Shown here: positions 1 through 64,000 of the stretch, one piece after another
How the letters are laid out: every line of letters begins with the position of its first letter
How positions within the stretch are numbered: the stretch's first letter is position 1
Source of the DNA: Aureimonas sp. Leaf324
GTDB lineage: Bacteria > Pseudomonadota > Alphaproteobacteria > Rhizobiales > Rhizobiaceae
DNA length: 64,000 nt
Reading direction: 5' to 3'
Assembly (NCBI RefSeq): GCF_001423245.1
Contig: NZ_LMOH01000012.1
Coordinates: forward strand, 311,970-375,969
The notes under the pieces: model-generated
Databases searched by the model: none
Seen by the model: only the letters and a program-made list of their open reading frames with translations
What the model was told of the DNA's origin: nothing
Translations under genes and position numbers: made by a program

Positions 1-161
1 TCGGTGCCCGGGATGTAGTAGAAGCCCTTGCCGTAGACGTCGCAAACGCGGACGTAGTCGACCGGCTCCGGCTCGACGGCCACGATGGCGTCGGCAGCGT
101 GGGCGCCGGAAACTGCAACGAGAGCCGCAGCGGAGCCGAGAAGAAGGCTCTTGATGTTCAT
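1..161 (-). CDS. Rhizobial-type outer membrane porin (5' end only)
   Basis: The leftward gene begins at ATG 161 and leaves the window at position 1, so only the first 53 codons are visible. They encode a signal peptide ([20 protein letters not shown], cleavage expected after HA) and then the mature start [20 protein letters not shown] followed by [11 protein letters not shown]. The VEPEPV...YVRVCD..G.G.FYIPGT pattern is the hallmark N-terminus of the rhizobial/Brucella Omp2 porin family, trimeric outer-membrane beta-barrels for small hydrophilic solutes. A GGAGG ribosome site lies 8 bases before the ATG. The barrel itself is outside the window, so solute selectivity cannot be judged. Confidence 0.9.
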
Positions 162-551
162 GTCCTGACCTCCAGTCAAGTTATAGGTTAGGGTTGGGCT
201 TTTGTTTCGAAGGACAGCCTTCCCTGCCCCATCCCCTGTAGAAGTCCGGGTCGTCCCCCGCTCTTCTGACCGTGAGAATATTCAGGCTGGCTTGGGATGC
301 AATCACGGAAACGCCATATCGCCGCCTTGGAGGCGTGTTGGCCACACCGCTGTTGCACGCACGCCACGAATTCGGTGACGCCCGGTTAAGGATTGCGGCG
401 ATTTGGGGGGAAAGCCTGCGCGAGGCTGACCGAATCCCTGCATTTCCGGCATTTTCCGGTCGCAGGCAACGCTCGCGCAAGGCGCGAACGACGGCGCGAC
501 AAGGCGCAGCAGCTGTCGTCTTCGAAAGTTCGCCGCCGCGCCGGCGCCGCG
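162..551. other. Intergenic region upstream of the porin gene
   Basis: About 390 bases lie between the start of the porin gene and the stop of the SbcC-like gene. I see no convincing coding frame: the open frames here lack ribosome sites and run into the neighbouring gene in the wrong frame. Highly expressed porin genes usually have a long leader, so the porin promoter and 5' UTR are probably here. No promoter boxes or hairpin stand out clearly enough to mark. Confidence 0.5.
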
Positions 552-3182
552 TCAGAGGCGAAAGATGGGCGCTCCGATGTCGCGGAAGTCGCGTTCGCGG
601 CAGGTCAGGATGATAACCTGCAGTCCTTCCGCCGCCTTGCGAAGCACGTGATGCATCCGCTCCAGCCGCCGCTCGTCGGTGTTGACCAGCGCGTCGTCGA
701 GAATCACGGTCGCGGGGTGACCACCCTTCTTGATGACGTCGGCAAGCGCCAGACGCGTGACCACAGCCACCTGCTCGCGCGCGCCCGCCGACAGGCGCCG
801 GAAATCCTCGTCGACGCCACGGCGGCGAAGGCCCGTCAGTTCCAGCGTCGCATCGTCGAGCGCGATGTCGGCGTCGGGATGGATCAGCCGCAGGTAGGGC
901 GTCACATGCGCCTTGATCGGCGCCAGCCACGATTCGTGCGCCTCGCGCTGCGCCTGAAGGAGGGTCTGGTGCAGGAGGCGCGACGCCTCGGCCTCCAGCG
1001 CAAGGCGCGAGCGGAGGCGTTCGGCCGCCTCGATCTCGTCCTCCAGACGCGCGATGTCCTCGTCGAGCGCGCTTGCACCCTGCACCCGCATCTCGCCTTC
1101 GAGGCTGGCGATTTCGCCGCGCAAGGCGTTCAGCGTCCGCTCGATCTCGTCGCGCGCCCGGCGCTTCGCCGCGACGGTGCGCTCCACCGTTTCGGGGTCG
1201 CCCGCATCGAGCGCGCGGCGCCGCGCGTCGAGAACCGCCTCGCGGGCGGCGCGCTCGAGCTCGGTGGCGGCCAGATCCTCGCGCAACGCGGCCATGGTAC
1301 GGGCGGCTTCCGACTCGTCGGCCTCTCGCGTCAGCCGCTCGGCCTCGTCGCGGCGATGAGCGGCGCCCGCCTCCCGGCCGACCAGATCGGTTTCCGCGCT
1401 TCTCAGATCCCGCCGCGCGGCGTCGAGGACACCCTCCACCTGCGCCATCCGTTCACGCGCGGTCTGCGCCACCGCACGAACCGCATCGAGATCGACGGCG
1501 GCGGTCGACAGGTCGGGCGCTTCCGGCAACCGCTCTTGCGCCGCGCGTAGCGCACGGAGTTCGGCGTCCGCCGCCTCCAGCCCCGACGGAAGCCGGGCCG
1601 CCAGAAGCTCGCGAAGCCGCTTCGTCTCGGTGGCGCGCTCCTCGGCGTCGCGCAAGGCACGGCGAACCGCCTCGACGCTGGCGAGCCCCAGCGCGGACAA
1701 GCGGCTCTCCAGCCGCTGGCGGCTCCGGGCCGCGTCGTCGGCCAGCGCGGCGGATCCGCCGCCCGGCTCGATGGTGACGCGACCGAAGCCGGGGATCTGG
1801 AAGCTCGTGGGTGCAGAGACGACGCGAGCCTCGTGGCTCGTCAGCGGCACGCCGTCGATCAGCACGGCGGCATCCGCATTGTCCGGCGCGAAGGTCACGG
1901 TCGGCGATGCGGCGGACAGGCGGATTTCCGCCTCCCGGCAAGCCCGTTCGGTCTCTTCCAGCTCGCCGAGGTCGCGGCGCGTTGGGACGCGCCCGTCGCT
2001 CGAGTGCGAAGCGGCCTCCAGCTGCGTCGCCAGACGTCGCCCTTCGGCCACCTGCGCGTCGAGCCTTGCGATCTGGTCGCCAAGGCGCGCGCGCTCGTCC
2101 GCAAGACGCGCGGCATCGGCCTCGCCCTCGGCCGTCTTCAAGGCCTCGCGCGCCAGAGCGAGCGTGCCCTCGAGCTCGGCGACATGCCGCCGTTCCCGGT
2201 CGACCGCGACGCGGTGCTCGGCCAGTCGCGCCTGCTCTTCCTGAGCCTGGCCGGTCGCCTTGGCGAGCGCCGCGAGCAGCGCTTCGCGCCGGCGCAAGCG
2301 CTCGCCGGCGTGGTCACGCAGGCTGAGCGCGTGCTTCAGTTCGCGCTCCGCCTCCGAGCAATCGCGGCGGAGGTCGCCGAGCTGACGCTGGTCGGCCTCG
2401 GCGCGGGCGAGTGCGCTCGCGGCCTGCGCCAGCGCGTCGTCCTTCTCGTAGGACCGGAGCACCGAGCGGCGATCCGAGAGACGCTGGAGCTTGCCGCGAT
2501 ATTCGGCGAGCGCCGCCCGGCGCTGCGACAGCTCCTCGCGCGACCGCTCCAACCGCTCCTCGGCCTCGCGCAGCGGCGAGCCGGCCTTGGCGCGCAGGGT
2601 CTCGGTGAAGAACTGCTCCTGCCGCGCACGGGCGGCGGCCAGAAGCGCGCGACCGCGCTCGCCGCCGAGGACCTGACTGACCTCCCCCTCGAGCGACGCC
2701 GTGACGGCATCGCGCCCGGCACCGAGGTCGAGCCCTTCCGTCGAGCGCCCCTGGTCGACCCACAGGAGGCCGAACGTGCCGACGAAATCGCCCTCCTTCG
2801 GCTTGCGCGCCCCCGAATGCGTGAAGCGCAGGAGTTCGGCGAGACGCTCTTCCACGGCGTCGCCCTGCAGCTGGCCGCCGGGCCAGGAGAGTTCCGCCTC
2901 GGGCTTCTGAAGAAAGGCCTTGCGGAGTTCGTATTCGGTGCCGCCGAGCGAGAAGGCGATCTCGATCTCGGGCCGGACCTGCCGGCCGTAGGGCACCAGC
3001 GCGCGCGTCGCCTCGCCGCTCGAGCGGTGCTTCTGGAAGAACGCGGCCCGCAAAGCCGTCAGGACCGTGGACTTGCCGGCTTCGTTGTCGCCGACCACGA
3101 CGTTGAGGCCGTCCTCGAAGCGATCGAGCGTCAGCTGCGACACGCCCGCGAACTCGCGAAGCGTCAGGGAGCGCAGATACAT
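552..3182 (-). CDS. SbcC/Rad50-like AAA family ATPase (YhaN type)
   Basis: An 876-residue SMC-like ATPase, likely the DNA-tethering subunit of an Mre11-Rad50-type nuclease complex in the cytoplasm. The N-terminal half-ATPase has a Walker A motif GDNEAGKST at residues 31-39. A very long central region rich in Glu, Arg, Ala and Leu heptads should form the coiled coil. The C-terminal lobe has the ABC signature-like LSAGAREQV and Walker B VILDDALVNTD. An upstream in-frame ATG exists at 3224, but the start at 3182 (MYLRSLTLREF) sits 4 bases after the stop of the SbcD-like gene and matches the family N-terminus, so I prefer it. No canonical CxxC zinc hook is evident, which fits the YhaN branch rather than classical SbcC. 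Confidence 0.86.
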   Translation of the reverse strand: MYLRSLTLREFAGVSQLTLDRFEDGLNVVVGDNEAGKSTVLTALRAAFFQKHRSSGEATRALVPYGRQVRPEIEIAFSLGGTEYELRKAFLQKPEAELSWPGGQLQGDAVEERLAELLRFTHSGARKPKEGDFVGTFGLLWVDQGRSTEGLDLGAGRDAVTASLEGEVSQVLGGERGRALLAAARARQEQFFTETLRAKAGSPLREAEERLERSREELSQRRAALAEYRGKLQRLSDRRSVLRSYEKDDALAQAASALARAEADQRQLGDLRRDCSEAERELKHALSLRDHAGERLRRREALLAALAKATGQAQEEQARLAEHRVAVDRERRHVAELEGTLALAREALKTAEGEADAARLADERARLGDQIARLDAQVAEGRRLATQLEAASHSSDGRVPTRRDLGELEETERACREAEIRLSAASPTVTFAPDNADAAVLIDGVPLTSHEARVVSAPTSFQIPGFGRVTIEPGGGSAALADDAARSRQRLESRLSALGLASVEAVRRALRDAEERATETKRLRELLAARLPSGLEAADAELRALRAAQERLPEAPDLSTAAVDLDAVRAVAQTARERMAQVEGVLDAARRDLRSAETDLVGREAGAAHRRDEAERLTREADESEAARTMAALREDLAATELERAAREAVLDARRRALDAGDPETVERTVAAKRRARDEIERTLNALRGEIASLEGEMRVQGASALDEDIARLEDEIEAAERLRSRLALEAEASRLLHQTLLQAQREAHESWLAPIKAHVTPYLRLIHPDADIALDDATLELTGLRRRGVDEDFRRLSAGAREQVAVVTRLALADVIKKGGHPATVILDDALVNTDERRLERMHHVLRKAAEGLQVIILTCRERDFRDIGAPIFRL

Positions 3183-3186
3183 CGGC

Positions 3187-4311
3187 TCAGGCCTCCCGGC
3201 GCCCGAGCCGGGCGTGCTCGGCAAACATCATACGGAGAGCGAGGGCGGCCGCCGCGCGCTCCGGGTCCTCGCGGCTCGCGGCCTTGGCGCGCAGCCGATC
3301 GACAGCCGTGCGCACGAAGCCCGCCGCGTCGATGCGGTCGAGGTCTTCCTCGTCCGGCTCGTCGAGAAGGTCGTCGTCCCTCACCCGCAGGTCGAACAGG
3401 CGCCGCTGCCAACCGGCCAGGGTCTCGTCGAGGGCGATCCGCTCGCGCAAGGAGAGCGTGCCGCGCAGGGTGAGGTCCACCAGCGCTTCGCCCGGCGAGG
3501 CGATCGCCGCCAGCGCATGATCGAGCGCTGCGGCGTCGCCGTGGACGTCCACCACCATCGCGCGCCAATCGAAGCGCGCGGTGCGCAGCGTCTCGACACG
3601 CGGCTCGGCGCCCGGCGCGTCGATCTCGACGAGCGCCACGAAACCCGGTTCGTTGGCGGGATAGCGATCGGCCTCGGGTGTGCCGGAATAAAAGGTGCGC
3701 GGCGCGATCTCGAGGAAGCCGTGCCAGTCGCCGAGCGCGAGGTAGTCGAGGCGGGCCCGGTCGGCGCGGTCGTCGGCGATCGGGTTGCCGCTTTCGGCCG
3801 CAGCCGGCAGCCGGTTGGCGACCGCGCCATGCGCGAGCCCGACACGGATCACATGCGAGGACGTCTCGGCCATGTCGTACCATTCGGTGAGGTCGGCCCC
3901 CTCGCGATGGCGAACGAGCGGGGCGGGCAGCACCACGGCGCGACCATCGCACAGCTCGATCGGCGCTGGCCGGTCCGCGACCACGAGCCGGGCGCGATGC
4001 TCGAACCGCTGGAGGCGCGACCAGACCGAGACGCTGACGGCCGGATCGTGGTTGCCGGGCAGGCAGACCCAGGGGCCGGAGAAGGCGGCCATCGCATCGA
4101 GGGTGCGCTGGATGTCGCGGTCCGAGATCGTGTTGCCGTCGAACGCGTCGCCCGCCACCACGACGAAATCGGCCGCCCGCTCCTGCGCCAGAACCGCGAT
4201 GCGGCGCACGGCGTTGAACCGCTCGGCGCGCAGCTCGGCGCGCGTCTCGTCGGGGTAGCCGCCGAACGGCTTGCCGATCTGCCAATCGGCCGTGTGGACG
4301 AAGCGGATCAC
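3187..4311 (-). CDS. SbcD/Mre11-like metallophosphoesterase, DNA repair exonuclease
   Basis: A 374-residue calcineurin-like phosphoesterase, the predicted nuclease partner of the downstream ATPase. Metal-binding motifs are in order: HTADWQIGKPFG (D9), AGDAFDGN (D55), LPGNHDP (N87, H88), then GLAHGAV and LGDWHGF. The first motif reads D-W-Q instead of the common D-x-H, so one metal ligand differs from E. coli SbcD. The start at 4311 (MIRFVHTAD) matches the family, and the gene is followed by the ATPase after 4 bases, so they form one operon. Divergent from the aminotransferase gene, with 180 bases of shared upstream DNA. Double-strand break processing is inferred from the family; substrate is not shown by sequence. 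Confidence 0.86.
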   Translation of the reverse strand: MIRFVHTADWQIGKPFGGYPDETRAELRAERFNAVRRIAVLAQERAADFVVVAGDAFDGNTISDRDIQRTLDAMAAFSGPWVCLPGNHDPAVSVSVWSRLQRFEHRARLVVADRPAPIELCDGRAVVLPAPLVRHREGADLTEWYDMAETSSHVIRVGLAHGAVANRLPAAAESGNPIADDRADRARLDYLALGDWHGFLEIAPRTFYSGTPEADRYPANEPGFVALVEIDAPGAEPRVETLRTARFDWRAMVVDVHGDAAALDHALAAIASPGEALVDLTLRGTLSLRERIALDETLAGWQRRLFDLRVRDDDLLDEPDEEDLDRIDAAGFVRTAVDRLRAKAASREDPERAAAALALRMMFAEHARLGRREA

Positions 4312-4491
4312 GAAAACGCTCGTTGGCTGCAGGATGTCATGCCCGGAGCGTGGTAAGACGCAGGCGGCGTTTCAAGGAGAAAACGCCGGGCCCTCAAGCT
4401 TATCAACGGGTTTGGCGTGGAGCGGACGCGCTCTGGGCAAGCGGTGCGGCAGCGATTAGAACGGCCGGGTTGCCGTTCTGCGAGTGAAGCC

Positions 4492-5589
4492 ATGCCGTTC
4501 AACGCCCGCACCCTGGCCCTGCCGGCCACGATCCCCTTCGTCGGCCCGGAAGCGCTGGAACGGCGGCTCGGGCGCCCGTTCCTGGCGCGGCTCGGCGCCA
4601 ACGAAAGCGTCTTCGGCCCTTCGCCGAAGGTCGTCGAGGCGATGAGCCGGGCGGCGCGCGACAGCTGGGCCTATGGCGATCCGGAGCACCACGCGCTGCG
4701 CTCGGCGATCGCCGATCGTCTCGGCATCCGGTTCGAGGAGGTGGTGATCGGCGAGGGCATCGACGGCCTGTTCGGCCTTCTCACACAGATCGTGCTGGAG
4801 CCCGGCGACGCGGTGGTGACCTCGCACGGCGCCTATCCGACCTTCAACTATCATGTGACCGGCCACGGCGGCGTGCTCGACTTCGTGCCCTACCGCGACG
4901 ACCGCGAGGACATCGACGCGCTGATCGAGCGGATGCAGGCGGTCCGGCCGAAGCTCGTCTACTTCGCCAATCCCGACAATCCGACCGGCAGCTGGCACGA
5001 GGCGGACGCCGTGCGACGCCTGATGGATGCGGTGCCGGAGGGCACGCTTCTCGTCCTCGACGAGGCCTACAGCGATCTGGCACCGGCTTCGGCCCTGCCG
5101 GCGGCGAACGAGTTGCGACCCAACGTCCTGCGGTTCCGGACCTTCTCGAAGGCGTACGGCATGGCGGGCGTGCGGGTGGCCTATGTGTTCGGCGCGGCGG
5201 AGACGGTCGCGTACTTCCACAAGGTGCGCAATCATTTCGGCGTGTCGCGCATGGCCCAGGCCGGCGCCGTCGCGGCGCTCGAAGACCAGGCGTATCTGTC
5301 GGACGTCGTGACGCGCATCGTTCGGGCGCGCGACCGGCTCGGGCAGATCGCCTCCTCGGCGGGTCTTCGCCCCCTGCCCTCGGCGACCAATTTCGTGGCG
5401 ATCGACTGCGGCCGAGACGGCCCTCATGCGCGGCGCATCCTCGAAGGCGTTCTCGATCGTCAGGTCTTCATCCGCATGCCGGGTGTCGCTCCGCTCGATC
5501 GCATGATCCGCGTGACGGTGGGCCGGGACGACGAACTCGACCGGTTCGCGGCGGCCCTGACGGCCTCGCTGGCGGACGCATCGGACTGA
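4492..5589 (+). CDS. Pyridoxal phosphate-dependent aminotransferase (HisC-like, class I/II)
   Basis: A 365-residue fold-type I aminotransferase. It has the substrate/PLP loop NPDNPTG (residues 160-166), the DEAY motif (D190 binding the PLP pyridine nitrogen) and the Schiff-base lysine in TFSKAYGMAGVR (K220). The overall pattern resembles histidinol-phosphate and related aromatic aminotransferases. The in-frame ATG at 4417 is less likely than 4492, whose product MPFNARTLALPATIPFVGPE starts like family members. No histidine-biosynthesis neighbours are present, so it may be a paralogue with another amino acid substrate; I therefore give no gene symbol. It converges on the Sel1-like gene with a 10-base gap. 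Confidence 0.85.
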   Translation: MPFNARTLALPATIPFVGPEALERRLGRPFLARLGANESVFGPSPKVVEAMSRAARDSWAYGDPEHHALRSAIADRLGIRFEEVVIGEGIDGLFGLLTQIVLEPGDAVVTSHGAYPTFNYHVTGHGGVLDFVPYRDDREDIDALIERMQAVRPKLVYFANPDNPTGSWHEADAVRRLMDAVPEGTLLVLDEAYSDLAPASALPAANELRPNVLRFRTFSKAYGMAGVRVAYVFGAAETVAYFHKVRNHFGVSRMAQAGAVAALEDQAYLSDVVTRIVRARDRLGQIASSAGLRPLPSATNFVAIDCGRDGPHARRILEGVLDRQVFIRMPGVAPLDRMIRVTVGRDDELDRFAAALTASLADASD

Positions 5590-5599
5590 ACGGACGGCG

Positions 5600-5872
5600 T
5601 CAGTTGCGGGCGAGCCACTCGCGGGCGAGGCGCAGCGCGCGTCCGATCTCGGTCTTGGTCATCATCGCCGCGACGTCCTGACGGTGCACGCTGGCCTCTT
5701 CGGCGCCCATCTGGTCGGCGAGGTTGAAGTACATGTGGGCCGACACGAGATCGGTCTCGCCGTCGCGGCCCGAAGCATAGCGCAGGCCCATCGCGAAGAG
5801 CGTCTCGCCGATCGGCGCCGCAAGGCCGAGCGCGGTGCCGAAGTCGCCGTCCAGAAGTTCGAAGCGTGCCAT
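5600..5872 (-). CDS. Small Sel1-like repeat protein
   Basis: A 90-residue protein, probably cytoplasmic (no signal peptide). The stretch MGLRYASGRDGETDLVSAHMYFNLADQMG has the spacing of a single Sel1/TPR-like repeat (G.MY..G..V..D...A..WFNLAA..G), followed by a helical tail ending in REWLARN. Small single-repeat Sel1 proteins of this size are common in rhizobia and have no assigned function. A purine-rich stretch (AGGGAACGAGAGA) precedes the ATG. The codon pattern is GC-rich at third positions, as in neighbouring genes. A role in protein-protein contact is inferred from the repeat type only. Confidence 0.78.
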   Translation of the reverse strand: MARFELLDGDFGTALGLAAPIGETLFAMGLRYASGRDGETDLVSAHMYFNLADQMGAEEASVHRQDVAAMMTKTEIGRALRLAREWLARN

Positions 5873-6205
5873 GTCTCTCGTTCCCTGTTCCCGTCGCGCC
5901 CCCTCGGGTGCCTTCGTCGAGATTGGCAGCGTCCCTTGAACCGGCGCTTAAAAGGCTTGGCTAATTCAAGTTGAATGCAGGATTCAACCTTTGGAAAGTC
6001 TTGGAGGCTCGTCTCCGCAAACCCCTGCATTGCCGGACTTCTCGTGATTCGCTTCACCGTTGCTTCACGATGCCGGGTGGCGATCCGTTCAGCATGATCG
6101 CCGATCGTGTTTTGCCCCTGCCTCTTGGCGGTCTCGAGGTTTACATTTACGTTAGCGTCAACCGCCTATCCCGCGCTCAAGACGGGGGCGGCATGGGAGA
6201 ATGCG
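5873..6205. other. 333-base intergenic region between Sel1-like and DUF2147 genes
   Basis: The two flanking genes are divergent, so both promoters should lie here. The region is more AT-rich than the genes around it and holds a cluster of ATTCAA/TTGAAT repeats (marked separately). I see no credible coding sequence: open frames across it lack ribosome sites and continue antisense or out of frame into the DUF2147 gene. Confidence 0.5.
5964..5988. promoter_or_regulatory. Inverted-repeat cluster, candidate operator
   Basis: ATTCAA-g-TTGAAT (5964-5976) forms a perfect inverted repeat, and a further ATTCAAC copy at 5982-5988 pairs with GTTGAAT to form a second palindrome with 7-base arms. Three copies of one hexamer in 25 bases between divergent promoters suggest a regulator-binding site. 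The regulator is unknown. Confidence 0.4.
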
Positions 6206-6550
6206 ATGAGACGTTTGGCGGTGATGATGCTGGCCCTGGCGGCGACCACGGGCGTGGCGATGGCGGACCCGATCGAGGGCACCTGGCGCATGCCGTCCGG
6301 CAACGACGCGCGCATCACGTCGTGCGGCGATGGCTTCTGCCTGACCTACGTGAACGGCCCGAACAAGGGCAAGACCTTCGGCAAGATGACCCCGTCCGGC
6401 GGCGGCGCCTATCAGGGCACGGTCACCGACTACACCAAGGGCGGCAAGGAATATTCCGGCAAGGGCAAGCTGACGGGCGACACGCTCTCGGTCTCCGGCT
6501 GCGTGCTCGGCGGGCTCATCTGCCGCTCGCAGTCGCTGACGCGCCTTTGA
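6206..6550 (+). CDS. DUF2147 domain secreted protein, first copy
   Basis: A 114-residue exported protein. Residues 1-20 (MRRLAVMMLALAATTGVAMA) are a Sec signal peptide, cleaved before DPIEGTWR. The mature part has the DUF2147 hallmarks: the opening I.GTWR, a Cys-rich centre (CGDGFC), a Y.GTVTDYTKGGKEYSGK segment, then LTGDTLSVSGCVLGGLICRS. DUF2147 proteins are small periplasmic proteins, predicted beta-rich and lipocalin-like, without an established function. GGGAGA lies 6 bases before the ATG at 6206; an upstream in-frame ATG at 6107 would destroy the signal peptide. It is followed 102 bases later by a paralogue. The four cysteines could form disulfides in the periplasm. Confidence 0.83.
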   Translation: MRRLAVMMLALAATTGVAMADPIEGTWRMPSGNDARITSCGDGFCLTYVNGPNKGKTFGKMTPSGGGAYQGTVTDYTKGGKEYSGKGKLTGDTLSVSGCVLGGLICRSQSLTRL

Positions 6551-6652
6551 GCAGCACGGCGGGAGACGGGCGGCGCTCGATTGCGGTGGCGCACTTGACG
6601 GGATGATCCCTTTCGGGGGATCGCTCGCCCCGGTCAATTCCGGAGCCCACCC

Positions 6653-7003
6653 ATGCTGTACCCGCTCGCCCTGGCGGCCGCGATCGCCACCGCCGCGTGG
6701 CCCGCCCTTGCGGCCGACGCCATCGTCGGCACCTGGCGCCTGTCGAACGGCGAGACGGTGGACTATCGCCCTTGCGGCGGAAGCTTCTGCTCGACCGTCC
6801 GGACGGGCGCCTACAAGGGCAAGACGGCCGGGACCGTCACCGGCAGCGGCGGGCGCTATACCGGCACCGTCGTCGATCCGAGCAGCGACAAGAGCTACGA
6901 GGGCCGCGTCGAGATCACCGGCGACAAGCTGACGCTGACCGGGTGTGTGGTCAAGGTCTTCTGCCGGTCGCAGGTCTGGACCCGCGTCGGAGGGGCCGGC
7001 TGA
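6653..7003 (+). CDS. DUF2147 domain secreted protein, second copy
   Basis: A 116-residue paralogue of the preceding gene: signal peptide MLYPLALAAAIATAAWPALA, then ADAIVGTWRLSNGETVDYRPCGGSFC and the repeated core Y.GTVVDPSSDKSYEGRVEITGDKLTLTGCVVKVFCRSQVWTRV. The cysteine positions match the first copy, so the pair arose by tandem duplication and has since diverged. The stop codon shares one base with the ATG of the acyltransferase gene (TGATG at 7001-7005), so the two are probably translated together. A short GATCCC/GGGATC hairpin (6605-6622) lies between the two DUF2147 genes but lacks a T tract. Confidence 0.83.
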   Translation: MLYPLALAAAIATAAWPALAADAIVGTWRLSNGETVDYRPCGGSFCSTVRTGAYKGKTAGTVTGSGGRYTGTVVDPSSDKSYEGRVEITGDKLTLTGCVVKVFCRSQVWTRVGGAG

Positions 7004-8133
7004 TGTCCGCCGCCGCGCAGGTTCGCGCCCCGTCGGCCGGCGGCGTCGAGGCCGTCCACGAGCCGGTCTTCCAGCGGCGGTCGCGAAACCGCAATGTCCA
7101 GTGGCTGCGCGCAGTCGCGGCGCTCTTCGTGGTCTTCTACCACGCCTCCGGCCACCTCGCCGCCGTGCTCGGCGACGACCGGTTCGCCGACATCTTCAAT
7201 CATCGCTTCGGCATCCTCGGCGTCGCCATCTTCTTCGCGATCTCCGGCGCCCTCATGGCCGACATCCTGAAGACCACGGCAGCGCCGAACTTCCTGATCC
7301 ACCGCATCCTGCGGATCTACCCGATTTTCCTGATCGCCTCGGTCGCCCTGCCCTTCGTGTTCTGGAACAATCCGGGTCTCGACATGAGGGCGCTGTCGCT
7401 CGTCGCGATCGGGCAGAACGGCAACTACCGGCTGATGGTGGAATGGACGCTCGTGTTCGAGCTGGCCTTCTACGTCGCGCTCTTTCTCGTCGCCGCGGCG
7501 GGTCTCGCCCGCCGGCTGGAGGCGATCGCCCTTCTCGCGCTCGTGCTGTCGGTCGGCGGCACGCTGGTCAGCCCCGACAATCAGGCGCGGATTGCCGTCC
7601 ATGTGACGGAAATCCCGTTCATGTCGGCGACGGCCGCCTTCGCGGGCGGGCTGCTGATACCCTGGCTGGTGCGCCGCAACGTCTTCCATCCCGCGCTCGC
7701 CGGCCTTTCCGTCGCGGCCGCCATCGCCATCCCGGGCACGGATTCGGTCGGCATGGGGCGCCTTCTTGCCGGCGTTTCGGCGGTGATCCTCGTCGGGCTT
7801 GCGATCTCGTTCGAGGCGCGCAGCGCCGACGACTCGGTTCCCCAGCGCGTGGCGACCAAGCTCGGGGACTGGAGCTACGCGCTCTACCTCTGCCACATGC
7901 CGGTGATCTCGTTCACCTACAACCATCTGCCCTTCACCGGGGCGGCGGCGTGGACCGCGGCGGTCGTCGGTGCCCTGCTCCTCGCAATCCCGCTCGGCAT
8001 GCTGGACCTGCGTCTCTACGCATGGCTGCGCAAGCGGTCGGATCGATCCACGCCCGACAGCTTCCGCCGCTGGGCGTGGATCTATGTCGGCATCTACGCG
8101 ATCGTCGCCGTGATCTTCCTGTTCAAGACCTGA
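7003..8133 (+). CDS. Acyltransferase 3 family membrane protein
   Basis: A 376-residue inner-membrane protein with about ten hydrophobic segments, of the acyltransferase 3 (AT3) family that O-acylates surface sugars such as exopolysaccharide, LPS or peptidoglycan. The family N-terminus is clear: NVQWLRAVAALFVVFYHASG with the conserved Arg (R36) and His (H47), followed by GVAIFFAISGALM and a cytoplasmic RILRIYPIF. GGAGGGG precedes the ATG at 7003, which overlaps the upstream DUF2147 stop by one base. No glycan biosynthesis genes are nearby, so the acceptor cannot be inferred. There is no SGNH extension, so this is the membrane-only type. Confidence 0.86.
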   Translation: MSAAAQVRAPSAGGVEAVHEPVFQRRSRNRNVQWLRAVAALFVVFYHASGHLAAVLGDDRFADIFNHRFGILGVAIFFAISGALMADILKTTAAPNFLIHRILRIYPIFLIASVALPFVFWNNPGLDMRALSLVAIGQNGNYRLMVEWTLVFELAFYVALFLVAAAGLARRLEAIALLALVLSVGGTLVSPDNQARIAVHVTEIPFMSATAAFAGGLLIPWLVRRNVFHPALAGLSVAAAIAIPGTDSVGMGRLLAGVSAVILVGLAISFEARSADDSVPQRVATKLGDWSYALYLCHMPVISFTYNHLPFTGAAAWTAAVVGALLLAIPLGMLDLRLYAWLRKRSDRSTPDSFRRWAWIYVGIYAIVAVIFLFKT

Positions 8134-8137
8134 CGAG

Positions 8138-8845
8138 TCAGCGCGCGCGCTGGCCGAAGAGAACGCTCTGGGCGTTCTTGTCCTGCGCGAGGTTCAGCCG
8201 CTCGCGCTCCTCCTTGCCGACGGCCAGCCCCTTCTCGACCGCCGGACGGGCGTTCAGCGTCTCGAACCAGCGCTTCAGGTTGGGGAAGTCGTCAAGGTTC
8301 TGCCCCTGGTTCTTGTGCGGGACGATCCAGCCGACGCAGGCCATGTCGGCGATCGAATACTCGTCGGCCAGGAACTCGCGGTCCTGAAGCCGCTTGTTCA
8401 TGACGCCGTACAAGCGATTGACCTCGTTGGTGTATCGGTCGATGCCGTAGGCGATCTTCTCCGGCGCATACTGACGGAAGTGATGCGCCTGTCCCGCCAT
8501 CGGCCCGAGACCCCCGACCTGCCAGAACAGCCACTCGTCCACCGCGACGCGCCGGCGCTCGTCGGTCGGATAGTAGCGGCCGAACTTGCGCGCGAGGTAC
8601 TGGAGAATCGCGCCGGACTCGAAGACCGAGATCGGCTGGCCGCCCGGGCCTTCGGGATCGACGATCGCCGGCATCCGGTTGTTCGGCGCGATCGCCAGGA
8701 ACTCCGGCTTGAACTGGTCGCCGGCGCCGATGTTCACGAGCTTCAGATCGTAGGGGACGCCGAGTTCCTCCAGAAGGATCGACACCTTCCAGCCGTTCGG
8801 CGTCGGCCAGTAGTGCAGTTCGATGGACTTCGTTTGCTCGACCAT
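8138..8845 (-). CDS. Glutathione S-transferase family protein (YfcG-like)
   Basis: A 235-residue cytosolic protein with an N-terminal thioredoxin-like GSH-binding domain (ELHYWPTPNGWKVSILLEELGVPYDLKLVNIG) and a helical C-terminal domain. The TPNGWK motif, NNRMPAIVDPEG and the FESGAILQYLARKFG segment match the Nu-class/YfcG branch, whose E. coli members are disulfide-bond reductases working with glutathione and lacking the catalytic Ser or Cys of other classes. The start at 8845 (MVEQTKSIELHYW) agrees with the family. It ends 4 bases from the convergent acyltransferase gene and is transcribed alone. The physiological substrate is unknown. Confidence 0.87.
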   Translation of the reverse strand: MVEQTKSIELHYWPTPNGWKVSILLEELGVPYDLKLVNIGAGDQFKPEFLAIAPNNRMPAIVDPEGPGGQPISVFESGAILQYLARKFGRYYPTDERRRVAVDEWLFWQVGGLGPMAGQAHHFRQYAPEKIAYGIDRYTNEVNRLYGVMNKRLQDREFLADEYSIADMACVGWIVPHKNQGQNLDDFPNLKRWFETLNARPAVEKGLAVGKEERERLNLAQDKNAQSVLFGQRAR

Positions 8846-9030
8846 GCGGCCTCCAGACTGTCTCGTCGACGCCGAACCTCGCGCGTCGTCGCATCAGGTG
8901 GGGCGGAAGCGACCGCTTGGCGAGCGAGGACAGGACAGACACTGCGTGAACGCCCGCTGAACGGTGACGCCAGCCCGAATTCAGCTTGGGCACGCAAAGA
9001 TCGCGCGTCGCAGATTTATGGGAGAGTGCC

Positions 9031-9180
9031 ATGATCGTCCGCCTGTCCGTTGTCACCTCGCTGCTCGCCCTCTTCGCCGTCAGCTTCTCGACGTTGGTGG
9101 AGCGCGACCGCGCCGCGCACAGCCCGGTCGCGACCGTCAGCCACGGCTGCTACGACCAGGGTGCCGTCTGCGTTCGCTGA
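9031..9180 (+). CDS. Small membrane or secreted protein, hypothetical
   Basis: A 49-residue frame with a GGGAGAG ribosome site 4 bases before ATG 9031. The N-terminus MIVRLSVVTSLLALFAVSFS is a signal peptide or membrane anchor, followed by a short polar tail containing two cysteines (HGCYDQGAVCVR). It lies just upstream of the AMP nucleosidase gene in the same direction. I do not recognise a family. The signal-like start and ribosome site support translation; the small size keeps the call tentative. Confidence 0.45.
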   Translation: MIVRLSVVTSLLALFAVSFSTLVERDRAAHSPVATVSHGCYDQGAVCVR

Positions 9181-9218
9181 CCCATTTCGCCTGTCACGGT
9201 CCTCCGCTAGAAAGGGCC

Positions 9219-10718
9219 ATGACCGACCGTTTCGCGCAGCCCGCCCCCGAACCCCTGACGCCTCCGTCGATCGCGGCGAAGGCCTTTCTCGATGCGGAGG
9301 CAGCGGTCGAAGCCCTGCGGCGCATCTACGCCGCCTCGGTCGAATTCCTGTGCGAGAGCTTCGACGAGGTGCTGGAGACCAGCGACACGTCGCGCCGCTA
9401 CCGGGCCTTCTACCCGCAGGTCGCGATCCGCACGGCGGGCCACGCGCGCGTCGATTCGCGCCTGTCCTTCGGCTTCGTCCCCGGCCCCGGCCACTACGCC
9501 ACCACGATCACCCGTCCGGAGCTCTTCGGCGACTATCTCGTCCAGCAGTTCGAGCAGCTTCTGAAAAACCACGGCCAGCCGATCGAGGTCGGCCTGTCGA
9601 AGACCCCGATCCCGCTGCATTTCGCGCTGCCGGAAGGAACCTATGTCGACGGGGCGCGGGCCGAACGCCTCGACAAGCCGCTGCGCGACATCTTCGACGT
9701 GCCCGACCTCGAGGCCACCGACGACCGGATCGTCAACGGCAACTTCGTGCCGAAGCCTGGCGAGCCGCTGCCGCTGGCGCCCTTCACGGCGCAGCGTGTG
9801 GACTACTCGCTCCTGCGCCTCGCGCACTACACGGCGACCAGCCCGCAGCACTTTCAGAACTTCGTGCTCTTCACGAACTACCAGTTCTATGTCGATGAAT
9901 TCTGCGCCATGGCGCGCTCGCTGATGGAGGATGGCGGCCACGGCTACGAGAGCTTCGTCGAGCCGGGCAACGTGGTCACCCTGGCGGGCGCCACCGAACC
10001 GGAGCGCGGCCTCGCGCCCCAGCGCCTGCCGCAGATGCCCGCCTACCACCTGACGCGGCCGGGCTCGAACGGCATCACCATGATCAACATCGGCGTCGGG
10101 CCGTCGAACGCCAAGACGATCACCGACCACGTCGCGGTGCTGCGCCCCCACGCCTGGCTGATGCTCGGGCACTGCGCCGGCCTTCGCAACACGCAGGCGC
10201 TCGGTGACTATGTCCTCGCCCACGCCTATGTCCGCGAAGACCATGTGCTGGATGCCGACCTGCCCGCCTGGGTCCCGATCCCGCCGCTCGCCGAGGTGCA
10301 GGTCGCGCTGGAACAGGCCGTCGCCGACGTGACAGGGCTCGAGGGCTACGATCTCAAGCGCATCATGCGCACCGGCACGGTGGCCACGATCGATAACCGC
10401 AACTGGGAGCTGCGCGACCAGACCGAGCCGGTGGAGCGCCTGTCGAAGTCTCGCGCCGTCGCGCTCGACATGGAATCGGCGACCATCGCGGCCAACGGCT
10501 ATCGCCTACGCGTGCCCTACGGCACGCTCCTCTGCGTGTCCGACAAGCCGCTGCACGGCGAACTGAAGCTGCCCGGCATGGCGACCGAATTCTACAAGCG
10601 GCAGGTGGCGCAGCATCTCCAGATCGGCATCCGCGCGATGCAGAGCCTCGCCGACATGCCGGTCGAGCGCCTTCATTCGCGCAAGCTGCGGTCCTTCTTC
10701 GAGTCGGCGTTCCAGTAG
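9219..10718 (+). CDS. amn: AMP nucleosidase
   Basis: A 499-residue cytoplasmic enzyme that hydrolyses AMP to adenine and ribose 5-phosphate and so adjusts adenylate pools. The N-terminal AMP nucleosidase-specific domain (residues about 20-180, with YRAFYPQVAIRTAGHARVDS) precedes a purine nucleoside phosphorylase-like catalytic domain. Visible motifs are NIGVGPSNAKTITDHVAVLRP, LMLGHCAGLRNTQALGDYVL and, near the C-terminus, VALDMESATIAANGYR, the Glu-containing ribose/base site of this superfamily. AAAGGG lies 3 bases before ATG 9219. Length matches the E. coli enzyme (about 480). The gene is followed after 18 bases by the EEP hydrolase gene, possibly in one transcript. Confidence 0.95.
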   Translation: MTDRFAQPAPEPLTPPSIAAKAFLDAEAAVEALRRIYAASVEFLCESFDEVLETSDTSRRYRAFYPQVAIRTAGHARVDSRLSFGFVPGPGHYATTITRPELFGDYLVQQFEQLLKNHGQPIEVGLSKTPIPLHFALPEGTYVDGARAERLDKPLRDIFDVPDLEATDDRIVNGNFVPKPGEPLPLAPFTAQRVDYSLLRLAHYTATSPQHFQNFVLFTNYQFYVDEFCAMARSLMEDGGHGYESFVEPGNVVTLAGATEPERGLAPQRLPQMPAYHLTRPGSNGITMINIGVGPSNAKTITDHVAVLRPHAWLMLGHCAGLRNTQALGDYVLAHAYVREDHVLDADLPAWVPIPPLAEVQVALEQAVADVTGLEGYDLKRIMRTGTVATIDNRNWELRDQTEPVERLSKSRAVALDMESATIAANGYRLRVPYGTLLCVSDKPLHGELKLPGMATEFYKRQVAQHLQIGIRAMQSLADMPVERLHSRKLRSFFESAFQ

Positions 10719-10736
10719 GCGCCGGTCGCTCGCATC

Positions 10737-11708
10737 ATGACAAGGGTTCGGTGGCACCGCGTGGTGAACGTCCTTCTTTTCGGCGCCGCGCTGTTTCTGG
10801 TGCTTGGCTTCCTCGGCGGCTTCGCGCGTCCGCTCGACACGTTCTCGCACTTCCGCGCCCATGCCGCGGCCGCGCTCCTCGCCCTCTCGATCCTCAGCCT
10901 TTTCCTCGGCCACTGGGTCGGCAGCGCGGTCGGCCTCGTCGTGGCGGGTGTTTCGCTATGGAGCGTCGCGCCCTACGTCCTGCCGATGCGGCCCGAGCCG
11001 GGGGATGGGAGACCCGTCTACACGCTACTCCAGATGAACCTTCTCTGGAACGCCGGCGACCGGGCGGAAGCGATCCGGCGGATCGCCGAGACGCGGCCCG
11101 ACATCATCACCCTGCAGGAACTGACCGGCGACTGGCGCGAGGCGCTCGCCCCGCTGGAGGCGAGCTACCCCCATCAGGCCGTGTGTTTGGAGGCCGACGG
11201 CTTCCACGGCGATTCCGCCATTCTCTCGCGCCGTCCCTTCGTGGAAGGCTCGACGCCGATCTGCGATGTCGGCGACTCGCTCGCCGCCGCGCGCATCGAT
11301 CTCAACGGCACCGCCGTCACCATCGCCTCGCACCACCAGCTCTGGCCCTGGCCGCGTAGCCAATGGCGGCGCTTCGACAGCGCGCGCGAGATGCTCGCCG
11401 CCCTGCCGGCGCCGCTGATCCTGGCGGGCGACTTCAACGCCGCCGGCTGGAGCGCCTTCCTCGATACGTATGCGAAGACGACGAACACGCGCGTTGTGCA
11501 AGGCATCGGGCCGACGTGGATGCTCGAAGGCCTGCCGGCGGAAGCCGCGCGGCTCGTCGGTCTCGGAATCGACAATCTCCTCGCCTCGCCGACGATCACG
11601 ATCCACAGCGTCGAGCGGCCGGCGGCGACGGCCTCCGACCACCTTCCGGTCCTCGTGCGGTTCTCGGTCGCGCTTGAAGCCGAGACGACCGCGGTCGCCG
11701 CCCGCTGA
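10737..11708 (+). CDS. Endonuclease/exonuclease/phosphatase family membrane protein
   Basis: A 323-residue protein with about three hydrophobic helices in the first 90 residues and a C-terminal EEP domain facing the periplasm by prediction. EEP motifs are complete: LLQMNLLWNAG, ITLQELTGDW (catalytic Glu), SAILSR, ILAGDFNAAGWS (Asp-Asn pair) and ATASDHLPVLV (Asp-His dyad). This superfamily includes DNases, sphingomyelinases and inositol phosphatases; the membrane-tethered bacterial branch has no settled substrate. Probably cotranscribed with amn. It converges on the ETF-QO gene with a 20-base gap and no clear terminator. Confidence 0.86.
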   Translation: MTRVRWHRVVNVLLFGAALFLVLGFLGGFARPLDTFSHFRAHAAAALLALSILSLFLGHWVGSAVGLVVAGVSLWSVAPYVLPMRPEPGDGRPVYTLLQMNLLWNAGDRAEAIRRIAETRPDIITLQELTGDWREALAPLEASYPHQAVCLEADGFHGDSAILSRRPFVEGSTPICDVGDSLAAARIDLNGTAVTIASHHQLWPWPRSQWRRFDSAREMLAALPAPLILAGDFNAAGWSAFLDTYAKTTNTRVVQGIGPTWMLEGLPAEAARLVGLGIDNLLASPTITIHSVERPAATASDHLPVLVRFSVALEAETTAVAAR

Positions 11709-11728
11709 GGCAGGCGGGCGAACCCGCC

Positions 11729-13387
11729 TCACATCGTGCCGTAGACCGGCCCTTCGGCGCCCTGCGGCGGGACCCAGGTGATGTTGCCGTTCGGATCCTT
11801 GATGTCGCACGTCTTGCAGTGGACGCAGTTCTGCGCGTTGATCTGGTAGCGCGGCGCGTCCGCACCCTCCTCGATCCACTCGTAGACGCCGGCCGGGCAG
11901 TAGCGCTGCGACAGGCCGGCATAGACGTCGTGCTCGGACGCCTTCTGCAGGTGCATATCCTTCACCTTGAGATGGACCGGCTGGTCCTCCTCGTGGTTGG
12001 TGTTGGACAGGAACACCGACGAGGTCTTGTCGAAGGTCAGCACGCCGTCGGGCTTCGGATAGGCGATCGGCTTGTGCTTGGCCACCGGCTCGGTCGCGGC
12101 CGCGTCGGTCTTGCCGTGCTTTAGCGTGCCGAACAGCGAGCGGCCAATCAGCTGGTGCGCCCACATGTCGAGGCCACCGGCGACGATGCCGAGCGCGGTG
12201 CCGTATTTCGACCAGAGCGGCTTGACGTTGCGCACGCGGAAGAGATCGCGCCCGATCGGCGACGAACGCCAGCCGGCCTCGTAGGGGGCTAGCTCGTCCT
12301 GCGCGCGGCCCGACGCGATCGCTTCGGCGGCGGCCTCGGCGGCCTGCATTCCGCTGGAGATCGCGTTGTGCACGCCCTTGATGCGCGGCACGTTGACGAA
12401 GCCGGCCGAGCAGCCGAGGAGCGCGCCGCCCGGGAAGACGAGCTTCGGCACCGACTGGTAGCCGCCCTCCGAGATCGCCCGCGCGCCGTAGGACAGGCGC
12501 TTACCGCCTTCGAGCAACTCGGCGATGTCCGGATGCGTCTTGAAGCGCTGGAACTCCTCGAACGGATTGAGATAGGGGTTCGCGTAGTTCAGGTGGACTA
12601 CGAAGCCGACGTAAACCTGATTGTTCTCGAGGTGGTAGAGGAACGAGCCACCGCCGGTCTTCCTATCGAGCGGCCAGCCGAACGAGTGCTGGATCAGCCC
12701 GGGCTTCGCCTTGGCCGGGTCGATCTGCCAGAGTTCCTTGATGCCGATGCCGAACTTCGGCGCGTCGGCTTCCCTTGCGAGGTCGAAGCGCGCGATCAGC
12801 TGCTTGGCGAGCGAGCCACGCACGCCTTCGCCGATCAGCACGTACTTGCCGATCAGTTCCATGCCCGGCTGGTAGTTCGGGCCCGGCTCGCCCGAACGCT
12901 CGATCCCCATGTCGCCGGTGGCGACGCCGCGCACGGCCCCCGCCTCGTCGAACAGGATCTCGCTGGCCGCAAAGCCCGGATAGATCTCGACGCCGAGCGC
13001 TTCGGCCTTCTCCGCCAGCCATTTGCAGACGAGACCAAGCGAGACGACGTAGTTGTCGTGGTTGTCCATGAGCTTCGGCAGGCCGAAATTCGGCAGGCGC
13101 ACCGAGCCGTGGGGGCCGTAGACGTAGAACTTGTCGGCCGTCACGCGCTGGCGGATCGGCGTCTCCTCGGAACGCCACTCCGGCAGGAGCGTGTCGAGCG
13201 AGGACGGGTCGAGCACGCAGCCGGACAGGATATGCGCGCCGACCTCGGAGCCCTTCTCCAGGACGACGACGGACAGGTCGGGGTTCACCTGCTTCAGACG
13301 GATCGCGGCCGACAGGCCCGCCGGGCCCGCCCCCACGATGACCACGTCGAACTCCATCGACTCGCGCTCGGCGGCTGTCTCTGACAC
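11729..13387 (-). CDS. Electron transfer flavoprotein-ubiquinone oxidoreductase
   Basis: A 552-residue inner-membrane-associated flavoprotein that passes electrons from ETF (fatty acid and amino acid dehydrogenation) to ubiquinone. It has the FAD Rossmann motif GAGPAGLSAAIRL (from residue 19), a GEGVRGSLAKQLI segment, and a C-terminal 4Fe-4S site with C497, C521, C524 and C527 (YCPAGVYEW and CVHCKTCDIKDP). I choose the GTG start at 13387 (VSETAAERESMEFDVV): GAGGGAGG lies about 8 bases upstream and the N-terminus matches rhizobial orthologues. An ATG at 13471 would add 28 unrelated residues. The etfAB genes are not in the window. Divergent from the uracil-DNA glycosylase gene. Confidence 0.95.
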   Translation of the reverse strand: MSETAAERESMEFDVVIVGAGPAGLSAAIRLKQVNPDLSVVVLEKGSEVGAHILSGCVLDPSSLDTLLPEWRSEETPIRQRVTADKFYVYGPHGSVRLPNFGLPKLMDNHDNYVVSLGLVCKWLAEKAEALGVEIYPGFAASEILFDEAGAVRGVATGDMGIERSGEPGPNYQPGMELIGKYVLIGEGVRGSLAKQLIARFDLAREADAPKFGIGIKELWQIDPAKAKPGLIQHSFGWPLDRKTGGGSFLYHLENNQVYVGFVVHLNYANPYLNPFEEFQRFKTHPDIAELLEGGKRLSYGARAISEGGYQSVPKLVFPGGALLGCSAGFVNVPRIKGVHNAISSGMQAAEAAAEAIASGRAQDELAPYEAGWRSSPIGRDLFRVRNVKPLWSKYGTALGIVAGGLDMWAHQLIGRSLFGTLKHGKTDAAATEPVAKHKPIAYPKPDGVLTFDKTSSVFLSNTNHEEDQPVHLKVKDMHLQKASEHDVYAGLSQRYCPAGVYEWIEEGADAPRYQINAQNCVHCKTCDIKDPNGNITWVPPQGAEGPVYGTM

Positions 13388-13545
13388 GGGCAACGTCCTC
13401 CCTCGGATCGAGTCTGGAATAGGTCCAAATGGTTGAGGCCGCTCATACAGGAGATTTCCCGGAAGCGACACGCGACATTCTTACGTAAACGTCATCGGCG
13501 GTGACGAATGCGTGCGTTTCCATTGGATCGCCGGTATGGTGCGGC

Positions 13546-14421
13546 ATGTCTATAACCGACGCGACAGCTCCCTTGGACGAATGGCGTGCCGTGCTGGCCT
13601 GGTACGAACAGGCCGGCATCTCCACCTTCGTCGGCGAGACGCCGCGCGATCGTTTCGCCGAGACCGAGGCGGAGGCATCGCGGCGACGGAGCCCCGCGGC
13701 GGAAGCAAAACCGAAGCCGGCGCAGCCCCCCGCCCCGGCCACCCGTCCGGCGGTCGCCGCCCGTCCCGCCCCCATCGCGCCCGATGCCGACGCGACGTCG
13801 GCGGCGGATGCGCGAGATCAGGCGGTGCGCGCGCAGACCCTTGGTGAGTTGCGCGAGATGCTGGCCGCGTTCACGGGCTGCGGGCTCCGGCAGACGGCCA
13901 AGAATCTCGTCTTCGGAAACGGCGCCGAGGATGCCGACGTGATGTTCGTCGGCGAGGCGCCGGGGCGCGACGAGGATCTCGCGGGCGAGCCGTTCGTTGG
14001 CAAATCCGGCCAGCTTCTCAACCGGATGCTGGCGACGATCGGGATCGAGCGGGACGCCGTGCGTGTCACCAACACCGTACCGTGGCGGCCGCCCGGCAAC
14101 CGCGCCCCGACGCCGGCCGAGACGGAAGCGTGCCTCCCCTTCACGCTGCGCCACATCGAGCTCGTCCGCCCGCGCGTCGTCGTGTCGGTCGGCTCGTCGT
14201 CCTGCCGCGCGCTGCTTCGCACCGATGAAGGCATCACCCGCCTACGGGGGCGCTGGCTCAGCCTGACGACACCCGGCGGTCTTGAACTGCCGGTCCTGCC
14301 GATCCTGCATCCCGCCTTCCTTCTGCGCCAGCCGATGCAGAAGCGCCTCGCATGGCGCGACCTGCAGACGCTACGGGACAAGCTCGCTGAACCGGCGACA
14401 CCCCATCGAAACAATATGTGA
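13546..14421 (+). CDS. Uracil-DNA glycosylase (family 4-like, alphaproteobacterial type)
   Basis: A 291-residue base-excision repair enzyme. The first 95 residues hold a linker rich in Pro, Ala and Lys. The catalytic domain follows: GCGLRQTAKNLVFGNG, motif A GEAPGRDEDLAGEPFVGKSGQLL (residues 136-158), NTVPWRPPGNRAPTPAE and motif B ILHPAFLL (H255). Canonical family 4 enzymes carry a 4Fe-4S cluster; here the cysteine usually found in the N-V-V-K-C-R-P-P motif is Trp (W180), and only one Cys is seen at the N-terminal ligand pair, so the cluster is probably lost. An Fe-S-free glycosylase class has been described from Bradyrhizobium, and this protein may belong to it. ATG 13546 has only a weak ribosome site. 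Confidence 0.85.
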   Translation: MSITDATAPLDEWRAVLAWYEQAGISTFVGETPRDRFAETEAEASRRRSPAAEAKPKPAQPPAPATRPAVAARPAPIAPDADATSAADARDQAVRAQTLGELREMLAAFTGCGLRQTAKNLVFGNGAEDADVMFVGEAPGRDEDLAGEPFVGKSGQLLNRMLATIGIERDAVRVTNTVPWRPPGNRAPTPAETEACLPFTLRHIELVRPRVVVSVGSSSCRALLRTDEGITRLRGRWLSLTTPGGLELPVLPILHPAFLLRQPMQKRLAWRDLQTLRDKLAEPATPHRNNM

Positions 14422-14538
14422 CGCTTATCGTTTTTTGTGAAACCCGGACGTGTGCCGTGCGTTAACGGGGCGGACTAACGGTGAAGCCGGCTGCCGAAGG
14501 GAGCGACCGGCGCCAGTCAACGATGAGGAGTTTCGATC

Positions 14539-14874
14539 ATGAAGACCAAAGCCATGATCGCAGCCGCCCTGATCGCCACCACGGGCCTTGCAGGCTCGGC
14601 GATGGCCCAGCAGACCAAACACGTCATGACGGGTCAGGAGAAGGCCGTTCGTTACCAGCACGACCGGCAGGAGAAGATGTGGGACCAGCAGCGCAAGCAG
14701 GGCGTACGCTCGGCCGACAGCGCGACCTACGGTGCCCCGAACCGGCAGAGCTACGGTCGGTCGCAGGCCCAGCAACCGGAGGACGCAGCGCCGTCCAGCT
14801 TCGGCATTCCGGGGTCGGGTGCTGCCTTCTACAACTACAACAAGGGCAGCAAGAACTGGTACTTCGGGTACTGA
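14539..14874 (+). CDS. Small secreted protein, hypothetical
   Basis: A 111-residue exported protein. Residues 1-23 form a signal peptide (MKTKAMIAAALIATTGLAG, cleavage after AMA). The mature part is polar and low in complexity: a Gln/Lys/Arg-rich helix (VRYQHDRQEKMWDQQRKQG) followed by a Tyr/Ser/Gln/Gly-rich tail ending NYNKGSKNWYFGY. I do not recognise a domain. GAGGAG lies 10 bases before the ATG. The gene stands alone and is followed by a strong intrinsic terminator, so it is a separate transcription unit and probably well expressed. An envelope-associated role is a guess from the signal peptide. Confidence 0.7.
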   Translation: MKTKAMIAAALIATTGLAGSAMAQQTKHVMTGQEKAVRYQHDRQEKMWDQQRKQGVRSADSATYGAPNRQSYGRSQAQQPEDAAPSSFGIPGSGAAFYNYNKGSKNWYFGY

Positions 14875-14899
14875 GTTCCTGACGTCTCGAACAGCGACG

Positions 14900-14927
14900 G
14901 GGCGCGAACCTTTGAGGGTTCGTGCCC
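14900..14927 (+). terminator. Rho-independent terminator
   Basis: GGGCGCGAACC (14900-14910) pairs with GGTTCGTGCCC (14917-14927) as an 11-base stem with one G-T pair and a 6-base loop, followed by TTTCTC. It lies 25 bases after the small secreted gene and faces the convergent DMT exporter gene. Confidence 0.8.
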
Positions 14928-14931
14928 TTTC

Positions 14932-15882
14932 TCATGTTTGGGGCGGCGAGGCGCTGCGCGCGCGGCGGCGCTCGAGGCCGAGCCGGTGCTCGCGCAGGAT
15001 GATGAAGACGCCAGCCGACACGACGATGGTCGCGCCGATCAGCGTCGTCGGGCTCGCGACCTCGCCGAACACCGTCGCTCCGATCGTGACCGCCATCAGC
15101 ATTGATGTGTATTCGAACGGCGCGATGGTGGAGGCTTCCGCATAGCGGTAGCAGGCCGTCAGCAGGAGTTGTCCGACGCCGCCGAAGATGCCGGCGAGGA
15201 TCAGGAGCGTCGCCTGCCAGGGGGTCGGCCAGACCCAGCCGAACGGGAGGCTGACGAGCGCGATGACGCTTGAGCACAGCGAAAAATAGACCACGATCGT
15301 CGTCGTCGGCTCGGTGCGCACGAGGCGACGGACCTGGATCATCGCGACCGCCGCAAACGCCGCCCCCGCGAGCGAGGCCAGCATGCCGAGCCGCTCCTCG
15401 TTCGACAGGGTGCCGAGGTCGAGCGAGAAGTTCGGCGCGATCACCACCACGATCCCGCACAGGCCGACGAGGACCGCGGTCCAGCGGAAGCGCCCAACCT
15501 GCTCGCGCAGGATGATCGCCGCGAACACCACGGTCAGGAGCGGCGAGGCGTAGGAGATCGTGATCCATTCGGGATACGGCAGCCGGCCGATCGCATAGAA
15601 GCCGAGCGCCATCGACGTGACCCCGATGGCGCCGCGCACGAAATGGCCGCCGATGTCGCGCGTGTGGAAGGCCGTCCGCAGGGTGCCGAGCCAGCAGAGG
15701 TAGGCGAGCACCGGCACCATCGCGAAGAAGGAGCGGAAGAAGACGAGCTGCCCGGCCGGAATGTCGGTGCCGAGCGCCTTCAGCGACGTCTGCATGCCCA
15801 CGAACACAGTGACCGAGACCACTTTCAGGCCGATGCCCAGCATGGGCTTGAGGGCGGGCGCGTGGTGCAGCGGGGCGTTCAT
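14932..15882 (-). CDS. DMT superfamily (EamA) transporter
   Basis: A 316-residue inner-membrane protein with about ten hydrophobic segments in two similar halves, each an EamA repeat. Visible family patterns are PAGQLVFFRSFFAMVPVL, GFYAIGRLPYPEWITISYASPLL..FAAIILREQVG in the first half and YRYAEASTIAPFEYTSMLMAVTIGATVFGEV in the second. Such carriers export small metabolites (amino acids, nucleosides, SAM) driven by the proton gradient; the substrate cannot be read from sequence. The N-terminus MNAPLHHAPALKPMLGIGLK fits. It stands alone between a convergent and a divergent gene. Confidence 0.88.
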   Translation of the reverse strand: MNAPLHHAPALKPMLGIGLKVVSVTVFVGMQTSLKALGTDIPAGQLVFFRSFFAMVPVLAYLCWLGTLRTAFHTRDIGGHFVRGAIGVTSMALGFYAIGRLPYPEWITISYASPLLTVVFAAIILREQVGRFRWTAVLVGLCGIVVVIAPNFSLDLGTLSNEERLGMLASLAGAAFAAVAMIQVRRLVRTEPTTTIVVYFSLCSSVIALVSLPFGWVWPTPWQATLLILAGIFGGVGQLLLTACYRYAEASTIAPFEYTSMLMAVTIGATVFGEVASPTTLIGATIVVSAGVFIILREHRLGLERRRARSASPPQT

Positions 15883-16133
15883 GGCGGCGGATCGACTTCG
15901 GCTGGAACAGGCGCGACCTTCGCGCCTCGGACGGGGCGATCGCCATCATGCCCGTCATGCAGGATGGCTACGGCGCACTCTTAGGCGCGCCCGTCCTGCG
16001 GGTCGAGGCCCCAAACGTTCACCACGCCTCACCTTTCGCGACGAAGGGCGCGGGGGCGTGAACGCGGTTTGCCGTTGGCAAGCGCCGGCATGGCGACTAT
16101 CCCGGTCGGATCGAGATGGGAAAGGCACGAGCC

Positions 16134-18776
16134 ATGCAGCGCACCGACGACGGACAGGTGATCCGCCTTTCGGACTATCGTCCGCCCGCGTTCCGCATCC
16201 GCCACGTCGACATGCGTTTCTCGCTGAACGATGGCCACACCGATGTCGAGACCTCGATCGAGATGGAGCGGGCCGCGGGCACCGACACCGCCGAGCCGCT
16301 GGTGCTGGACGGCGACGCGCTGACGCTCACCGCCCTCGAGTGCAACGGGTTGGCGATCGGGGCCGGGCGCTTCGAGGCGACGCCGGACCGGCTGACGATC
16401 CGCGACCTGCCGCCCTCCGGACCCTTCACCCTGACGATCGCGACGCGGCTGACGCCGGAGACCAACACCGAGCTGATGGGCCTCTACCGCTCGAACGGCG
16501 TGTGGTGCACCCAGTGCGAGGCGGAGGGCTTCCGCCGCATCACCTACTTCCTCGATCGCCCCGACGTTCTCGCCACCTACCGCGTGCGGATCGAGGCGGA
16601 TCGCGAGGCGGCGCCGATCCTCCTGTCGAACGGCAATCCCGGCGAACACGGCGATCTCGAGGGCGGCCGGCACTATGCAGTCTGGGACGATCCGCACCCC
16701 AAGCCCTCCTATCTCTTCGCGCTCGTCGCGGGGCGGCTCGACGTCCTGACCGACACGTTCGAAACGCAGAGCGGGCGCGCGGTGGATCTCGCGATCTACA
16801 CCGAGCTTGGCCTTGCGGATCGTGCGGCTTACGCGATGGACGCGCTGAAGCGTTCGATGGTCTGGGACGAGCGGCGGTTCGGGCGGGAATACGATCTCGA
16901 CGTCTTCAACATCGTCGCGATCTCCGACTTCAACATGGGGGCGATGGAGAACAAGGGCCTCAACGTCTTCAACCACAAGTACGTGCTTCTGGCGCCCGAT
17001 ACGGCGACGGACGGCGACTATGCGGGCGTCGAGACCGTGATCGCCCATGAGTACTTCCACAACTGGACGGGCAACCGCATCACCTGCCGCGACTGGTTCC
17101 AGCTGTGCCTGAAGGAAGGGCTGACCGTCTATCGCGACCAGGAGTTCAGCGCCGACGAGCGCTCGCGCACCGTCAAGCGCATCGCCTCGGTGCACGGGCT
17201 GAAGGCGCAGCAGTTTCCGGAGGATCAGGGTCCTCTCCAGCACCCGGTCCGGCCGCGCCAGTATCGCGAGATCAACAACTTCTACACGGCGACGGTCTAT
17301 GAGAAGGGCTCGGAACTCGTGCGCATGCTGGCGACCATCCTCGGCGAGGAGGGCTTTCGCGCCGGCATGGACCTCTACTTCGCGCGCCACGACGGCGACG
17401 CCGCGACGATCGAGGACTTCCTCGCCTGCTTCGCGGAGGCGACCGGCGCCGACCTGTCGCAGTTCGCGCTCTGGTACGACCAGGCCGGCACGCCGGAACT
17501 GCATGTCGCCGAGCACTTCGCCGATGGGCAGCTGACCGTGTCGCTTCGCCAGAACCTTGCCCGCGGGGCGGCCGGCACGGGCACCGAGCCGATGCACATT
17601 CCGGTCCGTTTTGGGCTGGTCGGGCGCGACGGCGACGACCTTGCGGCCGAGCCGACGGCGGGCACGGCCGATGTCGAGGGCGACGTGATCCATCTCATCA
17701 CCGCCGAGGCCGAGGTCGTATTCTCCGACCTTCCCGAGCGCCCGCGCCTATCGATCCTGCGCGACTTTTCCGCGCCGGTCACGCTGCGCCACGAACAGGC
17801 CTACGAGGACCGTCTCGCCCTTGCCCGCCTCGATCCGAACGGCTTCGGACGCTGGCGCGCGCTCACCGATCTCATGGGCGAGGCCCTGCGGGCAGCCTCG
17901 ACGGCTGGCGCGGGCCGCGCGGCGCTCGATCCGAGCCTGATCGAGGCCGTCGTCGCGTGCGCCGCCGAGGAGCGGCTCGAGCCGGCGCTGCGGGCGCTGA
18001 TGATCGCGCTTCCCGGCGAGGCGGAGATCGCGCGACTGGTCGGCTCGAACGTCGACCCGGAGGCGATCCATCAGGCGCGCGAGGCGGCGATCCGCGCGGT
18101 CGCGACGGCCGGCGCCGAGACCTTCCGCCGGGTGCGCGACGGGTTGGTGCGTTCGGGCGAGGGCTTCAGTCCCGACGCGGCGAGCGCCGGACGCCGGGCG
18201 CTGTCCAACGCGCTCCTGATGTACCTGAGCGCGGCCGACGGCACGCCGGCCTTGGCCGCCGCAGCGTTCGAGGGCGCCGACAACATGACCGATCGGATGG
18301 CGGCCGCCACGATCCTCGCCCACCGCTTCGCCGAGACGCCGGAAGCGAGCCGGGCGCTCGACCGCTTCTATGCCGACTTTGCGAACGACCCGCTCGTCCT
18401 CGACAAGTGGTTCACCCTGCGCGCGACGGTGCCGTCCGACGCGACGCTCGATACCGTCCGGGAACTCGCCGCGCATCCCAAGTTCTCGATGGCCAATCCC
18501 AACCGCGCGCGGGCCCTCATCGGCGGGTTCGCGACCGGCAATCCGCGCGTCTTCCATCGTGCCGACGGCGCCGGTTATCGCTGGACGGCGGAGCGGCTCG
18601 GCGAACTCGACCGGCTCAATCCGCAGACCGCCGCCCGGCTGGCCACGGCCTTCCGGTCCTGGCGCGCCTTCGAGCCGGTTCGGCAGGAGGAGGCGCGGGC
18701 CGCGCTGTCGGCGCTTGCGAGCCGGCCGGAACTCTCGCGGGATCTGCGCGACATTCTCGACCGCACGTTGACATGA
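16134..18776 (+). CDS. pepN: Aminopeptidase N (M1 family zinc metallopeptidase)
   Basis: An 880-residue cytosolic aminopeptidase with broad specificity for N-terminal residues, acting late in peptide degradation. The exopeptidase motif GAMEN is at residues 269-273. The zinc site HEYFH (H305, E306, H309) with E328 in CLKEGLTVYRDQEFSAD is complete. A long alpha-helical C-terminal domain follows. I prefer ATG 16134 because GGGAAAGG lies 8 bases before it; the ATG at 16116 would add six residues and has a poorer site. Gene order pepN-pleC-glnE is conserved in rhizobia to my knowledge. A strong hairpin starts 16 bases after the stop. Confidence 0.95.
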   Translation: MQRTDDGQVIRLSDYRPPAFRIRHVDMRFSLNDGHTDVETSIEMERAAGTDTAEPLVLDGDALTLTALECNGLAIGAGRFEATPDRLTIRDLPPSGPFTLTIATRLTPETNTELMGLYRSNGVWCTQCEAEGFRRITYFLDRPDVLATYRVRIEADREAAPILLSNGNPGEHGDLEGGRHYAVWDDPHPKPSYLFALVAGRLDVLTDTFETQSGRAVDLAIYTELGLADRAAYAMDALKRSMVWDERRFGREYDLDVFNIVAISDFNMGAMENKGLNVFNHKYVLLAPDTATDGDYAGVETVIAHEYFHNWTGNRITCRDWFQLCLKEGLTVYRDQEFSADERSRTVKRIASVHGLKAQQFPEDQGPLQHPVRPRQYREINNFYTATVYEKGSELVRMLATILGEEGFRAGMDLYFARHDGDAATIEDFLACFAEATGADLSQFALWYDQAGTPELHVAEHFADGQLTVSLRQNLARGAAGTGTEPMHIPVRFGLVGRDGDDLAAEPTAGTADVEGDVIHLITAEAEVVFSDLPERPRLSILRDFSAPVTLRHEQAYEDRLALARLDPNGFGRWRALTDLMGEALRAASTAGAGRAALDPSLIEAVVACAAEERLEPALRALMIALPGEAEIARLVGSNVDPEAIHQAREAAIRAVATAGAETFRRVRDGLVRSGEGFSPDAASAGRRALSNALLMYLSAADGTPALAAAAFEGADNMTDRMAAATILAHRFAETPEASRALDRFYADFANDPLVLDKWFTLRATVPSDATLDTVRELAAHPKFSMANPNRARALIGGFATGNPRVFHRADGAGYRWTAERLGELDRLNPQTAARLATAFRSWRAFEPVRQEEARAALSALASRPELSRDLRDILDRTLT

Positions 18777-18791
18777 CATGCCGATGAAAAT

Positions 18792-18829
18792 TTTCGCAGG
18801 AAATGGTTCGTTAACCAAGTCCTGCGAAA
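18792..18829. other. Long nested hairpin between pepN and pleC
   Basis: TTTCGCAGGA (18792-18801) pairs perfectly with TCCTGCGAAA (18820-18829). Inside it TGGTT pairs with AACCA around a CGTT loop. The whole forms a 15-pair stem with one 2x2 internal loop. No T tract follows, so classical intrinsic termination is doubtful; RNA processing, mRNA protection or a protein site are alternatives. The loop contains TTAACCA, which resembles a CtrA half-site. Confidence 0.6.
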
Positions 18830-18997
18830 GGTGCGGATAACCCCTGTTGATCCCGTGCAACAATCAGAAATCAGGATTGCATCGCACCCCCTCGCTCGTC
18901 CCGCGCTTCTGGACAAGCGAGTCCTCGTCTGATTCATTAACCCTCGGATTCGGGCTTGCGGCGCCCGGGTCGCATGCGGCGACGAGGGATGGGATTG

Positions 18998-21349
<2,352 letters not shown>

Positions 21350-21355
21350 GCTCGA

Positions 21356-24322
21356 TCAGGCGCCGATCTCGCCTCGGTAAGGGATGGTCCTCGCAAACAC
21401 CTCCCGGACATCGGCCGCTCGCCGTACGATCTCGGGCTCGATGCCGGCGCTGTCGGCAAGATCGAGCGCGGCGGCGATCCGGTCGGCCAGCGGTCCCGGC
21501 AGGTCCGTCACGCGCAACGCCTTGTCGCCGCCGAGACGCAGGATCTGCATGACCCGCGTCATCTCCAGCATGATGCCGGGCAGGTCGTCGAAACCGGTCT
21601 CACCGTCCGTTGCGGCGTTGCGCAACGCCGCCAGGACGCTCGCCGTCGGCGCCCCCACGAGATCGAGCGGCACCCTCCCCGTCAGGATGCCCCACTGGGC
21701 CAGGAATTCGAGATCGGTGAGCCCGCCGGGGATGCGCTTCAGGTCGAGGGCCCCGCGCGGCGGTTTCTGGACGTCGAGGCGCGCGCGCATGTCGGCGACG
21801 TCGTCCGTCAGAAGCGGATCGGAGCAATGGGCGACGATCGCCTCGCGCACCGCCTCCCCGATTTCGGCACAGAGTGCGGCATCGCCGGCGATCGGGCGCG
21901 AGCGCGTGAGCGCCATGCGCTCCCAGGTCCACGCCTCCGCCTGATACTTGCGGAAGGCTTCGATGGGCGTTGCCAGCGGCCCCTTGTTGCCGGATGGGCG
22001 GAGACGGAAATCGACCTCGTAGAGAACGCCCTCGGCGGTGGGCGAGGTCAGGGCCGAGATCAGTCGCTGCGTCAGCCGGGCGTAGTAGGTCGACACGGGA
22101 AGCGGGCGCGGACCATCCGAGATTTCCGCTCCCGGATCGTGGTCGTAGAGCAGCATCAGGTCGATGTCGGAGTTGGCCGTCAGTTCGCGCGAGCCGAGGC
22201 GACCGAGGCCGAGCACCGCGATGCGCCCGCTGGTGATGCGTCCGTGCGCGCGGGTGAATTCGGCCGCGACCGCCGTCAGTACCTCGCCGAGCACCGCCTC
22301 CGCCAGATCGGAAAAGGCCGTGCCTGCGACCTCGCCCTCCAGCACCCCCGACAAGAGCCGGACGCCGACGAGGAAGCGCTGTTCGGCGGCGAAGATGCGC
22401 AGCCGGTCGAGCCGCTCCTCGAAGAAGCGCGCGTCCCCGAGGAAGGCCGACAGCCGCTCCCGGATCAGTTCGCGCGTCGGAAGCTCGCGGAAGAAGGCCG
22501 GATCGAGAAGCGCGTCGAACACATGCGGCCGTCGCGCGATCGTCTCGGCGAGCCGGGGCGACGAGGTGATGATCTCGGCGAGGAGTTCGAGCAGCTTGGG
22601 GTTGGAGGCGATCAGCGCGAAGAACTGCAGGCCGGACGGCAGGCCTTCCAGGAACCGGTCGAAGGCGGCCAGCGCCGCGTCGGGATCGCTGCCGCCCGAG
22701 AAGGCCTGAAGCAGCGACGGCAGGACGGCGACGAACTGGTCGCGCGCCGCCTCCGAGCGCATCGCCCGGTAACGCCCCGAGCCCCATCGATGGACGATCC
22801 GCCCGATATCGGCCGGCCGGTTATAGCCGAGTTCGCTGAGGCGTTTCAGCGCCGCCTCGTCCGCGCCGTCCTCCAGGAGGCCGTCGAGCACGCCTTCGTC
22901 GTCGCCCGCGGCACGCCCTTCGGAAAAGAGCGCCGCGAACCGCGCCTGCACGCGTTCCAGGCGGTCGCGGAGAGCGTCCTCGAAATCGTTGAGTTCGCCG
23001 AAGTTGCAGAGGCGCGCGATGCGCAGGAGATCGCCCGGCGCGGTCGGGAGTGTGTGGCTCTGCTCGTCCGCCACCATCTGGATCGCATGCTCGACGCGGC
23101 GCAGGAACCAGTAGGCTTCGGTCAGCTCGCTCGCGACCGCGGGCGCCACCCAGCCCTCCGACGCCAGCCGCGCCAGCGCTTCGTCGGTGCGGCGGGTTCG
23201 AAGCGACGGCAGCCGTCCGCCCGCGATCAGCTGCTGCGCCTGCGCGAAGAACTCGACCTCGCGGATGCCGCCCTGCCCGAGCTTGACGTTGTGCCCCGCC
23301 GTCGCGACGCCCTCGAAGCCGCGGTGCCGGTCGATCTTGGCCTTCATCGCCTGAATGTCGGCGATGGCGACGAAGTCGAGATAGCGGCGCCAGACGAAGG
23401 GCGTGATCTCGCGCAGGAACGCCTCGCCGACGGCCGGATCGCCGGTCACCGGGCGCGCCTTGATCATCGCCGCCCGCTCCCAGTCGCGCCCCGCCCCTTC
23501 GTAGTAGATGAGGGCGGAGGGGATCGGGATCGCCAGCGGCATCGCGGACGGATCGGGCCGCAGGCGCAGGTCGGTGCGGAACACGTAGCCGTCGCGGGTG
23601 CGCTCGCCGATCATCCGCACGAGCTTGCGCCCGAGGCGCGAGAACATCTCGACGCTTTCCATCGGGTCGCGAATCGCGGGCGTTTCGGGTTCGAAGAAAA
23701 GGATGATGTCGATGTCGCTGGAATAGTTCAGCTCGCGTCCGCCGAGCTTGCCCATGCCGAGGATCGTCAGCCCGCAGCCGGTCTCGGGATGCGCCGGATC
23801 GGGCAGGTCGAGCTGCCCGCGGCGGTGAAGATCGGCGAGGACAAAGCGAAGCGCGCGCCGGATCGCCGCCTCCGCGAGATCCGATAGATCGGCAGTGGTC
23901 GTATCCGGGCCGGCGGCGCCGAAGAGGTCGCGCAGCGCGATCAGCAGCGAGGCTTCCGCCTTGGCCTCGCGAAGGCGCGTCATCTCCGCAGCTTCCGATG
24001 CGCCCTCGGGAACGGGCTGCCCCAGTGCATCGATGATCGCGCGGACGCGGTCGCCCGCCCCGGCGTCGAAGAGCTGGTCGATCCAGTCGGGACGGCGTTC
24101 GGCAATCGAGGCGAGGTGCGGCGAGAGCGAGAGGGCGGCGACGAGCCGATCGCGGTCGCCCGCGCCGTCGTCATCGTCGAGCCATGCGGCCAGCCGGCCG
24201 AGGTCCGCGGCACGCGCGCTCGACGCCAGATCGACGCGGCGGCGGGTCGCCTCCGCGTCGCTCAGCGCATGCAGGGCGGCCGACCCTCCGATTCGCAACT
24301 CAAGGCCCGCGAACTCCGTCAT
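21356..24322 (-). CDS. glnE: Bifunctional glutamine synthetase adenylyltransferase/adenylyl-removing enzyme
   Basis: A 988-residue two-headed enzyme that adenylylates glutamine synthetase when nitrogen is plentiful and removes AMP when it is scarce, under PII control. Two nucleotidyltransferase domains are visible: GRELNYSSDIDIILFFEPE in the N-terminal (removing) half and SRELTANSDIDLMLLYDHD in the C-terminal (adenylylating) half, each followed by helical regulatory segments (GQGGIREVEFFAQ; RIPGGLTDLEFLAQW). The start at 24322 (MTEFAGLEL) lies inside the last codons of the upstream sensor kinase gene, a 23-base overlap, so glnE is in the operon of the two-component system. A frame extending to 24430 is shadow coding. 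Confidence 0.94.
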   Translation of the reverse strand: MTEFAGLELRIGGSAALHALSDAEATRRRVDLASSARAADLGRLAAWLDDDDGAGDRDRLVAALSLSPHLASIAERRPDWIDQLFDAGAGDRVRAIIDALGQPVPEGASEAAEMTRLREAKAEASLLIALRDLFGAAGPDTTTADLSDLAEAAIRRALRFVLADLHRRGQLDLPDPAHPETGCGLTILGMGKLGGRELNYSSDIDIILFFEPETPAIRDPMESVEMFSRLGRKLVRMIGERTRDGYVFRTDLRLRPDPSAMPLAIPIPSALIYYEGAGRDWERAAMIKARPVTGDPAVGEAFLREITPFVWRRYLDFVAIADIQAMKAKIDRHRGFEGVATAGHNVKLGQGGIREVEFFAQAQQLIAGGRLPSLRTRRTDEALARLASEGWVAPAVASELTEAYWFLRRVEHAIQMVADEQSHTLPTAPGDLLRIARLCNFGELNDFEDALRDRLERVQARFAALFSEGRAAGDDEGVLDGLLEDGADEAALKRLSELGYNRPADIGRIVHRWGSGRYRAMRSEAARDQFVAVLPSLLQAFSGGSDPDAALAAFDRFLEGLPSGLQFFALIASNPKLLELLAEIITSSPRLAETIARRPHVFDALLDPAFFRELPTRELIRERLSAFLGDARFFEERLDRLRIFAAEQRFLVGVRLLSGVLEGEVAGTAFSDLAEAVLGEVLTAVAAEFTRAHGRITSGRIAVLGLGRLGSRELTANSDIDLMLLYDHDPGAEISDGPRPLPVSTYYARLTQRLISALTSPTAEGVLYEVDFRLRPSGNKGPLATPIEAFRKYQAEAWTWERMALTRSRPIAGDAALCAEIGEAVREAIVAHCSDPLLTDDVADMRARLDVQKPPRGALDLKRIPGGLTDLEFLAQWGILTGRVPLDLVGAPTASVLAALRNAATDGETGFDDLPGIMLEMTRVMQILRLGGDKALRVTDLPGPLADRIAAALDLADSAGIEPEIVRRAADVREVFARTIPYRGEIGA

Positions 24323-25736
24323 GCGCCGGGACCACCCTCTCCATCGGTATCTCCAGCGTGACTTTGAGACCCGGCTCCGCGTCGTCAAGCGCCAACGTTC
24401 CGCCGTGGATCGAAGCGATCGCCTGGACAAGTGAGAGACCCAGCCCCGAACCCGGCTTCGTGCGGCTTTCGTCCAGCCGGTAGAAGCGTTCGAGAACGCG
24501 CTCGCGCTTGTCGGCCGGAATGCCCTGCCCGTTGTCGGCGACCGAGATCAGGCATTCTTCGCCCCGGCGGGCGACCGCAATGCGAATTTCGAGCGGCCGG
24601 GCGGAAAGCCCGTACTTCAACGCGTTGTCGAGAAGGTTGGAGACCGCCTGCGAGATCAGCTCCCGGCTGACCGGCGCGACGATCGGCTCCGGGGCGTCGA
24701 CGACGAGCCGCCCGCCGACGTCCTCGGCCAAGGGCTCGTAGAGCTCGGCCACATCGGCGACGATCGAGGACAGGTCGACCTCGCTCTTCAATGCGGGATG
24801 CGACCCCGCCTCGACGCGACTGATCATCAGGAGGGCGTCGAAGGTGCGGATCATCCCGTCCGCTTCGGCGAGCACCGCCTCCATCGCCTGTCGACCGCTT
24901 CGCTCGGGCGTCTCGTCGCCGAGCGCCGCCTCGACCCGGTTGCGAAGGCGCGTCAGCGGTGTCTTCAGGTCGTGGGCGATGTTGTCGGAGACCTGCCGCA
25001 GCCCTTCCTGCAAAAGCGCGATCCGCGCCAGGAGCACGTTGAGCTTTTCCGACAGGCGATCGAACTCGTCCCCGGTTCCGGTCACGGGAAGCCGCTCGGT
25101 CAGGTCGCCCGCCATGATCCGCGCGGTGGCCGCCGACATGCGGTCCAGCCGGTGAAGCGCGGTGCGCCCGACCAGGAACCAGGCGAGCAGCGCGCCGAAG
25201 CTCATCAGGAGAAGCGCGAGGATCAGGGCGTTGCGCACGACCAGCCGGATCCGTTCCTGGTCGGTCTGGTCGCGGCCGACCAGAAGCCGCATCCCGTTCG
25301 GCAGCTGCACGACCTCGGCGACCGCCATGTGGTAGCGGTCCTTCTCCGATTCGGTGAAGCGCGCGTAACGGAACGGCGTCGTCTTGAACCCCGCGTCGTC
25401 GAGGACGCCGGCCTCGAGGCTCTGGACGTTGCCGGCGAGGATCAGGCCCGTGCCGTCGGTGACGAGATAGAGGGGAGCCCCCGGCTGTCGGGCGCGTCGG
25501 TCGATCGCGCGCACGATCCCCGAGATGCCGGTGTTCTGGTAGATCCGGTCGAGCGTCTCGATCTCATCCGCGATCGCCTCCTGGCTCTGCGTCTGAAGGA
25601 TCGAGGACGCCGTCTCCGTCACGTAGACGAGAAGAATCGCCGCAAACAGCGCGAAGAGGGCGAGATAGACGGCCGACAGACGAACGGCGGTGACGCGCAT
25701 CAGCTCGCGGATGCGCAGGATGGTCGGTCGGCGCAA
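24300..25736 (-). CDS. Sensor histidine kinase of a two-component system
   Basis: A 478-residue inner-membrane kinase, probable partner of the adjacent regulator. Membrane helices at about residues 20-41 and 169-190 enclose a periplasmic domain of some 125 residues. A HAMP linker follows (RTALHRLDRMSAATARIMAG..TERLPV), then HisKA with DNIAHDLKTPLTRLRNRVEA (H255) and HATPase_c (SNLLDNALKYG, VADNGQGIP, GSGLGLSLVQAIASIHGG). It begins 6 bases after the regulator stop and overlaps glnE by 23 bases. Its rhizobial counterpart lies in the same regulator-kinase-glnE order next to degP, which hints at an envelope-stress signal, but the ligand is unknown. Confidence 0.88.
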   Translation of the reverse strand: MRRPTILRIRELMRVTAVRLSAVYLALFALFAAILLVYVTETASSILQTQSQEAIADEIETLDRIYQNTGISGIVRAIDRRARQPGAPLYLVTDGTGLILAGNVQSLEAGVLDDAGFKTTPFRYARFTESEKDRYHMAVAEVVQLPNGMRLLVGRDQTDQERIRLVVRNALILALLLMSFGALLAWFLVGRTALHRLDRMSAATARIMAGDLTERLPVTGTGDEFDRLSEKLNVLLARIALLQEGLRQVSDNIAHDLKTPLTRLRNRVEAALGDETPERSGRQAMEAVLAEADGMIRTFDALLMISRVEAGSHPALKSEVDLSSIVADVAELYEPLAEDVGGRLVVDAPEPIVAPVSRELISQAVSNLLDNALKYGLSARPLEIRIAVARRGEECLISVADNGQGIPADKRERVLERFYRLDESRTKPGSGLGLSLVQAIASIHGGTLALDDAEPGLKVTLEIPMERVVPAHDGVRGP

Positions 25737-25742
25737 GGCGCG

Positions 25743-26420
25743 TCAGTCCCCGGCGCGGATGATGTATCCGGACCCGCGGACCGTATGGAGCAGCGGCTCG
25801 CCGAACTCGCGTTCGATCTTGGAGCGCAGCCGCGAGATATGCACGTCGATGACGTTGGTCTGGGGGTCGAAGTGATAGTCCCAGACGTTCTCGAGCAGCA
25901 TGGTTCGGGTCACCACCTGGCCGGCATGCTTCATCAGGTATTCGAGGAGCCGGAACTCGCGCGGCTGCAGCGTGATCGGCTTGCCGCCGCGGCGCACCTC
26001 GTGCGACAGGCGGTCGAGCTCGAGATCGCCCACGCGATAGACCGTCTCGACGTCCTTGGCGCCACGGCGCCGGCCGAGGATCTCGATCCGGGCGAGGAGT
26101 TCGGAAAAGGCGTAGGGCTTCGGCAGGTAGTCGTCGCCGCCGGCCCGCAGACCCGTCACCCGGTCGTCGACCTGCCCCATCGCCGACAGGATCAGGATCG
26201 GGGTCTCGTTGCCCTTCTCGCGCAGACTGGAGACGACGGACAGGCCATCGCGTTTCGGCAGCATCCGGTCGACGACGAGAACGTCGTAGGCCTGCGTCAG
26301 GGCCATGTGCAGGCCCGTTTCGCCATCCGCCGCATGGTCGGGCACATGTCCCGACTCCTTCAGGGCCTTGATGAGGTAGGACGCGGCTTCCCGGTCGTCT
26401 TCGATGATGAGGATGCGCAT
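25743..26420 (-). CDS. OmpR-family response regulator
   Basis: A 225-residue cytoplasmic transcription regulator. The receiver domain has the acidic pair EDD at 7-9, phospho-acceptor D51 (VVDRMLP) and K101 (DDYLPKPY). The C-terminal winged helix carries ITLQPREFRLLEYLMKHAGQVVTRTMLLENVWDYHFDPQTNVIDVHISRLRSKIE, and the recognition helix is typical of OmpR/PhoB proteins. The start at 26420 (MRILIIEDD) is standard for the family; the longer frame up to 26498 is not needed. It is the first gene of the regulator-kinase-glnE operon and lies downstream of degP and its terminator, so it has its own promoter in the 113-base gap. Confidence 0.9.
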   Translation of the reverse strand: MRILIIEDDREAASYLIKALKESGHVPDHAADGETGLHMALTQAYDVLVVDRMLPKRDGLSVVSSLREKGNETPILILSAMGQVDDRVTGLRAGGDDYLPKPYAFSELLARIEILGRRRGAKDVETVYRVGDLELDRLSHEVRRGGKPITLQPREFRLLEYLMKHAGQVVTRTMLLENVWDYHFDPQTNVIDVHISRLRSKIEREFGEPLLHTVRGSGYIIRAGD

Positions 26421-26487
26421 GTGATCCGATCTAGGGGACGGCGCGGACATCGTCATCGTCAGTATCCTTCCAGACTTCGAGCGGAAA

Positions 26488-26509
26488 GGGGGCGGCATCC
26501 GCCGCCCCC
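26488..26509 (-). terminator. Rho-independent terminator of degP
   Basis: Read on the minus strand, GGGGGCGGC (26509-26501) pairs perfectly with GCCGCCCCC (26496-26488) around a four-base loop (GGAT), followed by TTTCCGC. It lies 25 bases after the degP stop and separates degP from the two-component operon. Confidence 0.8.
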
Positions 26510-26533
26510 CGTTTGTTTTCCGTCCGTCGCGGT

Positions 26534-28051
26534 TCAGCTTCCGCTGATCGGCAGGGCGACGAAACGGTTCTGGTCGCCGCTGCGCAGCTGGAACAGCGCC
26601 GCCTTGCGGCCGGACGTGGAGGCCTTCTTGATGGCGTCCTCGACCTCGCGCTGCGACTTCACCGAGGTCCCGTTCACCGCCACGATCGTGTCGCCGGCCG
26701 AGACGCCGCGGTTGGCCGCCTCCGAGTCGGGGTCGACCTCGGTGATGACGACGCCGTCGCCCTGGTCGGACGGCGTCAGCGTCAGGCCGTAGCCCCGAAG
26801 CGACGACGGATTGACCGGCACGTTGCGGTCGCCGCTGGTGTTCGACGCCTCGTCGAGGCTGGACAGGTTGCCGAGCTCGACCTTGATGTCGCGGGCCTCG
26901 CCGTTGCGCCAGACCTTCACGTCGATCGTCGTGCCCGGACGGTACTCGGCGACCTTGCGGGCCAGTTCGCGCGGGCCCTTGACGGTCTGCCCGTTGACGG
27001 CCGTGATGACGTCGCCCGTCTGGATGCCCGCCTTGACCGCCGGGGTGTCGGTGTCGGGCAGCGTGACGATCGCCCCCTCCTCCGCATTGAGGCCCAGCGC
27101 CTCAGCAATGTCCTGCGTGACCGGCGCGATCTGGACACCGAGCCAGCCACGCTGGACGTTGCCGTTCTCGCGGAGCGACTGGATGACGGTCTTGGCGGTC
27201 GAGGCGGGGATGGCGAAGGCGATGCCGACGCTGCCGCCGGACGGCGAGAAGATCGCCGTGTTGACGCCGATCACCTGACCCTCGAGGTTGAAGGCCGGAC
27301 CGCCCGAGTTGCCGCGGTTCACCGCCGCGTCGATCTGGATGAAGTCGTCGTAGGGGCCGGCGCCGATATCGCGGCCGCGGGCCGAGACGATGCCGGCCGT
27401 CACCGAGCCGCCGAGGCCGAACGGATTGCCGACGGCGACGACCCATTCGCCGACCCGGACCTTCGCGTCATCGGCGAAGTCCACGTAGGTGAACTTGCGA
27501 TTGCCGCCCTCGACCTTGAGGAGCGCAAGATCCGTGCGCGAGTCGGTGCCGATCAGCTCGGCCTTCAGCTCCGTGCCGTCGTTGAGCACGACCGTGTAGT
27601 CGCTGCCGCCCTCGACCACGTGGTTGTTGGTCACGAGGTAGCCGTCATCCGAGATGAAGAAGCCGGAGCCCTGCGCCATGCCCTGGCGGGGAGTGCGGCG
27701 AGGCGTCTGCCGGCCGTCGGGCGAGCCCTGCATGCCGGGGTTGCCGAACTCGAAGAAGCGGCGAAGCGGATGATTCGGCGGCAGGTTGTCGAACGGCGAC
27801 TCGGCATCGCTGCCATCGTCGCTCGCCGGCTTGATCTGCTCCTTGACGCGCACCGAGACGACGGCAGGCGAGACCTTCTCGACCACATCGGCAAAACCCG
27901 GATTGACGCCCGTCGGCTGGACCGAAACCGGCTCGGCGAAGCTCGGCACGACGCTGGTGACGACGCCACCGGCCAGCACCATGCCCGCGACGCCCGCCGC
28001 CAGAACCGCCGTGGAGAAACGACGCGTTGTCTTGTTGGGATTCTTGTTCAT
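26534..28051 (-). CDS. degP: DegP/HtrA family periplasmic serine protease (Do)
   Basis: A 505-residue periplasmic protease/chaperone for misfolded envelope proteins. An N-terminal signal or anchor (residues 12-38) precedes a trypsin-like domain with the complete triad H144 (TNNHVV), D174 (TDLALLKV) and S249 (GNSGGPAFN). Two PDZ domains follow (about residues 290-375 and 400-500). The start at 28051 (MNKNPNKTTRR) has GAGGG 8 bases upstream; ATG 28072 is possible. Monocistronic: a terminator follows, and 122 bases separate it from ccmH. The neighbouring two-component genes make it a candidate target of that system, which is inference. Confidence 0.94.
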   Translation of the reverse strand: MNKNPNKTTRRFSTAVLAAGVAGMVLAGGVVTSVVPSFAEPVSVQPTGVNPGFADVVEKVSPAVVSVRVKEQIKPASDDGSDAESPFDNLPPNHPLRRFFEFGNPGMQGSPDGRQTPRRTPRQGMAQGSGFFISDDGYLVTNNHVVEGGSDYTVVLNDGTELKAELIGTDSRTDLALLKVEGGNRKFTYVDFADDAKVRVGEWVVAVGNPFGLGGSVTAGIVSARGRDIGAGPYDDFIQIDAAVNRGNSGGPAFNLEGQVIGVNTAIFSPSGGSVGIAFAIPASTAKTVIQSLRENGNVQRGWLGVQIAPVTQDIAEALGLNAEEGAIVTLPDTDTPAVKAGIQTGDVITAVNGQTVKGPRELARKVAEYRPGTTIDVKVWRNGEARDIKVELGNLSSLDEASNTSGDRNVPVNPSSLRGYGLTLTPSDQGDGVVITEVDPDSEAANRGVSAGDTIVAVNGTSVKSQREVEDAIKKASTSGRKAALFQLRSGDQNRFVALPISGS

Positions 28052-28173
28052 GCGAAGCACCCTCGTTTCCATTCCCGATCCGCTGGGACGGATCCTGTGA
28101 TCCATCCGATGGTCGGAAGGTAGGGGTCGCAACGTTACGGCAAGTTTTCGTCGGGATGAAAGCTTCGTAAGGT

Positions 28174-28671
28174 CTAGGCCCGGCGGCCCTCGGGGCCGCC
28201 GGCTTCCTCGCCGGTGATCTCGGACAGGCGTGCCTCCTCGCCCGGCGTCAGCCCGGCGATGCCGGGTCGCTCGCTCGACCGCCGGCCCGACGAGCGGAGC
28301 GCGAGCATCCCGATAGCGAGAAGGAGAACGGGCGTCCCCCAGAGTAGCGCAGTGTCCCACCGCACACGCGGCCGCAGAAGCACGAAGTCGCCGTAACGCG
28401 AGACGAGGTAGTCGACGACATCCTCGTCGCTGTCGCCCTTCGTGATGCGTTCGCGAACCAGCAGCCGGAGATCGCGGGCGAGCGGCGCGTCGGAATCGTC
28501 GATCGACTGGTTCTGGCAGACCATGCAGCGCAGTCCCGCCGACAGGTCGCGGGCACGTTGCTCCTGCCGGGCGTCCGGCAGAACCTCATCGGGCTGGACG
28601 GCGAGTGCCGCCGTGCCCCCCAGGGTACTTGCAGCGACGACTGCCGCGAGGAGAGCTGTCCGCAGCGACAT
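28174..28671 (-). CDS. ccmH: Cytochrome c-type biogenesis protein CcmH (CycL)
   Basis: A 165-residue membrane-anchored periplasmic thiol-oxidoreductase. After a signal peptide (residues 1-24) comes the redox motif LRCMVCQNQSI with C49 and C52, which keeps apocytochrome CXXCH cysteines reduced and presents them to the heme lyase. The three-helix fold ends with RYGDFVLLRPRV and a membrane helix at about 108-125, then a short cytoplasmic tail. It lies one base after the ccmF stop and is the last gene of the leftward ccmI-ccmE-ccmF-ccmH operon, the classical rhizobial cycHJKL order. Confidence 0.95.
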   Translation of the reverse strand: MSLRTALLAAVVAASTLGGTAALAVQPDEVLPDARQEQRARDLSAGLRCMVCQNQSIDDSDAPLARDLRLLVRERITKGDSDEDVVDYLVSRYGDFVLLRPRVRWDTALLWGTPVLLLAIGMLALRSSGRRSSERPGIAGLTPGEEARLSEITGEEAGGPEGRRA

Positions 28672-28672
28672 G

Positions 28673-30646
28673 TCAGGCCGGCCTTGCGGCGCGACGTCGC
28701 GCCGGCGCGCCCACCCGCAGCCGACGATCGCTCAAGGAGATCGCGCCGCCGATCGCCATCGCCACGGCGCCCAGCCAGATCAGCGTGACGAACGGCTTCC
28801 ACCAGATACGAACGACGACGGCACCGGCGTTGGCGCCTGCATCGCCGAGCGCGATGTAGATCTGGCTGAAGACGAGCGTGTGGATGCCGGCCTCCGTCGT
28901 CGGCATCTGCCGCGCGGGGTAGAAACGCTTGGCGCTTTCGATGGCGGCCGTCTCGTTGCCCTGATCGAGCAAGGTAAAGTGACCGACGTCCTCGCGGTAG
29001 TTCGGGCCTTCGCGGAAGGTCTGCCCCTCGTAGCGCAAGTCGAACCCGCCGATAGCGACGACCTGTCCCGGCGTCATGGCTGTCACGGTTTCCGTGTCGA
29101 ACGTGCTGACGCAGACCACACCGAGAAGCGTCACGCCGACGCCGAAATGGGCGAGCGCCGTGCCGAAGGCCGAGCGCGGCAGCCCGACGAGGCGCGCCGC
29201 CGCGACCCGCAGCCCGGCTTTGGGAAGTCCGGCCCGTCCGGCAAGATCGACGAGAGCGCCGACCATCACCCAGACGGCCAGCCCGATGCCGAGCGAGGCC
29301 AGGATCTTCGTGCCCTCGTTCACCGCGATCACGATCACTGCGACGACGAGCGCCGCGCCGACCGCCGCATAAAGCCGCTGCGCCGCACCGAGGAGATCGG
29401 CCCGCTTCCAGGCGAGGAGCGGCCCGAACGGCAGGGCGAACAGGAGCGGCACCATCAAGGGACCGAAGGTCAGGTCGAAAAACGGCGCCCCAACCGAAAT
29501 CTTGGTGCCGGTGAAGACCTCGAGAAACAGCGGGTAGAGAGTTCCAACGAGCACCGTCGCAGTGGCGGTCGTCAGGAACAGGTTGTTGAAGACCAGCGCA
29601 CCCTCGCGCGAGATCGGCGCAAACAGGCCGCCGCTCTCCAGTTCGGAGGCCCGGAAGGCGAAGAGCGCCAGCGATCCGCCGATGAAGAGGCAGAGGATCG
29701 CGAGAATGAAGACCCCGCGCTCCGGGTCGACGGCGAAGGCGTGGACCGAGGTGAGGACGCCCGAGCGGACGAGGAAGGTGCCGAGAAGGGAGAGCGAGAA
29801 GGTCAGGATCGCCAGAAGCACCGTCCAGACCTTGAGCGCCGATCGCTTCTCCATGACCGCGGCGGAATGAAGCAGCGCGGTGCCGGACAGCCACGGCATG
29901 AACGACGCGTTCTCGACCGGGTCCCAGAACCACCAGCCGCCCCAGCCGAGCTCGTAATAGGCCCAGTAGGAACCCATCGCGATGCCGCCGGTCAGAAAGA
30001 GCCACGCCAGAAGCGTCCACGGTCTCACCCAGCGCGCCCATGCGGCGTCGATCCGCCCTTCGATCAAGGCGGCGACCGCGAAGGAGAACGCGATCGAGAA
30101 GCCGACATAGCCAAGATAGAGCAGCGGCGGATGGATCGCGAGCCCGATGTCCTGAAGGATCGGGTTGAGATCGTTGCCCTCGAAGGGCGCCGGCACGACG
30201 CGGGTGAACGGGTTCGACGTCAGGAGGATGAACAGGAGGAACGCCGTCAGGATCCAGCCCTGCACCGACAGCACGGTTGCCTTGAGGCTCGGCGGCAAAT
30301 CCCGGCCGAAAAGCGCGACCAGCGCGCCGAACAGCGACAGGATCAGCACCCAGAGGAGCATCGACCCCTCGTGGTTCCCCCAGACGCCGGTGATCTTGTA
30401 GATCATCGGCTTGGCGGAATGGGAGTTCTCCACGACGTTGAGAACCGAGAAGTCCGACGTGGCGTAGGCCGCGGTTAGAGCCCCGAAGGCGAGCGCCAGG
30501 AGCGCCAGCCCGGTGACCGAGGTCGCCGACCCGCTGTCCATCAGCCGGACGTCGCCGATGCGGGCTCCGACCAGCGGCAGGATCGACTGCACGAGCGCCG
30601 TGCCGAGCGCCAGCACCAGCGCGAAGTGGCCGAGTTCGACGATCAA
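28673..30646 (-). CDS. ccmF: Heme lyase CcmF (CycK), cytochrome c maturation
   Basis: A 657-residue polytopic inner-membrane protein with about 15 helices, the core of the system I heme lyase that attaches heme to apocytochromes c. The tryptophan-rich WWD segment WGGWWFWDPVENASFMPW starts at residue 235. Conserved histidines occur in GVWGNHEGSMLLW, IHPPLLYLGYVG and LLHSAAVMEKR, which ligate heme b or present holo-CcmE. The start codon overlaps the ccmE stop by four bases (ATGA), indicating translational coupling. Confidence 0.96.
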   Translation of the reverse strand: MIVELGHFALVLALGTALVQSILPLVGARIGDVRLMDSGSATSVTGLALLALAFGALTAAYATSDFSVLNVVENSHSAKPMIYKITGVWGNHEGSMLLWVLILSLFGALVALFGRDLPPSLKATVLSVQGWILTAFLLFILLTSNPFTRVVPAPFEGNDLNPILQDIGLAIHPPLLYLGYVGFSIAFSFAVAALIEGRIDAAWARWVRPWTLLAWLFLTGGIAMGSYWAYYELGWGGWWFWDPVENASFMPWLSGTALLHSAAVMEKRSALKVWTVLLAILTFSLSLLGTFLVRSGVLTSVHAFAVDPERGVFILAILCLFIGGSLALFAFRASELESGGLFAPISREGALVFNNLFLTTATATVLVGTLYPLFLEVFTGTKISVGAPFFDLTFGPLMVPLLFALPFGPLLAWKRADLLGAAQRLYAAVGAALVVAVIVIAVNEGTKILASLGIGLAVWVMVGALVDLAGRAGLPKAGLRVAAARLVGLPRSAFGTALAHFGVGVTLLGVVCVSTFDTETVTAMTPGQVVAIGGFDLRYEGQTFREGPNYREDVGHFTLLDQGNETAAIESAKRFYPARQMPTTEAGIHTLVFSQIYIALGDAGANAGAVVVRIWWKPFVTLIWLGAVAMAIGGAISLSDRRLRVGAPARRRAARPA

Positions 30647-31122
30647 AGCCCGGCCCCCGACGGTGCGTCGTCCTTCGCCGAGACAATCGCACCGTCCTTC
30701 CAGAGGCCCCGTGCCTTCAAGTCGTCGACGACCTCCTTCGGCATGTAGGTCTCGTCGTGCTTGGCGAGCACCGTATCGGCCACGAAGACGCGATCGCTGC
30801 CGAGCCGCCCCTCCGCCACGATCCCCTGCCCTTCGCGGAAGAGGTCCGGCAGCAGCCCGGCATAGACCACGGGCACGCTCTCGACCGTATCGGTGATGCG
30901 GAATGTCACGCGCTGCGAGGCGTCGCGATGCACGGTGCCGGTCTCCACGATCCCGCCGAGCCGCAGCCGCTGGCCGTCGTCGGGGGCGCGTGCCGCGATG
31001 TCGGTCGGCGAGTTGAAGAAGGCGACACTGTCCGACAGCGCCGTCAGGACGAGCCCCGCCGCGGTTCCGACCACGGCGAGAATGCCGAAAAGGCTGGCAA
31101 GGCGCTTCTGCTTGCGCGTCAT
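30643..31122 (-). CDS. ccmE: Heme chaperone CcmE (CycJ)
   Basis: A 159-residue membrane-anchored periplasmic protein that binds heme covalently and hands it to CcmF. One N-terminal helix (residues 8-29) anchors an OB-fold. The heme-binding histidine is H122 in LAKHDETYMPKEV, with Y126 as the expected axial ligand. The start at 31122 (MTRKQKRLASLFG) overlaps the ccmI stop by four bases. The open frame extends further upstream but only as ccmI shadow. Length is normal for the family. Confidence 0.95.
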   Translation of the reverse strand: MTRKQKRLASLFGILAVVGTAAGLVLTALSDSVAFFNSPTDIAARAPDDGQRLRLGGIVETGTVHRDASQRVTFRITDTVESVPVVYAGLLPDLFREGQGIVAEGRLGSDRVFVADTVLAKHDETYMPKEVVDDLKARGLWKDGAIVSAKDDAPSGAGL

Positions 31123-32267
31123 GGCACTGTCTGATCCGGGTTCAGTCCGAGCCCCCGTGCGAAGCCCAGGATATCTATAAGCTCCGGCGAAGCGGCCGGA
31201 AATACGGCTCGCACCTCGTCGAGTGCGGCACGTGCGTCGTCCGCGCGGTCGAGCACGACATAGGACCGGATCAGCCGCTTCCAGCCTTCCGGGTCCTTCG
31301 GTTCGGCCTTCAGACGCTCCGCGAGCCCCGACACCATGCCCTGCACCATCGCCTGGCGCTCGCCGTCGCTGAGCTCCGAGGCCGCTTCGACATCGGCCGC
31401 CCCCGGCCCGGGCTGGGCCGCCGCCTGCCGCGACGCGGTCCCCGACAGCGCGTCGGCCAGAGCCGCTTCGGCGACAGGGCGCCAGGCTCCGTCCTGCGGG
31501 CCTGTCCGCAGAAGCTCGCTCCAAGCGTCGGCCGCTTCGGCCGACCGCCCCTCCTGCGACAGCGCGAGCGCGAGATAGAACCGGGCGGGAATCCAGTTGG
31601 CGTCGAGGGTCAGCGCGCGGCGGAACTCGGTCGCGGCCTCCGGCGTCACGCGTCCGTCCGCAGCCTGCACCAGCGCTTCGCCGAGCCCTGCCACGGTCTG
31701 CGCCGTCGGCGGGCGAAGGCGAAGGACGTTGCGAAACGCCGCGGCCGCCTTCTGCCCCTCTCCGAGCCGCAGATAGACCGGGGCGACGACGCTCCAGCCC
31801 TCCGCATCGTCCGGCCGAGCCGCCAGCCGGCGCTCGATCTCGGCGACGGCCGCGACGAGGTTCGGCGCCTGCGGTTCGGGTTCGCGAAGCGCAAGCGGCT
31901 GATCGGGGATATCGGGCGATCCCCAGCGGTCGTAGAAGAGGAAGGCCCCGATCGGCAGAACGAGGGCGACGGCCAGTCCCGCAACGATGCCCGACCGCTC
32001 GCGCGGAGTCCGTGCGCTCCCGGCAGTTGCCGCCTCGTGGGCGCGAAGAAGCCGTCGGCCGATCTCGGCGCGCGAGGCCGCTGCCTCCTCGCGCCCGATG
32101 ACGCCGCGCGTCTCGTCCTCGCGCAACTCGCCCAGCTGCGCGCGATAGACCTCCTCGTCGAACGCCTCCCGCGCCACCGAGCCCCGCGCCGGACGCATGA
32201 GAAGCGGCCAGACGATCGCAGCGGTGGTCAGAGCGGCAAAAACGAAGGCGACAAGCCAGAACAGCAT
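31119..32267 (-). CDS. ccmI: Cytochrome c maturation protein CcmI (CycH)
   Basis: A 382-residue membrane protein that binds apocytochrome c C-termini and delivers them to the CcmF/H heme lyase. Two N-terminal helices (about 2-22 and 90-110) flank a cytoplasmic leucine-zipper-like loop (DEEVYRAQLGELREDETRGVIGREEAAASRAEIGRRLL, in two overlapping parts). A periplasmic TPR domain follows (GWSVVAPVYLRLGEGQKAAAAF..., WIPARFYLALALSQEGRSAEAADAW). First gene of the operon; start 32267 (MLFWLVAFVFAALT) with GGAAG upstream. The 177 bases to the lipoprotein gene should hold the operon promoter. Confidence 0.92.
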   Translation of the reverse strand: MLFWLVAFVFAALTTAAIVWPLLMRPARGSVAREAFDEEVYRAQLGELREDETRGVIGREEAAASRAEIGRRLLRAHEAATAGSARTPRERSGIVAGLAVALVLPIGAFLFYDRWGSPDIPDQPLALREPEPQAPNLVAAVAEIERRLAARPDDAEGWSVVAPVYLRLGEGQKAAAAFRNVLRLRPPTAQTVAGLGEALVQAADGRVTPEAATEFRRALTLDANWIPARFYLALALSQEGRSAEAADAWSELLRTGPQDGAWRPVAEAALADALSGTASRQAAAQPGPGAADVEAASELSDGERQAMVQGMVSGLAERLKAEPKDPEGWKRLIRSYVVLDRADDARAALDEVRAVFPAASPELIDILGFARGLGLNPDQTVP

Positions 32268-32444
32268 CGAGGCTTCCAAGGCCCTCGCCTCACGCAAGGG
32301 TCCGATCGTTCGCAGGGGCCGGGAGCACCGCCGAAACAGTCATGCAACTGCACGCGCCCGCCAACGGAAGGGCGCCGGCCCCGGTTCGGAACCGCTCTAA
32401 CAAGCCGCGTCGCAAATGCCTATTCAAAACCGCATCATCGCGGG

Positions 32445-32843
32445 TCAGGCGACGGGCGTCCAAAGGTCGGCGCCGGTGCGGCAGGCGCTTCCGACCTGCC
32501 GGACCTTCGAGGTCCCGCGCGTGATGACGAGCGTATAGCCGCGGCAATCCTGCGAGCCGATGCGATAGAGCTGCGTCGGCGTGATCTCGCCCTTGAAGCC
32601 ATCGGACTCCCAGGGGATCGGCTGGCCGACGGTACCGAACTGGAGCGCCTGGTACTGGGCCTGCAGCGCCCGCTGCTCTGCCGTCGCGCTGAGCTTCACG
32701 GAGCCGGTCGGCGCGATGCTGCCCCGCAGCGCAGCGGCCCGATCCGACAGAGGTTCAGGCGCCGTGCGTGGCGCGCTGGTCAGGCATCCGGAAAGGATCG
32801 GCAGCGCCGCGACGACGAAACAGGTGGTCCAGAATCTCGACAT
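32445..32843 (-). CDS. Lipoprotein, 17-kDa surface-antigen-like
   Basis: A 132-residue exported protein with a lipobox LSGC after a hydrophobic stretch (FVVAALPILSGC; lipidated Cys at about 20), so it is expected in the outer membrane. The C-terminal half (GQPIPWESDGFKGEITP..., CRGYTLVITRG..., GSACRTGADLWTPV) has the spacing of the Rickettsia 17-kDa surface antigen family found as small lipoproteins across alphaproteobacteria. The start at 32843 (MSRFWTTCF) restores the lipoprotein signal; ATG 32879 would hide it. The gene stands between the ccm operon and the feuPQ pair. Function in the family is unclear. Confidence 0.75.
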   Translation of the reverse strand: MSRFWTTCFVVAALPILSGCLTSAPRTAPEPLSDRAAALRGSIAPTGSVKLSATAEQRALQAQYQALQFGTVGQPIPWESDGFKGEITPTQLYRIGSQDCRGYTLVITRGTSKVRQVGSACRTGADLWTPVA

Positions 32844-32893
32844 GCGTCCGTTCGCCGCCCGGGCGGCCCATGCTGCCACAACAAAGTGTCATG

Positions 32894-34324
32894 TCAGGAC
32901 ATCGGCGCGTCGGATGCGCGAGGCAAGATCACCTCCGCGTGCAATCCTCCGATTTCGGAACGCGAGAGGCGAAAAGATCCGCGGTATTGCAAAACGGTAT
33001 CAGCGACGATCGACAGGCCGAGACCGCTGCCGGTCGCGCGCTCGTCGAAGCGACGCCCGCGCTTGGTCGCTTCCGCCATCTCCGCCTCCGACAATCCCGG
33101 CCCGTCGTCCTCGACGGTGATGCCGAAGCTCTCCGCCCCCGCAGGGCGCAGTCGAAGCACCACGCGCCCTCGTCCGTATTTGGCGGCATTCTCCAGAAGG
33201 TTGCCGATCGTCTCCTCGAGATCCTGCTGCTCCCCCGCGAAGACGAGGGACGCGGCGTCCCCGTCGACATGATCCTCGAAGGCAATTCCCGGGTTCAGCC
33301 GCCGCATCACCTTCAACAGCCGCTCCAGCACAGCCACCACCGGCGCTCGCGCGATGGCGCCATCCGTCGCCGCGACGCGGGCCCGGTCGAGATAGTGCTG
33401 CACCTGCCGGCGCATGATCTCGCCCTGCTCGCCGACGATACGTCCCTTCTCGCCGCCGATCGCCGAGGCCTCGTTGAGGAGGACTGCGACCGGTGTCTTC
33501 AGCGAATGGGCGAGATTGCCGACCTGCGTGCGGGCGCGCTCCACGATGCGCCGGTTGCTGTCGATCAGGGCATTCATCTCGACGGCGAGCGGTCGGATTT
33601 CGGCCGGGAAACTGCCCTTCAGCCGTTCCGAGCGCCCCGTCCGCACGTCGCCGAGCGCCTGCCGCACGCTAGCGAGCGGCCGAAGACCGTAGAGGATGGC
33701 CAGCGCGTTGATGACGATGGAGCCGAGCCCGAAGAAGCCGAGATAGAGCGCCATCTTCCGGTCGAAGGCGGCGATATCCGATTGTACGACACTCGCGTTG
33801 CCCATCACGCGAAAGCGCGCCGCGTGGTTGTCCTGGTCGAGGACGACCTCGGCCTCCTCGACATAGAGCGTTTCGCCGTCGAGCCCCTCGGTCCGGTAGT
33901 CGCGCCGGTACTGCATGTCGAAGGGCGCGAGTTCGGTCGGTTGGGAGTTGATCTTGCGGGGGCCGAGCGAGAACGAGGCGAGCCGCCCTTCCGTGTTGTT
34001 GCTCGCCGGGATCACCTCCCAGTACCAGCCGGACAGGGGCTGGGAGTAGCGAAGGTCGCCGAGGTTCGGCACACCCGACAGCGTGCCGGTCTCGTCCACC
34101 GTCACCGAATTGATGAGGTTGTAGAGCTGCGCCCGCACCACCGCCTCGAAGCCGGACTGCGCGGTCCGTTCGTAGAGGCCGGAGATCAGGCCGGCGACGA
34201 CGAGAAACGCCGCGATCACCCAGACGCTCGACAGCGACACGACCCGGAACGTCAGGCTTTCGGTCGTGCGCGGACGCTCGGGCGCCGCCGCCGTCCGTTC
34301 CGCCTCCGGCTCGTCCGCCATCAT
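32894..34324 (-). CDS. feuQ: FeuQ-like (PhoQ-type) sensor histidine kinase
   Basis: A 476-residue inner-membrane kinase. Membrane helices at about 27-50 and 191-212 bracket a periplasmic sensor of roughly 140 residues. The HisKA motif GNLAHSLKTPVAVLLNEA contains H273, and HATPase_c motifs are NLLENAAKYG, VEDDGPGL and ATGSGLGLSIVADTVL. The NLAHSLKTP box is typical of PhoQ and rhizobial FeuQ kinases. Its start overlaps the feuP stop by four bases. In Sinorhizobium FeuPQ controls cyclic glucan export (ndvA) and is needed for symbiosis; that role is known for the family, not shown here. The gene is transcribed away from the ccm operon's promoter region. Confidence 0.8.
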   Translation of the reverse strand: MMADEPEAERTAAAPERPRTTESLTFRVVSLSSVWVIAAFLVVAGLISGLYERTAQSGFEAVVRAQLYNLINSVTVDETGTLSGVPNLGDLRYSQPLSGWYWEVIPASNNTEGRLASFSLGPRKINSQPTELAPFDMQYRRDYRTEGLDGETLYVEEAEVVLDQDNHAARFRVMGNASVVQSDIAAFDRKMALYLGFFGLGSIVINALAILYGLRPLASVRQALGDVRTGRSERLKGSFPAEIRPLAVEMNALIDSNRRIVERARTQVGNLAHSLKTPVAVLLNEASAIGGEKGRIVGEQGEIMRRQVQHYLDRARVAATDGAIARAPVVAVLERLLKVMRRLNPGIAFEDHVDGDAASLVFAGEQQDLEETIGNLLENAAKYGRGRVVLRLRPAGAESFGITVEDDGPGLSEAEMAEATKRGRRFDERATGSGLGLSIVADTVLQYRGSFRLSRSEIGGLHAEVILPRASDAPMS

Positions 34325-34983
34325 CCGCCGTGCTGCATGCGATAGCCGAGACCGCGCACGGTCTCGATCATGTCCACGCCGATCTTGCGGCGGAGCCGGC
34401 CGATGAAGACCTCGATCGTGTTGGAATCACGATCGAAATCCTGGTCGTACATATGCTCGATGAGTTCGGTGCGCGACACGAGCTCGCCCTGGTGGTGCAT
34501 CAGGTAGGACAGGAGCCGATACTCGTGCGACGTCAGCTTCAGCGGCGTCCCGTCGAGGCTCGCCTTCGAGGACTTCGTGTCGAGCCTCAGGGGCCCGCAG
34601 TGGATCTCCGAGGACGCATGCCCGGCGGCGCGGCGGATGAGAGCCCGCACGCGCGCCAGCACCTCCTCCATATGGAAGGGTTTCGCCACATAGTCGTCGG
34701 CCCCGGCGTCGATCCCGGCCACCTTGTCGCTCCACCGGTCGCGCGCGGTCAGAAGCAGGACCGGCATCGCCCGCCCTTCCCGCCGCCAGCGCTCCAGAAC
34801 GCTGATGCCGTCCATCTTCGGCAGGCCGACGTCGAGAATCACCGCGTCATAGGCTTCCGTGTCGCCGAGGAAGTGACCGTCCTCGCCGTCCGAAGCCTGG
34901 TCCACGACATAGCCCGCGCTCGTCAGCGCCTCGTTCAGCTGCCGCCGCAGGTTCGCATCGTCTTCGACGATCAGGATACGCAT
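34321..34983 (-). CDS. feuP: FeuP-like OmpR-family response regulator
   Basis: A 220-residue transcription regulator. Receiver: EDD 7-9, phospho-acceptor D51 (VILDVGLPKMDG), T/S and K101 (DDYVAKPFHMEEVLARV). DNA-binding domain: LTSHEYRLLSYLMHHQGELVSRTELIEHMYDQDFDRDSNTIEVFIGRLRRKIG, ending VRGLGYRMQ, as in PhoP/FeuP. It is preceded after 42 bases by a small secreted protein gene and overlaps feuQ by four bases, so the three genes probably form one operon. PhoP-class identity is strong; the FeuP name rests on the order and the small upstream gene. Confidence 0.83.
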   Translation of the reverse strand: MRILIVEDDANLRRQLNEALTSAGYVVDQASDGEDGHFLGDTEAYDAVILDVGLPKMDGISVLERWRREGRAMPVLLLTARDRWSDKVAGIDAGADDYVAKPFHMEEVLARVRALIRRAAGHASSEIHCGPLRLDTKSSKASLDGTPLKLTSHEYRLLSYLMHHQGELVSRTELIEHMYDQDFDRDSNTIEVFIGRLRRKIGVDMIETVRGLGYRMQHGG

Positions 34984-35025
34984 GAAAGGTCCCGTCCCGG
35001 AATTCGTGCTGTTAGGCCCGAGGGC

Positions 35026-35346
35026 TTACTGCTCGATCGTGATCGTCTGGCGGCGCGGTCGGTTGCCGTCGCTCGCCGGAATCAGCACCGTGACGACGCA
35101 GACGGTCCGGTCGCCCTGCTGAGAGGCGCGCACCGAAAGCACCTGCCCCCCGGTCTGCGCCGCGGCCTGCGCCGCGGCGGCCGAGCACCCGCCGACTTGC
35201 GCGAAAAGCTCTTCCGACCGCTCGTGCGCCGCCGGGATCGAGCCACCCTCGGTCGGACGCTCCGGCATCGCTTCGGCCGCCGTGGCGAAGGCGACGAGAC
35301 CGAGCAACGAGACGGCGGTGAGACGGCGGAGGAAGGGTCGAAGCAT
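35026..35346 (-). CDS. Small periplasmic protein upstream of feuP, FeuN candidate
   Basis: A 106-residue secreted protein: a signal peptide (MLRPFLRRLTAVSLLGLVAF, cleavage after AEA) precedes a mature domain of about 80 residues. The segment GGCSAAAAQAAAQTGGQVLSVRASQQGDRTVCVVTVLIP resembles the helix-strand core of a PepSY domain, with two cysteines that could pair. It lies directly upstream of feuP in the same direction. In Sinorhizobium meliloti the equivalent position holds feuN, a small periplasmic inhibitor of FeuQ signalling. I infer an analogous modulator; sequence similarity to FeuN could not be tested here. Confidence 0.7.
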   Translation of the reverse strand: MLRPFLRRLTAVSLLGLVAFATAAEAMPERPTEGGSIPAAHERSEELFAQVGGCSAAAAQAAAQTGGQVLSVRASQQGDRTVCVVTVLIPASDGNRPRRQTITIEQ

Positions 35347-35404
35347 GGCACATCCAGGGTCTGACGTCCGCTAGACTAGGGACTGCGGTCTGAATGTCGA
35401 ATGA

Positions 35405-35433
35405 ACGGGGCGCCCGTCCGCCGGGCGCCCCGT
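35405..35433 (-). terminator. Terminator hairpin after the GTA tail operon
   Basis: ACGGGGCGCCCG (35405-35416) and CGGGCGCCCCGT (35422-35433) form a perfect 12-base stem with a 5-base loop. On the minus strand it begins 4 bases after the stop of the holin-like gene. Only a short T-containing tail (TCATTC) follows, so it may be a weak or bidirectional terminator. Confidence 0.65.
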
Positions 35434-35437
35434 CCCG

Positions 35438-35644
35438 TCATCGGATGCGGCTGCGCGCGTCGAAGCGACCGAAGATCGCCACCGCCGCGCCGATCGCACT
35501 GGCCGCGGCAGTCAGCGCCGTCACCGCCTCGTCGCTCGAAAGCCCTGCGATCTCGACGCCGAACAACCCCGCCAGCGAGGCTGCGAGCGCCAGCGCCGCA
35601 CCCCAGACCGTTCGCGACTCGTACCAGTTCTTGCTTTCGTCCAT
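35438..35644 (-). CDS. Holin-like small membrane protein at the end of the GTA cluster
   Basis: A 68-residue protein with two hydrophobic helices (VWGAALALAASLAGLFGVEI and VTALTAAASAIGAAVAIFGR) joined by a short acidic turn, and charged ends (MDESKNWYESRT, RFDARSRIR). The layout W..SRTVWG....AASL...FG.....D.....A.......GA..A.FGR is that of phage holins found next to GTA genes in Hyphomicrobiales. AGGAGAAGG lies immediately before the ATG. It is the last gene of the leftward tail operon, 25 bases after gene 15. A holin role in particle release is inferred. Confidence 0.7.
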   Translation of the reverse strand: MDESKNWYESRTVWGAALALAASLAGLFGVEIAGLSSDEAVTALTAAASAIGAAVAIFGRFDARSRIR

Positions 35645-35669
35645 GTCCTTCTCCTCTCGTTGATAGTCA

Positions 35670-38600
35670 TCACATGCCGCCAAGCACCAGCCGTGCCGGA
35701 GCGCCGGGGCCGTAGCGCTGACTGATCTGCGCGACCTCGATCTCCAGCCGCACCGGCAACCCGCCGAACCGGATCGCGAGATCGGCCGCCGGAACACGAA
35801 GCCCGGCCGTCTCGACCGTCAGTTCCCACATCGGTCCTGCGCCGTCCGACAGCGTCACGCGGTATCGCTCGCGGTCCTCGTCCAGCGGCACGTCGATCCC
35901 GTCCCAGGCCGGGTCCGGGGATCGGGTCCGCCGGATCCAGCCGAGGTCGAGACCCTCCGCCCCGAGCCGGCCTTTGAGGTGCACCGGCGACAGCGGTCGC
36001 AGGGCCCGCTGGCCGAGGGCCGCGGTCCGGCGGTCCGCCGCCCCGTCGTCCAGCCCCCGTCCCGCGGGGACGGTCAGCCAGTCCACCTCGACGCCCGCTT
36101 CTCCCTCGGCGAGATTCAAGCTTTGGGCGGCCCGGTCCAGAAGCACGAACGCGGCCCCGGCGATCGCCCCGATCGCGGCCTCCTCGCCCGTTCCGCCGAC
36201 GCCGCGTTGAAGTCCCGTCAAGCGGTAGCGCGAGGGGGCGATCTCCTCCGCCCCCCGAAAGCGAACCACCTCCCAGCCATCGCCGACCGCGATCGCCGCC
36301 GTGTTCTGCCCGGCGTCGACGAGGCCAGCGCTCGCGGACGCGAGGCTACCGGTTGCCAGATCGACGAGGAGCGCGTGCGTCCGATCGAGGATCTCCTCGC
36401 GCCCCGGCGCCAGCGGTGCGGCCAGCCGCCCCGCCGTCGCGGCGCTCGCGACCGTCAGAGCCGCGCGATGTCCGCCCGCCCCCGGCGACGCCATCACGAC
36501 GTAGGGCATCCATGGCCTTGCCGAGACGGCGATCATCGCGCCGCCGAGCCCGGCGTCGAGCTTCGGAAGGTCGAGGAGCGAAACCGCCGGGCGCGAGGCG
36601 AAGACCGGCCCCGCCGTCTCCGGCACCGGTGCGGGCGGCTCGCCGCTGCGCTCCGATGCGCCCCGGCGCACGAGCCGCGCCTCGACGCGCCGCGCCATCC
36701 CGTCCTCGATCCGCGTCACCTGCCAGCTTTCCGACCGTCCCTCGATCATGATCCGGTCGCCGGGCCCGACCTCGATCGCGGCCGGCGACAGCGCGAAGCG
36801 CGCGATCTCCCGGTCTCCCGCCTCGCGCTCCAGAAGCCCCTCGGCCAGCCGGCGCGCCTCGTCCTCCGTCAGCGAGATCGGCAGTTCCACCGTCGCCTGC
36901 CCCGGTTTTGAGCGTCCCGGCAACATCGCTTCCGCCGCCCCGGGGCGATACGACCGCTCGGCATCCCCGAAGCCGACCACGATCTCGCCCGGTGTCTCGC
37001 CGTCATCGAAGCGGCGCACCTCGATCGCCGCTTCGTCCGGCGGATCGACCGTCACGATCGGCTCCGGCGACACGCCCCGCCGACCGACCGAGCGGAAACG
37101 CAGGACCCCACCCCGCGCGACGGCCTCGATGCCCGTCAGCCGCATCAGCTCTTCCAGTTCGCCGCGCGCCGAACCGGGCCCCGAGACGACGAAGCCGCCG
37201 ACCACCCCGTCGACCTCCGAGACATCGAACGCATCGAACGCATCGAACGCATCGAACGCATCGAACGCATCGAAGCCGTGATCGCGCAGCAGCGTCGCGA
37301 TCAACCCGTCCATCGGCGCGCGGCCGAGCCGTCCGTTCAGCCAGTGACCCCGCTGCCAGTTGCCGCCGTCGCGCCAGAGCGTCGCGCGCTCGGGAAAGGC
37401 CGGATAAGGTCGGGCGTCCCAGGTCCACAGATGGATAGCGTCCGCCGCCACCATCCGCCCGCCATAGACCGGCGAGACCGGATTGCGAGCCGCGATGAAC
37501 CCGTCCGCCGTCTCGTCCCAGTGCCGCTGGTGCGCCTCGATGAAGCGTCGCTGGATCAGTTCGTCCCGCGCGCCGGTCGAAAAATGCGGCAGTGCGCTCT
37601 CGGCCGACTTCGGATCGACGAAGACGTTCGGCTGCCCCGCGCCCTTGTCGATCGCCGGGCAGCCGAGTTCGGTGAACCAGATCGGCTTCGACATCGGCAC
37701 CCAGGCCGTCGGCGCCGTGGCTTCCACGCCGGCGCGACGCTCGAAATGCGGCAGGCGCCACCAGGACAGGAGATCCTTCGCCCGGAAGACCCAGGGCTTG
37801 TCCAGCCTGTCGGTGATCGCCACCCGGTCTCCCCGGCGGCGCGCGTCGTCGTCCGGGTAGTACCAGTCGGCATACTCGCCGCCCGCGATCCCGGCGACGA
37901 GCCCGTCGAGGTCGTAGGGCGACGCCGTCCCGTCGCGCGAGCCCGACTCGCCCCGGTCCCCCTCGTCCGACAGCGGCAGGTAGTTGCCGATGCCGACCGC
38001 GCCGATCGCGGGCTCGGCCCAGAGCGGGTCGAGATTGTAGAAGACGTCGCCGCCACCCGGCTGATAGCCGAAATACTCGCTCCAGTCCGCCGCGTAGGTC
38101 ACGAGCGCCTCCGGCAGGATCGCCTTCACGTCGCGCCCCAGTTCGATCAGCGCCTCCACGAAGGGGAAGCGCCCGGCCTCGTCGCGCAAGCGCGTCAGCC
38201 CCCGCATTTCCGAACCGATGACGAACGCATCGACCCCGCCCGCCGAACGGGCGAGCCAGGCCTGATGAAGGATCATCCGCCGGTACGACCATTCCGCGGG
38301 CCCCACATAGCGGATGCCGTCGCCGTCCAGCGTGAAATCCGACTCGCGCGCGCGACCGACGAAGCGCGCGATCTCCGCCCGTGCCGCCGCCGTTCCGTCG
38401 CTCGAACCGCTCAGCGTTTCCGCGATGTCCAGCGTCATCCGCCCCCGCCACGGAAAAGCCGCCTGCTCGGGCCCACCGTAGGGATCGGGCAACCCGTTGC
38501 CGGGTGGAACATCCATCAGCAGAAAGGGATAGAACGTGACCTTCAACCCTTTCCTGCGAAGCGCCGCGATCGCTCGTCGCACGCCCGCGTCCGACGGCGT

Positions 38601-39581
38601 GCCCCCATAGGCCGGGCCGCCGTCGACGCGGCTGACGACGCGCGCGCCCTCGCGCCCGACCCCGCCCGCGCTCCAGCGCTCCGTCTCGTCGCGCTCCGCC
38701 GTCTCGACGCCCGGTCGGCACCTCGCCGACCCCGCGCGCAGGTCGTCGGCGAACCAGGCGACGACCAATGCCGCGCGCTCCAGCGCGGGGCACAGCGCGG
38801 TCAGCTCGTCGAGCGACGCCACGAAGTCGCTCCCGCCGTGCAGGACGTTGCGGTTCACCAGCCGGTCCTGTCCCTCGCCGATACGCTCGCGCACGACCAC
38901 CGGGTCGAGCCCGTGCTCCGTCGCTCCGGGGATGATGGTGATCGCCCGGATACGCTCTTCGAGCGCGCCGACCGGCCGCAACACCTCGCAGGAGATCTGC
39001 GGAATGCGGTTGCCCCATCGCTCCAGCGGCAGCCGCTCCAAGACGAGGTAGGCCGTGCCGCGATAGGCAGGCGCCCGCCCCGCGCCCTGCCGTGCCTCGA
39101 TCAGCGGGTCGGGCGCCTGCGTCTCGGTCCCGTGGTGGAGCCGCCAGGTCACCTCCGCGAGATCGAGTTCCTCCCCGTCCGCCCAGACGCGCCGCACGCA
39201 GGCGATCGGCCCCTCGCACAGCGCCACCGCCACGTTGCCGAAATAGCTGTAGACGGTCGTCTCGGTGGCTCCCCGGCTGCCGCCACCCTTCCCGCCCTGC
39301 CGGTCGGTGCGGGTCGCCTCCTCGAACCGCGTCGTCCAGATCACCTGCCCCGCGACCCGCGCCGTGCCGTAGACCCGCGCGACGCCGCCGCCCTCGTCGG
39401 CCTCCATCACGCGGCTCGCGCGCAGCCGTCCGCTCTCGCGCCGCGCCCCGCGCCCCATCAGCCGGTTGTCGAGCGCGTAGCCGCCGAGCGCCCCGATCGC
39501 CCGGCCCGCGACCGCCCCGAACGGGCCGCCGACAAGGCCGCCGAGCGCGCCGCCCGCCGCCTGCAGAAGAATGGTCGCCAT
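35670..39581 (-). CDS. GTA host-specificity/tail tip protein (gene 15-like)
   Basis: A 1303-residue structural protein matching the length of the Rhodobacter capsulatus GTA gene 15 product, the large hub and receptor-contact protein of the tail. It has a Gly-rich N-terminus (GGALGGLVGGPFGAVAGRAIG), a long phage hub segment with a TIM-barrel glycoside-hydrolase-like region (WSYRRMILHQAWLARSAGGVDAFVIGSEMRGLT; WADWSEYFGYQPGG-type pattern; KPIWFTELGCPAIDKG), and beta-rich C-terminal parts. A (FDA)n tract at about residues 770-786 is encoded by a 9-base tandem repeat. It starts 3 bases after gene 14. It is intact although the upstream cluster is broken. Confidence 0.92.
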   Translation of the reverse strand: MATILLQAAGGALGGLVGGPFGAVAGRAIGALGGYALDNRLMGRGARRESGRLRASRVMEADEGGGVARVYGTARVAGQVIWTTRFEEATRTDRQGGKGGGSRGATETTVYSYFGNVAVALCEGPIACVRRVWADGEELDLAEVTWRLHHGTETQAPDPLIEARQGAGRAPAYRGTAYLVLERLPLERWGNRIPQISCEVLRPVGALEERIRAITIIPGATEHGLDPVVVRERIGEGQDRLVNRNVLHGGSDFVASLDELTALCPALERAALVVAWFADDLRAGSARCRPGVETAERDETERWSAGGVGREGARVVSRVDGGPAYGGTPSDAGVRRAIAALRRKGLKVTFYPFLLMDVPPGNGLPDPYGGPEQAAFPWRGRMTLDIAETLSGSSDGTAAARAEIARFVGRARESDFTLDGDGIRYVGPAEWSYRRMILHQAWLARSAGGVDAFVIGSEMRGLTRLRDEAGRFPFVEALIELGRDVKAILPEALVTYAADWSEYFGYQPGGGDVFYNLDPLWAEPAIGAVGIGNYLPLSDEGDRGESGSRDGTASPYDLDGLVAGIAGGEYADWYYPDDDARRRGDRVAITDRLDKPWVFRAKDLLSWWRLPHFERRAGVEATAPTAWVPMSKPIWFTELGCPAIDKGAGQPNVFVDPKSAESALPHFSTGARDELIQRRFIEAHQRHWDETADGFIAARNPVSPVYGGRMVAADAIHLWTWDARPYPAFPERATLWRDGGNWQRGHWLNGRLGRAPMDGLIATLLRDHGFDAFDAFDAFDAFDAFDVSEVDGVVGGFVVSGPGSARGELEELMRLTGIEAVARGGVLRFRSVGRRGVSPEPIVTVDPPDEAAIEVRRFDDGETPGEIVVGFGDAERSYRPGAAEAMLPGRSKPGQATVELPISLTEDEARRLAEGLLEREAGDREIARFALSPAAIEVGPGDRIMIEGRSESWQVTRIEDGMARRVEARLVRRGASERSGEPPAPVPETAGPVFASRPAVSLLDLPKLDAGLGGAMIAVSARPWMPYVVMASPGAGGHRAALTVASAATAGRLAAPLAPGREEILDRTHALLVDLATGSLASASAGLVDAGQNTAAIAVGDGWEVVRFRGAEEIAPSRYRLTGLQRGVGGTGEEAAIGAIAGAAFVLLDRAAQSLNLAEGEAGVEVDWLTVPAGRGLDDGAADRRTAALGQRALRPLSPVHLKGRLGAEGLDLGWIRRTRSPDPAWDGIDVPLDEDRERYRVTLSDGAGPMWELTVETAGLRVPAADLAIRFGGLPVRLEIEVAQISQRYGPGAPARLVLGGM
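37223..37274. repeat. 9-base tandem repeat inside the gene 15-like frame
   Basis: CATCGAACG is repeated five times perfectly (37223-37267), with a sixth partial copy to 37274. On the coding strand it gives an (FDA)n run. The unit is a multiple of three, so slippage changes length without frameshift. Confidence 0.9.
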
Positions 39582-39584
39582 GGT

Positions 39585-40028
39585 TCAGACCTCGTCGGGA
39601 AAACGGAAGGTGGCGGCGATGCGCCCCGCCCAGCCGGGCGTCAGCGGCGAGGACAGGACGCTCGCCCCCTGGTAGGCATGGATGAGACGCGCGCCGCTCT
39701 CGTCCGGCTCGTCTAGGAGCCCGCAATGCCGGGCCGGCCCTGCATCGCGCCAGCGAAACAGCACCAGATCGCCCGGCAGCCCGTCGCCGGCCGCGACGCT
39801 CACGAAATGCCGCCGCGCCGCCTCCAGCAGCGGATCGCCGCGTCCGGTCTCGGCCCAGTCCGGCGAATACGGGCCCGGCGCCTCCGACTCCCGCCCGTAA
39901 AGCTCGCGCCAGACACCGCGCACGAGACCGAGGCAATCGCACCCGACCCCGCGCCGGTGCCCCTGGTGCCGGTAGGGCGTCCCGATAAAGGTCCGCGCCA
40001 CGGCCAGTGCCCGCTCCCGCGCGCTCAC
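39585..40028 (-). CDS. GTA peptidase, NlpC/P60 family (gene 14-like)
   Basis: A 147-residue putative cell-wall hydrolase carried by GTA tails to cross recipient peptidoglycan. The NlpC/P60 signature is GVGCDCLGLVRGVWRELYG with catalytic cysteine at C32, a later RWRDAGPARHCGLL histidine, and HAYQGASV. The GTG start at 40028 (VSARERALAVARTFIGTPYRHQG) overlaps the stop of the truncated gene 13 by four bases (GTGA), the coupling expected in the intact cluster. Length is normal for the family. An ATG-based longer frame to 40205 is shadow. Confidence 0.88.
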   Translation of the reverse strand: MSARERALAVARTFIGTPYRHQGHRRGVGCDCLGLVRGVWRELYGRESEAPGPYSPDWAETGRGDPLLEAARRHFVSVAAGDGLPGDLVLFRWRDAGPARHCGLLDEPDESGARLIHAYQGASVLSSPLTPGWAGRIAATFRFPDEV

Positions 40029-40297
40029 GGCACCACCGCCGATCCATCGTGCCGCGCATCGCTCTTCGCTACCGCCAAAGCGGCGTCGGCACCGGGGATG
40101 TGCGGGAAGCCCCGGAAGTTCAGCCCGTTGCCGAACCGCTCCCGGCAGGTCGTGAAGCTCCAGTCGCATCCGGCCACGAGTTCCGCCTCGTCGCCCGGGC
40201 GCCACCGGGGCGGCACGCTCTCCACAAGTTCCACGACGACGAGGCCATCATCGCCAAACCGCAAAGCCCGAACGCTCCGCGCCGGCAGACCGCGCCG
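40025..40297 (-). pseudogene. GTA gene 13-like (DUF2163) C-terminal remnant
   Basis: About 90 codons remain of a gene that is normally about 290. The readable part RSVRALRFGDDGLVVVELV...GCDWSFTTCRERFGNGLNFRGFPHIPGADAAL is the C-terminal DUF2163 domain of GTA gene 13, a baseplate hub protein with a conserved Cys pair (WSFTTCRERFGN). The 5' two thirds are missing: upstream of about 40297 the sequence becomes a Mu gp36-like gene in another frame. There is no ATG or proper ribosome site; a TTG at 40264 could at best start a 79-residue fragment. The four-base overlap with gene 14 is preserved. Confidence 0.8.
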
Positions 40298-40554
40298 TCC
40301 TTCTCCGGCTTCGAATGGAGGTAGAAGCGCGCGATGTCGGCGGCGGTCTTCACCAGGGCCGGCGGGACCGCCGCGAGCGGCAGGGCGTGGACCTTGCCCA
40401 CGTAGCCGTCGATCAGCGCGTCGGCGTCGGCCAGCGCGCGCCCGACCACAGTCTGGTCGATCACGCTCGCCGGCCGGTTCGTGCGGTCGGTGAGCTGGAT
40501 CAGCTCCCGGTCGCCGAAGCGGTCGATCAGGTCCTGGAGGGAGGCGTAGCTCAC
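40120..40554 (-). CDS. Mu gp36-like (DUF1320) protein with replaced C-terminus
   Basis: Residues 1-87 are a DUF1320/Mu gp36-like head protein: SYASLQDLIDRFGDRELIQLTDR, VVGRALADADALIDGYVGKVHALPL, VPPALVKTAADIARFYLHSK. After about residue 88 the frame enters DNA of the GTA gene 13 remnant out of frame, giving an unrelated Arg/Ala/Ser/Gly tail to a stop at 40120. The normal last 45 or so residues (a charged helix) are lost, so the product is probably non-functional. The GTG start at 40554 overlaps the stop of the acyl carrier protein gene by four bases. Confidence 0.72.
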   Translation of the reverse strand: MSYASLQDLIDRFGDRELIQLTDRTNRPASVIDQTVVGRALADADALIDGYVGKVHALPLAAVPPALVKTAADIARFYLHSKPEKDGAVCRRGAFGLCGLAMMASSSWNLWRACRPGGARATRRNSWPDATGASRPAGSGSATG

Positions 40555-40820
40555 CGGCCGAAATCCCGCGCGCCGATGCGCAGCTCGACGGCGCGCGCGA
40601 ACTGGCCCACCGTCCGGCTGGTCTCGACCAGCTCGTCGGGGATCTCGACCTCGAACGCTTCCTCCAGGTCCATCGCCAGCTCGACGCGATCGAGGCTGTC
40701 GGCGCCGACGTCGTCGAAGAGATCCGTGTCGGCCGAGATCTTGGCGCGGTCGACCCCGTGGCGATCGGCCACGAGAGCGGCGACGCGGTCGAGGATGGGC
40801 GTGGTCGTGGCGTCGTTCAC
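40551..40820 (-). CDS. Acyl carrier protein encoded in the Mu-like prophage remnant
   Basis: An 89-residue four-helix acyl carrier protein. The phosphopantetheine site is VGADSLDRVELAMDLEEAF with S42 in the DSL motif; the flanking ISADTDLFDDVG and VEIPDELVETSRTVGQFARAV segments are typical. It lacks fabF or other lipid genes around it. GTG start 40820 with GGGAG 6 bases upstream. Its stop overlaps the start of the Mu gp36-like gene by four bases, so the ACP gene belongs to the phage operon rather than the host backbone, occupying the place of gp35 relative to Mu. Whether it is activated by the host phosphopantetheinyl transferase, and what acyl group it carries, is unknown. Confidence 0.88.
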   Translation of the reverse strand: MNDATTTPILDRVAALVADRHGVDRAKISADTDLFDDVGADSLDRVELAMDLEEAFEVEIPDELVETSRTVGQFARAVELRIGARDFGR

Positions 40821-40898
40821 GGCAGGCTCCCGGTTGAAAGGGTGCCCGTTCCGAAAGGAGAACGGAGCCGAAGCCCTCGCCGGACCGCGCCGGGACGC

Positions 40899-41144
40899 CT
40901 AGGCGTTCGAGCGGATCGGTTCGATATCGAGATGCGCGAAGAGCCTGTTGATCTCCTTCGCCACGAAATCCGAGCCGTTGTCGGTCTTGATCGCGGTCGG
41001 CACGCCGAAGGCGAGGATGCGCGAGCGGAACTCGTCCGCGTTCCAGCCCTCGCGCTCCGCAAGGTCGTTCACGCCTCTCTTGGTCGCCGGCATCTGCGGC
41101 AGATTGGCGTCGGCGATCTCCTGTGCAGTCAGCCACTCCTTCAT
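40899..41144 (-). pseudogene. Collapsed Mu-type transposase (MuA-like) remnant
   Basis: An 81-codon frame joins two distant pieces of a Mu-type transposase that is normally about 650-720 residues. Residues 1-36 (MKEWLTAQEIADANLPQMPA, then TKRGVNDLAEREGW) are the N-terminal winged-helix domain that binds the internal enhancer. Residues 38-81 (ILAFGVPTAIKTDNGSDFV, then AKEINRLFAHLDIEPI) are from the DDE catalytic core, containing the second catalytic Asp (TDNG). The first Asp, the Glu and the whole C-terminus are missing. The deletion is in frame. Start ATG 41144 overlaps the upstream stop by four bases, showing its original operon place. Confidence 0.78.
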
Positions 41145-41368
41145 GACGTAGCTCCTGCGACCCTGGCCTTGATCTTGGCCTCGTTCCGTTCGAGCCACCG
41201 CAGTGTCGCGATGCCGGCGCGTAGGCGCGCGATGTGCATCTCACCGACGCTCTCGCGCATGGTGCCGCGCTGCACCGCTCGCGTGACCTCGGTCTCGCGA
41301 AGGCGGGATGCCAGCTCCATCTCTTGGATCTGAGAAGCGATAGCGATCATCTGACGGCCTTCGCTCAT
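41141..41368 (-). CDS. Small prophage early-operon protein, hypothetical
   Basis: A 75-residue, mostly helical, charged protein (MSEGRQMIAIASQIQEMELA...). No domain recognised. Both ends overlap neighbours by four bases (ATGA with the 154-residue gene upstream and with the transposase remnant downstream), which strongly supports translation as part of the phage early operon. Confidence 0.62.
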   Translation of the reverse strand: MSEGRQMIAIASQIQEMELASRLRETEVTRAVQRGTMRESVGEMHIARLRAGIATLRWLERNEAKIKARVAGATS

Positions 41369-41829
41369 CGACGCCCCCGGACCTTGGCCTGAAGGGCAGA
41401 CTTGCGGGCGGCGACCTCGCGCTCGTGCTCCTCGATCTCGTGCAGCTCGATCAGATCGACGTAGCGATCGGCGACGACTGCGCACCCGAACATCGCGGGC
41501 ATGAAGCCGAGGAGGCGAAGGTCGCGGGTGACGTGGACGAGCGCGATGAAGCAGTCGAGATCGATACGGCGGTCGTCCGCCGCCTCGCTGGCCCACTTGT
41601 CGATCGTCGCCTTCGCGATCGGCCGATCAAGGTATTCGCCCATCGCCCGCGCGATGTCGTTCCGGTCCATGCCGGCATCCTTGGCGTCGGCCAGGGCCCG
41701 CGCCAGAAAGCGCGCGATGCGGCTGGAGAGGTCACCGCGTCCCGTCACTTCCTCGTCGAAGCCGACGCGGACGGTCTGCGCCTCCCAGGCGAGCAGGTCC
41801 TTCGTGTGGGGGTCGCGGTGACGGGTCAT
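41365..41829 (-). CDS. Prophage early-operon protein of unknown function
   Basis: A 154-residue cytoplasmic protein without a recognised domain. The centre (GMDRNDIARAMGEYLDRPIAKATIDKW) looks like a helix-turn-helix, followed by SEAADDRRIDLDCFIALVHVT and a hydrophobic FMPAMFGCAVVAD segment; the C-terminus is a basic helix. It begins one base into the ParB-like stop (TGATG) and ends with a four-base overlap to the next gene. Proteins with this layout next to Mu-type transposases may be regulators or transposition accessory factors, but I cannot assign one. Confidence 0.65.
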   Translation of the reverse strand: MTRHRDPHTKDLLAWEAQTVRVGFDEEVTGRGDLSSRIARFLARALADAKDAGMDRNDIARAMGEYLDRPIAKATIDKWASEAADDRRIDLDCFIALVHVTRDLRLLGFMPAMFGCAVVADRYVDLIELHEIEEHEREVAARKSALQAKVRGRR

Positions 41830-42692
41830 CAGCCGACCGCCTTCAAAGCCGGGGCGATACGGGTGGAGGCGCGCCTCATGGCGAGCCATTCCTCGAACTC
41901 CGCCGCGTTCAACTCGAAGAAGGCGTGTCGCTCAGCCGGCTTCCAGGCGACGAACCGCTCCTGGAAGCGCTCGTAGTTGGCCTTCTCGACGACACCGGCG
42001 CCACCGGAGAGCAGCATGATAGCCGTGGAGACGCTGTCGGCGCGCGCAGGCTCTGCAGTGAGCATCTCGACCACGGCGACCTGTCGGGGCTGCGCGAGGT
42101 CGGCCAGCATCAGCAGCTCGGATTGCTTTCGGGCGATGGGATGGAGGGCAATGCAACGCGCCGTCTCATCCGGGATCGTCGCGACCTTCAGCGCGAGAAA
42201 CAGACTGCGTCGGCTGATCTGGAGCGCCTCTTGGGCGGCGTCCGAGAAATTGAGTGCAAACTTTGCACTCAATTCGTCGGCCTCCTGCGGCGTGCGCGGC
42301 TTGGGCTTCCGGCCGGGCTTCGCCGGGGCGTGAACGGTCTCGTACACGGCCCGCCATGCGGCGATGTAGCGGGCTCGATCCAGCACGGTCGGCTCGCCGC
42401 GCATCATGTCGGCCTTGATCTCGGCAAGACGCGCCGACGCCTCGTCCGGCAGGGCGCCAGCCGGCTTGACCTTGGCCTCGATCTCGTCCCAGGCCAGCAA
42501 GGCGGCTGCGGCAAGGCGGCGCGCGCCCGACACGAGCTGGAAGCGATCGCCGCGCTCGACAACGCGGATCGGCTCCTCCTGACCACCGACCGCCATGTCG
42601 TCGGCGAGGGTGCGCACCCATGCAGGGTCGAGGACACGCAGGCGGTTGCCGGCGTCGATCATCGCGATCGGGATTTGACGCATCACGGACAT
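41829..42692 (-). CDS. ParB-like nuclease domain protein of the prophage
   Basis: A 287-residue protein with an N-terminal ParB/Spo0J-type domain: IPIAMIDAGNRLRVLDPAWVRTLADDMAVGGQEEPIRVVERGDRFQLVSGARRLAAAALLAW (shown here only to position the box), where QEEPI and GARRLAAA are the nucleotide-box hallmarks. A middle region has a helix-turn-helix-like AQEALQISRRSLFLALKVA and a C-terminal helical part. No parA is adjacent, so plasmid-style partition is unlikely; ParB-like genes occur in the early operon of alphaproteobacterial Mu-like phages. The ATG at 42692 overlaps the 82-residue gene by 10 bases; the stop shares one base with the next gene. Confidence 0.82.
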   Translation of the reverse strand: MSVMRQIPIAMIDAGNRLRVLDPAWVRTLADDMAVGGQEEPIRVVERGDRFQLVSGARRLAAAALLAWDEIEAKVKPAGALPDEASARLAEIKADMMRGEPTVLDRARYIAAWRAVYETVHAPAKPGRKPKPRTPQEADELSAKFALNFSDAAQEALQISRRSLFLALKVATIPDETARCIALHPIARKQSELLMLADLAQPRQVAVVEMLTAEPARADSVSTAIMLLSGGAGVVEKANYERFQERFVAWKPAERHAFFELNAAEFEEWLAMRRASTRIAPALKAVG

Positions 42693-42931
42693 GCAGTCGC
42701 GCTTTCCATTGCAGTGAAGAGGTCGGGGGTGGTGGCCCACGTCGGCTTGAGCGACAGCCGGGCGGTGGTGACCATGCGGGCGCGGGCGCGCTCACGGGTT
42801 CGGCGAAGGTGATGGGCGGGAGCCCTTGGATCGACGGCAAGCTCCGGCTCCGGCATCGCCAGGACCGCCGCCGGATGAAGGCGGGCGAACTGCGTGCAGC
42901 GGGACAGGAACTCGTCGACCGTCGGGCTCAC
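42683..42931 (-). CDS. Small prophage protein, hypothetical
   Basis: An 82-residue frame from a GTG at 42931 that begins immediately after the stop of the 36-residue gene and overlaps the ParB-like start by 10 bases. The first half (TVDEFLSRCTQFARLHPAAVLAM) could be helical; the second is basic (HHLRRTRERARARMVTTAR). No family recognised. Operon position supports it; the GTG start and lack of homology keep confidence modest. Confidence 0.5.
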   Translation of the reverse strand: MSPTVDEFLSRCTQFARLHPAAVLAMPEPELAVDPRAPAHHLRRTRERARARMVTTARLSLKPTWATTPDLFTAMESATACP

Positions 42932-43042
42932 TCACCGCATCTCCGGCCGGCAGATCGCAATCAGCCCAATGCCCACCGCGAGCCCGATCAGGGCCGCCGG
43001 AGCACCGGAAACGATCATGGTTAAGATTTCCCAGGCGCTCAT
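42932..43042 (-). CDS. Tiny membrane protein of the prophage early operon
   Basis: A 36-residue frame: MSAWEILTMIVSGAPAALIG followed by LAVGIGLIAICRPEMR, essentially one membrane helix with a basic C-terminus. ATG at 43042; its TGA is adjacent to the GTG of the next gene. Short single-helix proteins are common in phage early operons, sometimes acting in exclusion or as holin partners; no function is assigned. Confidence 0.45.
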   Translation of the reverse strand: MSAWEILTMIVSGAPAALIGLAVGIGLIAICRPEMR

Positions 43043-43077
43043 GCCGAGGCCCGCGTTTCGTCAGTGAGGGTGTCGCG

Positions 43078-43359
43078 CTATGAGCGGGACTCCGGGACGG
43101 GCTTTGCGATAGGTTTCCGCAGGCTTGAACGGCTCTGGATGAAACCGGTCGGGAACAGCTCTTCGAAGGGGATGCCAAGCGCGGCCGCAATCGCGTCGGC
43201 ACCCCGGCGGCTTAGCCCCAGAAAGGCACGCCGAACGGCGTGCGGGGGAAGGCCCGCCTGACGAGCGATCTTGGCCTGCGTGAGGTTCTGACGGCGGATC
43301 TCCGCCTTGATCCCCTCCGCGTCCCATTCGGTGGGTGGCTTGGGTGCCGCCTTGGTCAT
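43078..43359 (-). CDS. Ner/Nlp-like DNA-binding regulator of the prophage
   Basis: A 93-residue protein with a lambda-repressor-like helix-turn-helix: EWDAEGIKAEIRRQNLTQAK, IARQAGLPPHAVRRAFLGLS, and RRGADAIAAALGIPFEELFP. The W..(A/E).IKA..R....T...(I/L)A...GL......A......AE..IA.ALG..P..(I/L)WP pattern is that of Mu Ner and its Nlp relatives, which repress early lytic transcription. It is the first gene of the leftward early operon and divergent from the repressor gene, exactly as ner and c are in Mu. The C-terminal 20 residues (basic, Ser-rich) are extra. Confidence 0.82.
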   Translation of the reverse strand: MTKAAPKPPTEWDAEGIKAEIRRQNLTQAKIARQAGLPPHAVRRAFLGLSRRGADAIAAALGIPFEELFPTGFIQSRSSLRKPIAKPVPESRS

Positions 43360-43407
43360 TCAGCTCTCCGGAGGCTGGCCCGCACGCCAGCTTTTTTCGG
43401 GGGTTGT

Positions 43408-43461
43408 GGTTCGTTTGGTGGTCCGTCCGATGGTTCGGCCGGTGTTCTGTTTGGTGGTACG
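43408..43461. promoter_or_regulatory. Direct repeats between ner-like and repressor genes, candidate operators
   Basis: GGTTCGTTTGGTGGTCCG (43408-43425) and TGTTCTGTTTGGTGGTACG (43443-43461) share a GTTyGTTTGGTGGTmCG core and start about 35 bases apart on the same DNA face range. They sit in the 186-base gap between divergent phage regulators, where Mu has its operators O1-O3. The region is unusually G/T-rich on this strand. Confidence 0.5.
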
Positions 43462-43545
43462 AAGTTCGGACAGATGTTGCCGGGTATCAAGACAAATCCG
43501 TCTTCCCAGATCCTAAATTCGTCCGCGCAGCGGGTTCGTTAGATT

Positions 43546-44334
43546 ATGCCAACGAAATCAATGGGATATGACGGAGACGGTGGCGGCGTGCCATCTGGGA
43601 ACGAGGTTCCCGCTTCGAAGGCAGGCCTTGCCGACCGGGTTTCCCAGATCGCGCGCGAGCTGGGATCGGACAAATCCGTCCAGGCGACGGGCAAAAGCTG
43701 GAAATCGCTGCTTCGATACATGGAAGGGTACGATCCGCCCGTGAGCGTCCTGGTCGGACTGGCGAAGGCGGCCTCTGTCCACATCAATTGGCTGGCAACC
43801 GGAGAAGGCCCCCGTGACTCTTCGGAGCCGGTGCGCCAGATACGGGAGAGAACACAACCGGAACAAACGGGAGTGCCTGCCGTGATCCACACCGACCCGA
43901 TCGACCTCGAGGACGACGCTATGGTGTTAATTCCGCTGCTCGATGTGCAGCCGTCAGCAGGTGCGGGGACGATTGTCGAGGCGGAGCCCGTCGTCGGGCG
44001 CGTCGCGTTCGACGCAGCTTGGCTGCGGGCGCGCAGCATCACGCCGCACGCTGCGAAGGTGCTCACCGCACGCGGCGACTCGATGGAGCCGACGATCCGG
44101 AGCGGCGACACGCTGATCATCGACACGGCGATCGATCAGGCCGTCGATAACGGCATCTACGTGTTGGTCTACGGGGATGCGCTGCTGGTGAAGCGCCTGC
44201 GAATTAAGCTCGATCGCACGGTCGTCATCACCAGCGACAACAAGGATGCCGGCTTCGAGGAGACGGTCACCCCCGACCAGCTGGACATCCTGCGCATCGC
44301 CGGCCGCGTCATGTGGTACGGCCGAATGATCTAG
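43546..44334 (+). CDS. Prophage CI-type repressor with S24 peptidase domain
   Basis: A 262-residue LexA/CI-like repressor. The N-terminal part (ADRVSQIARELGSDKSVQATGKSWKSLLRYMEG) is a helix-turn-helix, followed by HINWLATGEGP, a common phrase in phage repressors. The C-terminal S24 domain has S179 (TARGDSMEPTIRSGDTLII) and K216 (DALLVKRL), and a possible Ala-Gly cleavage region (PSAGAG at 136-141). It probably maintains lysogeny and may self-cleave under RecA stimulation. ATG 43546 is the first of several possible starts, with 43561 an alternative. Divergent from the ner-like gene and reading toward the prophage left end, as c does in Mu. Confidence 0.85.
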   Translation: MPTKSMGYDGDGGGVPSGNEVPASKAGLADRVSQIARELGSDKSVQATGKSWKSLLRYMEGYDPPVSVLVGLAKAASVHINWLATGEGPRDSSEPVRQIRERTQPEQTGVPAVIHTDPIDLEDDAMVLIPLLDVQPSAGAGTIVEAEPVVGRVAFDAAWLRARSITPHAAKVLTARGDSMEPTIRSGDTLIIDTAIDQAVDNGIYVLVYGDALLVKRLRIKLDRTVVITSDNKDAGFEETVTPDQLDILRIAGRVMWYGRMI

Positions 44335-44388
44335 GTTCGCAAGGAAACAGCGACTCTAGGTAACGGCTGAAGGTGGAGGTGAGCGTCG

Positions 44389-44973
44389 ATGCGGTCTGAA
44401 GAAGAGCAGGCGGTCTTAGAGCAGCAAGCCCACGCGCACATGATGCGTATGCAGGAGGCCGCAGACCGCAGCTTCAGCTATGATGACCGTGGCATGGTTA
44501 TCTCTTACTGCGCCTACATTGAGGAAACGCTTGAAGAAGTGATCCTGCGCAGGCTCGTCGACTGCAAACAGGCGAGAGACTTGCTTCAAAAGCCTGGGGG
44601 CGCAATCAGCGAGTTCTACGCTCGCGCTCGGATGGCTCGCGCTTTAGGGTGCATTGACGACCAGGATCTCGCAGATCTGAAAATCATGGCGAGCATCCGC
44701 AACAAGGCTGCGCATTCGTGGCAGCCATTCGACTTTGAAGAGCGACCGATATCCGACATGGCGCGCAATATGAGCCAAGCCCGATATCTCGTGCCCGAAA
44801 ATAACACCCGTCGCCTACAGTTTGCCAAGCGAGCCACAGAGTTGCTGCTCACAATTGGATTACTCTCCTTCTGGACGGATCGTCCCCTTGGCAACGGGAC
44901 ATTCATGCTCCAACGAATTGACCAGATCGCGTTCGAGGTTCGTTTGGTGCCCAGAGCATCTACTGAAACCTGA
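44389..44973 (+). CDS. MltR/DUF4145-like protein between repressor and prophage end
   Basis: A 194-residue cytoplasmic protein. The pattern RMARALGCIDDQDLADLKIMASIRNKAAHS is that of the MltR (mannitol operon regulator-like) and DUF4145 group, whose IRN.AAH motif also recalls HEPN folds. It is less GC-rich than surrounding host genes, suggesting recent transfer. GGAGGTGAG lies 7-8 bases before the ATG. It follows the repressor by 54 bases in the same direction, so both may be expressed in the lysogen. In Mu nothing but attL lies here; this gene is an accessory (moron-like) cargo. A defence or regulatory role is possible but unproven. Confidence 0.75.
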   Translation: MRSEEEQAVLEQQAHAHMMRMQEAADRSFSYDDRGMVISYCAYIEETLEEVILRRLVDCKQARDLLQKPGGAISEFYARARMARALGCIDDQDLADLKIMASIRNKAAHSWQPFDFEERPISDMARNMSQARYLVPENNTRRLQFAKRATELLLTIGLLSFWTDRPLGNGTFMLQRIDQIAFEVRLVPRASTET

Positions 44974-45002
44974 ATTGGGGCCTTGGCGCTTGGCAATTCT
45001 GG

Positions 45003-45184
45003 CCATCTGATCTTGCGCAGCCCGCTCGGACGGAACGGTGTTTTGCCATTCGATCTTGCGCCTAACGGAACCGGAATCAACGCGAGTTTGATGGCGTAAA
45101 GCCCGCAATTGTTGGGTCTGGACCGCTTGTTTCCGGTCAGTCCCGCCAAATCCCGGTTAGTGCCACTCGTTCTTGCGCGTTACA
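45003..45184. promoter_or_regulatory. Mu-like prophage left end with three transposase-binding-site-like repeats
   Basis: Three copies of a CCAyyyGwTCTTGCGC box occur at 45163-45178, 45046-45061 and 45003-45018. The prophage terminus is proposed at 45184, where the sequence leaving the phage is TACA (TGTA read inward), matching the TG...CA ends of Mu. Measured inward from the terminus, the boxes begin near bases 7, 124 and 167, close to the spacing of Mu L1, L2 and L3. The five flanking bases GGTCC (45185-45189) would be the target duplication, whose partner is lost with the other end. Confidence 0.75.
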
Positions 45185-46374
45185 GGTCCGTAGCCCACCG
45201 CCTCGCGTTTCTCGTCCTCGTCGAGGAAAGCCGCCGCGCCGACCCGCGCCCACAGCGCCTCGCGCTCGACCGAAAGTCCCTCGATCCGGTCGGCGTCGAA
45301 GCCGAGCCGCAGATCCCGCCCGCCCTCGAAGAAGGGGCCGAGCCAGTTGCCGAGCGCGCCGGACAGCCGCGAGACCAGCGGCAGCACGGTCAGCCGCAGG
45401 AGCGCCCGGTTGGCCTCGGCATAGTTGGCATAGGTCGCGTCGCCCGGAATGCCGAGCAGCATGGGCGGCACGCCGAAGGCGATCGCCACGTCCCGCGCCG
45501 CGCCGTTGCGCGCTTCCATGAAGTCCATGTCGCGGGGGCTGAGCGCCATCGCCTTCCAGTCGAGCCCGCCTTCCAGAAGCATCGGCCGCCCGGCGCGCGC
45601 CGCGCCGGAATAGCCGCTTTCCAGCTCCGTCTTCAGCCGCTCGAACTGGTCGCCCGTCAGGTTGCCGCCATCGCCGGGCTGGTAGACCAGCGCGCCGGAC
45701 GGCCGGGCCGAATTGTCGAGCAGCGCCTTGTTCCAGCGCGTCGCCGCGTTGTGGAGATCGAGCGCTGTCTGCGCCGCGCCGACGGGCGCGAACCCGTCCG
45801 CCTCGCTCAACGGGTGGAACAGCCGGATCGCCAGCACCCGCGCCGGTCGCTCGCCGTCGCCCTCCAGCGGGATGCGCCGGACGCGCCCGCCGACCCGCTG
45901 CTCCACTGCCTCCGGCCAGCCGTCCGCCGACGATACCGTTCGGATCTGGTCCGGCCGCAGCGCATGAAGCTGCCGGGGCCGCTCGTCGAGAACGCTCGCC
46001 TCGACATGCGCCGCGCCCGACAGGAGAAGATGCCCGACCAGCGTCTCGATCAGCGCCGGCCCATCCTGCAATCCGTTCGGCTGGCGCAGGAGATCGAGCA
46101 GCGGATGCGCCTCCACCTCGCGCCGCCCCTCGTAGAGAACGAAGGTCACAGCCGCCGTGGTCTCGGCGATCAGCCGCACGCAGCGATAGACCAGCGGATT
46201 GCGCATGAACCCGGCGCGCGCCAGCGACCCGTAGGATCGCTCCGTCCAGTCCGCCTCGTCCGCCGCGCCCGCAAACACCAGCGCCCCGCCACCGGCACCC
46301 GAGCGCACCTCCGGCGCCCCCGCCGAGACAGGCGCCAGCCCCGCCAAAGCCCTCAGCCTCGTCGTCAAACCCAT
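45157..46374 (-). CDS. GTA portal protein (gene 3-like), C-terminus altered by prophage end
   Basis: A 405-residue HK97-type portal protein: the early RNPLVYRCVRLIAETTAAV motif, LDLLRQPNG, FHPLSEADGFAPVGAAQTALDLH, LDNSARPSGALVY, MDFMEARNGAARDVAIAFGVPPMLLGIPGD and YAEANRALLRLTVLPLV are all family features. In GTAs it forms the dodecameric head vertex through which DNA is packed. The last eight residues (VTRKNEWH) and the stop are encoded by the end of the Mu-like prophage, which joins after the proline codon of EAVGYGP. The rest is intact. It follows gene 2 by 40 bases; gene 4 (protease) should come next but is absent. Confidence 0.88.
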   Translation of the reverse strand: MGLTTRLRALAGLAPVSAGAPEVRSGAGGGALVFAGAADEADWTERSYGSLARAGFMRNPLVYRCVRLIAETTAAVTFVLYEGRREVEAHPLLDLLRQPNGLQDGPALIETLVGHLLLSGAAHVEASVLDERPRQLHALRPDQIRTVSSADGWPEAVEQRVGGRVRRIPLEGDGERPARVLAIRLFHPLSEADGFAPVGAAQTALDLHNAATRWNKALLDNSARPSGALVYQPGDGGNLTGDQFERLKTELESGYSGAARAGRPMLLEGGLDWKAMALSPRDMDFMEARNGAARDVAIAFGVPPMLLGIPGDATYANYAEANRALLRLTVLPLVSRLSGALGNWLGPFFEGGRDLRLGFDADRIEGLSVEREALWARVGAAAFLDEDEKREAVGYGPVTRKNEWH

Positions 46375-46414
46375 CTCATGTCTCCGTTGAACGGAATGCG
46401 TTAAGCGGCTGACG

Positions 46415-47707
46415 TCACAGCCGTCGAATGCGCGGCTCGCTGCGCGGTTGGCTGAGCGCCGTCACCGCCCAGACCATCGCGTCCAGCCGGTCCGGCGAGC
46501 GGCCGTTCGACAGGCCGTCCGTGCCGAAATCGCAGAGCTCGTCCTCGAGTTCGGCAAAGCTACCCGCATGGCGCACGCGCCCCTGCTCGTAGAGCGCGGC
46601 CACGGGCTCGGCCCGCACCCACTTGCCCCGCGTGGCCCGCACGCTCGACACGGGCACGTCGGGCGCCACCGCCCGCAGCACCGCCTCCACCATCTCGCCG
46701 CCCTGGTTCACCTCGGCGACGATCCGGTCGGCCTCGAGTTCGCGAAAGAGACCGACCGCCGCGCCCGCCCACTCCGGCGGCTTCAACCCGCGCCGGCTCC
46801 GGTCGGCCAGGACATAAATCGTCCCGTCCCCGGCCAGCCCCGCCGCCACGATGCCGCAGGCATCAGACGCCCGGCCCGACGAAGCGGGCGGGTCGATGGC
46901 CACCACGATCCGGTTCAGCGCGGGCGCCGCCCGCACCCGCAGCCGGTCGATGGCCACACGGTCGAACAGCGCGTCCTCGCGCGCCTCGATCATCTCGCCG
47001 TCGAGTTCCTGGCGCGCCAGCCGCGAGCCGCCGTAGCGGGCGTCCATCGCCGCGACGAAACCGTCGGCGAGATTGCCGGCGTTCTCGGCGGTCCGCATGC
47101 GCGTCACCGCCGTTCCCGCCTCCCCCATCAGCCGCTTCAGGATCGGCACCGCGCGCGGCGTCGTGGTCAGCACCATGCGCGGGTTCGCGCCCAGCCGCAG
47201 CGCCAGTTGCAGGTTGTCGAAACAGTCCTCGCCATAGGTCCATTTCGCCAGCTCGTCGCCCCAGGCGGCGTCGAACTGGTAGCCGCGCAGCGCGTCGGGA
47301 TCTTCGGATGAAAACACCTGCGCCACCGCCCCGTTCGCGAAGACAAGCCGCCGGCGCGAGGCCTCGAAGACGGGGCGCGTCTCGTAGTCGAGCGCGCGAA
47401 GCCCGCTTTCGCCCTCTACCATCACCTCGCGCGCATCGCCCAGCGTCTCGGCCACCAGCGCGATGCGCCCGTGGACGCACGCGCCGATCGGCGCCTCGCC
47501 GAGCGCCATCGCTCGCACCCACTCGGCCCCCGCCCGCGTCTTGCCCGACCCGCGCCCGCCGACCAGCAGCCATTGCCGCCAGTCGCCCGGCGGCGGCAGC
47601 TGCGCCGGCCGTGCGCAGGCGGCCCAGGGCGGCATCGCCCCGCGCAGGACATGCGCCGGCTGCCCCGCCAGTTCGCGCTCGACATCGCGCCAGAATGCCG
47701 TCGCCAT
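46415..47707 (-). CDS. GTA large terminase (gene 2-like)
   Basis: A 430-residue DNA-packaging ATPase-nuclease. The Walker A is GGRGSGKTRAGAEW near residue 50. RGYQFDAAWGDELAKW holds the Walker B/coupling acids, followed by TTTPRAVPILKRLM. The RNase H-like nuclease domain has VVAIDPPASSG, EVNQGGEMVEAVL and a terminal DRLDAMVWAVTAL Asp. It matches terminase_6 GTA proteins and phage relatives. The first base of its ATG is the last base of the gene 1 stop. It appears intact, but packaging would have no capsid from this locus. Confidence 0.92.
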   Translation of the reverse strand: MATAFWRDVERELAGQPAHVLRGAMPPWAACARPAQLPPPGDWRQWLLVGGRGSGKTRAGAEWVRAMALGEAPIGACVHGRIALVAETLGDAREVMVEGESGLRALDYETRPVFEASRRRLVFANGAVAQVFSSEDPDALRGYQFDAAWGDELAKWTYGEDCFDNLQLALRLGANPRMVLTTTPRAVPILKRLMGEAGTAVTRMRTAENAGNLADGFVAAMDARYGGSRLARQELDGEMIEAREDALFDRVAIDRLRVRAAPALNRIVVAIDPPASSGRASDACGIVAAGLAGDGTIYVLADRSRRGLKPPEWAGAAVGLFRELEADRIVAEVNQGGEMVEAVLRAVAPDVPVSSVRATRGKWVRAEPVAALYEQGRVRHAGSFAELEDELCDFGTDGLSNGRSPDRLDAMVWAVTALSQPRSEPRIRRL

Positions 47708-48087
47708 CAGGCCGTGCCCCTTTCATCCGGCACCGACGCCTCGAACAGGCCGGGCGCGCCGCCTCGCCGCGCGTCGATCGCCTTCAGCCGCTTCAGCATC
47801 TCGGCGCGCAACGCATCGGCCTGCGCCGTGTCCTCGCGCCGCCCCGTCTCGCGGGACAGAGCTTCCAGCTGGCGAAGCTCCAGAAGCTTCTCCAGGGTGC
47901 GCGTCAGCTGCGAGATCGCCTCGACGCGCGCCTTGGCTTCGCCTGCGCGCTCCGACGCGGTCTTCTTCGGCATCGGCTCGCCCGGCGTCTCCGACACCCG
48001 CCGCGGCCGTTTCTCCAGCGCCGAGACCTCGGCGGTCAGCGCCGCGAACAGTCGCTCCGACAGAAGCGTCTCGTCCGGCTTCCCCAT
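47707..48087 (-). CDS. GTA gene 1-like protein (small terminase candidate)
   Basis: A 126-residue, strongly helical charged protein (AGEAKARVEAISQLTRTLEK, LLELRQLEALSRETGRREDT) with coiled-coil heptads. Its position as the first gene of the cluster, sharing a base with the large terminase start, is that of GTA gene 1, which is now regarded as a divergent small terminase. Sequence identity within this family is low, so the call rests mainly on position and predicted structure. The GTA promoter should lie in the 133 bases upstream, where a direct repeat TTTTCCTATTTC (48211-48222, 48229-48240) is seen. Confidence 0.75.
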   Translation of the reverse strand: MGKPDETLLSERLFAALTAEVSALEKRPRRVSETPGEPMPKKTASERAGEAKARVEAISQLTRTLEKLLELRQLEALSRETGRREDTAQADALRAEMLKRLKAIDARRGGAPGLFEASVPDERGTA

Positions 48088-48220
48088 GCCACCCCGCTTT
48101 CCGGAAACGCAGAAGGCGGCCGTCCCCTGCCGGGAAGCGACCGCCTTCGAAACGCACCAATTCGACTATGCCTGAACCCTACACCGGCACCGTCACGTGG
48201 TCAATGATAATTTTCCTATT

Positions 48221-48709
48221 TCAGACGGTTTTCCTATTTCCGGGCTGTTCGCCCTCGCCGGGATCGTCGCCCGGCCACGCGGCGAGGTGGTCCTCGTAGT
48301 CCTCCGGCTCCATCCCCTCCTCGCTCACCGTGCGCCCCCGCACCGAGACGCCCGCCTGGTGCACCGTGTCCGGGTCGCCCGACACGAGGTGGTGCCACCA
48401 GTAGAGCGGCCGCCCTTCCGCGATCAGCCGGTAGCCGCAGGACGGCGGCAGCCAGGCGATCGAGCGGACGAGATCGGGATCGAGCGTCACGCAGTCCGGC
48501 ACGCTCGCATGCCGGTTCGCGTAGTCGGCGCAACGGCAGCTCGCACCGTCCAGCATGTGGCAGGCGACGTTGGTCCAGATGATCTCGCCGGTGTCCCAGT
48601 CCTCCAGCTTGTTGAGGCAGCACCGGCCGCAGCCGTCGCACAGCTGCTCCCACTCCTCCGCCGTCATTTCGTCGAGCGATTTGCGCGCCCAGAAGGGTGT
48701 TTCGTTCAT
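48221..48709 (-). CDS. YcgN/UPF0260 family cysteine-cluster protein
   Basis: A 162-residue cytoplasmic protein of the YkgJ/UPF0260 class. The Cys-rich pattern is complete: [20 protein letters not shown], then [25 protein letters not shown] and [25 protein letters not shown]. Eight or more cysteines are placed for a metal or Fe-S centre. The biological role of the family is unknown. The start at 48709 ([15 protein letters not shown]) matches family members; the longer frame is shadow. It lies between the GTA cluster and a divergent penicillin-binding protein gene. Confidence 0.88.
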
Positions 48710-48878
48710 CTTGCTCTGCGATCCGTGGAACCCGTGGGCCGCGCCTCGGAACCGCCCATATACGTCTGCATTGGATGGCCTTTCCGGGCCGACGATGCCG
48801 ACGGCTGATTGTCTCGCCGACAGGTTCTTGTAAGATGGTTCGACGCGTCGAAGCGGCGCGCCGGGGGATGGGCTGACC

Positions 48879-51041
48879 GTGCCGAAACTGTTTTCGTCCA
48901 AGCCGAAGGGGCGGCGCGCTCCATCCCGACTGATGGAAGTCGATGCTTGGCTGGATACCACGCTCTGGCGGCTTTTCCATGGCTTTTCCGGCGCTTGGGA
49001 AAGCGTCACCATCGCCTCGCGCCGCTTTCGCGTGCGCGGCTTCAACCGCGTCGTCGTGGAGCTCTGCTGCGAGACGCTGACGATCGGCCTCGCCGGCTTC
49101 ATCGTCCTCCTCGTCCTCGCCCAGCCCGCCATGAAGAAGACCGTCGCCGGCCTTCCCCAGCAGGCCGACTATTCCGTCCTCTTCCTTGACCGGCACGGCA
49201 ACGAGATCGGCCGCCGCGGCATCCTCAAGGCCGACGCGGTTCCCATCGACGAGCTGCCCGACCACTTCGTCAAGGCGGTGCTCGCCACCGAGGACCGGCG
49301 CTTCTTCGAGCACTGGGGCATCGACTTCATCGGCCTCGGCCGCGCGCTCGGCCAGAACGCGCGGGCCGGCGGCGTCGTCCAAGGCGGCTCGACGCTCACC
49401 CAGCAGCTCGCCAAGAACGTCTTCCTCTCCAACGAGCGCTCGCTGGAGCGCAAGATCAACGAGGCCTTCCTCGCACTTTGGCTCGAAGCCAATCTCACCA
49501 AGCGCGAAATCGTCGGCATGTATCTCGACCGTGCCTACATGGGCGGCGGCGCCAACGGCGCGGCGGCGGCGGCCGAGTTCTATTTCGGCAAGAACATCCG
49601 CGACGTGAACCTCGCCGAGGCCGCCATGCTCGCCGGTCTCTTCAAGGCGCCGACGCAGTACGCGCCCCACAACAACCTGCCGGCCGCCCGCGCCCGCGCC
49701 AACGTCGTCCTCAGCGCGATGGTCGATTCCGGCTTCATGACCGAGGGCCAGGTCGTCGCCGCGCGTCGCCATCCGGCGACCGCGGTCGACCGCTCCGTCA
49801 TCAAGTCGCCGGACTACTTCCTCGACTTCGCCTTCGACGAGATCCAGCGCATCGCCGCCGACCTGCCGCAGCGCACCTTCGTCGCCCGCACCACGATCGA
49901 CATGGGCCTCCAGCAGTTGGCCGACGAATCCGTCGATTTCCACCTGCGCCAGTACGGCAAGACCTTCGGCGTCGAGGAAGGCGCGATGGCAGTGATCGCC
50001 GACGACGGGGGCGTCGTCGCCATGGTCGGCGGCCGGGACTACGGCCTGTCGCAGTTCAACCGAGCCACCCGAGCGCTCCGCCAGCCGGGCTCCTCGTTCA
50101 AGGCCTATGTCTACGCGCTCGCCATGGAGAACGGCCACAAGCCGACCGACATGATCGTCGACGGTCCGGTCAGCGTCGGAAACTGGTCCCCGCAGAACTA
50201 CGGCCTGAAATACGCCGGCCGTCTGCAGATTCAGGACGCGATGGCCCGCTCGCTCAACACGGTCGCGGTCAAGCTCAGCCAGGAGAAGGGCGCCGGCCCC
50301 GGCAAGGTGGCCGAGCTCGCCCGCAACATGGGCGTCGAAACCCCGCTGCGCGGCGACAAGACCATCGCGCTCGGCACCAACGAGGTGACGATCCTCGATC
50401 AGGCCACCGGCTATTCCGTCTTTCCCGCCGGCGGCCTGACGTCGAACCGTCACGCTGTCCAGCAGATCACCGATGCCGAGGGCCACGTCCTCTGGGATGC
50501 CGAGCGCGACATGCCGCCGCGCCGCCGCGTCCTCTCGGAGCAGGCGACGAAAAGCATGAACCAGATGTTCGTGCGCATTCCGGAGGTCGGCACGGCCCGC
50601 CGCGCCCGCCTGTCGATGACGCGCGCCGGCGGCAAGACCGGCACCACGCAGAGCTATCGCGACGCCTGGTTCGTCGGCTTCACCGGCAATTTCACCGCCG
50701 CCGTCTGGTTCGGCAACGATAGCTACAAGCCGACCAACAAGCTGACCGGCGGCGGCCTTCCCGCCATGACCTGGCAGCGCTTCATGGAGGCGGCGCATCA
50801 GGGCATCGAGCTGCGCCCCATCCCCTATATCGACGACCCGATCCCCGCCCCCGGCTCGATCGACGTGCCCAAGCCCGAGGGCGAGGACGCGCCGCAGATC
50901 GCCCGCCCGGCGCTGATCAACAACAACACCCGGCGCGTCCTCTCCGACCTCGAGCTCCTGCTCTCGACGCTTCAGCCGACGACGCCCGAGAAGTTCGCGT
51001 CGTCGCGCGCCGACGGTCTCGAACCCAGCGTCAGCCGCTGA
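48879..51041 (+). CDS. Class A penicillin-binding protein (PBP1A family)
   Basis: A 720-residue bifunctional peptidoglycan synthase. One membrane helix (about 61-82) follows a basic cytoplasmic tail. The GT51 glycosyltransferase domain has [16 protein letters not shown] (E138) and [13 protein letters not shown] (168-180). The transpeptidase domain has the serine motif PGSSFK (S405, K408), SLN (458-460) and KTGTT (from K586). It polymerises and cross-links wall in the periplasm. The start is a GTG at 48879 with GGGGG about 9 bases upstream. Length is shorter than E. coli PBP1a because the extra domain is absent. Followed by two DUF membrane genes. Confidence 0.92.
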
Positions 51042-51087
51042 CGGAACGCCTCTGGCGCGCCGGCCGGATCGGGGTCATACACCGCCC

Positions 51088-51675
51088 ATGCGATTTCTCG
51101 TCCTCACCCTCCTCGCCATCGGCGTCGCGCTGGGCCTCGGCACATGGTCGGCCGCGCGCATGCTCGAAAGCTACGAGGGCGCGGACATCCAGGTCGTCGG
51201 CCCGTGGCACGCCAACCGCACCGCCGGCTCACCGACCGCGGATCCCTATTCCAAGGCCCGCCTTGCCCGCTCCGGCGACCTGACGCTCGGCCTCGGCGAA
51301 GGGGTGGCGTTCCAGGCCCGCGTCGACACGCAGGGGCGCGAGCTTCGCCGCGAGTGCGACTACCGGCTGGAGGGCGCCTACCCGCCCGCCCGCATCGCGA
51401 CGCTCTCGGCCTTCGACTTCGCGGGCCAGCCGATCCCGGTCACCGAGGGCCGTCCGTCGCATCTCGTGTCGCTGAACTGGATGCGCTCCGACGACAACCG
51501 CGCGCTGGTCTCGGTCGGTCCGCGCGCCGAGCCGGGCAACTGGCTGGCGGTCGAGGGCAACGGCGGATACGTCCTCGCCCTCACCTTCTACGACACCCCG
51601 ATCTCGACGGACATCGGAGCCGCGCCCATCGCCATGCCCTTCATCGTGCGCACGGGCTGCCTCGTCGATGGGTAA
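51088..51675 (+). CDS. DUF1214 domain membrane protein
   Basis: A 195-residue protein with an N-terminal helix (MRFLVLTLLAIGVALGLGTW) and a periplasmic beta-rich DUF1214 domain: YSKARLARSGDLTLGLGEGV, ECDYRLEGAYPPARIATLSAF, LVSVGPRAEPGNWLAVEGNG, LTFYDTPIS. It is followed by a DUF1254 gene with an 8-base overlap; the two domains are often fused in one protein elsewhere, so the products probably form a complex. Rhizobial genomes carry this pair next to penicillin-binding protein genes, which suggests an envelope role, but the function is unknown. Confidence 0.84.
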   Translation: MRFLVLTLLAIGVALGLGTWSAARMLESYEGADIQVVGPWHANRTAGSPTADPYSKARLARSGDLTLGLGEGVAFQARVDTQGRELRRECDYRLEGAYPPARIATLSAFDFAGQPIPVTEGRPSHLVSLNWMRSDDNRALVSVGPRAEPGNWLAVEGNGGYVLALTFYDTPISTDIGAAPIAMPFIVRTGCLVDG

Positions 51676-52258
51676 GCTCCTTCTCGCCATCCTCGTCGGG
51701 CTCGTCGGCGCGGCGATCATCCACATCGCCATCATCTTCTCGATCCCGATGCAGGCGGAGAACGACGCCTGGGCGCGCCTCGCGCGTTTCGGCGACCTGT
51801 TCTCCGTGGTGCGGGTCGGCGAGCCGCCGGCCGCCGTGGCCAACCAGCCGGCCGCCGCAGCCTTCGCCTTCATCGATCCGGCCTTCATCGACGTCGCCTG
51901 CCGCTTCACGCTGGAGAACGGACCCGTGCGCGTAACGGCCGAGGAGCGGACCGGCTTCTGGACTGCGTCGGTCTACGCCCGCAACGGCGACAATCTCTTC
52001 AGCATCAGCGAGCGCGTGGCGCTCGAAGGCGCGCTCGATCTCTTGATCGGCACGCGCGAGCAGCTCGATCTCGCCCGCGTCGAGGGTTCGGAACTGCCGG
52101 ACCAGACGGTCTCCGTCGAGTTGCCGAACGAGGAAGGCTACATGACCGTCCGCTCGCTGGTCGATTCGGAGAGCGAGCGTCCGTTCGTCGATCGCTTCGC
52201 CCGGTCCATCGTCTGCCGGCCGGCCACGCCCGAGGAAGCCGGTCGCCCCGCCGAATAG
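51668..52258 (+). CDS. DUF1254 domain membrane protein
   Basis: A 196-residue protein with an N-terminal membrane helix (LLLAILVGLVGAAIIHIAII) and a periplasmic domain (FIDPAFIDVACRFTLENGPV, RTGFWTASVYARNGDNLFSI, then a C-terminal FVDRFARSIVCRPA). The two cysteines could form a disulfide. It overlaps the DUF1214 gene by 8 bases, implying coupled translation. A short perfect hairpin (TCGAGCG/CGCTCGA, 52268-52284) lies just after the stop but has only a 3-base loop and no T tract. Confidence 0.82.
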   Translation: MGKLLLAILVGLVGAAIIHIAIIFSIPMQAENDAWARLARFGDLFSVVRVGEPPAAVANQPAAAAFAFIDPAFIDVACRFTLENGPVRVTAEERTGFWTASVYARNGDNLFSISERVALEGALDLLIGTREQLDLARVEGSELPDQTVSVELPNEEGYMTVRSLVDSESERPFVDRFARSIVCRPATPEEAGRPAE

Positions 52259-52318
52259 CCGGCGGCTTCGAGCGTCCCGCTCGATCGGACCCGCTTTCCG
52301 CGCGCCCGTCCCTTCGGC

Positions 52319-52519
52319 TTAGGCCGTCAGGTCCTGCCAGAGCTGGTCGTGGTTCGTCGACGCTGCGACACGCCTCGCTGACGGCGCATCTCGCAGCTCG
52401 ATCCGCTCGTAGCGGATACAGGGCAGGATCAGCACTTCGCCTGTCCGGGTCAGTGCTTCGCTCGGCGTCCTGCGGGTGTCGTCCCGCTTGGGGACGACGA
52501 GCCGGTGCACGTTGTTCAT
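52319..52519 (-). CDS. Small conserved-looking hypothetical protein
   Basis: A 66-residue frame with a very strong ribosome site (GGAGGCGAGG just before ATG 52519). The product is polar and basic at the start (MNNVHRLVVPKRDDTRRTPS), with LILPCIRYERIELRD in the middle and no signal peptide. No family recognised. Translation is supported by the ribosome site and isolated position; nothing can be said about function. Confidence 0.55.
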   Translation of the reverse strand: MNNVHRLVVPKRDDTRRTPSEALTRTGEVLILPCIRYERIELRDAPSARRVAASTNHDQLWQDLTA

Positions 52520-52791
52520 TCCTCGCCTCCTTCCCGAATCCGCGTTTCGGTCGCGGGAAGGCATCGACGAGGCGGCCGGTTCCTTCTCAAACGCCACACG
52601 AGGGGCGCCCGTCGTCTTCCCGCCAGAACTGTCGCGCACGCGCCTTGTCCGGCGCTGACCGCCGGTTGTGCGCCCGTGCCTTGCGGGTGCGTCAGGCGGG
52701 CGCAGGGTTCGCAGGGTTAACAGGTTGCTAAGGGATTGCGTCTAATCCTGTCGAACGGCCGGACACCACCCGCACATTCGCCTGGAGCCCC

Positions 52792-53835
52792 ATGAAGGAC
52801 GCCGCACCGCGGATCTTCCGATCCCTCGAACGCCATCCGGCCCAGCAGCAGTTCGACACGGTCGTCACCGCCGCCATCACGGCCTACGGCGCCCTGCGCC
52901 ATCCGACGCAGCGCCAGGCCGACGACATGGCGCGCCTCGTGGTGCCGCTCTGGGGGCGCATCGGGTCCGAGACGCGGCGCAACGCTGCCGCCGCCCTGTC
53001 GCACTCGGCACGCGTGCCACGCTCGCTGGTCGATCTTCTCGTTGCCGAACCGATCGAAGTCTCCGCGCCCTTCCTGATCTCCAGCCCCGTGCTTGAAGAG
53101 AGCGACATCGCGCATCTTCGCATGATCGAGGACGACCGCGTCACCCGCCTTCTCGACAACCGCACCCGGCGCGCCGAAGGTCCCGCTCCGGTGCCGGCCG
53201 AGCCCGCCCCCGTCTCGCCCGAGGTCGTCTCGATCGAACCCGCCGTGGCCGAGGCGACCTCGCCCCAGCCCGACAGCCCGGCGCTCGCGCCCGAATTTCT
53301 CGCCGAGACGCCGCTCCTCGAGCCGACTGCCGCCCAGCGGCGCCAGGGCCCGTCCGTCGACGGTGTGCGCGAGGCGCTGCGTCGCTTGGCGCTGACCGGC
53401 CGCACCGCGCCGCAGTCGCAGCCCGTCGACACGGAATCGCTGCTGCTTCTCGCGATGGAGCGGCAGGAAGCCGCGTTCTACGACAGGCTCTCGCAGGCGT
53501 TGCCGATCGACGGCCGCACCGTCCTTGAGATCGCTGCCGACCCGACCGGCGAGCGCCTCGCCGTCGCTCTGAAAGCGCTGAAGACCCCGTCGGCCGACGC
53601 GATGAGCATCATGATGATGCTGAAGCCCGCGGTCGGGCTCGAGGTCCTGGCCTTCGACCGGCTGGCCCTCTTCTACCGCACCTTGAAGGTCGAGGACTGC
53701 CGTTCGATGGTGAACGCGGCGCGTCTCCAGCCGGCCGCGCGCGCCGCCGGCGAAGGCATCCGCTCCTTCGAACCGGGGCGCCGCGAGTTCGGCCGACGCA
53801 CCGAGCGTCCCGCCCCGCGCGAGGCGCAGGGCTGA
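52792..53835 (+). CDS. DUF2336 domain protein
   Basis: A 347-residue cytoplasmic protein. The helical repeat-like N-terminus (ETRRNAAAALSHSARVPRSL, LVAEPIEVSAPFLISSPVLE) is the DUF2336 signature: a HEAT-like fold found in alphaproteobacteria, sometimes linked to two-component signalling. A Pro/Ala/Glu-rich linker (about residues 125-185) joins it to a second helical part with MSIMMMLKPAVGLEVLAFDRLALFYR and a basic Arg-rich tail. No enzymatic motif is visible. It is transcribed alone, converging on the DUF1491 gene. Confidence 0.85.
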   Translation: MKDAAPRIFRSLERHPAQQQFDTVVTAAITAYGALRHPTQRQADDMARLVVPLWGRIGSETRRNAAAALSHSARVPRSLVDLLVAEPIEVSAPFLISSPVLEESDIAHLRMIEDDRVTRLLDNRTRRAEGPAPVPAEPAPVSPEVVSIEPAVAEATSPQPDSPALAPEFLAETPLLEPTAAQRRQGPSVDGVREALRRLALTGRTAPQSQPVDTESLLLLAMERQEAAFYDRLSQALPIDGRTVLEIAADPTGERLAVALKALKTPSADAMSIMMMLKPAVGLEVLAFDRLALFYRTLKVEDCRSMVNAARLQPAARAAGEGIRSFEPGRREFGRRTERPAPREAQG

Positions 53836-53839
53836 CGCC

Positions 53840-54175
53840 TCAGTCCGCGGCCACGATCGTCATGTAGCGATCGGGCCGATCGGTCTCGATCTCCACCACC
53901 CAGAAATCCGGGTCGAAGCGGGCTTCGCGCGCAAAGCGCGCGTCGAGCGCCGCCTCGTCGGTCACGGCCTCCGCCACGAAGCGGCGATCGCCCTTTTCGT
54001 CGGCCATGGATTGCGGCGCCGGACCGAACAGGCGGATCGCGCCGTCGCGATCGCGCAGCACCACGAACACCGCGCCCGCCGCATCCGCGCCCCGCCGCAT
54101 GACGGCGGCAAATCCGCCGTCGGCAAAGACGCGGCGCACGAGATACGCCGCGAACATCTCGCTGGTCAGTCGCAT
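53840..54175 (-). CDS. DUF1491 family protein
   Basis: A 111-residue cytoplasmic protein: MRLTSEMFAAYLVRRVFADG at the start, AGAVFVVLRDRDGAIRLFGP in the middle and FDPDFWVVEIETDRPDRYMTIV at the end are the three blocks of DUF1491, an alphaproteobacterial family of unknown function. It lies 8 bases after the peptidoglycan-binding protein gene and is last in the divJ-like operon. The same three-gene arrangement is, as I recall it, found in other rhizobia. Confidence 0.88.
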   Translation of the reverse strand: MRLTSEMFAAYLVRRVFADGGFAAVMRRGADAAGAVFVVLRDRDGAIRLFGPAPQSMADEKGDRRFVAEAVTDEAALDARFAREARFDPDFWVVEIETDRPDRYMTIVAAD

Positions 54176-54183
54176 GGTGCGTG

Positions 54184-54993
54184 TCAGTTCGCAGCCGACA
54201 GGGAGCGCAGACGGTCCAGAACCTCCTGCGACGGCTCGCCGGTCACGTCGAGGCTCTCGAGGGCCTGGAACGTGCGGATGGCCGCCTTGGTCCGTTCGCC
54301 GAGGATGCCGTCCGGCTTCAGGTCCGCCACCTTCGCATCGGCAAGGCCCGCCTGGATCTGGCGCACGAGGTCGCTGCCCCCGCCCGCCGAGGCGTCCGAC
54401 GCGATCCCGGCGGATTCTAGGCTCGCGACCTGCGTCGGGTCGATTTCTTCGACATGCGCGGCCGCGCGGATCTGCGTCAGGAGCAGCGGCGTCGCCATGC
54501 CGTCGACGCGCAGGCCCCGCTCCGCCTGGAAGGCGCGGATCGCCGTGTCGGTCGCCTGTCCGGCCCGCCCGTCGACTTCCGCCTTGTAGTAGCCTTGCTC
54601 GGCCAGAAGCGTCTGCACCTCGCGCACCAGCGGGAAGGCGACGATCCTGGGATCGTTGCCGAGCGGCGCGGGTGTCGCCCTGCCGGCCGTCCGGACTGCC
54701 GGCTGAGCCGCCGTCGCGGGCGCGGTGTCGCGCGTCACCAGCATCGGGTGGCGGTGCGGGCCGGCCTGCCGATTGAGGGCGTTGTCCGCCACGAGCCCGG
54801 CCGAAATCGAGAACACGGCGATGCCGCCGAACAGCGCCGGGCGCGCCGCCACGATGCGCGCGCCCGTCGCCAGTCCGCGCAGCGACGCGCGCAGCGCACC
54901 GAGCGCGAGCGTTCCGGCGAGACCGCCGGACGGCTTACGCCGAGCGGCGGGCTTGCGCGTCTTGACGGAAGGAACTGGTTTTCTTGCGGGCAT
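54184..54993 (-). CDS. Peptidoglycan-binding domain protein
   Basis: A 269-residue protein with a basic N-terminus, one membrane helix (about residues 50-70: LFGGIAVFSISAGLVADNAL) and two PG_binding_1 domains in the periplasm: VREVQTLLAEQGYYKAEVDG..TDTAIRAFQAERGL and RQIQAGLADAKVADLKPDGI..TKAAIRTFQALESLDV. It overlaps the sensor kinase gene by 59 bases and is followed by the DUF1491 gene, so it is cotranscribed with the kinase. A link between wall binding and the cell-cycle kinase is an attractive inference from the coupling. Confidence 0.86.
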   Translation of the reverse strand: MPARKPVPSVKTRKPAARRKPSGGLAGTLALGALRASLRGLATGARIVAARPALFGGIAVFSISAGLVADNALNRQAGPHRHPMLVTRDTAPATAAQPAVRTAGRATPAPLGNDPRIVAFPLVREVQTLLAEQGYYKAEVDGRAGQATDTAIRAFQAERGLRVDGMATPLLLTQIRAAAHVEEIDPTQVASLESAGIASDASAGGGSDLVRQIQAGLADAKVADLKPDGILGERTKAAIRTFQALESLDVTGEPSQEVLDRLRSLSAAN

Positions 54994-56638
54994 CGGTCAA
55001 CGCTACGATATTTTCGGAATGGGTTCGGTCGGCCTGGATCCGGTCGGCGCAGTCGGTCGGAATCTTGACGGTCACGGTGGTGCCGCGATCGGGCTGGCTG
55101 CGGATGTGCAGGCTGCCATGGTGGAGTTCGGCCAGCCCCTTGACGAGGGACAGGCCGAGCCCGGTTCCCTGATAGCGCCGCGCGGGCCCTTGCGACAACT
55201 GCACGAAAGGCTGGGCGAGGCGGGCGATGTCGGCCTCGGCGATGCCGATGCCGGTGTCGCTGACCGTGAAGGTCAGGAAGTCCGGGTCCTGCGCCGCCGT
55301 CAGGCACACGGTCCCGCGATCGGTGAACTTCACCGCGTTGCAAAGGAGATTGACGAGGATCTGGCGGCAGGCATGCCCGTCGGCGGTGACGCTCTCTCCG
55401 CTGGCCGGCGCGCGCACCACGAGCCGAAGCCCCTTGCGGTCGGCGTCGCCCCGGACCATCTCGGCCGCCGCCTCGACGACGTCGGATGGGTGGAAGTCCT
55501 GAAGCTGCAGCTCGTATCGCCCGGCCTCGATCTTCGACACGTCGAGAAGCCCGTTCACGACACCGACGAGGTGCTCGCTCGAGCGGCGGATCAGGCCGAC
55601 ATATTCCTTCTGCCGCGGATCGGAGAAGCGACCGCAGAGCTCCTGGTCGAGCATGTCGGCAAACCCGACGATGGCGTTGAGTGGCGTCCGAAGCTCATGC
55701 GATATGGTCGCGATGAAGGCGGCCTGTCGTCCGTCCACGGACGGGGCGGCCGGCAGGGCGCGCGAGGCACCCGGCTCGCGGATCCGCACGGCCACGAGAT
55801 CGCCCGCCCCCTCGCGCACCGGCTCCAGCCGAAGCATCGCGGTGCGGAAGGTCTCCCTGGAGACACGCAGGCGCACGCTCAGCACACGGGCGTCGCTGCC
55901 GGCCCGCAGGTCGTCGAGCGCGCGCAGATAGGCGATGCGGTCGAGAAGGTGCAACTGGGACACGAAGCTGTCGGCTGCCGCGTCTACCTCGACCACGGCG
56001 AGGAGATCGGCATCGCCCTCCTCCGCCGACGCGGCCCGCCGGCCGAACACGAGGCGGCAGAGCACGAAGGTCGCGTAAGAGGCGCAGAGCGGCAGGGCGA
56101 CGGTGTAGCCGGCGAACCCCTGTCCGGCCGGTCCCATCCCGTGCATCGACAGGAAGCCGGTGAGCCCGAAGGCCGCAAGCATGGCGGGCATCATCAGCCG
56201 GGCCCGCAGGCGGGCACCGGCGGCCCAGGCCTCGACCGGGCCGACCGCGATCAGCGCCAGCGGCCAGAGGCTGTCGAGCGCGATCGCCGCGAGGCCAACG
56301 AGGACCGAGCCCGCGAAATGGAGACCGGCGAGCACGAGATCGAGGTCGCGGCGCGCGACGAGCGCGGCCGCGAGCGCCAGGAGAACCACCGCGACGCCGA
56401 GAAGAACCGGCAGGACCAGCGTCCCGCTCGTCGCGACGAGGACCAGCGGAGACAGGACGGCGATCCCGAGCCCGGAGGCGATCATGCCCGCCGCCAGGCG
56501 CCGTACGTCGCGCGGAAGCGGCGACGCGCCGCCGGTTGCGCCGACCATCTCCGCCATCCGGTCCAGGCCTGCGGCCAGACCGCTTCCGACGTCGGCCGAT
56601 CGTCCGGTGTCCCGGCTGTTTCGCGACTGCGTCATCAC
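54935..56638 (-). CDS. DivJ-like sensor histidine kinase
   Basis: A 567-residue kinase with about six membrane helices between residues 46 and 200 and no large periplasmic domain. HisKA: TISHELRTPLNAIVGFADML with H314, then FSDPRQKEYVGLIRRSSEHL and VVNGLLDVSKIEAGRYEL. HATPase_c: NLLCNAVKFTDRGTV, VSDTGIGIAEAD, YQGTGLGLSLVKGLAELHHG. The multi-helix sensor and the DPRQKEYVGLI region resemble DivJ, the DivK kinase opposing PleC in Caulobacter and rhizobia, and the downstream peptidoglycan-binding and DUF1491 genes support this. Without alignment I leave the symbol blank. The C-terminal tail is basic and overlaps the next gene. Confidence 0.82.
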   Translation of the reverse strand: MMTQSRNSRDTGRSADVGSGLAAGLDRMAEMVGATGGASPLPRDVRRLAAGMIASGLGIAVLSPLVLVATSGTLVLPVLLGVAVVLLALAAALVARRDLDLVLAGLHFAGSVLVGLAAIALDSLWPLALIAVGPVEAWAAGARLRARLMMPAMLAAFGLTGFLSMHGMGPAGQGFAGYTVALPLCASYATFVLCRLVFGRRAASAEEGDADLLAVVEVDAAADSFVSQLHLLDRIAYLRALDDLRAGSDARVLSVRLRVSRETFRTAMLRLEPVREGAGDLVAVRIREPGASRALPAAPSVDGRQAAFIATISHELRTPLNAIVGFADMLDQELCGRFSDPRQKEYVGLIRRSSEHLVGVVNGLLDVSKIEAGRYELQLQDFHPSDVVEAAAEMVRGDADRKGLRLVVRAPASGESVTADGHACRQILVNLLCNAVKFTDRGTVCLTAAQDPDFLTFTVSDTGIGIAEADIARLAQPFVQLSQGPARRYQGTGLGLSLVKGLAELHHGSLHIRSQPDRGTTVTVKIPTDCADRIQADRTHSENIVALTDARKKTSSFRQDAQARRSA

Positions 56639-57039
56639 TCATCCACAAGCGGCGGTCCGATCAACGGGCCCGTCATGGGCCCTGCGAACCGTCATTCATC
56701 ATGGACCGAGCTTGGCCCTTAACCTTTTAAGGAAGCCATAAGCCGAGCGCGGGCGACCCGTGGCAGGCCCGCCGCACCCGCCGATAAACCGGGCACCCGA
56801 GCTCCGATTGCGAATCATGCTGAACGAAAGGTGATCGATCGATCCATCAATCCAGTCAATGGGTTATCTCACTCCGCTTCCGTTCCGACACAGCATCGGG
56901 ATGCCGGCCGGGGCGCATTCGTCTCGAATTTGAGCTAAGGGAAGAACGCTTGCGTGATGGTTTCGCGCAGCGCCGACCGCACCCGCCGCCGTCGACCGTC
57001 CCCGGCCGACCACCTCGCAGGACCATCGCAGGGCCCGAC
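56639..57039. other. Intergenic region between divJ-like kinase and DUF5330 gene
   Basis: About 400 bases between divergent genes with no credible frame. A palindrome CCTTAA-CCTT-TTAAGG (56717-56732) lies about 80 bases before the kinase start and contains TTAACC, reminiscent of CtrA sites although the spacing is not canonical. A run of overlapping GATC words (about 56832-56844) is a possible CcrM-independent curiosity. Both promoters should be here. Confidence 0.45.
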
Positions 57040-57444
57040 ATGCGCCTCCTCATCAAGCTCGCGTTCCTGATCGGTCTCGCCCTGTTCTTCCTCGCCCCGG
57101 CGCGGGACGATGCGGACGGCGTTCCGGCCGGTCTGTCGGCGGGGGCGCTCGTCTATGCGGTGCAGCAGGCGGCGACCGATCTCGGCGGCTTTTGCGAGCG
57201 GGCGCCGAGTGCCTGCGAAAGCGGGCGCGACGCTCTTCAATTTGCCGGTGCGCGGATCGTCGAAGGGCTGACCTTCGTCTACGGGCTGGCAACCGGGGCC
57301 ACCGCCGCACCCTCCGTCGCACCCGGCCCGGCGCCGGTCGAGCCGGCCTCCGCCCGCATCGAGCCCGCCGAGCACCCGGCCGCGCATGCGCCCCGCGTGC
57401 CGGCCGCGCCGCCGCCGCGGCCCTACGTCGCCCCCGCCGGCTGA
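57040..57444 (+). CDS. DUF5330 domain small membrane protein
   Basis: A 134-residue protein. The N-terminal helix MRLLIKLAFLIGLALFFLAP is a signal anchor. The following block ALVYAVQQAATDLGGFCERA and SACESGRDALQFAGARIVEG, with two cysteines, is the DUF5330 core known upstream of sufE in rhizobia. The last 45 residues are a Pro/Ala/Glu-rich low-complexity tail. ATG 57040 has AGGG 6 bases upstream. Function unknown; cotranscription with sufE (75-base gap) is likely. Confidence 0.8.
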   Translation: MRLLIKLAFLIGLALFFLAPARDDADGVPAGLSAGALVYAVQQAATDLGGFCERAPSACESGRDALQFAGARIVEGLTFVYGLATGATAAPSVAPGPAPVEPASARIEPAEHPAAHAPRVPAAPPPRPYVAPAG

Positions 57445-57519
57445 CCTCGCCTGACAAGCCGCACGGCATTGCCTATATCAGGCGGCGGATCGCAGCGACG
57501 GTCCGCCAACGAGGACATC

Positions 57520-57942
57520 ATGCGCGACATCGACGAGATCGTCTCCGACTTCGAGCTTCTCGACGACTGGGAAGACCGCTACCGCTTCCTCATCGAGCTC
57601 GGCCGCGAGCTGCCGCCGATGGACGAGGCCGACATGAACGAGCGCACCAAGGTGCCGGGCTGCGTCAGCCAGGTCTGGCTGACCAGCCGGGCCGACGAAG
57701 GCTCGCCGCCCCGCATCCGCTTCGCGGGGCAGTCGGACGCCCACATCGTGAAGGGGCTCGTCGCCGTCGCCCTGTCGCTCTATTCGGGCCGCACCGCGCC
57801 CGAGATCCTGACGCTCGACGCGGAAGCCCTGTTTGCCCGGATCGGCCTGCAGGATCACCTGACCCCGCAGCGCTCCAACGGGTTGCGCTCGATGGTCCGC
57901 CGTATCCAGGCCGATGCGAAGGCGGCGATGGAAGCCGCCTGA
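57520..57942 (+). CDS. sufE: SufE family sulfur acceptor protein
   Basis: A 140-residue cytoplasmic protein that accepts persulfide sulfur from the SufS cysteine desulfurase and stimulates it in Fe-S cluster assembly. The acceptor cysteine is C48 in KVPGCVSQVWL. Other family blocks are DWEDRYRFLIELGRELPPM, KGLVAVALSLYSGRTAPEI and GLQDHLTPQRSNGLRSMVRRI. Start at 57520 (MRDIDEIVSDFELLDDW) with GAGG upstream. The suf operon itself is not in the window, as is usual for this separate rhizobial sufE. Confidence 0.94.
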   Translation: MRDIDEIVSDFELLDDWEDRYRFLIELGRELPPMDEADMNERTKVPGCVSQVWLTSRADEGSPPRIRFAGQSDAHIVKGLVAVALSLYSGRTAPEILTLDAEALFARIGLQDHLTPQRSNGLRSMVRRIQADAKAAMEAA

Positions 57943-57943
57943 G

Positions 57944-58402
57944 TTAAGCTCCACGCCAGGAGCGGATTGCGCGCCGGCCGCTCGCCCCCTCGTGCACGTA
58001 GCCGTAATGGCGCGCGAGGGCCGCGAGTCCCGTCTTGAGCATGAGCTTTGCCGAACGGGCCGGCCATTGCCGCTCCGCCTCGACGCGCTCCGTGCCTTTC
58101 AGGAAGCAGCAGACGTCGAGGAGGACGCCGGACAGTTCCGGCCCGACGGCGGCGACCGCCCTCTCGACGCGCCGTCGGCAATCGAGCGCGGCGTCGGACA
58201 AATCGGCGGGTCCTGCACCGCCGCCGCTCGACCGGGGCGTCGCGTCCCAGCGCTGTGTGACGCTCGGCATCAGGCCGCCGCGAGTGAAATCGGCTCTCAG
58301 CCGCTCCCCCGCCGCCACCTCGTGCGCGGCGAGGAACGGCTGACCGTCGGCGCCCTTGCGGCTCGCCAGACGGGCGAGCGGCGACTCGTCCTGGACGCCC
58401 AT
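57944..58402 (-). CDS. DUF6456 domain protein
   Basis: A 152-residue cytoplasmic protein: ESPLARLASRKGADGQPFLA, AHEVAAGERLRADFTRGGLM and ELSGVLLDVCCFLKGTERVE, then ERQWPARSAKLMLKTGLAALARHYG form the DUF6456 domain common in Hyphomicrobiales. The C-terminal part looks like a sigma-region or winged-helix-like helical bundle. The ATG at 58402 comes 4 bases after the stop of the DnaA domain IV-like gene, so both are in one operon. In other genomes DUF6456 is often the C-terminal part of longer helix-turn-helix proteins, so this may be a split version. Confidence 0.82.
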   Translation of the reverse strand: MGVQDESPLARLASRKGADGQPFLAAHEVAAGERLRADFTRGGLMPSVTQRWDATPRSSGGGAGPADLSDAALDCRRRVERAVAAVGPELSGVLLDVCCFLKGTERVEAERQWPARSAKLMLKTGLAALARHYGYVHEGASGRRAIRSWRGA

Positions 58403-58406
58403 CGGA

Positions 58407-58811
58407 TCAGAAGTCCCCCTCGCCCGCCCCCGGCACCGCGAGCCGGCGGCAGGACTGGGCCAGCGCTTCCATGCGGCTGAGCATGGCATCGAAGCCGCGG
58501 TCGTCGCGCTCGTCCTCGATCCGCGCGACGGCGTAGGAGACGCTCGTCCGGTCTCGCCCGAAGCCGGCCGCGACCGCGTTCAGCGAGAGCTGGAACGCGA
58601 CATGCGACAGGTACATCGCGACGTGGCGCGCCCGCGCGACCGGCGCCTGCGCGCGACGCTCCGACAGGATGTCGGCGGCCGGCACCCCGAGGAAGGTCGA
58701 GACGATGTCGACGGCGACGCGGCACTGCAGCCGCCCGCGCCCGCCGGGATCGGCACCGGTGACGGCGGACGGGAAGGCCGCAGCGGACGACGGGTTGAAA
58801 CATTGGGACAT
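58407..58811 (-). CDS. Stand-alone DnaA domain IV-like helix-turn-helix protein
   Basis: A 134-residue protein resembling the DNA-binding domain IV of DnaA: VDIVSTFLGVPAADILSERR, RARHVAMYLSHVAFQLSLNA, VAAGFGRDRTSVSYAVARIE. The DnaA signature GRDHTTV is here GRDRTSV, with His replaced by Arg. No AAA+ ATPase domain exists, so it cannot unwind an origin itself; it probably binds DnaA-box-like DNA as a regulator. First gene of the operon with the DUF6456 gene. Two DnaA-box-like 9-mers lie about 115 bases upstream of its start. Confidence 0.82.
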   Translation of the reverse strand: MSQCFNPSSAAAFPSAVTGADPGGRGRLQCRVAVDIVSTFLGVPAADILSERRAQAPVARARHVAMYLSHVAFQLSLNAVAAGFGRDRTSVSYAVARIEDERDDRGFDAMLSRMEALAQSCRRLAVPGAGEGDF

Positions 58812-58924
58812 GAAGACGCTCCGTTGCTCGGGAAGCCAAGGCTAACAAGCGCGGAACGCATGTAGGAATATTTTCTTTCCATCGGACGTCGAACATTTGC
58901 AAGTGGACGGGCTGTGGCAGCGGG

Positions 58925-58942
58925 CTATCCCCACAATCCACA
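58925..58942. promoter_or_regulatory. Two back-to-back DnaA-box-like 9-mers
   Basis: ctATCCCCA (58925-58933) and caATCCACA (58934-58942) each match seven of nine positions of the DnaA box TTATCCACA and abut in the same orientation. They lie upstream of the DnaA domain IV-like gene and could be its own operator. Chance occurrence cannot be excluded. Confidence 0.4.
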
Positions 58943-59016
58943 GACGCGAACAGGAATTCTGTCCTTAGTTCAGGCGGTCACGGCAGGCTGGATGCCTTCA
59001 CAGCGAAAGCCCATCC

Positions 59017-59256
59017 ATGCTCAGATCCGATCCCGCCGTCACGCAATTCGAGGACCGCCTTCGCGAGGCGCTCGATCGATTCGCGGAAGGCTTCGAGCGG
59101 CTTGTGGCGCCGACGCTGCCCGGCGGCGAGAACCCGACTGACGAACGGATCGACAGCCCTGCGCAACGCAACCAGAACGAGACCCGCGACACTCACGCCC
59201 GATCGATTGCGGTGCGCCGCCTGATCGCGCTCGTGCAGGCCGGCCGGTATTCCTGA
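59017..59256 (+). CDS. Small hypothetical protein
   Basis: A 79-residue polar frame (helical DPAVTQFEDRLREALDRFAE near the start; VRRLIALVQAGRY at the end) that stops 3 bases from the convergent TetR gene. No domain, no signal peptide and only a weak GAAAG ribosome site. A real gene is plausible because it fills the gap and has a coherent helical design, but an antisense frame of similar size also exists. Confidence 0.35.
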   Translation: MLRSDPAVTQFEDRLREALDRFAEGFERLVAPTLPGGENPTDERIDSPAQRNQNETRDTHARSIAVRRLIALVQAGRYS

Positions 59257-59259
59257 CGC

Positions 59260-59895
59260 TCAGGCCGCCCTGGCGCCCCGCTCCACCGCCCGAAAACCGG
59301 CGAACAAGGCCCCGAGCGTCATATCGGCGGCTTCCACGAGGTCGAAGCTCTCGTTCCGCCGGAGCCATTCCGTCAGGATGCCCGTCATCGCGCCGACGCA
59401 GACGTTCGACGCCGTGCGGGGATCGATGTCGGCATGCAGTTCCCCGATGGCTCGCGCTTTCGTGAACACCGCGTGGATCACGTCCTGCATGTGGTCCTCC
59501 CCCTCGCGGTGCGCGCACATCACGCTTTCCATCTCCCCCACGTACTCGCACCGCAGGACGAGGATCGAATAGACGCGCTTGGCCCGCTCGTCCTTGGCGA
59601 ACCGGCGCATGCTCTCGCGCATGGTGCGCTCCAGCGCCTGCAGCGGCCGCTCGTCGTCCAGAAGCTTCTGGCTTTCCAGGAACATGCGCTGTGGCAGGTA
59701 GGCGCGCTCGTGCATAGCCATGAACAGGTCGCCCTTGCCGGAAAAGTGCCAGTAGATGGCGCCTCTCGTCAGTCCGGCATGGGACGCTATCTGAGTGAGG
59801 CTGGTCTGACTGACACCCCGCTCGAAGAACACCTGCTCCGCCGCATCGAGAATGACGCTGCGCGTTTCGAGAGCCTCTGCCTTTGTTCGACGCAC
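59260..59895 (-). CDS. TetR/AcrR-family repressor of the RND efflux operon
   Basis: A 211-residue repressor. The N-terminal helix-turn-helix is TRSVILDAAEQVFFERGVSQTSLTQIASHAGLTRGAIYWHFSGKGDL, in the form typical of AcrR/TtgR/AmeR. The C-terminal helical domain (SMRRFAKDERAKRVYSILVL, EYVGEMESVM) binds ligands. I choose the GTG start at 59895 (VRRTKAEALETR) with AAGGAGG 5 bases upstream; the frame up to 59943 would run through the operator. Divergent from the efflux genes across an AcrR-like palindrome, so it likely represses both itself and the pump until a drug binds. Confidence 0.88.
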   Translation of the reverse strand: MRRTKAEALETRSVILDAAEQVFFERGVSQTSLTQIASHAGLTRGAIYWHFSGKGDLFMAMHERAYLPQRMFLESQKLLDDERPLQALERTMRESMRRFAKDERAKRVYSILVLRCEYVGEMESVMCAHREGEDHMQDVIHAVFTKARAIGELHADIDPRTASNVCVGAMTGILTEWLRRNESFDLVEAADMTLGALFAGFRAVERGARAA

Positions 59896-59910
59896 GCCTG
59901 CCTCCTTGAA

Positions 59911-59934
59911 TACATGCATATATGAATGTATGTA
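59911..59934. promoter_or_regulatory. AcrR-type operator palindrome
   Basis: The 24 bases contain the half-site TACATACATT on the minus strand and a matching TACATGCAT on the plus strand; 18 of 24 positions are symmetric. The minus-strand half TACATACATT is identical to the first ten bases of the E. coli AcrR site as I recall it, and the other arm ATG-ATGTA-type end is preserved. It lies 15 bases before the repressor start and 49 before the adaptor start. Confidence 0.75.
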
Positions 59935-59982
59935 AGCGGCCATTCAAGCTGGATTATGCGGTCCGGCCCCCCGGAGTTCCCG

Positions 59983-61224
59983 ATGTTCCGTACCTCCCTC
60001 CTCCTTTCGGCGGTTGCGATCCTGACCCTTGCCGCGCCTGCATGGGCGCAGGCCCCCGGCGGCGGCGCGGCCCCCCCGCCGCCCGCCGTGACGGTGACGA
60101 TGATCAAGCCGGAGGACGTTCCCGTGACGTTCGAGTACCCCGCGCGTGTCAGCGCTTCGCGGGAGGTCGAGGTGCGGGCGCAGGTCGGCGGGATCCTGCT
60201 GCGGCGCGCCTTCAACGAGGGCTCGCGCGTCAAGGAAGGCGACCTCCTGTTCGAGATCGACCGCCGCCCGTTCGAGGCGCAGGTCGCGCTCGCGGAAGCC
60301 CAGCTTCAGCAGGCGCAGGCGACGCAGGCCAATGCTCAGCGCACGCAGGAACGCACGCAATCGCTCGTGCGCTCGGGCGCCACCTCCACGGCGACGCTCG
60401 ACGACGCGACCGCGCAGCGCCTTCTCGCCGACGCGCAGGTCGCCGCCGCCGAAGCCCAGCTCCAGACCGCGACGCTCAACCTCGACTACGCATCGGTCGA
60501 GGCGCCCGCCAGCGGCATCACCAGCCTCGAGCAGGTGCCGGAGGGTTCGCTCCTCACCTCGGGCGCCCTCCTCACCCGCATCACCCAGCTCGACCCCGCC
60601 TACGTCAACTTCTCGGCCGCCGACTCGGAAGCCTTCTCGATCCGCAACATGATCGAGACCGGCAAGGCTGAGGGCTCGCTCGACACGCTGCGCGTCACCG
60701 TGCGCTTCGGCAACGGCACGAACTATCCCCTGAAGGGCACGATCGACTTCACCTCGTCGAGCATCGACGAATCGACCGGCACCATCCTGTCGCGCGCGGT
60801 TCTTCCCAACCCGGAAAGCCAGCTCCTGCCGGGGCAGTTCGTGCGCGTCGAGATCGAGGGCATCGTCGTCCCCAATGCCGTGACGATCCCGACCGAGGCC
60901 TTGATGCAGGGCCCGCAGGGCACCTTCGTCTACACGCTCGACGACAAGAACGTCGCGGCGGTCCGGCCCGTCACCGTGGGGCGTGAGCTCGAAGGCCGGC
61001 TCCTCATCGCCGACGGCCTGAAGGACGGCGACAAGGTCGTCACGGTCGGCGTCATCAAGGTTCGGCCGGGTTCGCCGGTGAACCCGACCGGCGCCCAGCC
61101 GGACGCCTCGGGCGCGCAGCCCGCCGCCGGTGCGAACGCGGCCCCTGCTGCCGCAGCCGCCCCGCAGCAGGCCGCCGCCAACGGCGGCGCGCAGGGCACG
61201 GCCCAGGCCGGAGCCGCCCAGTGA
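59983..61224 (+). CDS. RND efflux periplasmic adaptor (membrane fusion protein)
   Basis: A 413-residue periplasmic adaptor of the AcrA/MexA family. A signal peptide ([20 protein letters not shown], cleavage after WA or AQ) is followed by a Gly/Pro linker, a lipoyl half ([32 protein letters not shown]), an alpha-hairpin coiled coil ([20 protein letters not shown] onward), the second lipoyl half ([12 protein letters not shown]), a beta-barrel and a membrane-proximal domain. No lipobox cysteine is present. The C-terminal 45 residues are Ala/Gln/Gly-rich. ATG 59983 has CGGAG 7 bases before it; the ATG at 59926 lies in the operator. It overlaps the permease gene by four bases (GTGA). Confidence 0.93.
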
Positions 61225-64000
61225 ACCGCTTCTTCGTCGACCGTCCGGTCTTTGCGGCCGTCATCTCGATCATCATCGTGCTGGCGGGCCTTGCCGGCAT
61301 GCGCGCGCTGCCGATCGAGCAGTATCCCGAACTCGTGCCGCCGCAGGTCCAGATCTCGGCGACCTATCCCGGCGCCTCCGCCGAGACCGTCGCACAGACC
61401 GTCGCCGCCCCGATCGAGCAGGTCGTGAACGGCGTCGAGGACATGATCTACATGAACTCGTCGAATTCCTCGGCGGGCACCTCGACGATCAACGTCACCT
61501 TCCAGTCGGGCACCGATCCGGACCAGGCGACGATCAACGTCAACAACCGCGTGCAGCAGGCGATTTCCTCGCTCCCGTCCGAAGTGCAGCGCCTCGGCGT
61601 GACGGTGACGAAGCAGTCCTCGTCGATCCTCGCGGTCGCGACCATGTCCTCGTCCGACCCGCGCTACGACGCGACCTACGTGTCGAACTACGCGCTGCTC
61701 TACGTCCTCGACGAGCTGAAGCGCGTGCCGGGCGTCGGCAACGCCCAGCTCTTCGGCCAGCGCAACTACTCCATGCGCATCTGGCTGCGGCCGGACCAGC
61801 TCGCGCAGTATCAGCTGACGCCGGGCGACGTCGCCAACGCCATCCGCGAGCAGAACGCCCAGTTCGCCGCTGGCCAGTTCGGCGCGCAGCCCTCGAACAC
61901 GCCGCTCGCCTTCACCTATTCGGTGACGACCGCGGGCCGTCTTCCGGACGCGCAGGCCTTCGAGAACATCATCATCCGCTCCGACGCCAACGGCGCCTCG
62001 CTGCTCCTGAAGGACATCGCGCGCGTCGAGCTCGGCGCGCAGGACTACGCTTTCAACGCGACCTACAACGGCTCCGAGACGATCCCGATCGGCCTCTACC
62101 TCCAGCCCGGCGCCAACGCGCTGAACGTGCTGGCGGCCGTCAACGCGCGCATGGAGGAGTTGTCGAAGTCCTTCCCGGACGGCGTCACCTACGCCATCCC
62201 GTACGATACGACGAAGTTCATCAACGCCTCGATCGAATCGGTGATCCACACTTTCATCGAAGCGATGGTGCTCGTGCTGGTGGTGGTCTACCTCTTCCTC
62301 CAGAGCTTCCGCGCGACGCTGATCCCGATGATCGCGGTGCCGGTGTCGATCATTGGCACGTTCGGCGTGCTTTTGGCGCTCGGCTTCTCGATCAACCTCC
62401 TGACGCTGTTCGGACTCGTGCTCGCGATCGGCATCGTGGTCGACGACGCGATCGTGGTGCTCGAAAACGTCGAGCGCATCATGCGCGACGAGCACCTGCC
62501 GCCGAAGGAAGCCACCGCCAAGGCGATGGGCGAAGTGACCTCGCCGGTCATCGCGATCGTGCTCGTGCTGTGCGCCGTGTTCATTCCCGTCGCCTTCCTC
62601 GGCGGCCTCACCGGCACGATGTACCGCCAGTTCGCGGTGACCATCGCGACCTCGGTCACGATCTCCGGCATCGTCGCCCTCACGCTGACGCCCGCGCTCT
62701 GCGGCCTGATCCTGCGCGAGGAACACAAGGAGCCGATGGCGCCGTTCCGCTGGTTCAACCGGATGTTCGACAAGCTGACGAACGCCTACGGCCACGGCGT
62801 CGCCTTCGTCATGCGCCGCGCCGTCCTGTCGCTCGTCCTGTTCTGCGCGCTGATCGGCGGTACGGTCTACTTCTTCCAGACCATCCCCTCCTCGCTGGTG
62901 CCGGACGAGGACCAGGGTACGAACCTCGCCGTCGCCATGCTGCCGCCGGCCGCGTCCCTGTCGCGCTCCACCGACGTGATGAACCAGGTCTCGGCCAATA
63001 TCCGCCAGCACCCGGCGGTGCAGGATGTCGTCGCCTTCGCCGGCTTCGACCTTCTGTCCGGCTCGCAGAAGTCGAGCGCGGGTGCGGCCTTCGTCACGCT
63101 GAAGGACTGGTCGGAGCGCACCGATCCGTCGATGGACGCGCGCAACCTGCCGGGCACCTTCATCGGCATGAACGCGGGCATCCAGGACGGCATGGTGCTC
63201 GCCTTCTCGCCGCCGCCGATCCAGGGCCTGTCGACGACGGGCGGCTTCGACCTCTTCGTGCAGGATCGCACCGGCAAGGGCAGTCAGGCGCTGATCGAGG
63301 CGACGCAGGCGCTCGTCGCCGCCGCCTCGAAGCGGCCGGAACTTGCGGGCGTTCGCACCACGTTCGAGGCCAACGTGCCCCAGTACCAGATCGACGTCGA
63401 TCGCGAGAAGGCGAAGGCCTTGGGCGTGCCCATCTCCTCGATCTTCGAGACGATGCAGTCGACCTTCGGTTCGCTCTACGTCAACGACTTCACCCTCCTC
63501 GGGCGCAACTACCGCGTTTCGCTCCAGTCGGAGTCGGACTTCCGCGAAAAGCCGGAGGACCTGCGCTTCGTCTACGTGCAGGCGTCGAACGGTTCGATGG
63601 TGCCGCTGGATTCGCTGCTCATCACCAAGCGCATCGTCGGCCCCGACCTGATCGAGCGCTTCAACGCCTTCAACGCGGCCAAGGTCTCGGGCGGCCCGGC
63701 TCCCGGCTTCTCCTCCGGCCAGTCGCTGCAGGCGATGCAGGAGGCTGCGGCCGAGGTCCTGCCCGAGGGCTACGAGATCGCCTGGACGGGCTCGGCCTAT
63801 CAGGAGATCCAGGCCGGTGGCACGGGCGCCATCGCGATCGGCTTCGGCATGGTCATGGTGTTCCTGATCCTGTCGGCGCAGTACGAGCGCTGGTCGCTGC
63901 CGATCGCGGTGATCCTCGCCGTGCCCTTCGCCATGTTCGGCGCGCTGCTGGCGATCTGGCTGCGCGGGCTGGAGATCGACACCTACTTCCAGATCGGCCT
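61221..64000 (+). CDS. RND multidrug efflux permease (AcrB/MexB family), 3' end outside window
   Basis: A GTG start at 61221 overlaps the adaptor stop by four bases; 926 codons are visible and the frame stays open to the window edge. The product begins [20 protein letters not shown], the classical HAE1 start, and has the porter domain ([20 protein letters not shown]) and membrane block [20 protein letters not shown], in which D408 and D409 correspond to AcrB D407/D408 of the proton relay. Later [11 protein letters not shown] and the second permease half follow. It exports drugs, bile salts or plant compounds in a tripartite pump; an outer-membrane channel gene may lie beyond the window. Confidence 0.94.

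Follow-up and report, generated by a model that had tools for sequence, protein, structure and literature searches.

Enterobacteria phage Mu has TG...CA ends, is flanked by a 5-base duplication, and carries three left transposase sites located near bases 6, 111, and 151. The early regions of the phages RcapMu (NC_016165.1) and RR1-B (NC_021557.1) are arranged in the order of an outward-directed repressor gene, a Ner-like gene, small ORFs, a ParB-like gene, a regulator gene, and a transposase gene. The same order is found at the locus described here, and RcapMu also shares with it a gp36-like head-tail gene. The differences are that protein identity is low to moderate, with 29–52% to RcapMu, that the RcapMu ParB-like protein gave no match, and that identity to the RR1-B ParB-like protein is 33%.

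For phage KS10, four putative 15-base sites are given in the available part of PMC2628397. The available part of PMC12486242 describes Mu-like Citromicrobium phages with 5-base duplications of the consensus NYSRN, and GTA-like genes as neutral targets for Mu-type phages. PMC3338782, in the portion at hand, points out that a gene hit by a Mu-like insertion will likely lose its function.

In this study, the window, which is the whole stretch of 64,000 nucleotides of Aureimonas sp. Leaf324 DNA that was analyzed, was compared with these systems and with the genomes of relatives. A Mu-like phage very likely inserted at the end of the GTA portal gene of this strain, and later deletions left a 4.9-kb remnant in a gutted GTA cluster. 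The GTA genes are numbered here according to the R. capsulatus scheme. The case is a combination of known processes and involves no new mechanism. Its useful results are a tested signature for the ends of such phages and an example, exact to the base, of a transposable-phage insertion that went along with the loss of a GTA cluster. Among the literature matches listed, the titles and abstract openings contain no description of GTA loss with a Mu-like insertion, and no GTA cluster carrying a Mu-like insertion is mentioned in the available parts of PMC9836097, PMC8601537, and PMC5488378.

Left End of the Phage DNA

The phage left terminus is TGTAA on the minus strand (TTACA on the plus strand) at 45180–45184, where 45184 is the final phage base, and it reads TGTAAC inward. 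Three boxes on the minus strand follow the terminus. L1 (45163–45178) is an exact match to CCAYYYGWTCTTGCGC and starts 6 bases inside the terminus; L2 (45046–45061) starts 123 bases inside it, which gives a spacing of 117 bases from L1; and L3 (45003–45018) starts 166 bases inside it. At zero mismatch, CCAYYYGWTCTTGCGC matches exactly these three sites in the window, and the same three boxes are the sole exact matches in the 4.4-Mb genome. The original prediction had placed the boxes at about 7, 124, and 167 bases, which was confirmed and becomes 6/123/166 when the bases before each box are counted. It had also identified the terminus as the left end of a Mu-like phage that can be placed to the base, and this is borne out by the matching ends of the related prophages described below.

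The three boxes are phage end sites, and they presumably bind the transposase. Their sequence differs from that of the Mu sites. The ends of RcapMu and RR1-B were considered as the same box type and rejected, as no window-type box was found in RcapMu or in the RR1-B end stretches searched. A promoter and terminator scan of 43300–45300 gave nothing.

Only a left array is present at this locus, and it is matched by relatives. The single end match in the Leaf324 genome at ≤2 mismatches to the end pattern defined below is the left end in the window, and no right end was found at this threshold, which a more diverged end would escape. Judged by its position, GGTCC at 45185–45189 on the plus strand is expected to be the lone surviving copy of the target-site duplication. 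Because the other junction and the partner copy have been lost, the 5-base duplication is not demonstrable for the window copy.

Ends of Related Prophages

In a DNA search of 199 family genomes, some match was found in 112, mostly as short stretches, many of them in the ACP gene. The best relative was a genome of the same genus, G079, which contains a complete prophage of 47.1 kb (C34:222190-269320) with the junctions CGAGA|TGTAGC...GTTACA|CGAGA. The boxes of its right end, TGTAGC, begin after 6 and 28 bases, and those of its left end, TGTAAC, after 6 and 123. This prophage resembles the window in the TGTAAC terminus, in the 117-base spacing of the left boxes, and in its early genes, whose protein identity is 37–88%. 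It differs in having both ends and the CGAGA duplication, in a third left box not being found at ≤2 mismatches, and in the absence of an ACP match; moreover, none of seven GTA proteins was matched in the 59 kb around the element.

Since the consensus in the original prediction had been derived from the window boxes themselves, outside boxes were used to assess chance occurrence. The left end of the G079 prophage, an element found by gene similarity, supplied two boxes as queries. The three window boxes differ from these by 1, 2, and 2 mismatches, and one further site in the window, at 1445, is also at 2 mismatches. With the same queries, a site at ≤1 mismatch occurred in none of 30 Markov-1 random windows, and any site at ≤2 mismatches in 5 of the 30. 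In G079, the first two left boxes are likewise spaced by 117 bases and lie as far from the terminus as L1 and L2 do. A scoring matrix was also derived from 13 other elements, which contributed 51 boxes. With it, the window boxes score 27.7, 27.2, and 23.8, followed by 11.4 for the next best site. There is some circularity in this matrix, as a pattern resembling that of the window had served to recruit every one of the 51 boxes and 12 of the 13 elements. A scan of 100 random windows, limited beforehand to sites with the GCAA core at ≤1 mismatch, gave one window with one hit of at least 23.8.

The end pattern, consisting of the terminus and the first box at ≤2 mismatches, was applied to 397 genomes of the order. 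It matched in 45 genomes, Leaf324 included, at 83 places compared with 10 for a reversed control; many of the places are single and unproven as elements. End pairs were defined as ends on the same contig that face inward and lie <60 kb apart, which gave 14 pairs, or 15 with G079. An exact 5-base duplication flanks 12 of the 14 pairs found by the pattern (11 identified by script and G382 by eye) and 13 of the 15 when G079 is included; the pairs lacking it are in G416 (208 bases apart) and G447 (8.9 kb apart). Because the pattern selected the 14 pairs, the first box is present in them by construction. This does not apply to the duplications, to any second or third box, or to the combination of TGTAAC with TGTAGC.

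In all 13 elements, one TGTAAC end is paired with one TGTAGC end. The second left box is located at 112–144 in 12 of the 13 and the second right box at 28 in 11 of the 13, and the full left layout of 6/123/166 occurs in two (G302 and G382). When set against phage Mu, R1 and R2 of the related elements start 22 bases apart; no third right box was found at ≤2 mismatches in about 400 bases of these elements. Four more loci were found by gene similarity. Three of them (G022, G014, and G141) have the terminus at 1–2 mismatches beside a repressor gene, the left boxes of G022 being at 6, 123, and 167, and the fourth (G123) has only a diverged terminus with 5 mismatches. Boxes of the window type thus do occur at the ends of related Mu-like prophages, which was one of the checks attached to the original prediction. 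The end signature comprises TGTAAC on the left, TGTAGC on the right, and boxes resembling GCGCAAGAWCRRATGG, which often lie at 6 and ~123 at the left end and at 6 and 28 at the right end. With this signature, the sequence by itself suffices to place both ends of related Mu-like prophages in Hyphomicrobiales.

The NYSRN target consensus (available part of PMC12486242) was also considered and rejected for these elements: GGTCC does not fit it, and by manual reading, two of the 13 duplications of the related elements do.

Gene Content of the Remnant

The phage DNA is a 4.9-kb remnant (40288–45184) and not a complete prophage. Its G+C content is 64.7%, against 72.6% and 72.7% in the flanks. Inward from the terminus, the genes encode a 194-aa ORF, an S24-type repressor, a Ner-like protein, an 82-aa ORF, a ParB-like protein, and a regulator, so that divergent repressor and Ner genes are followed by early genes as in Mu-like phages. 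The G079 prophage has its genes in the same order. Phage end and phage genes are present and mobility functions have been lost, which is the state of a defective prophage.

The 194-aa accessory ORF (44389–44973, plus strand) matches phrog_22031 and weakly the MtlR-like family PF05068 (E 0.0029, below its cut-off). It contains the R-x4-H stretch RNKAAH, which is reminiscent of HEPN-type nucleases; a defence-system search with this ORF (PADLOC) gave weak hits only. The repressor gene (43546–44334, plus strand) has an open frame with an S24 peptidase-type domain (PF00717, phrog_4) and 37% identity to the G079 repressor. In the gap between the repressor and Ner genes, 43406–43461 contains GTGGTTCGTTTG-like tandem repeats, in which a 20-base stretch occurs in four copies at 12-base steps; these repeats are candidate operators.

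The remaining genes are on the minus strand. The Ner-like repressor (43078–43359) matches phrog_769 and PF13693. It is followed by the conserved 82-aa early ORF (42683–42931), which has no family match and is 88% identical to its counterpart in the G079 prophage, by the ParB-like early protein (41829–42740; phrog_3264, 56% to the G079 prophage), and by the early transcriptional regulator (41365–41889; phrog_2345, 67.5% to the G079 prophage). A search of viral contigs with the ParB-like protein found no relative.

Instead of a complete DDE transposase and a MuB-type helper, there are two short transposase pieces. In the alignment of the MuA-type transposase remnant (40899–41198; phrog_310, rve below its cut-off), residues 1–42 of the 733-aa G079 transposase are fused to residues 337–370, after which the match is cut off. 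No MuB match was found among the scanned ORFs of 40288–45184.

The last two genes are an acyl carrier protein (ACP) gene (40551–40820; PF00550, NF002148 over cut-off), which has a 4-base overlap with the start of the next gene, and a Mu gp36-like head-tail gene whose 3' part is missing (40297–40560; PF07030, 52% to RcapMu gp45). Neither 64 viral contigs nor six gp36 loci from related genomes showed an ACP match next to gp36, and the lone viral contig with an ACP relative has no gp36 match. In view of the result for the viral contigs, a portion of the remnant may be of different origin.

Portal Gene and Outer Junction

The GTA portal protein (g3) is encoded at 45157–46374 on the minus strand and has 405 aa (PF04860 over 3-320/321; portal_HK97). 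Its frame reads ...GYGP|VTRKNEWH*, where the T of the proline codon CCT is the first phage base. As had been predicted, the portal frame crosses the terminus, and the final eight codons and the stop are supplied by phage DNA.

The junction was placed by comparison of the portal tail with uninterrupted GTA clusters; the closest portals are those of Aureimonas, and 80 related loci were compared, more of which exist. An alignment of L005, an Aureimonas cluster, read by eye, shows identity with the window to 45185 (GGNCC) and ends at the phage T. In all nine loci inspected, out of at least 80 related ones, homology is lost at 45188–45191. Portal homology to uninterrupted clusters therefore ends at the terminus, as was expected from the original prediction. 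A VTRKNEWH-like tail in portals of uninterrupted clusters would have spoken against the fusion, and the tails of the 80 related portals contain neither VTRK nor NEWH.

The length of the portal tail after the VGY motif varies, and 29 of the 80 portals end right at VGY, with L065 not parsed. In relatives the tail is short, variable, or missing altogether, so the stretch that gave way to the eight phage codons looks dispensable. Thus, the frame does cross the terminus as claimed, while the in-frame fusion has no evident meaning and, judged from these tails, looks incidental.

Loss of GTA Genes

The GTA cluster of an Aureimonas MAG (L004), which is uninterrupted, matches the window at 45191–54652 with 93.6% identity and at 37012–40287 with 91.5% identity. 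Between these matches, about 6.75 kb of L004 (9475 to 16237), including the capsid gene, has no counterpart in the window. Compared with the RcGTA-like clusters L004 and L005, the window keeps terminase, portal, g14, and g15 in order, whereas the region from g3.5 to the middle of g13 is gone and phage DNA is found instead. The conserved order of terminase, portal, protease, capsid, and tail genes is thus represented by terminase, portal, part of g13, g14, and g15.

These genes are all on the minus strand. The terminase large subunit (g2) is located at 46415–47707 (Terminase_6N/6C), the 3' part of g13 at 40025–40287, in a frame that differs from that of the gp36 piece, and the host-specificity/tail protein (g15, Rcc01698-like) at 35670–39581 (GTA_TIM, Rcc01698_C). 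The frame holding g14 (NlpC/P60) extends over 39585–40205, and its GTG start is probably near 40028. At the inner deletion junction (40287–40297), gp36 is joined to the middle of g13, and there is no phage end. DNA homology to L004 stops at 40287, and the g13 protein alignment extends weakly to 40324.

Among the relatives with loci >20 kb, the capsid gene, g6, the tail tube gene, and a tail gene are present in 65 of 65 and are absent from the window, and g3.5 and g13 are each present in 61 of 65. The window has no g3.5, and the end of g13 is all that it keeps of these six GTA genes. Given its place in the missing block, the protease gene would have been lost as well.

Relocation of the GTA block to another part of the genome was rejected at the DNA level, as only matches of 44 and 31 bases were found. 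The genome has one other capsid-family match (G000:C23), which was rejected as a GTA capsid since it shows no clear similarity to one (best E 0.15). The gene concerned (L235, G000:C23:161250-162053) perhaps belongs to another prophage.

Because about 6.75 kb including the capsid gene is missing from the genome, production of the GTA is very probably impossible, and particles of the Leaf324 GTA would accordingly be absent. The phage ends described here were found at no other GTA locus among 80 loci at ≤3 mismatches.

History of the Locus

The proposed history builds on the left-end layout, on both junctions as seen against an uninterrupted cluster, and on the gene losses, which are directly observed. 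A Mu-like transposable phage of the kind found in many Hyphomicrobiales very likely transposed into the last codons of the portal gene g3, and its left end (TGTAAC, boxes at 6/123/166) still marks the insertion site to the base. Because GTA-like genes are neutral targets in Citromicrobium (available part of PMC12486242), such an insertion needs no special targeting. Three deletions would have followed. One would have joined residues 1–42 of the transposase to a short segment from its catalytic core, and a second would have removed the middle of the phage, between the transposase and the ACP and gp36 genes. The third, starting inside gp36, would have taken out the phage right end along with the other target-site copy, what was left of the portal gene, and the region from g3.5 to the middle of g13. 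The inner junction lies within gp36, and it would therefore be the product of ordinary illegitimate recombination. The outcome is a block of open immunity and early-regulator genes within a GTA cluster devoid of its capsid and most tail genes.

Alternatively, the phage may have resided at another site within the GTA cluster or close to it, and an adjacent deletion made by its transposase may have brought the left end to the portal gene and removed GTA DNA at the same time. This would agree with the position of the GTA loss directly next to the remnant and with the missing target partner; since this partner is lost, the two origins are indistinguishable at the left junction. However, the inner junction inside gp36 is not a phage end, so that a second, ordinary deletion would be needed anyway, and insertion followed by deletion is an equally short history; we regard the alternative as unlikely.

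A further question is whether the remnant has been kept by selection as an immunity island, in which the open repressor protects against related Mu-like phages, the lytic genes being gone, and the boxes act as decoys for their transposases. Open frames are found for the repressor, the Ner and ParB-like proteins, and the regulator, and the transposase and gp36 genes are broken; potential targets of such protection are widespread, as judged from the end sites in the 45 of 397 genomes, some of them unproven as elements. Yet a recent event would leave the frames open equally well, and both the selected island and its combination of repressor immunity with decoys seem rather improbable. If the idea did hold, one selfish element would have taken the place of another at this locus.

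Misjoining of phage and GTA pieces during assembly or binning is conceivable for a 30-contig draft, but it is very hard to reconcile with one long contig that contains both junctions, with an outer junction exactly at the TG terminus, and with the absence of the missing GTA block from the rest of an assembly that is 99.93% complete. Finally, the intact Mu-like prophage in the portal gene implied by the original prediction, which was right about the genuine left end and is in keeping with the early gene order, is refuted unless the assembly is wrong, as only 4.9 kb of phage DNA is present, a right end was not found in the genome at ≤2 mismatches, and the transposase is in fragments that do not form a working enzyme.

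Other Elements with the Same Type of Ends

Several shorter elements were seen among the related genomes. The element L230/L231 (G302:C13:644937-670624) spans just 25.7 kb and has both ends, the duplication CCACC, and the 6/123/166 left layout. L229 (G436:C5:281455-290959) is 9.5 kb long and has both Mu-like ends with the duplication CCAGA; from its translations, read by eye, it seems to retain part of the head and tail genes only, like a natural mini-Mu.

Eight end-like places were found in G447 (C37:190156-190252 and C1:68620-77478; L233 and L234), including three same-strand end-like copies within about 100 bases and the inward-facing pair without a duplication. In L232 (G416:C28:14167-14374), inward-facing ends 208 bases apart carry four boxes, counted by eye, with no 5-base duplication, and this element resembles a deletion-derived miniature element.
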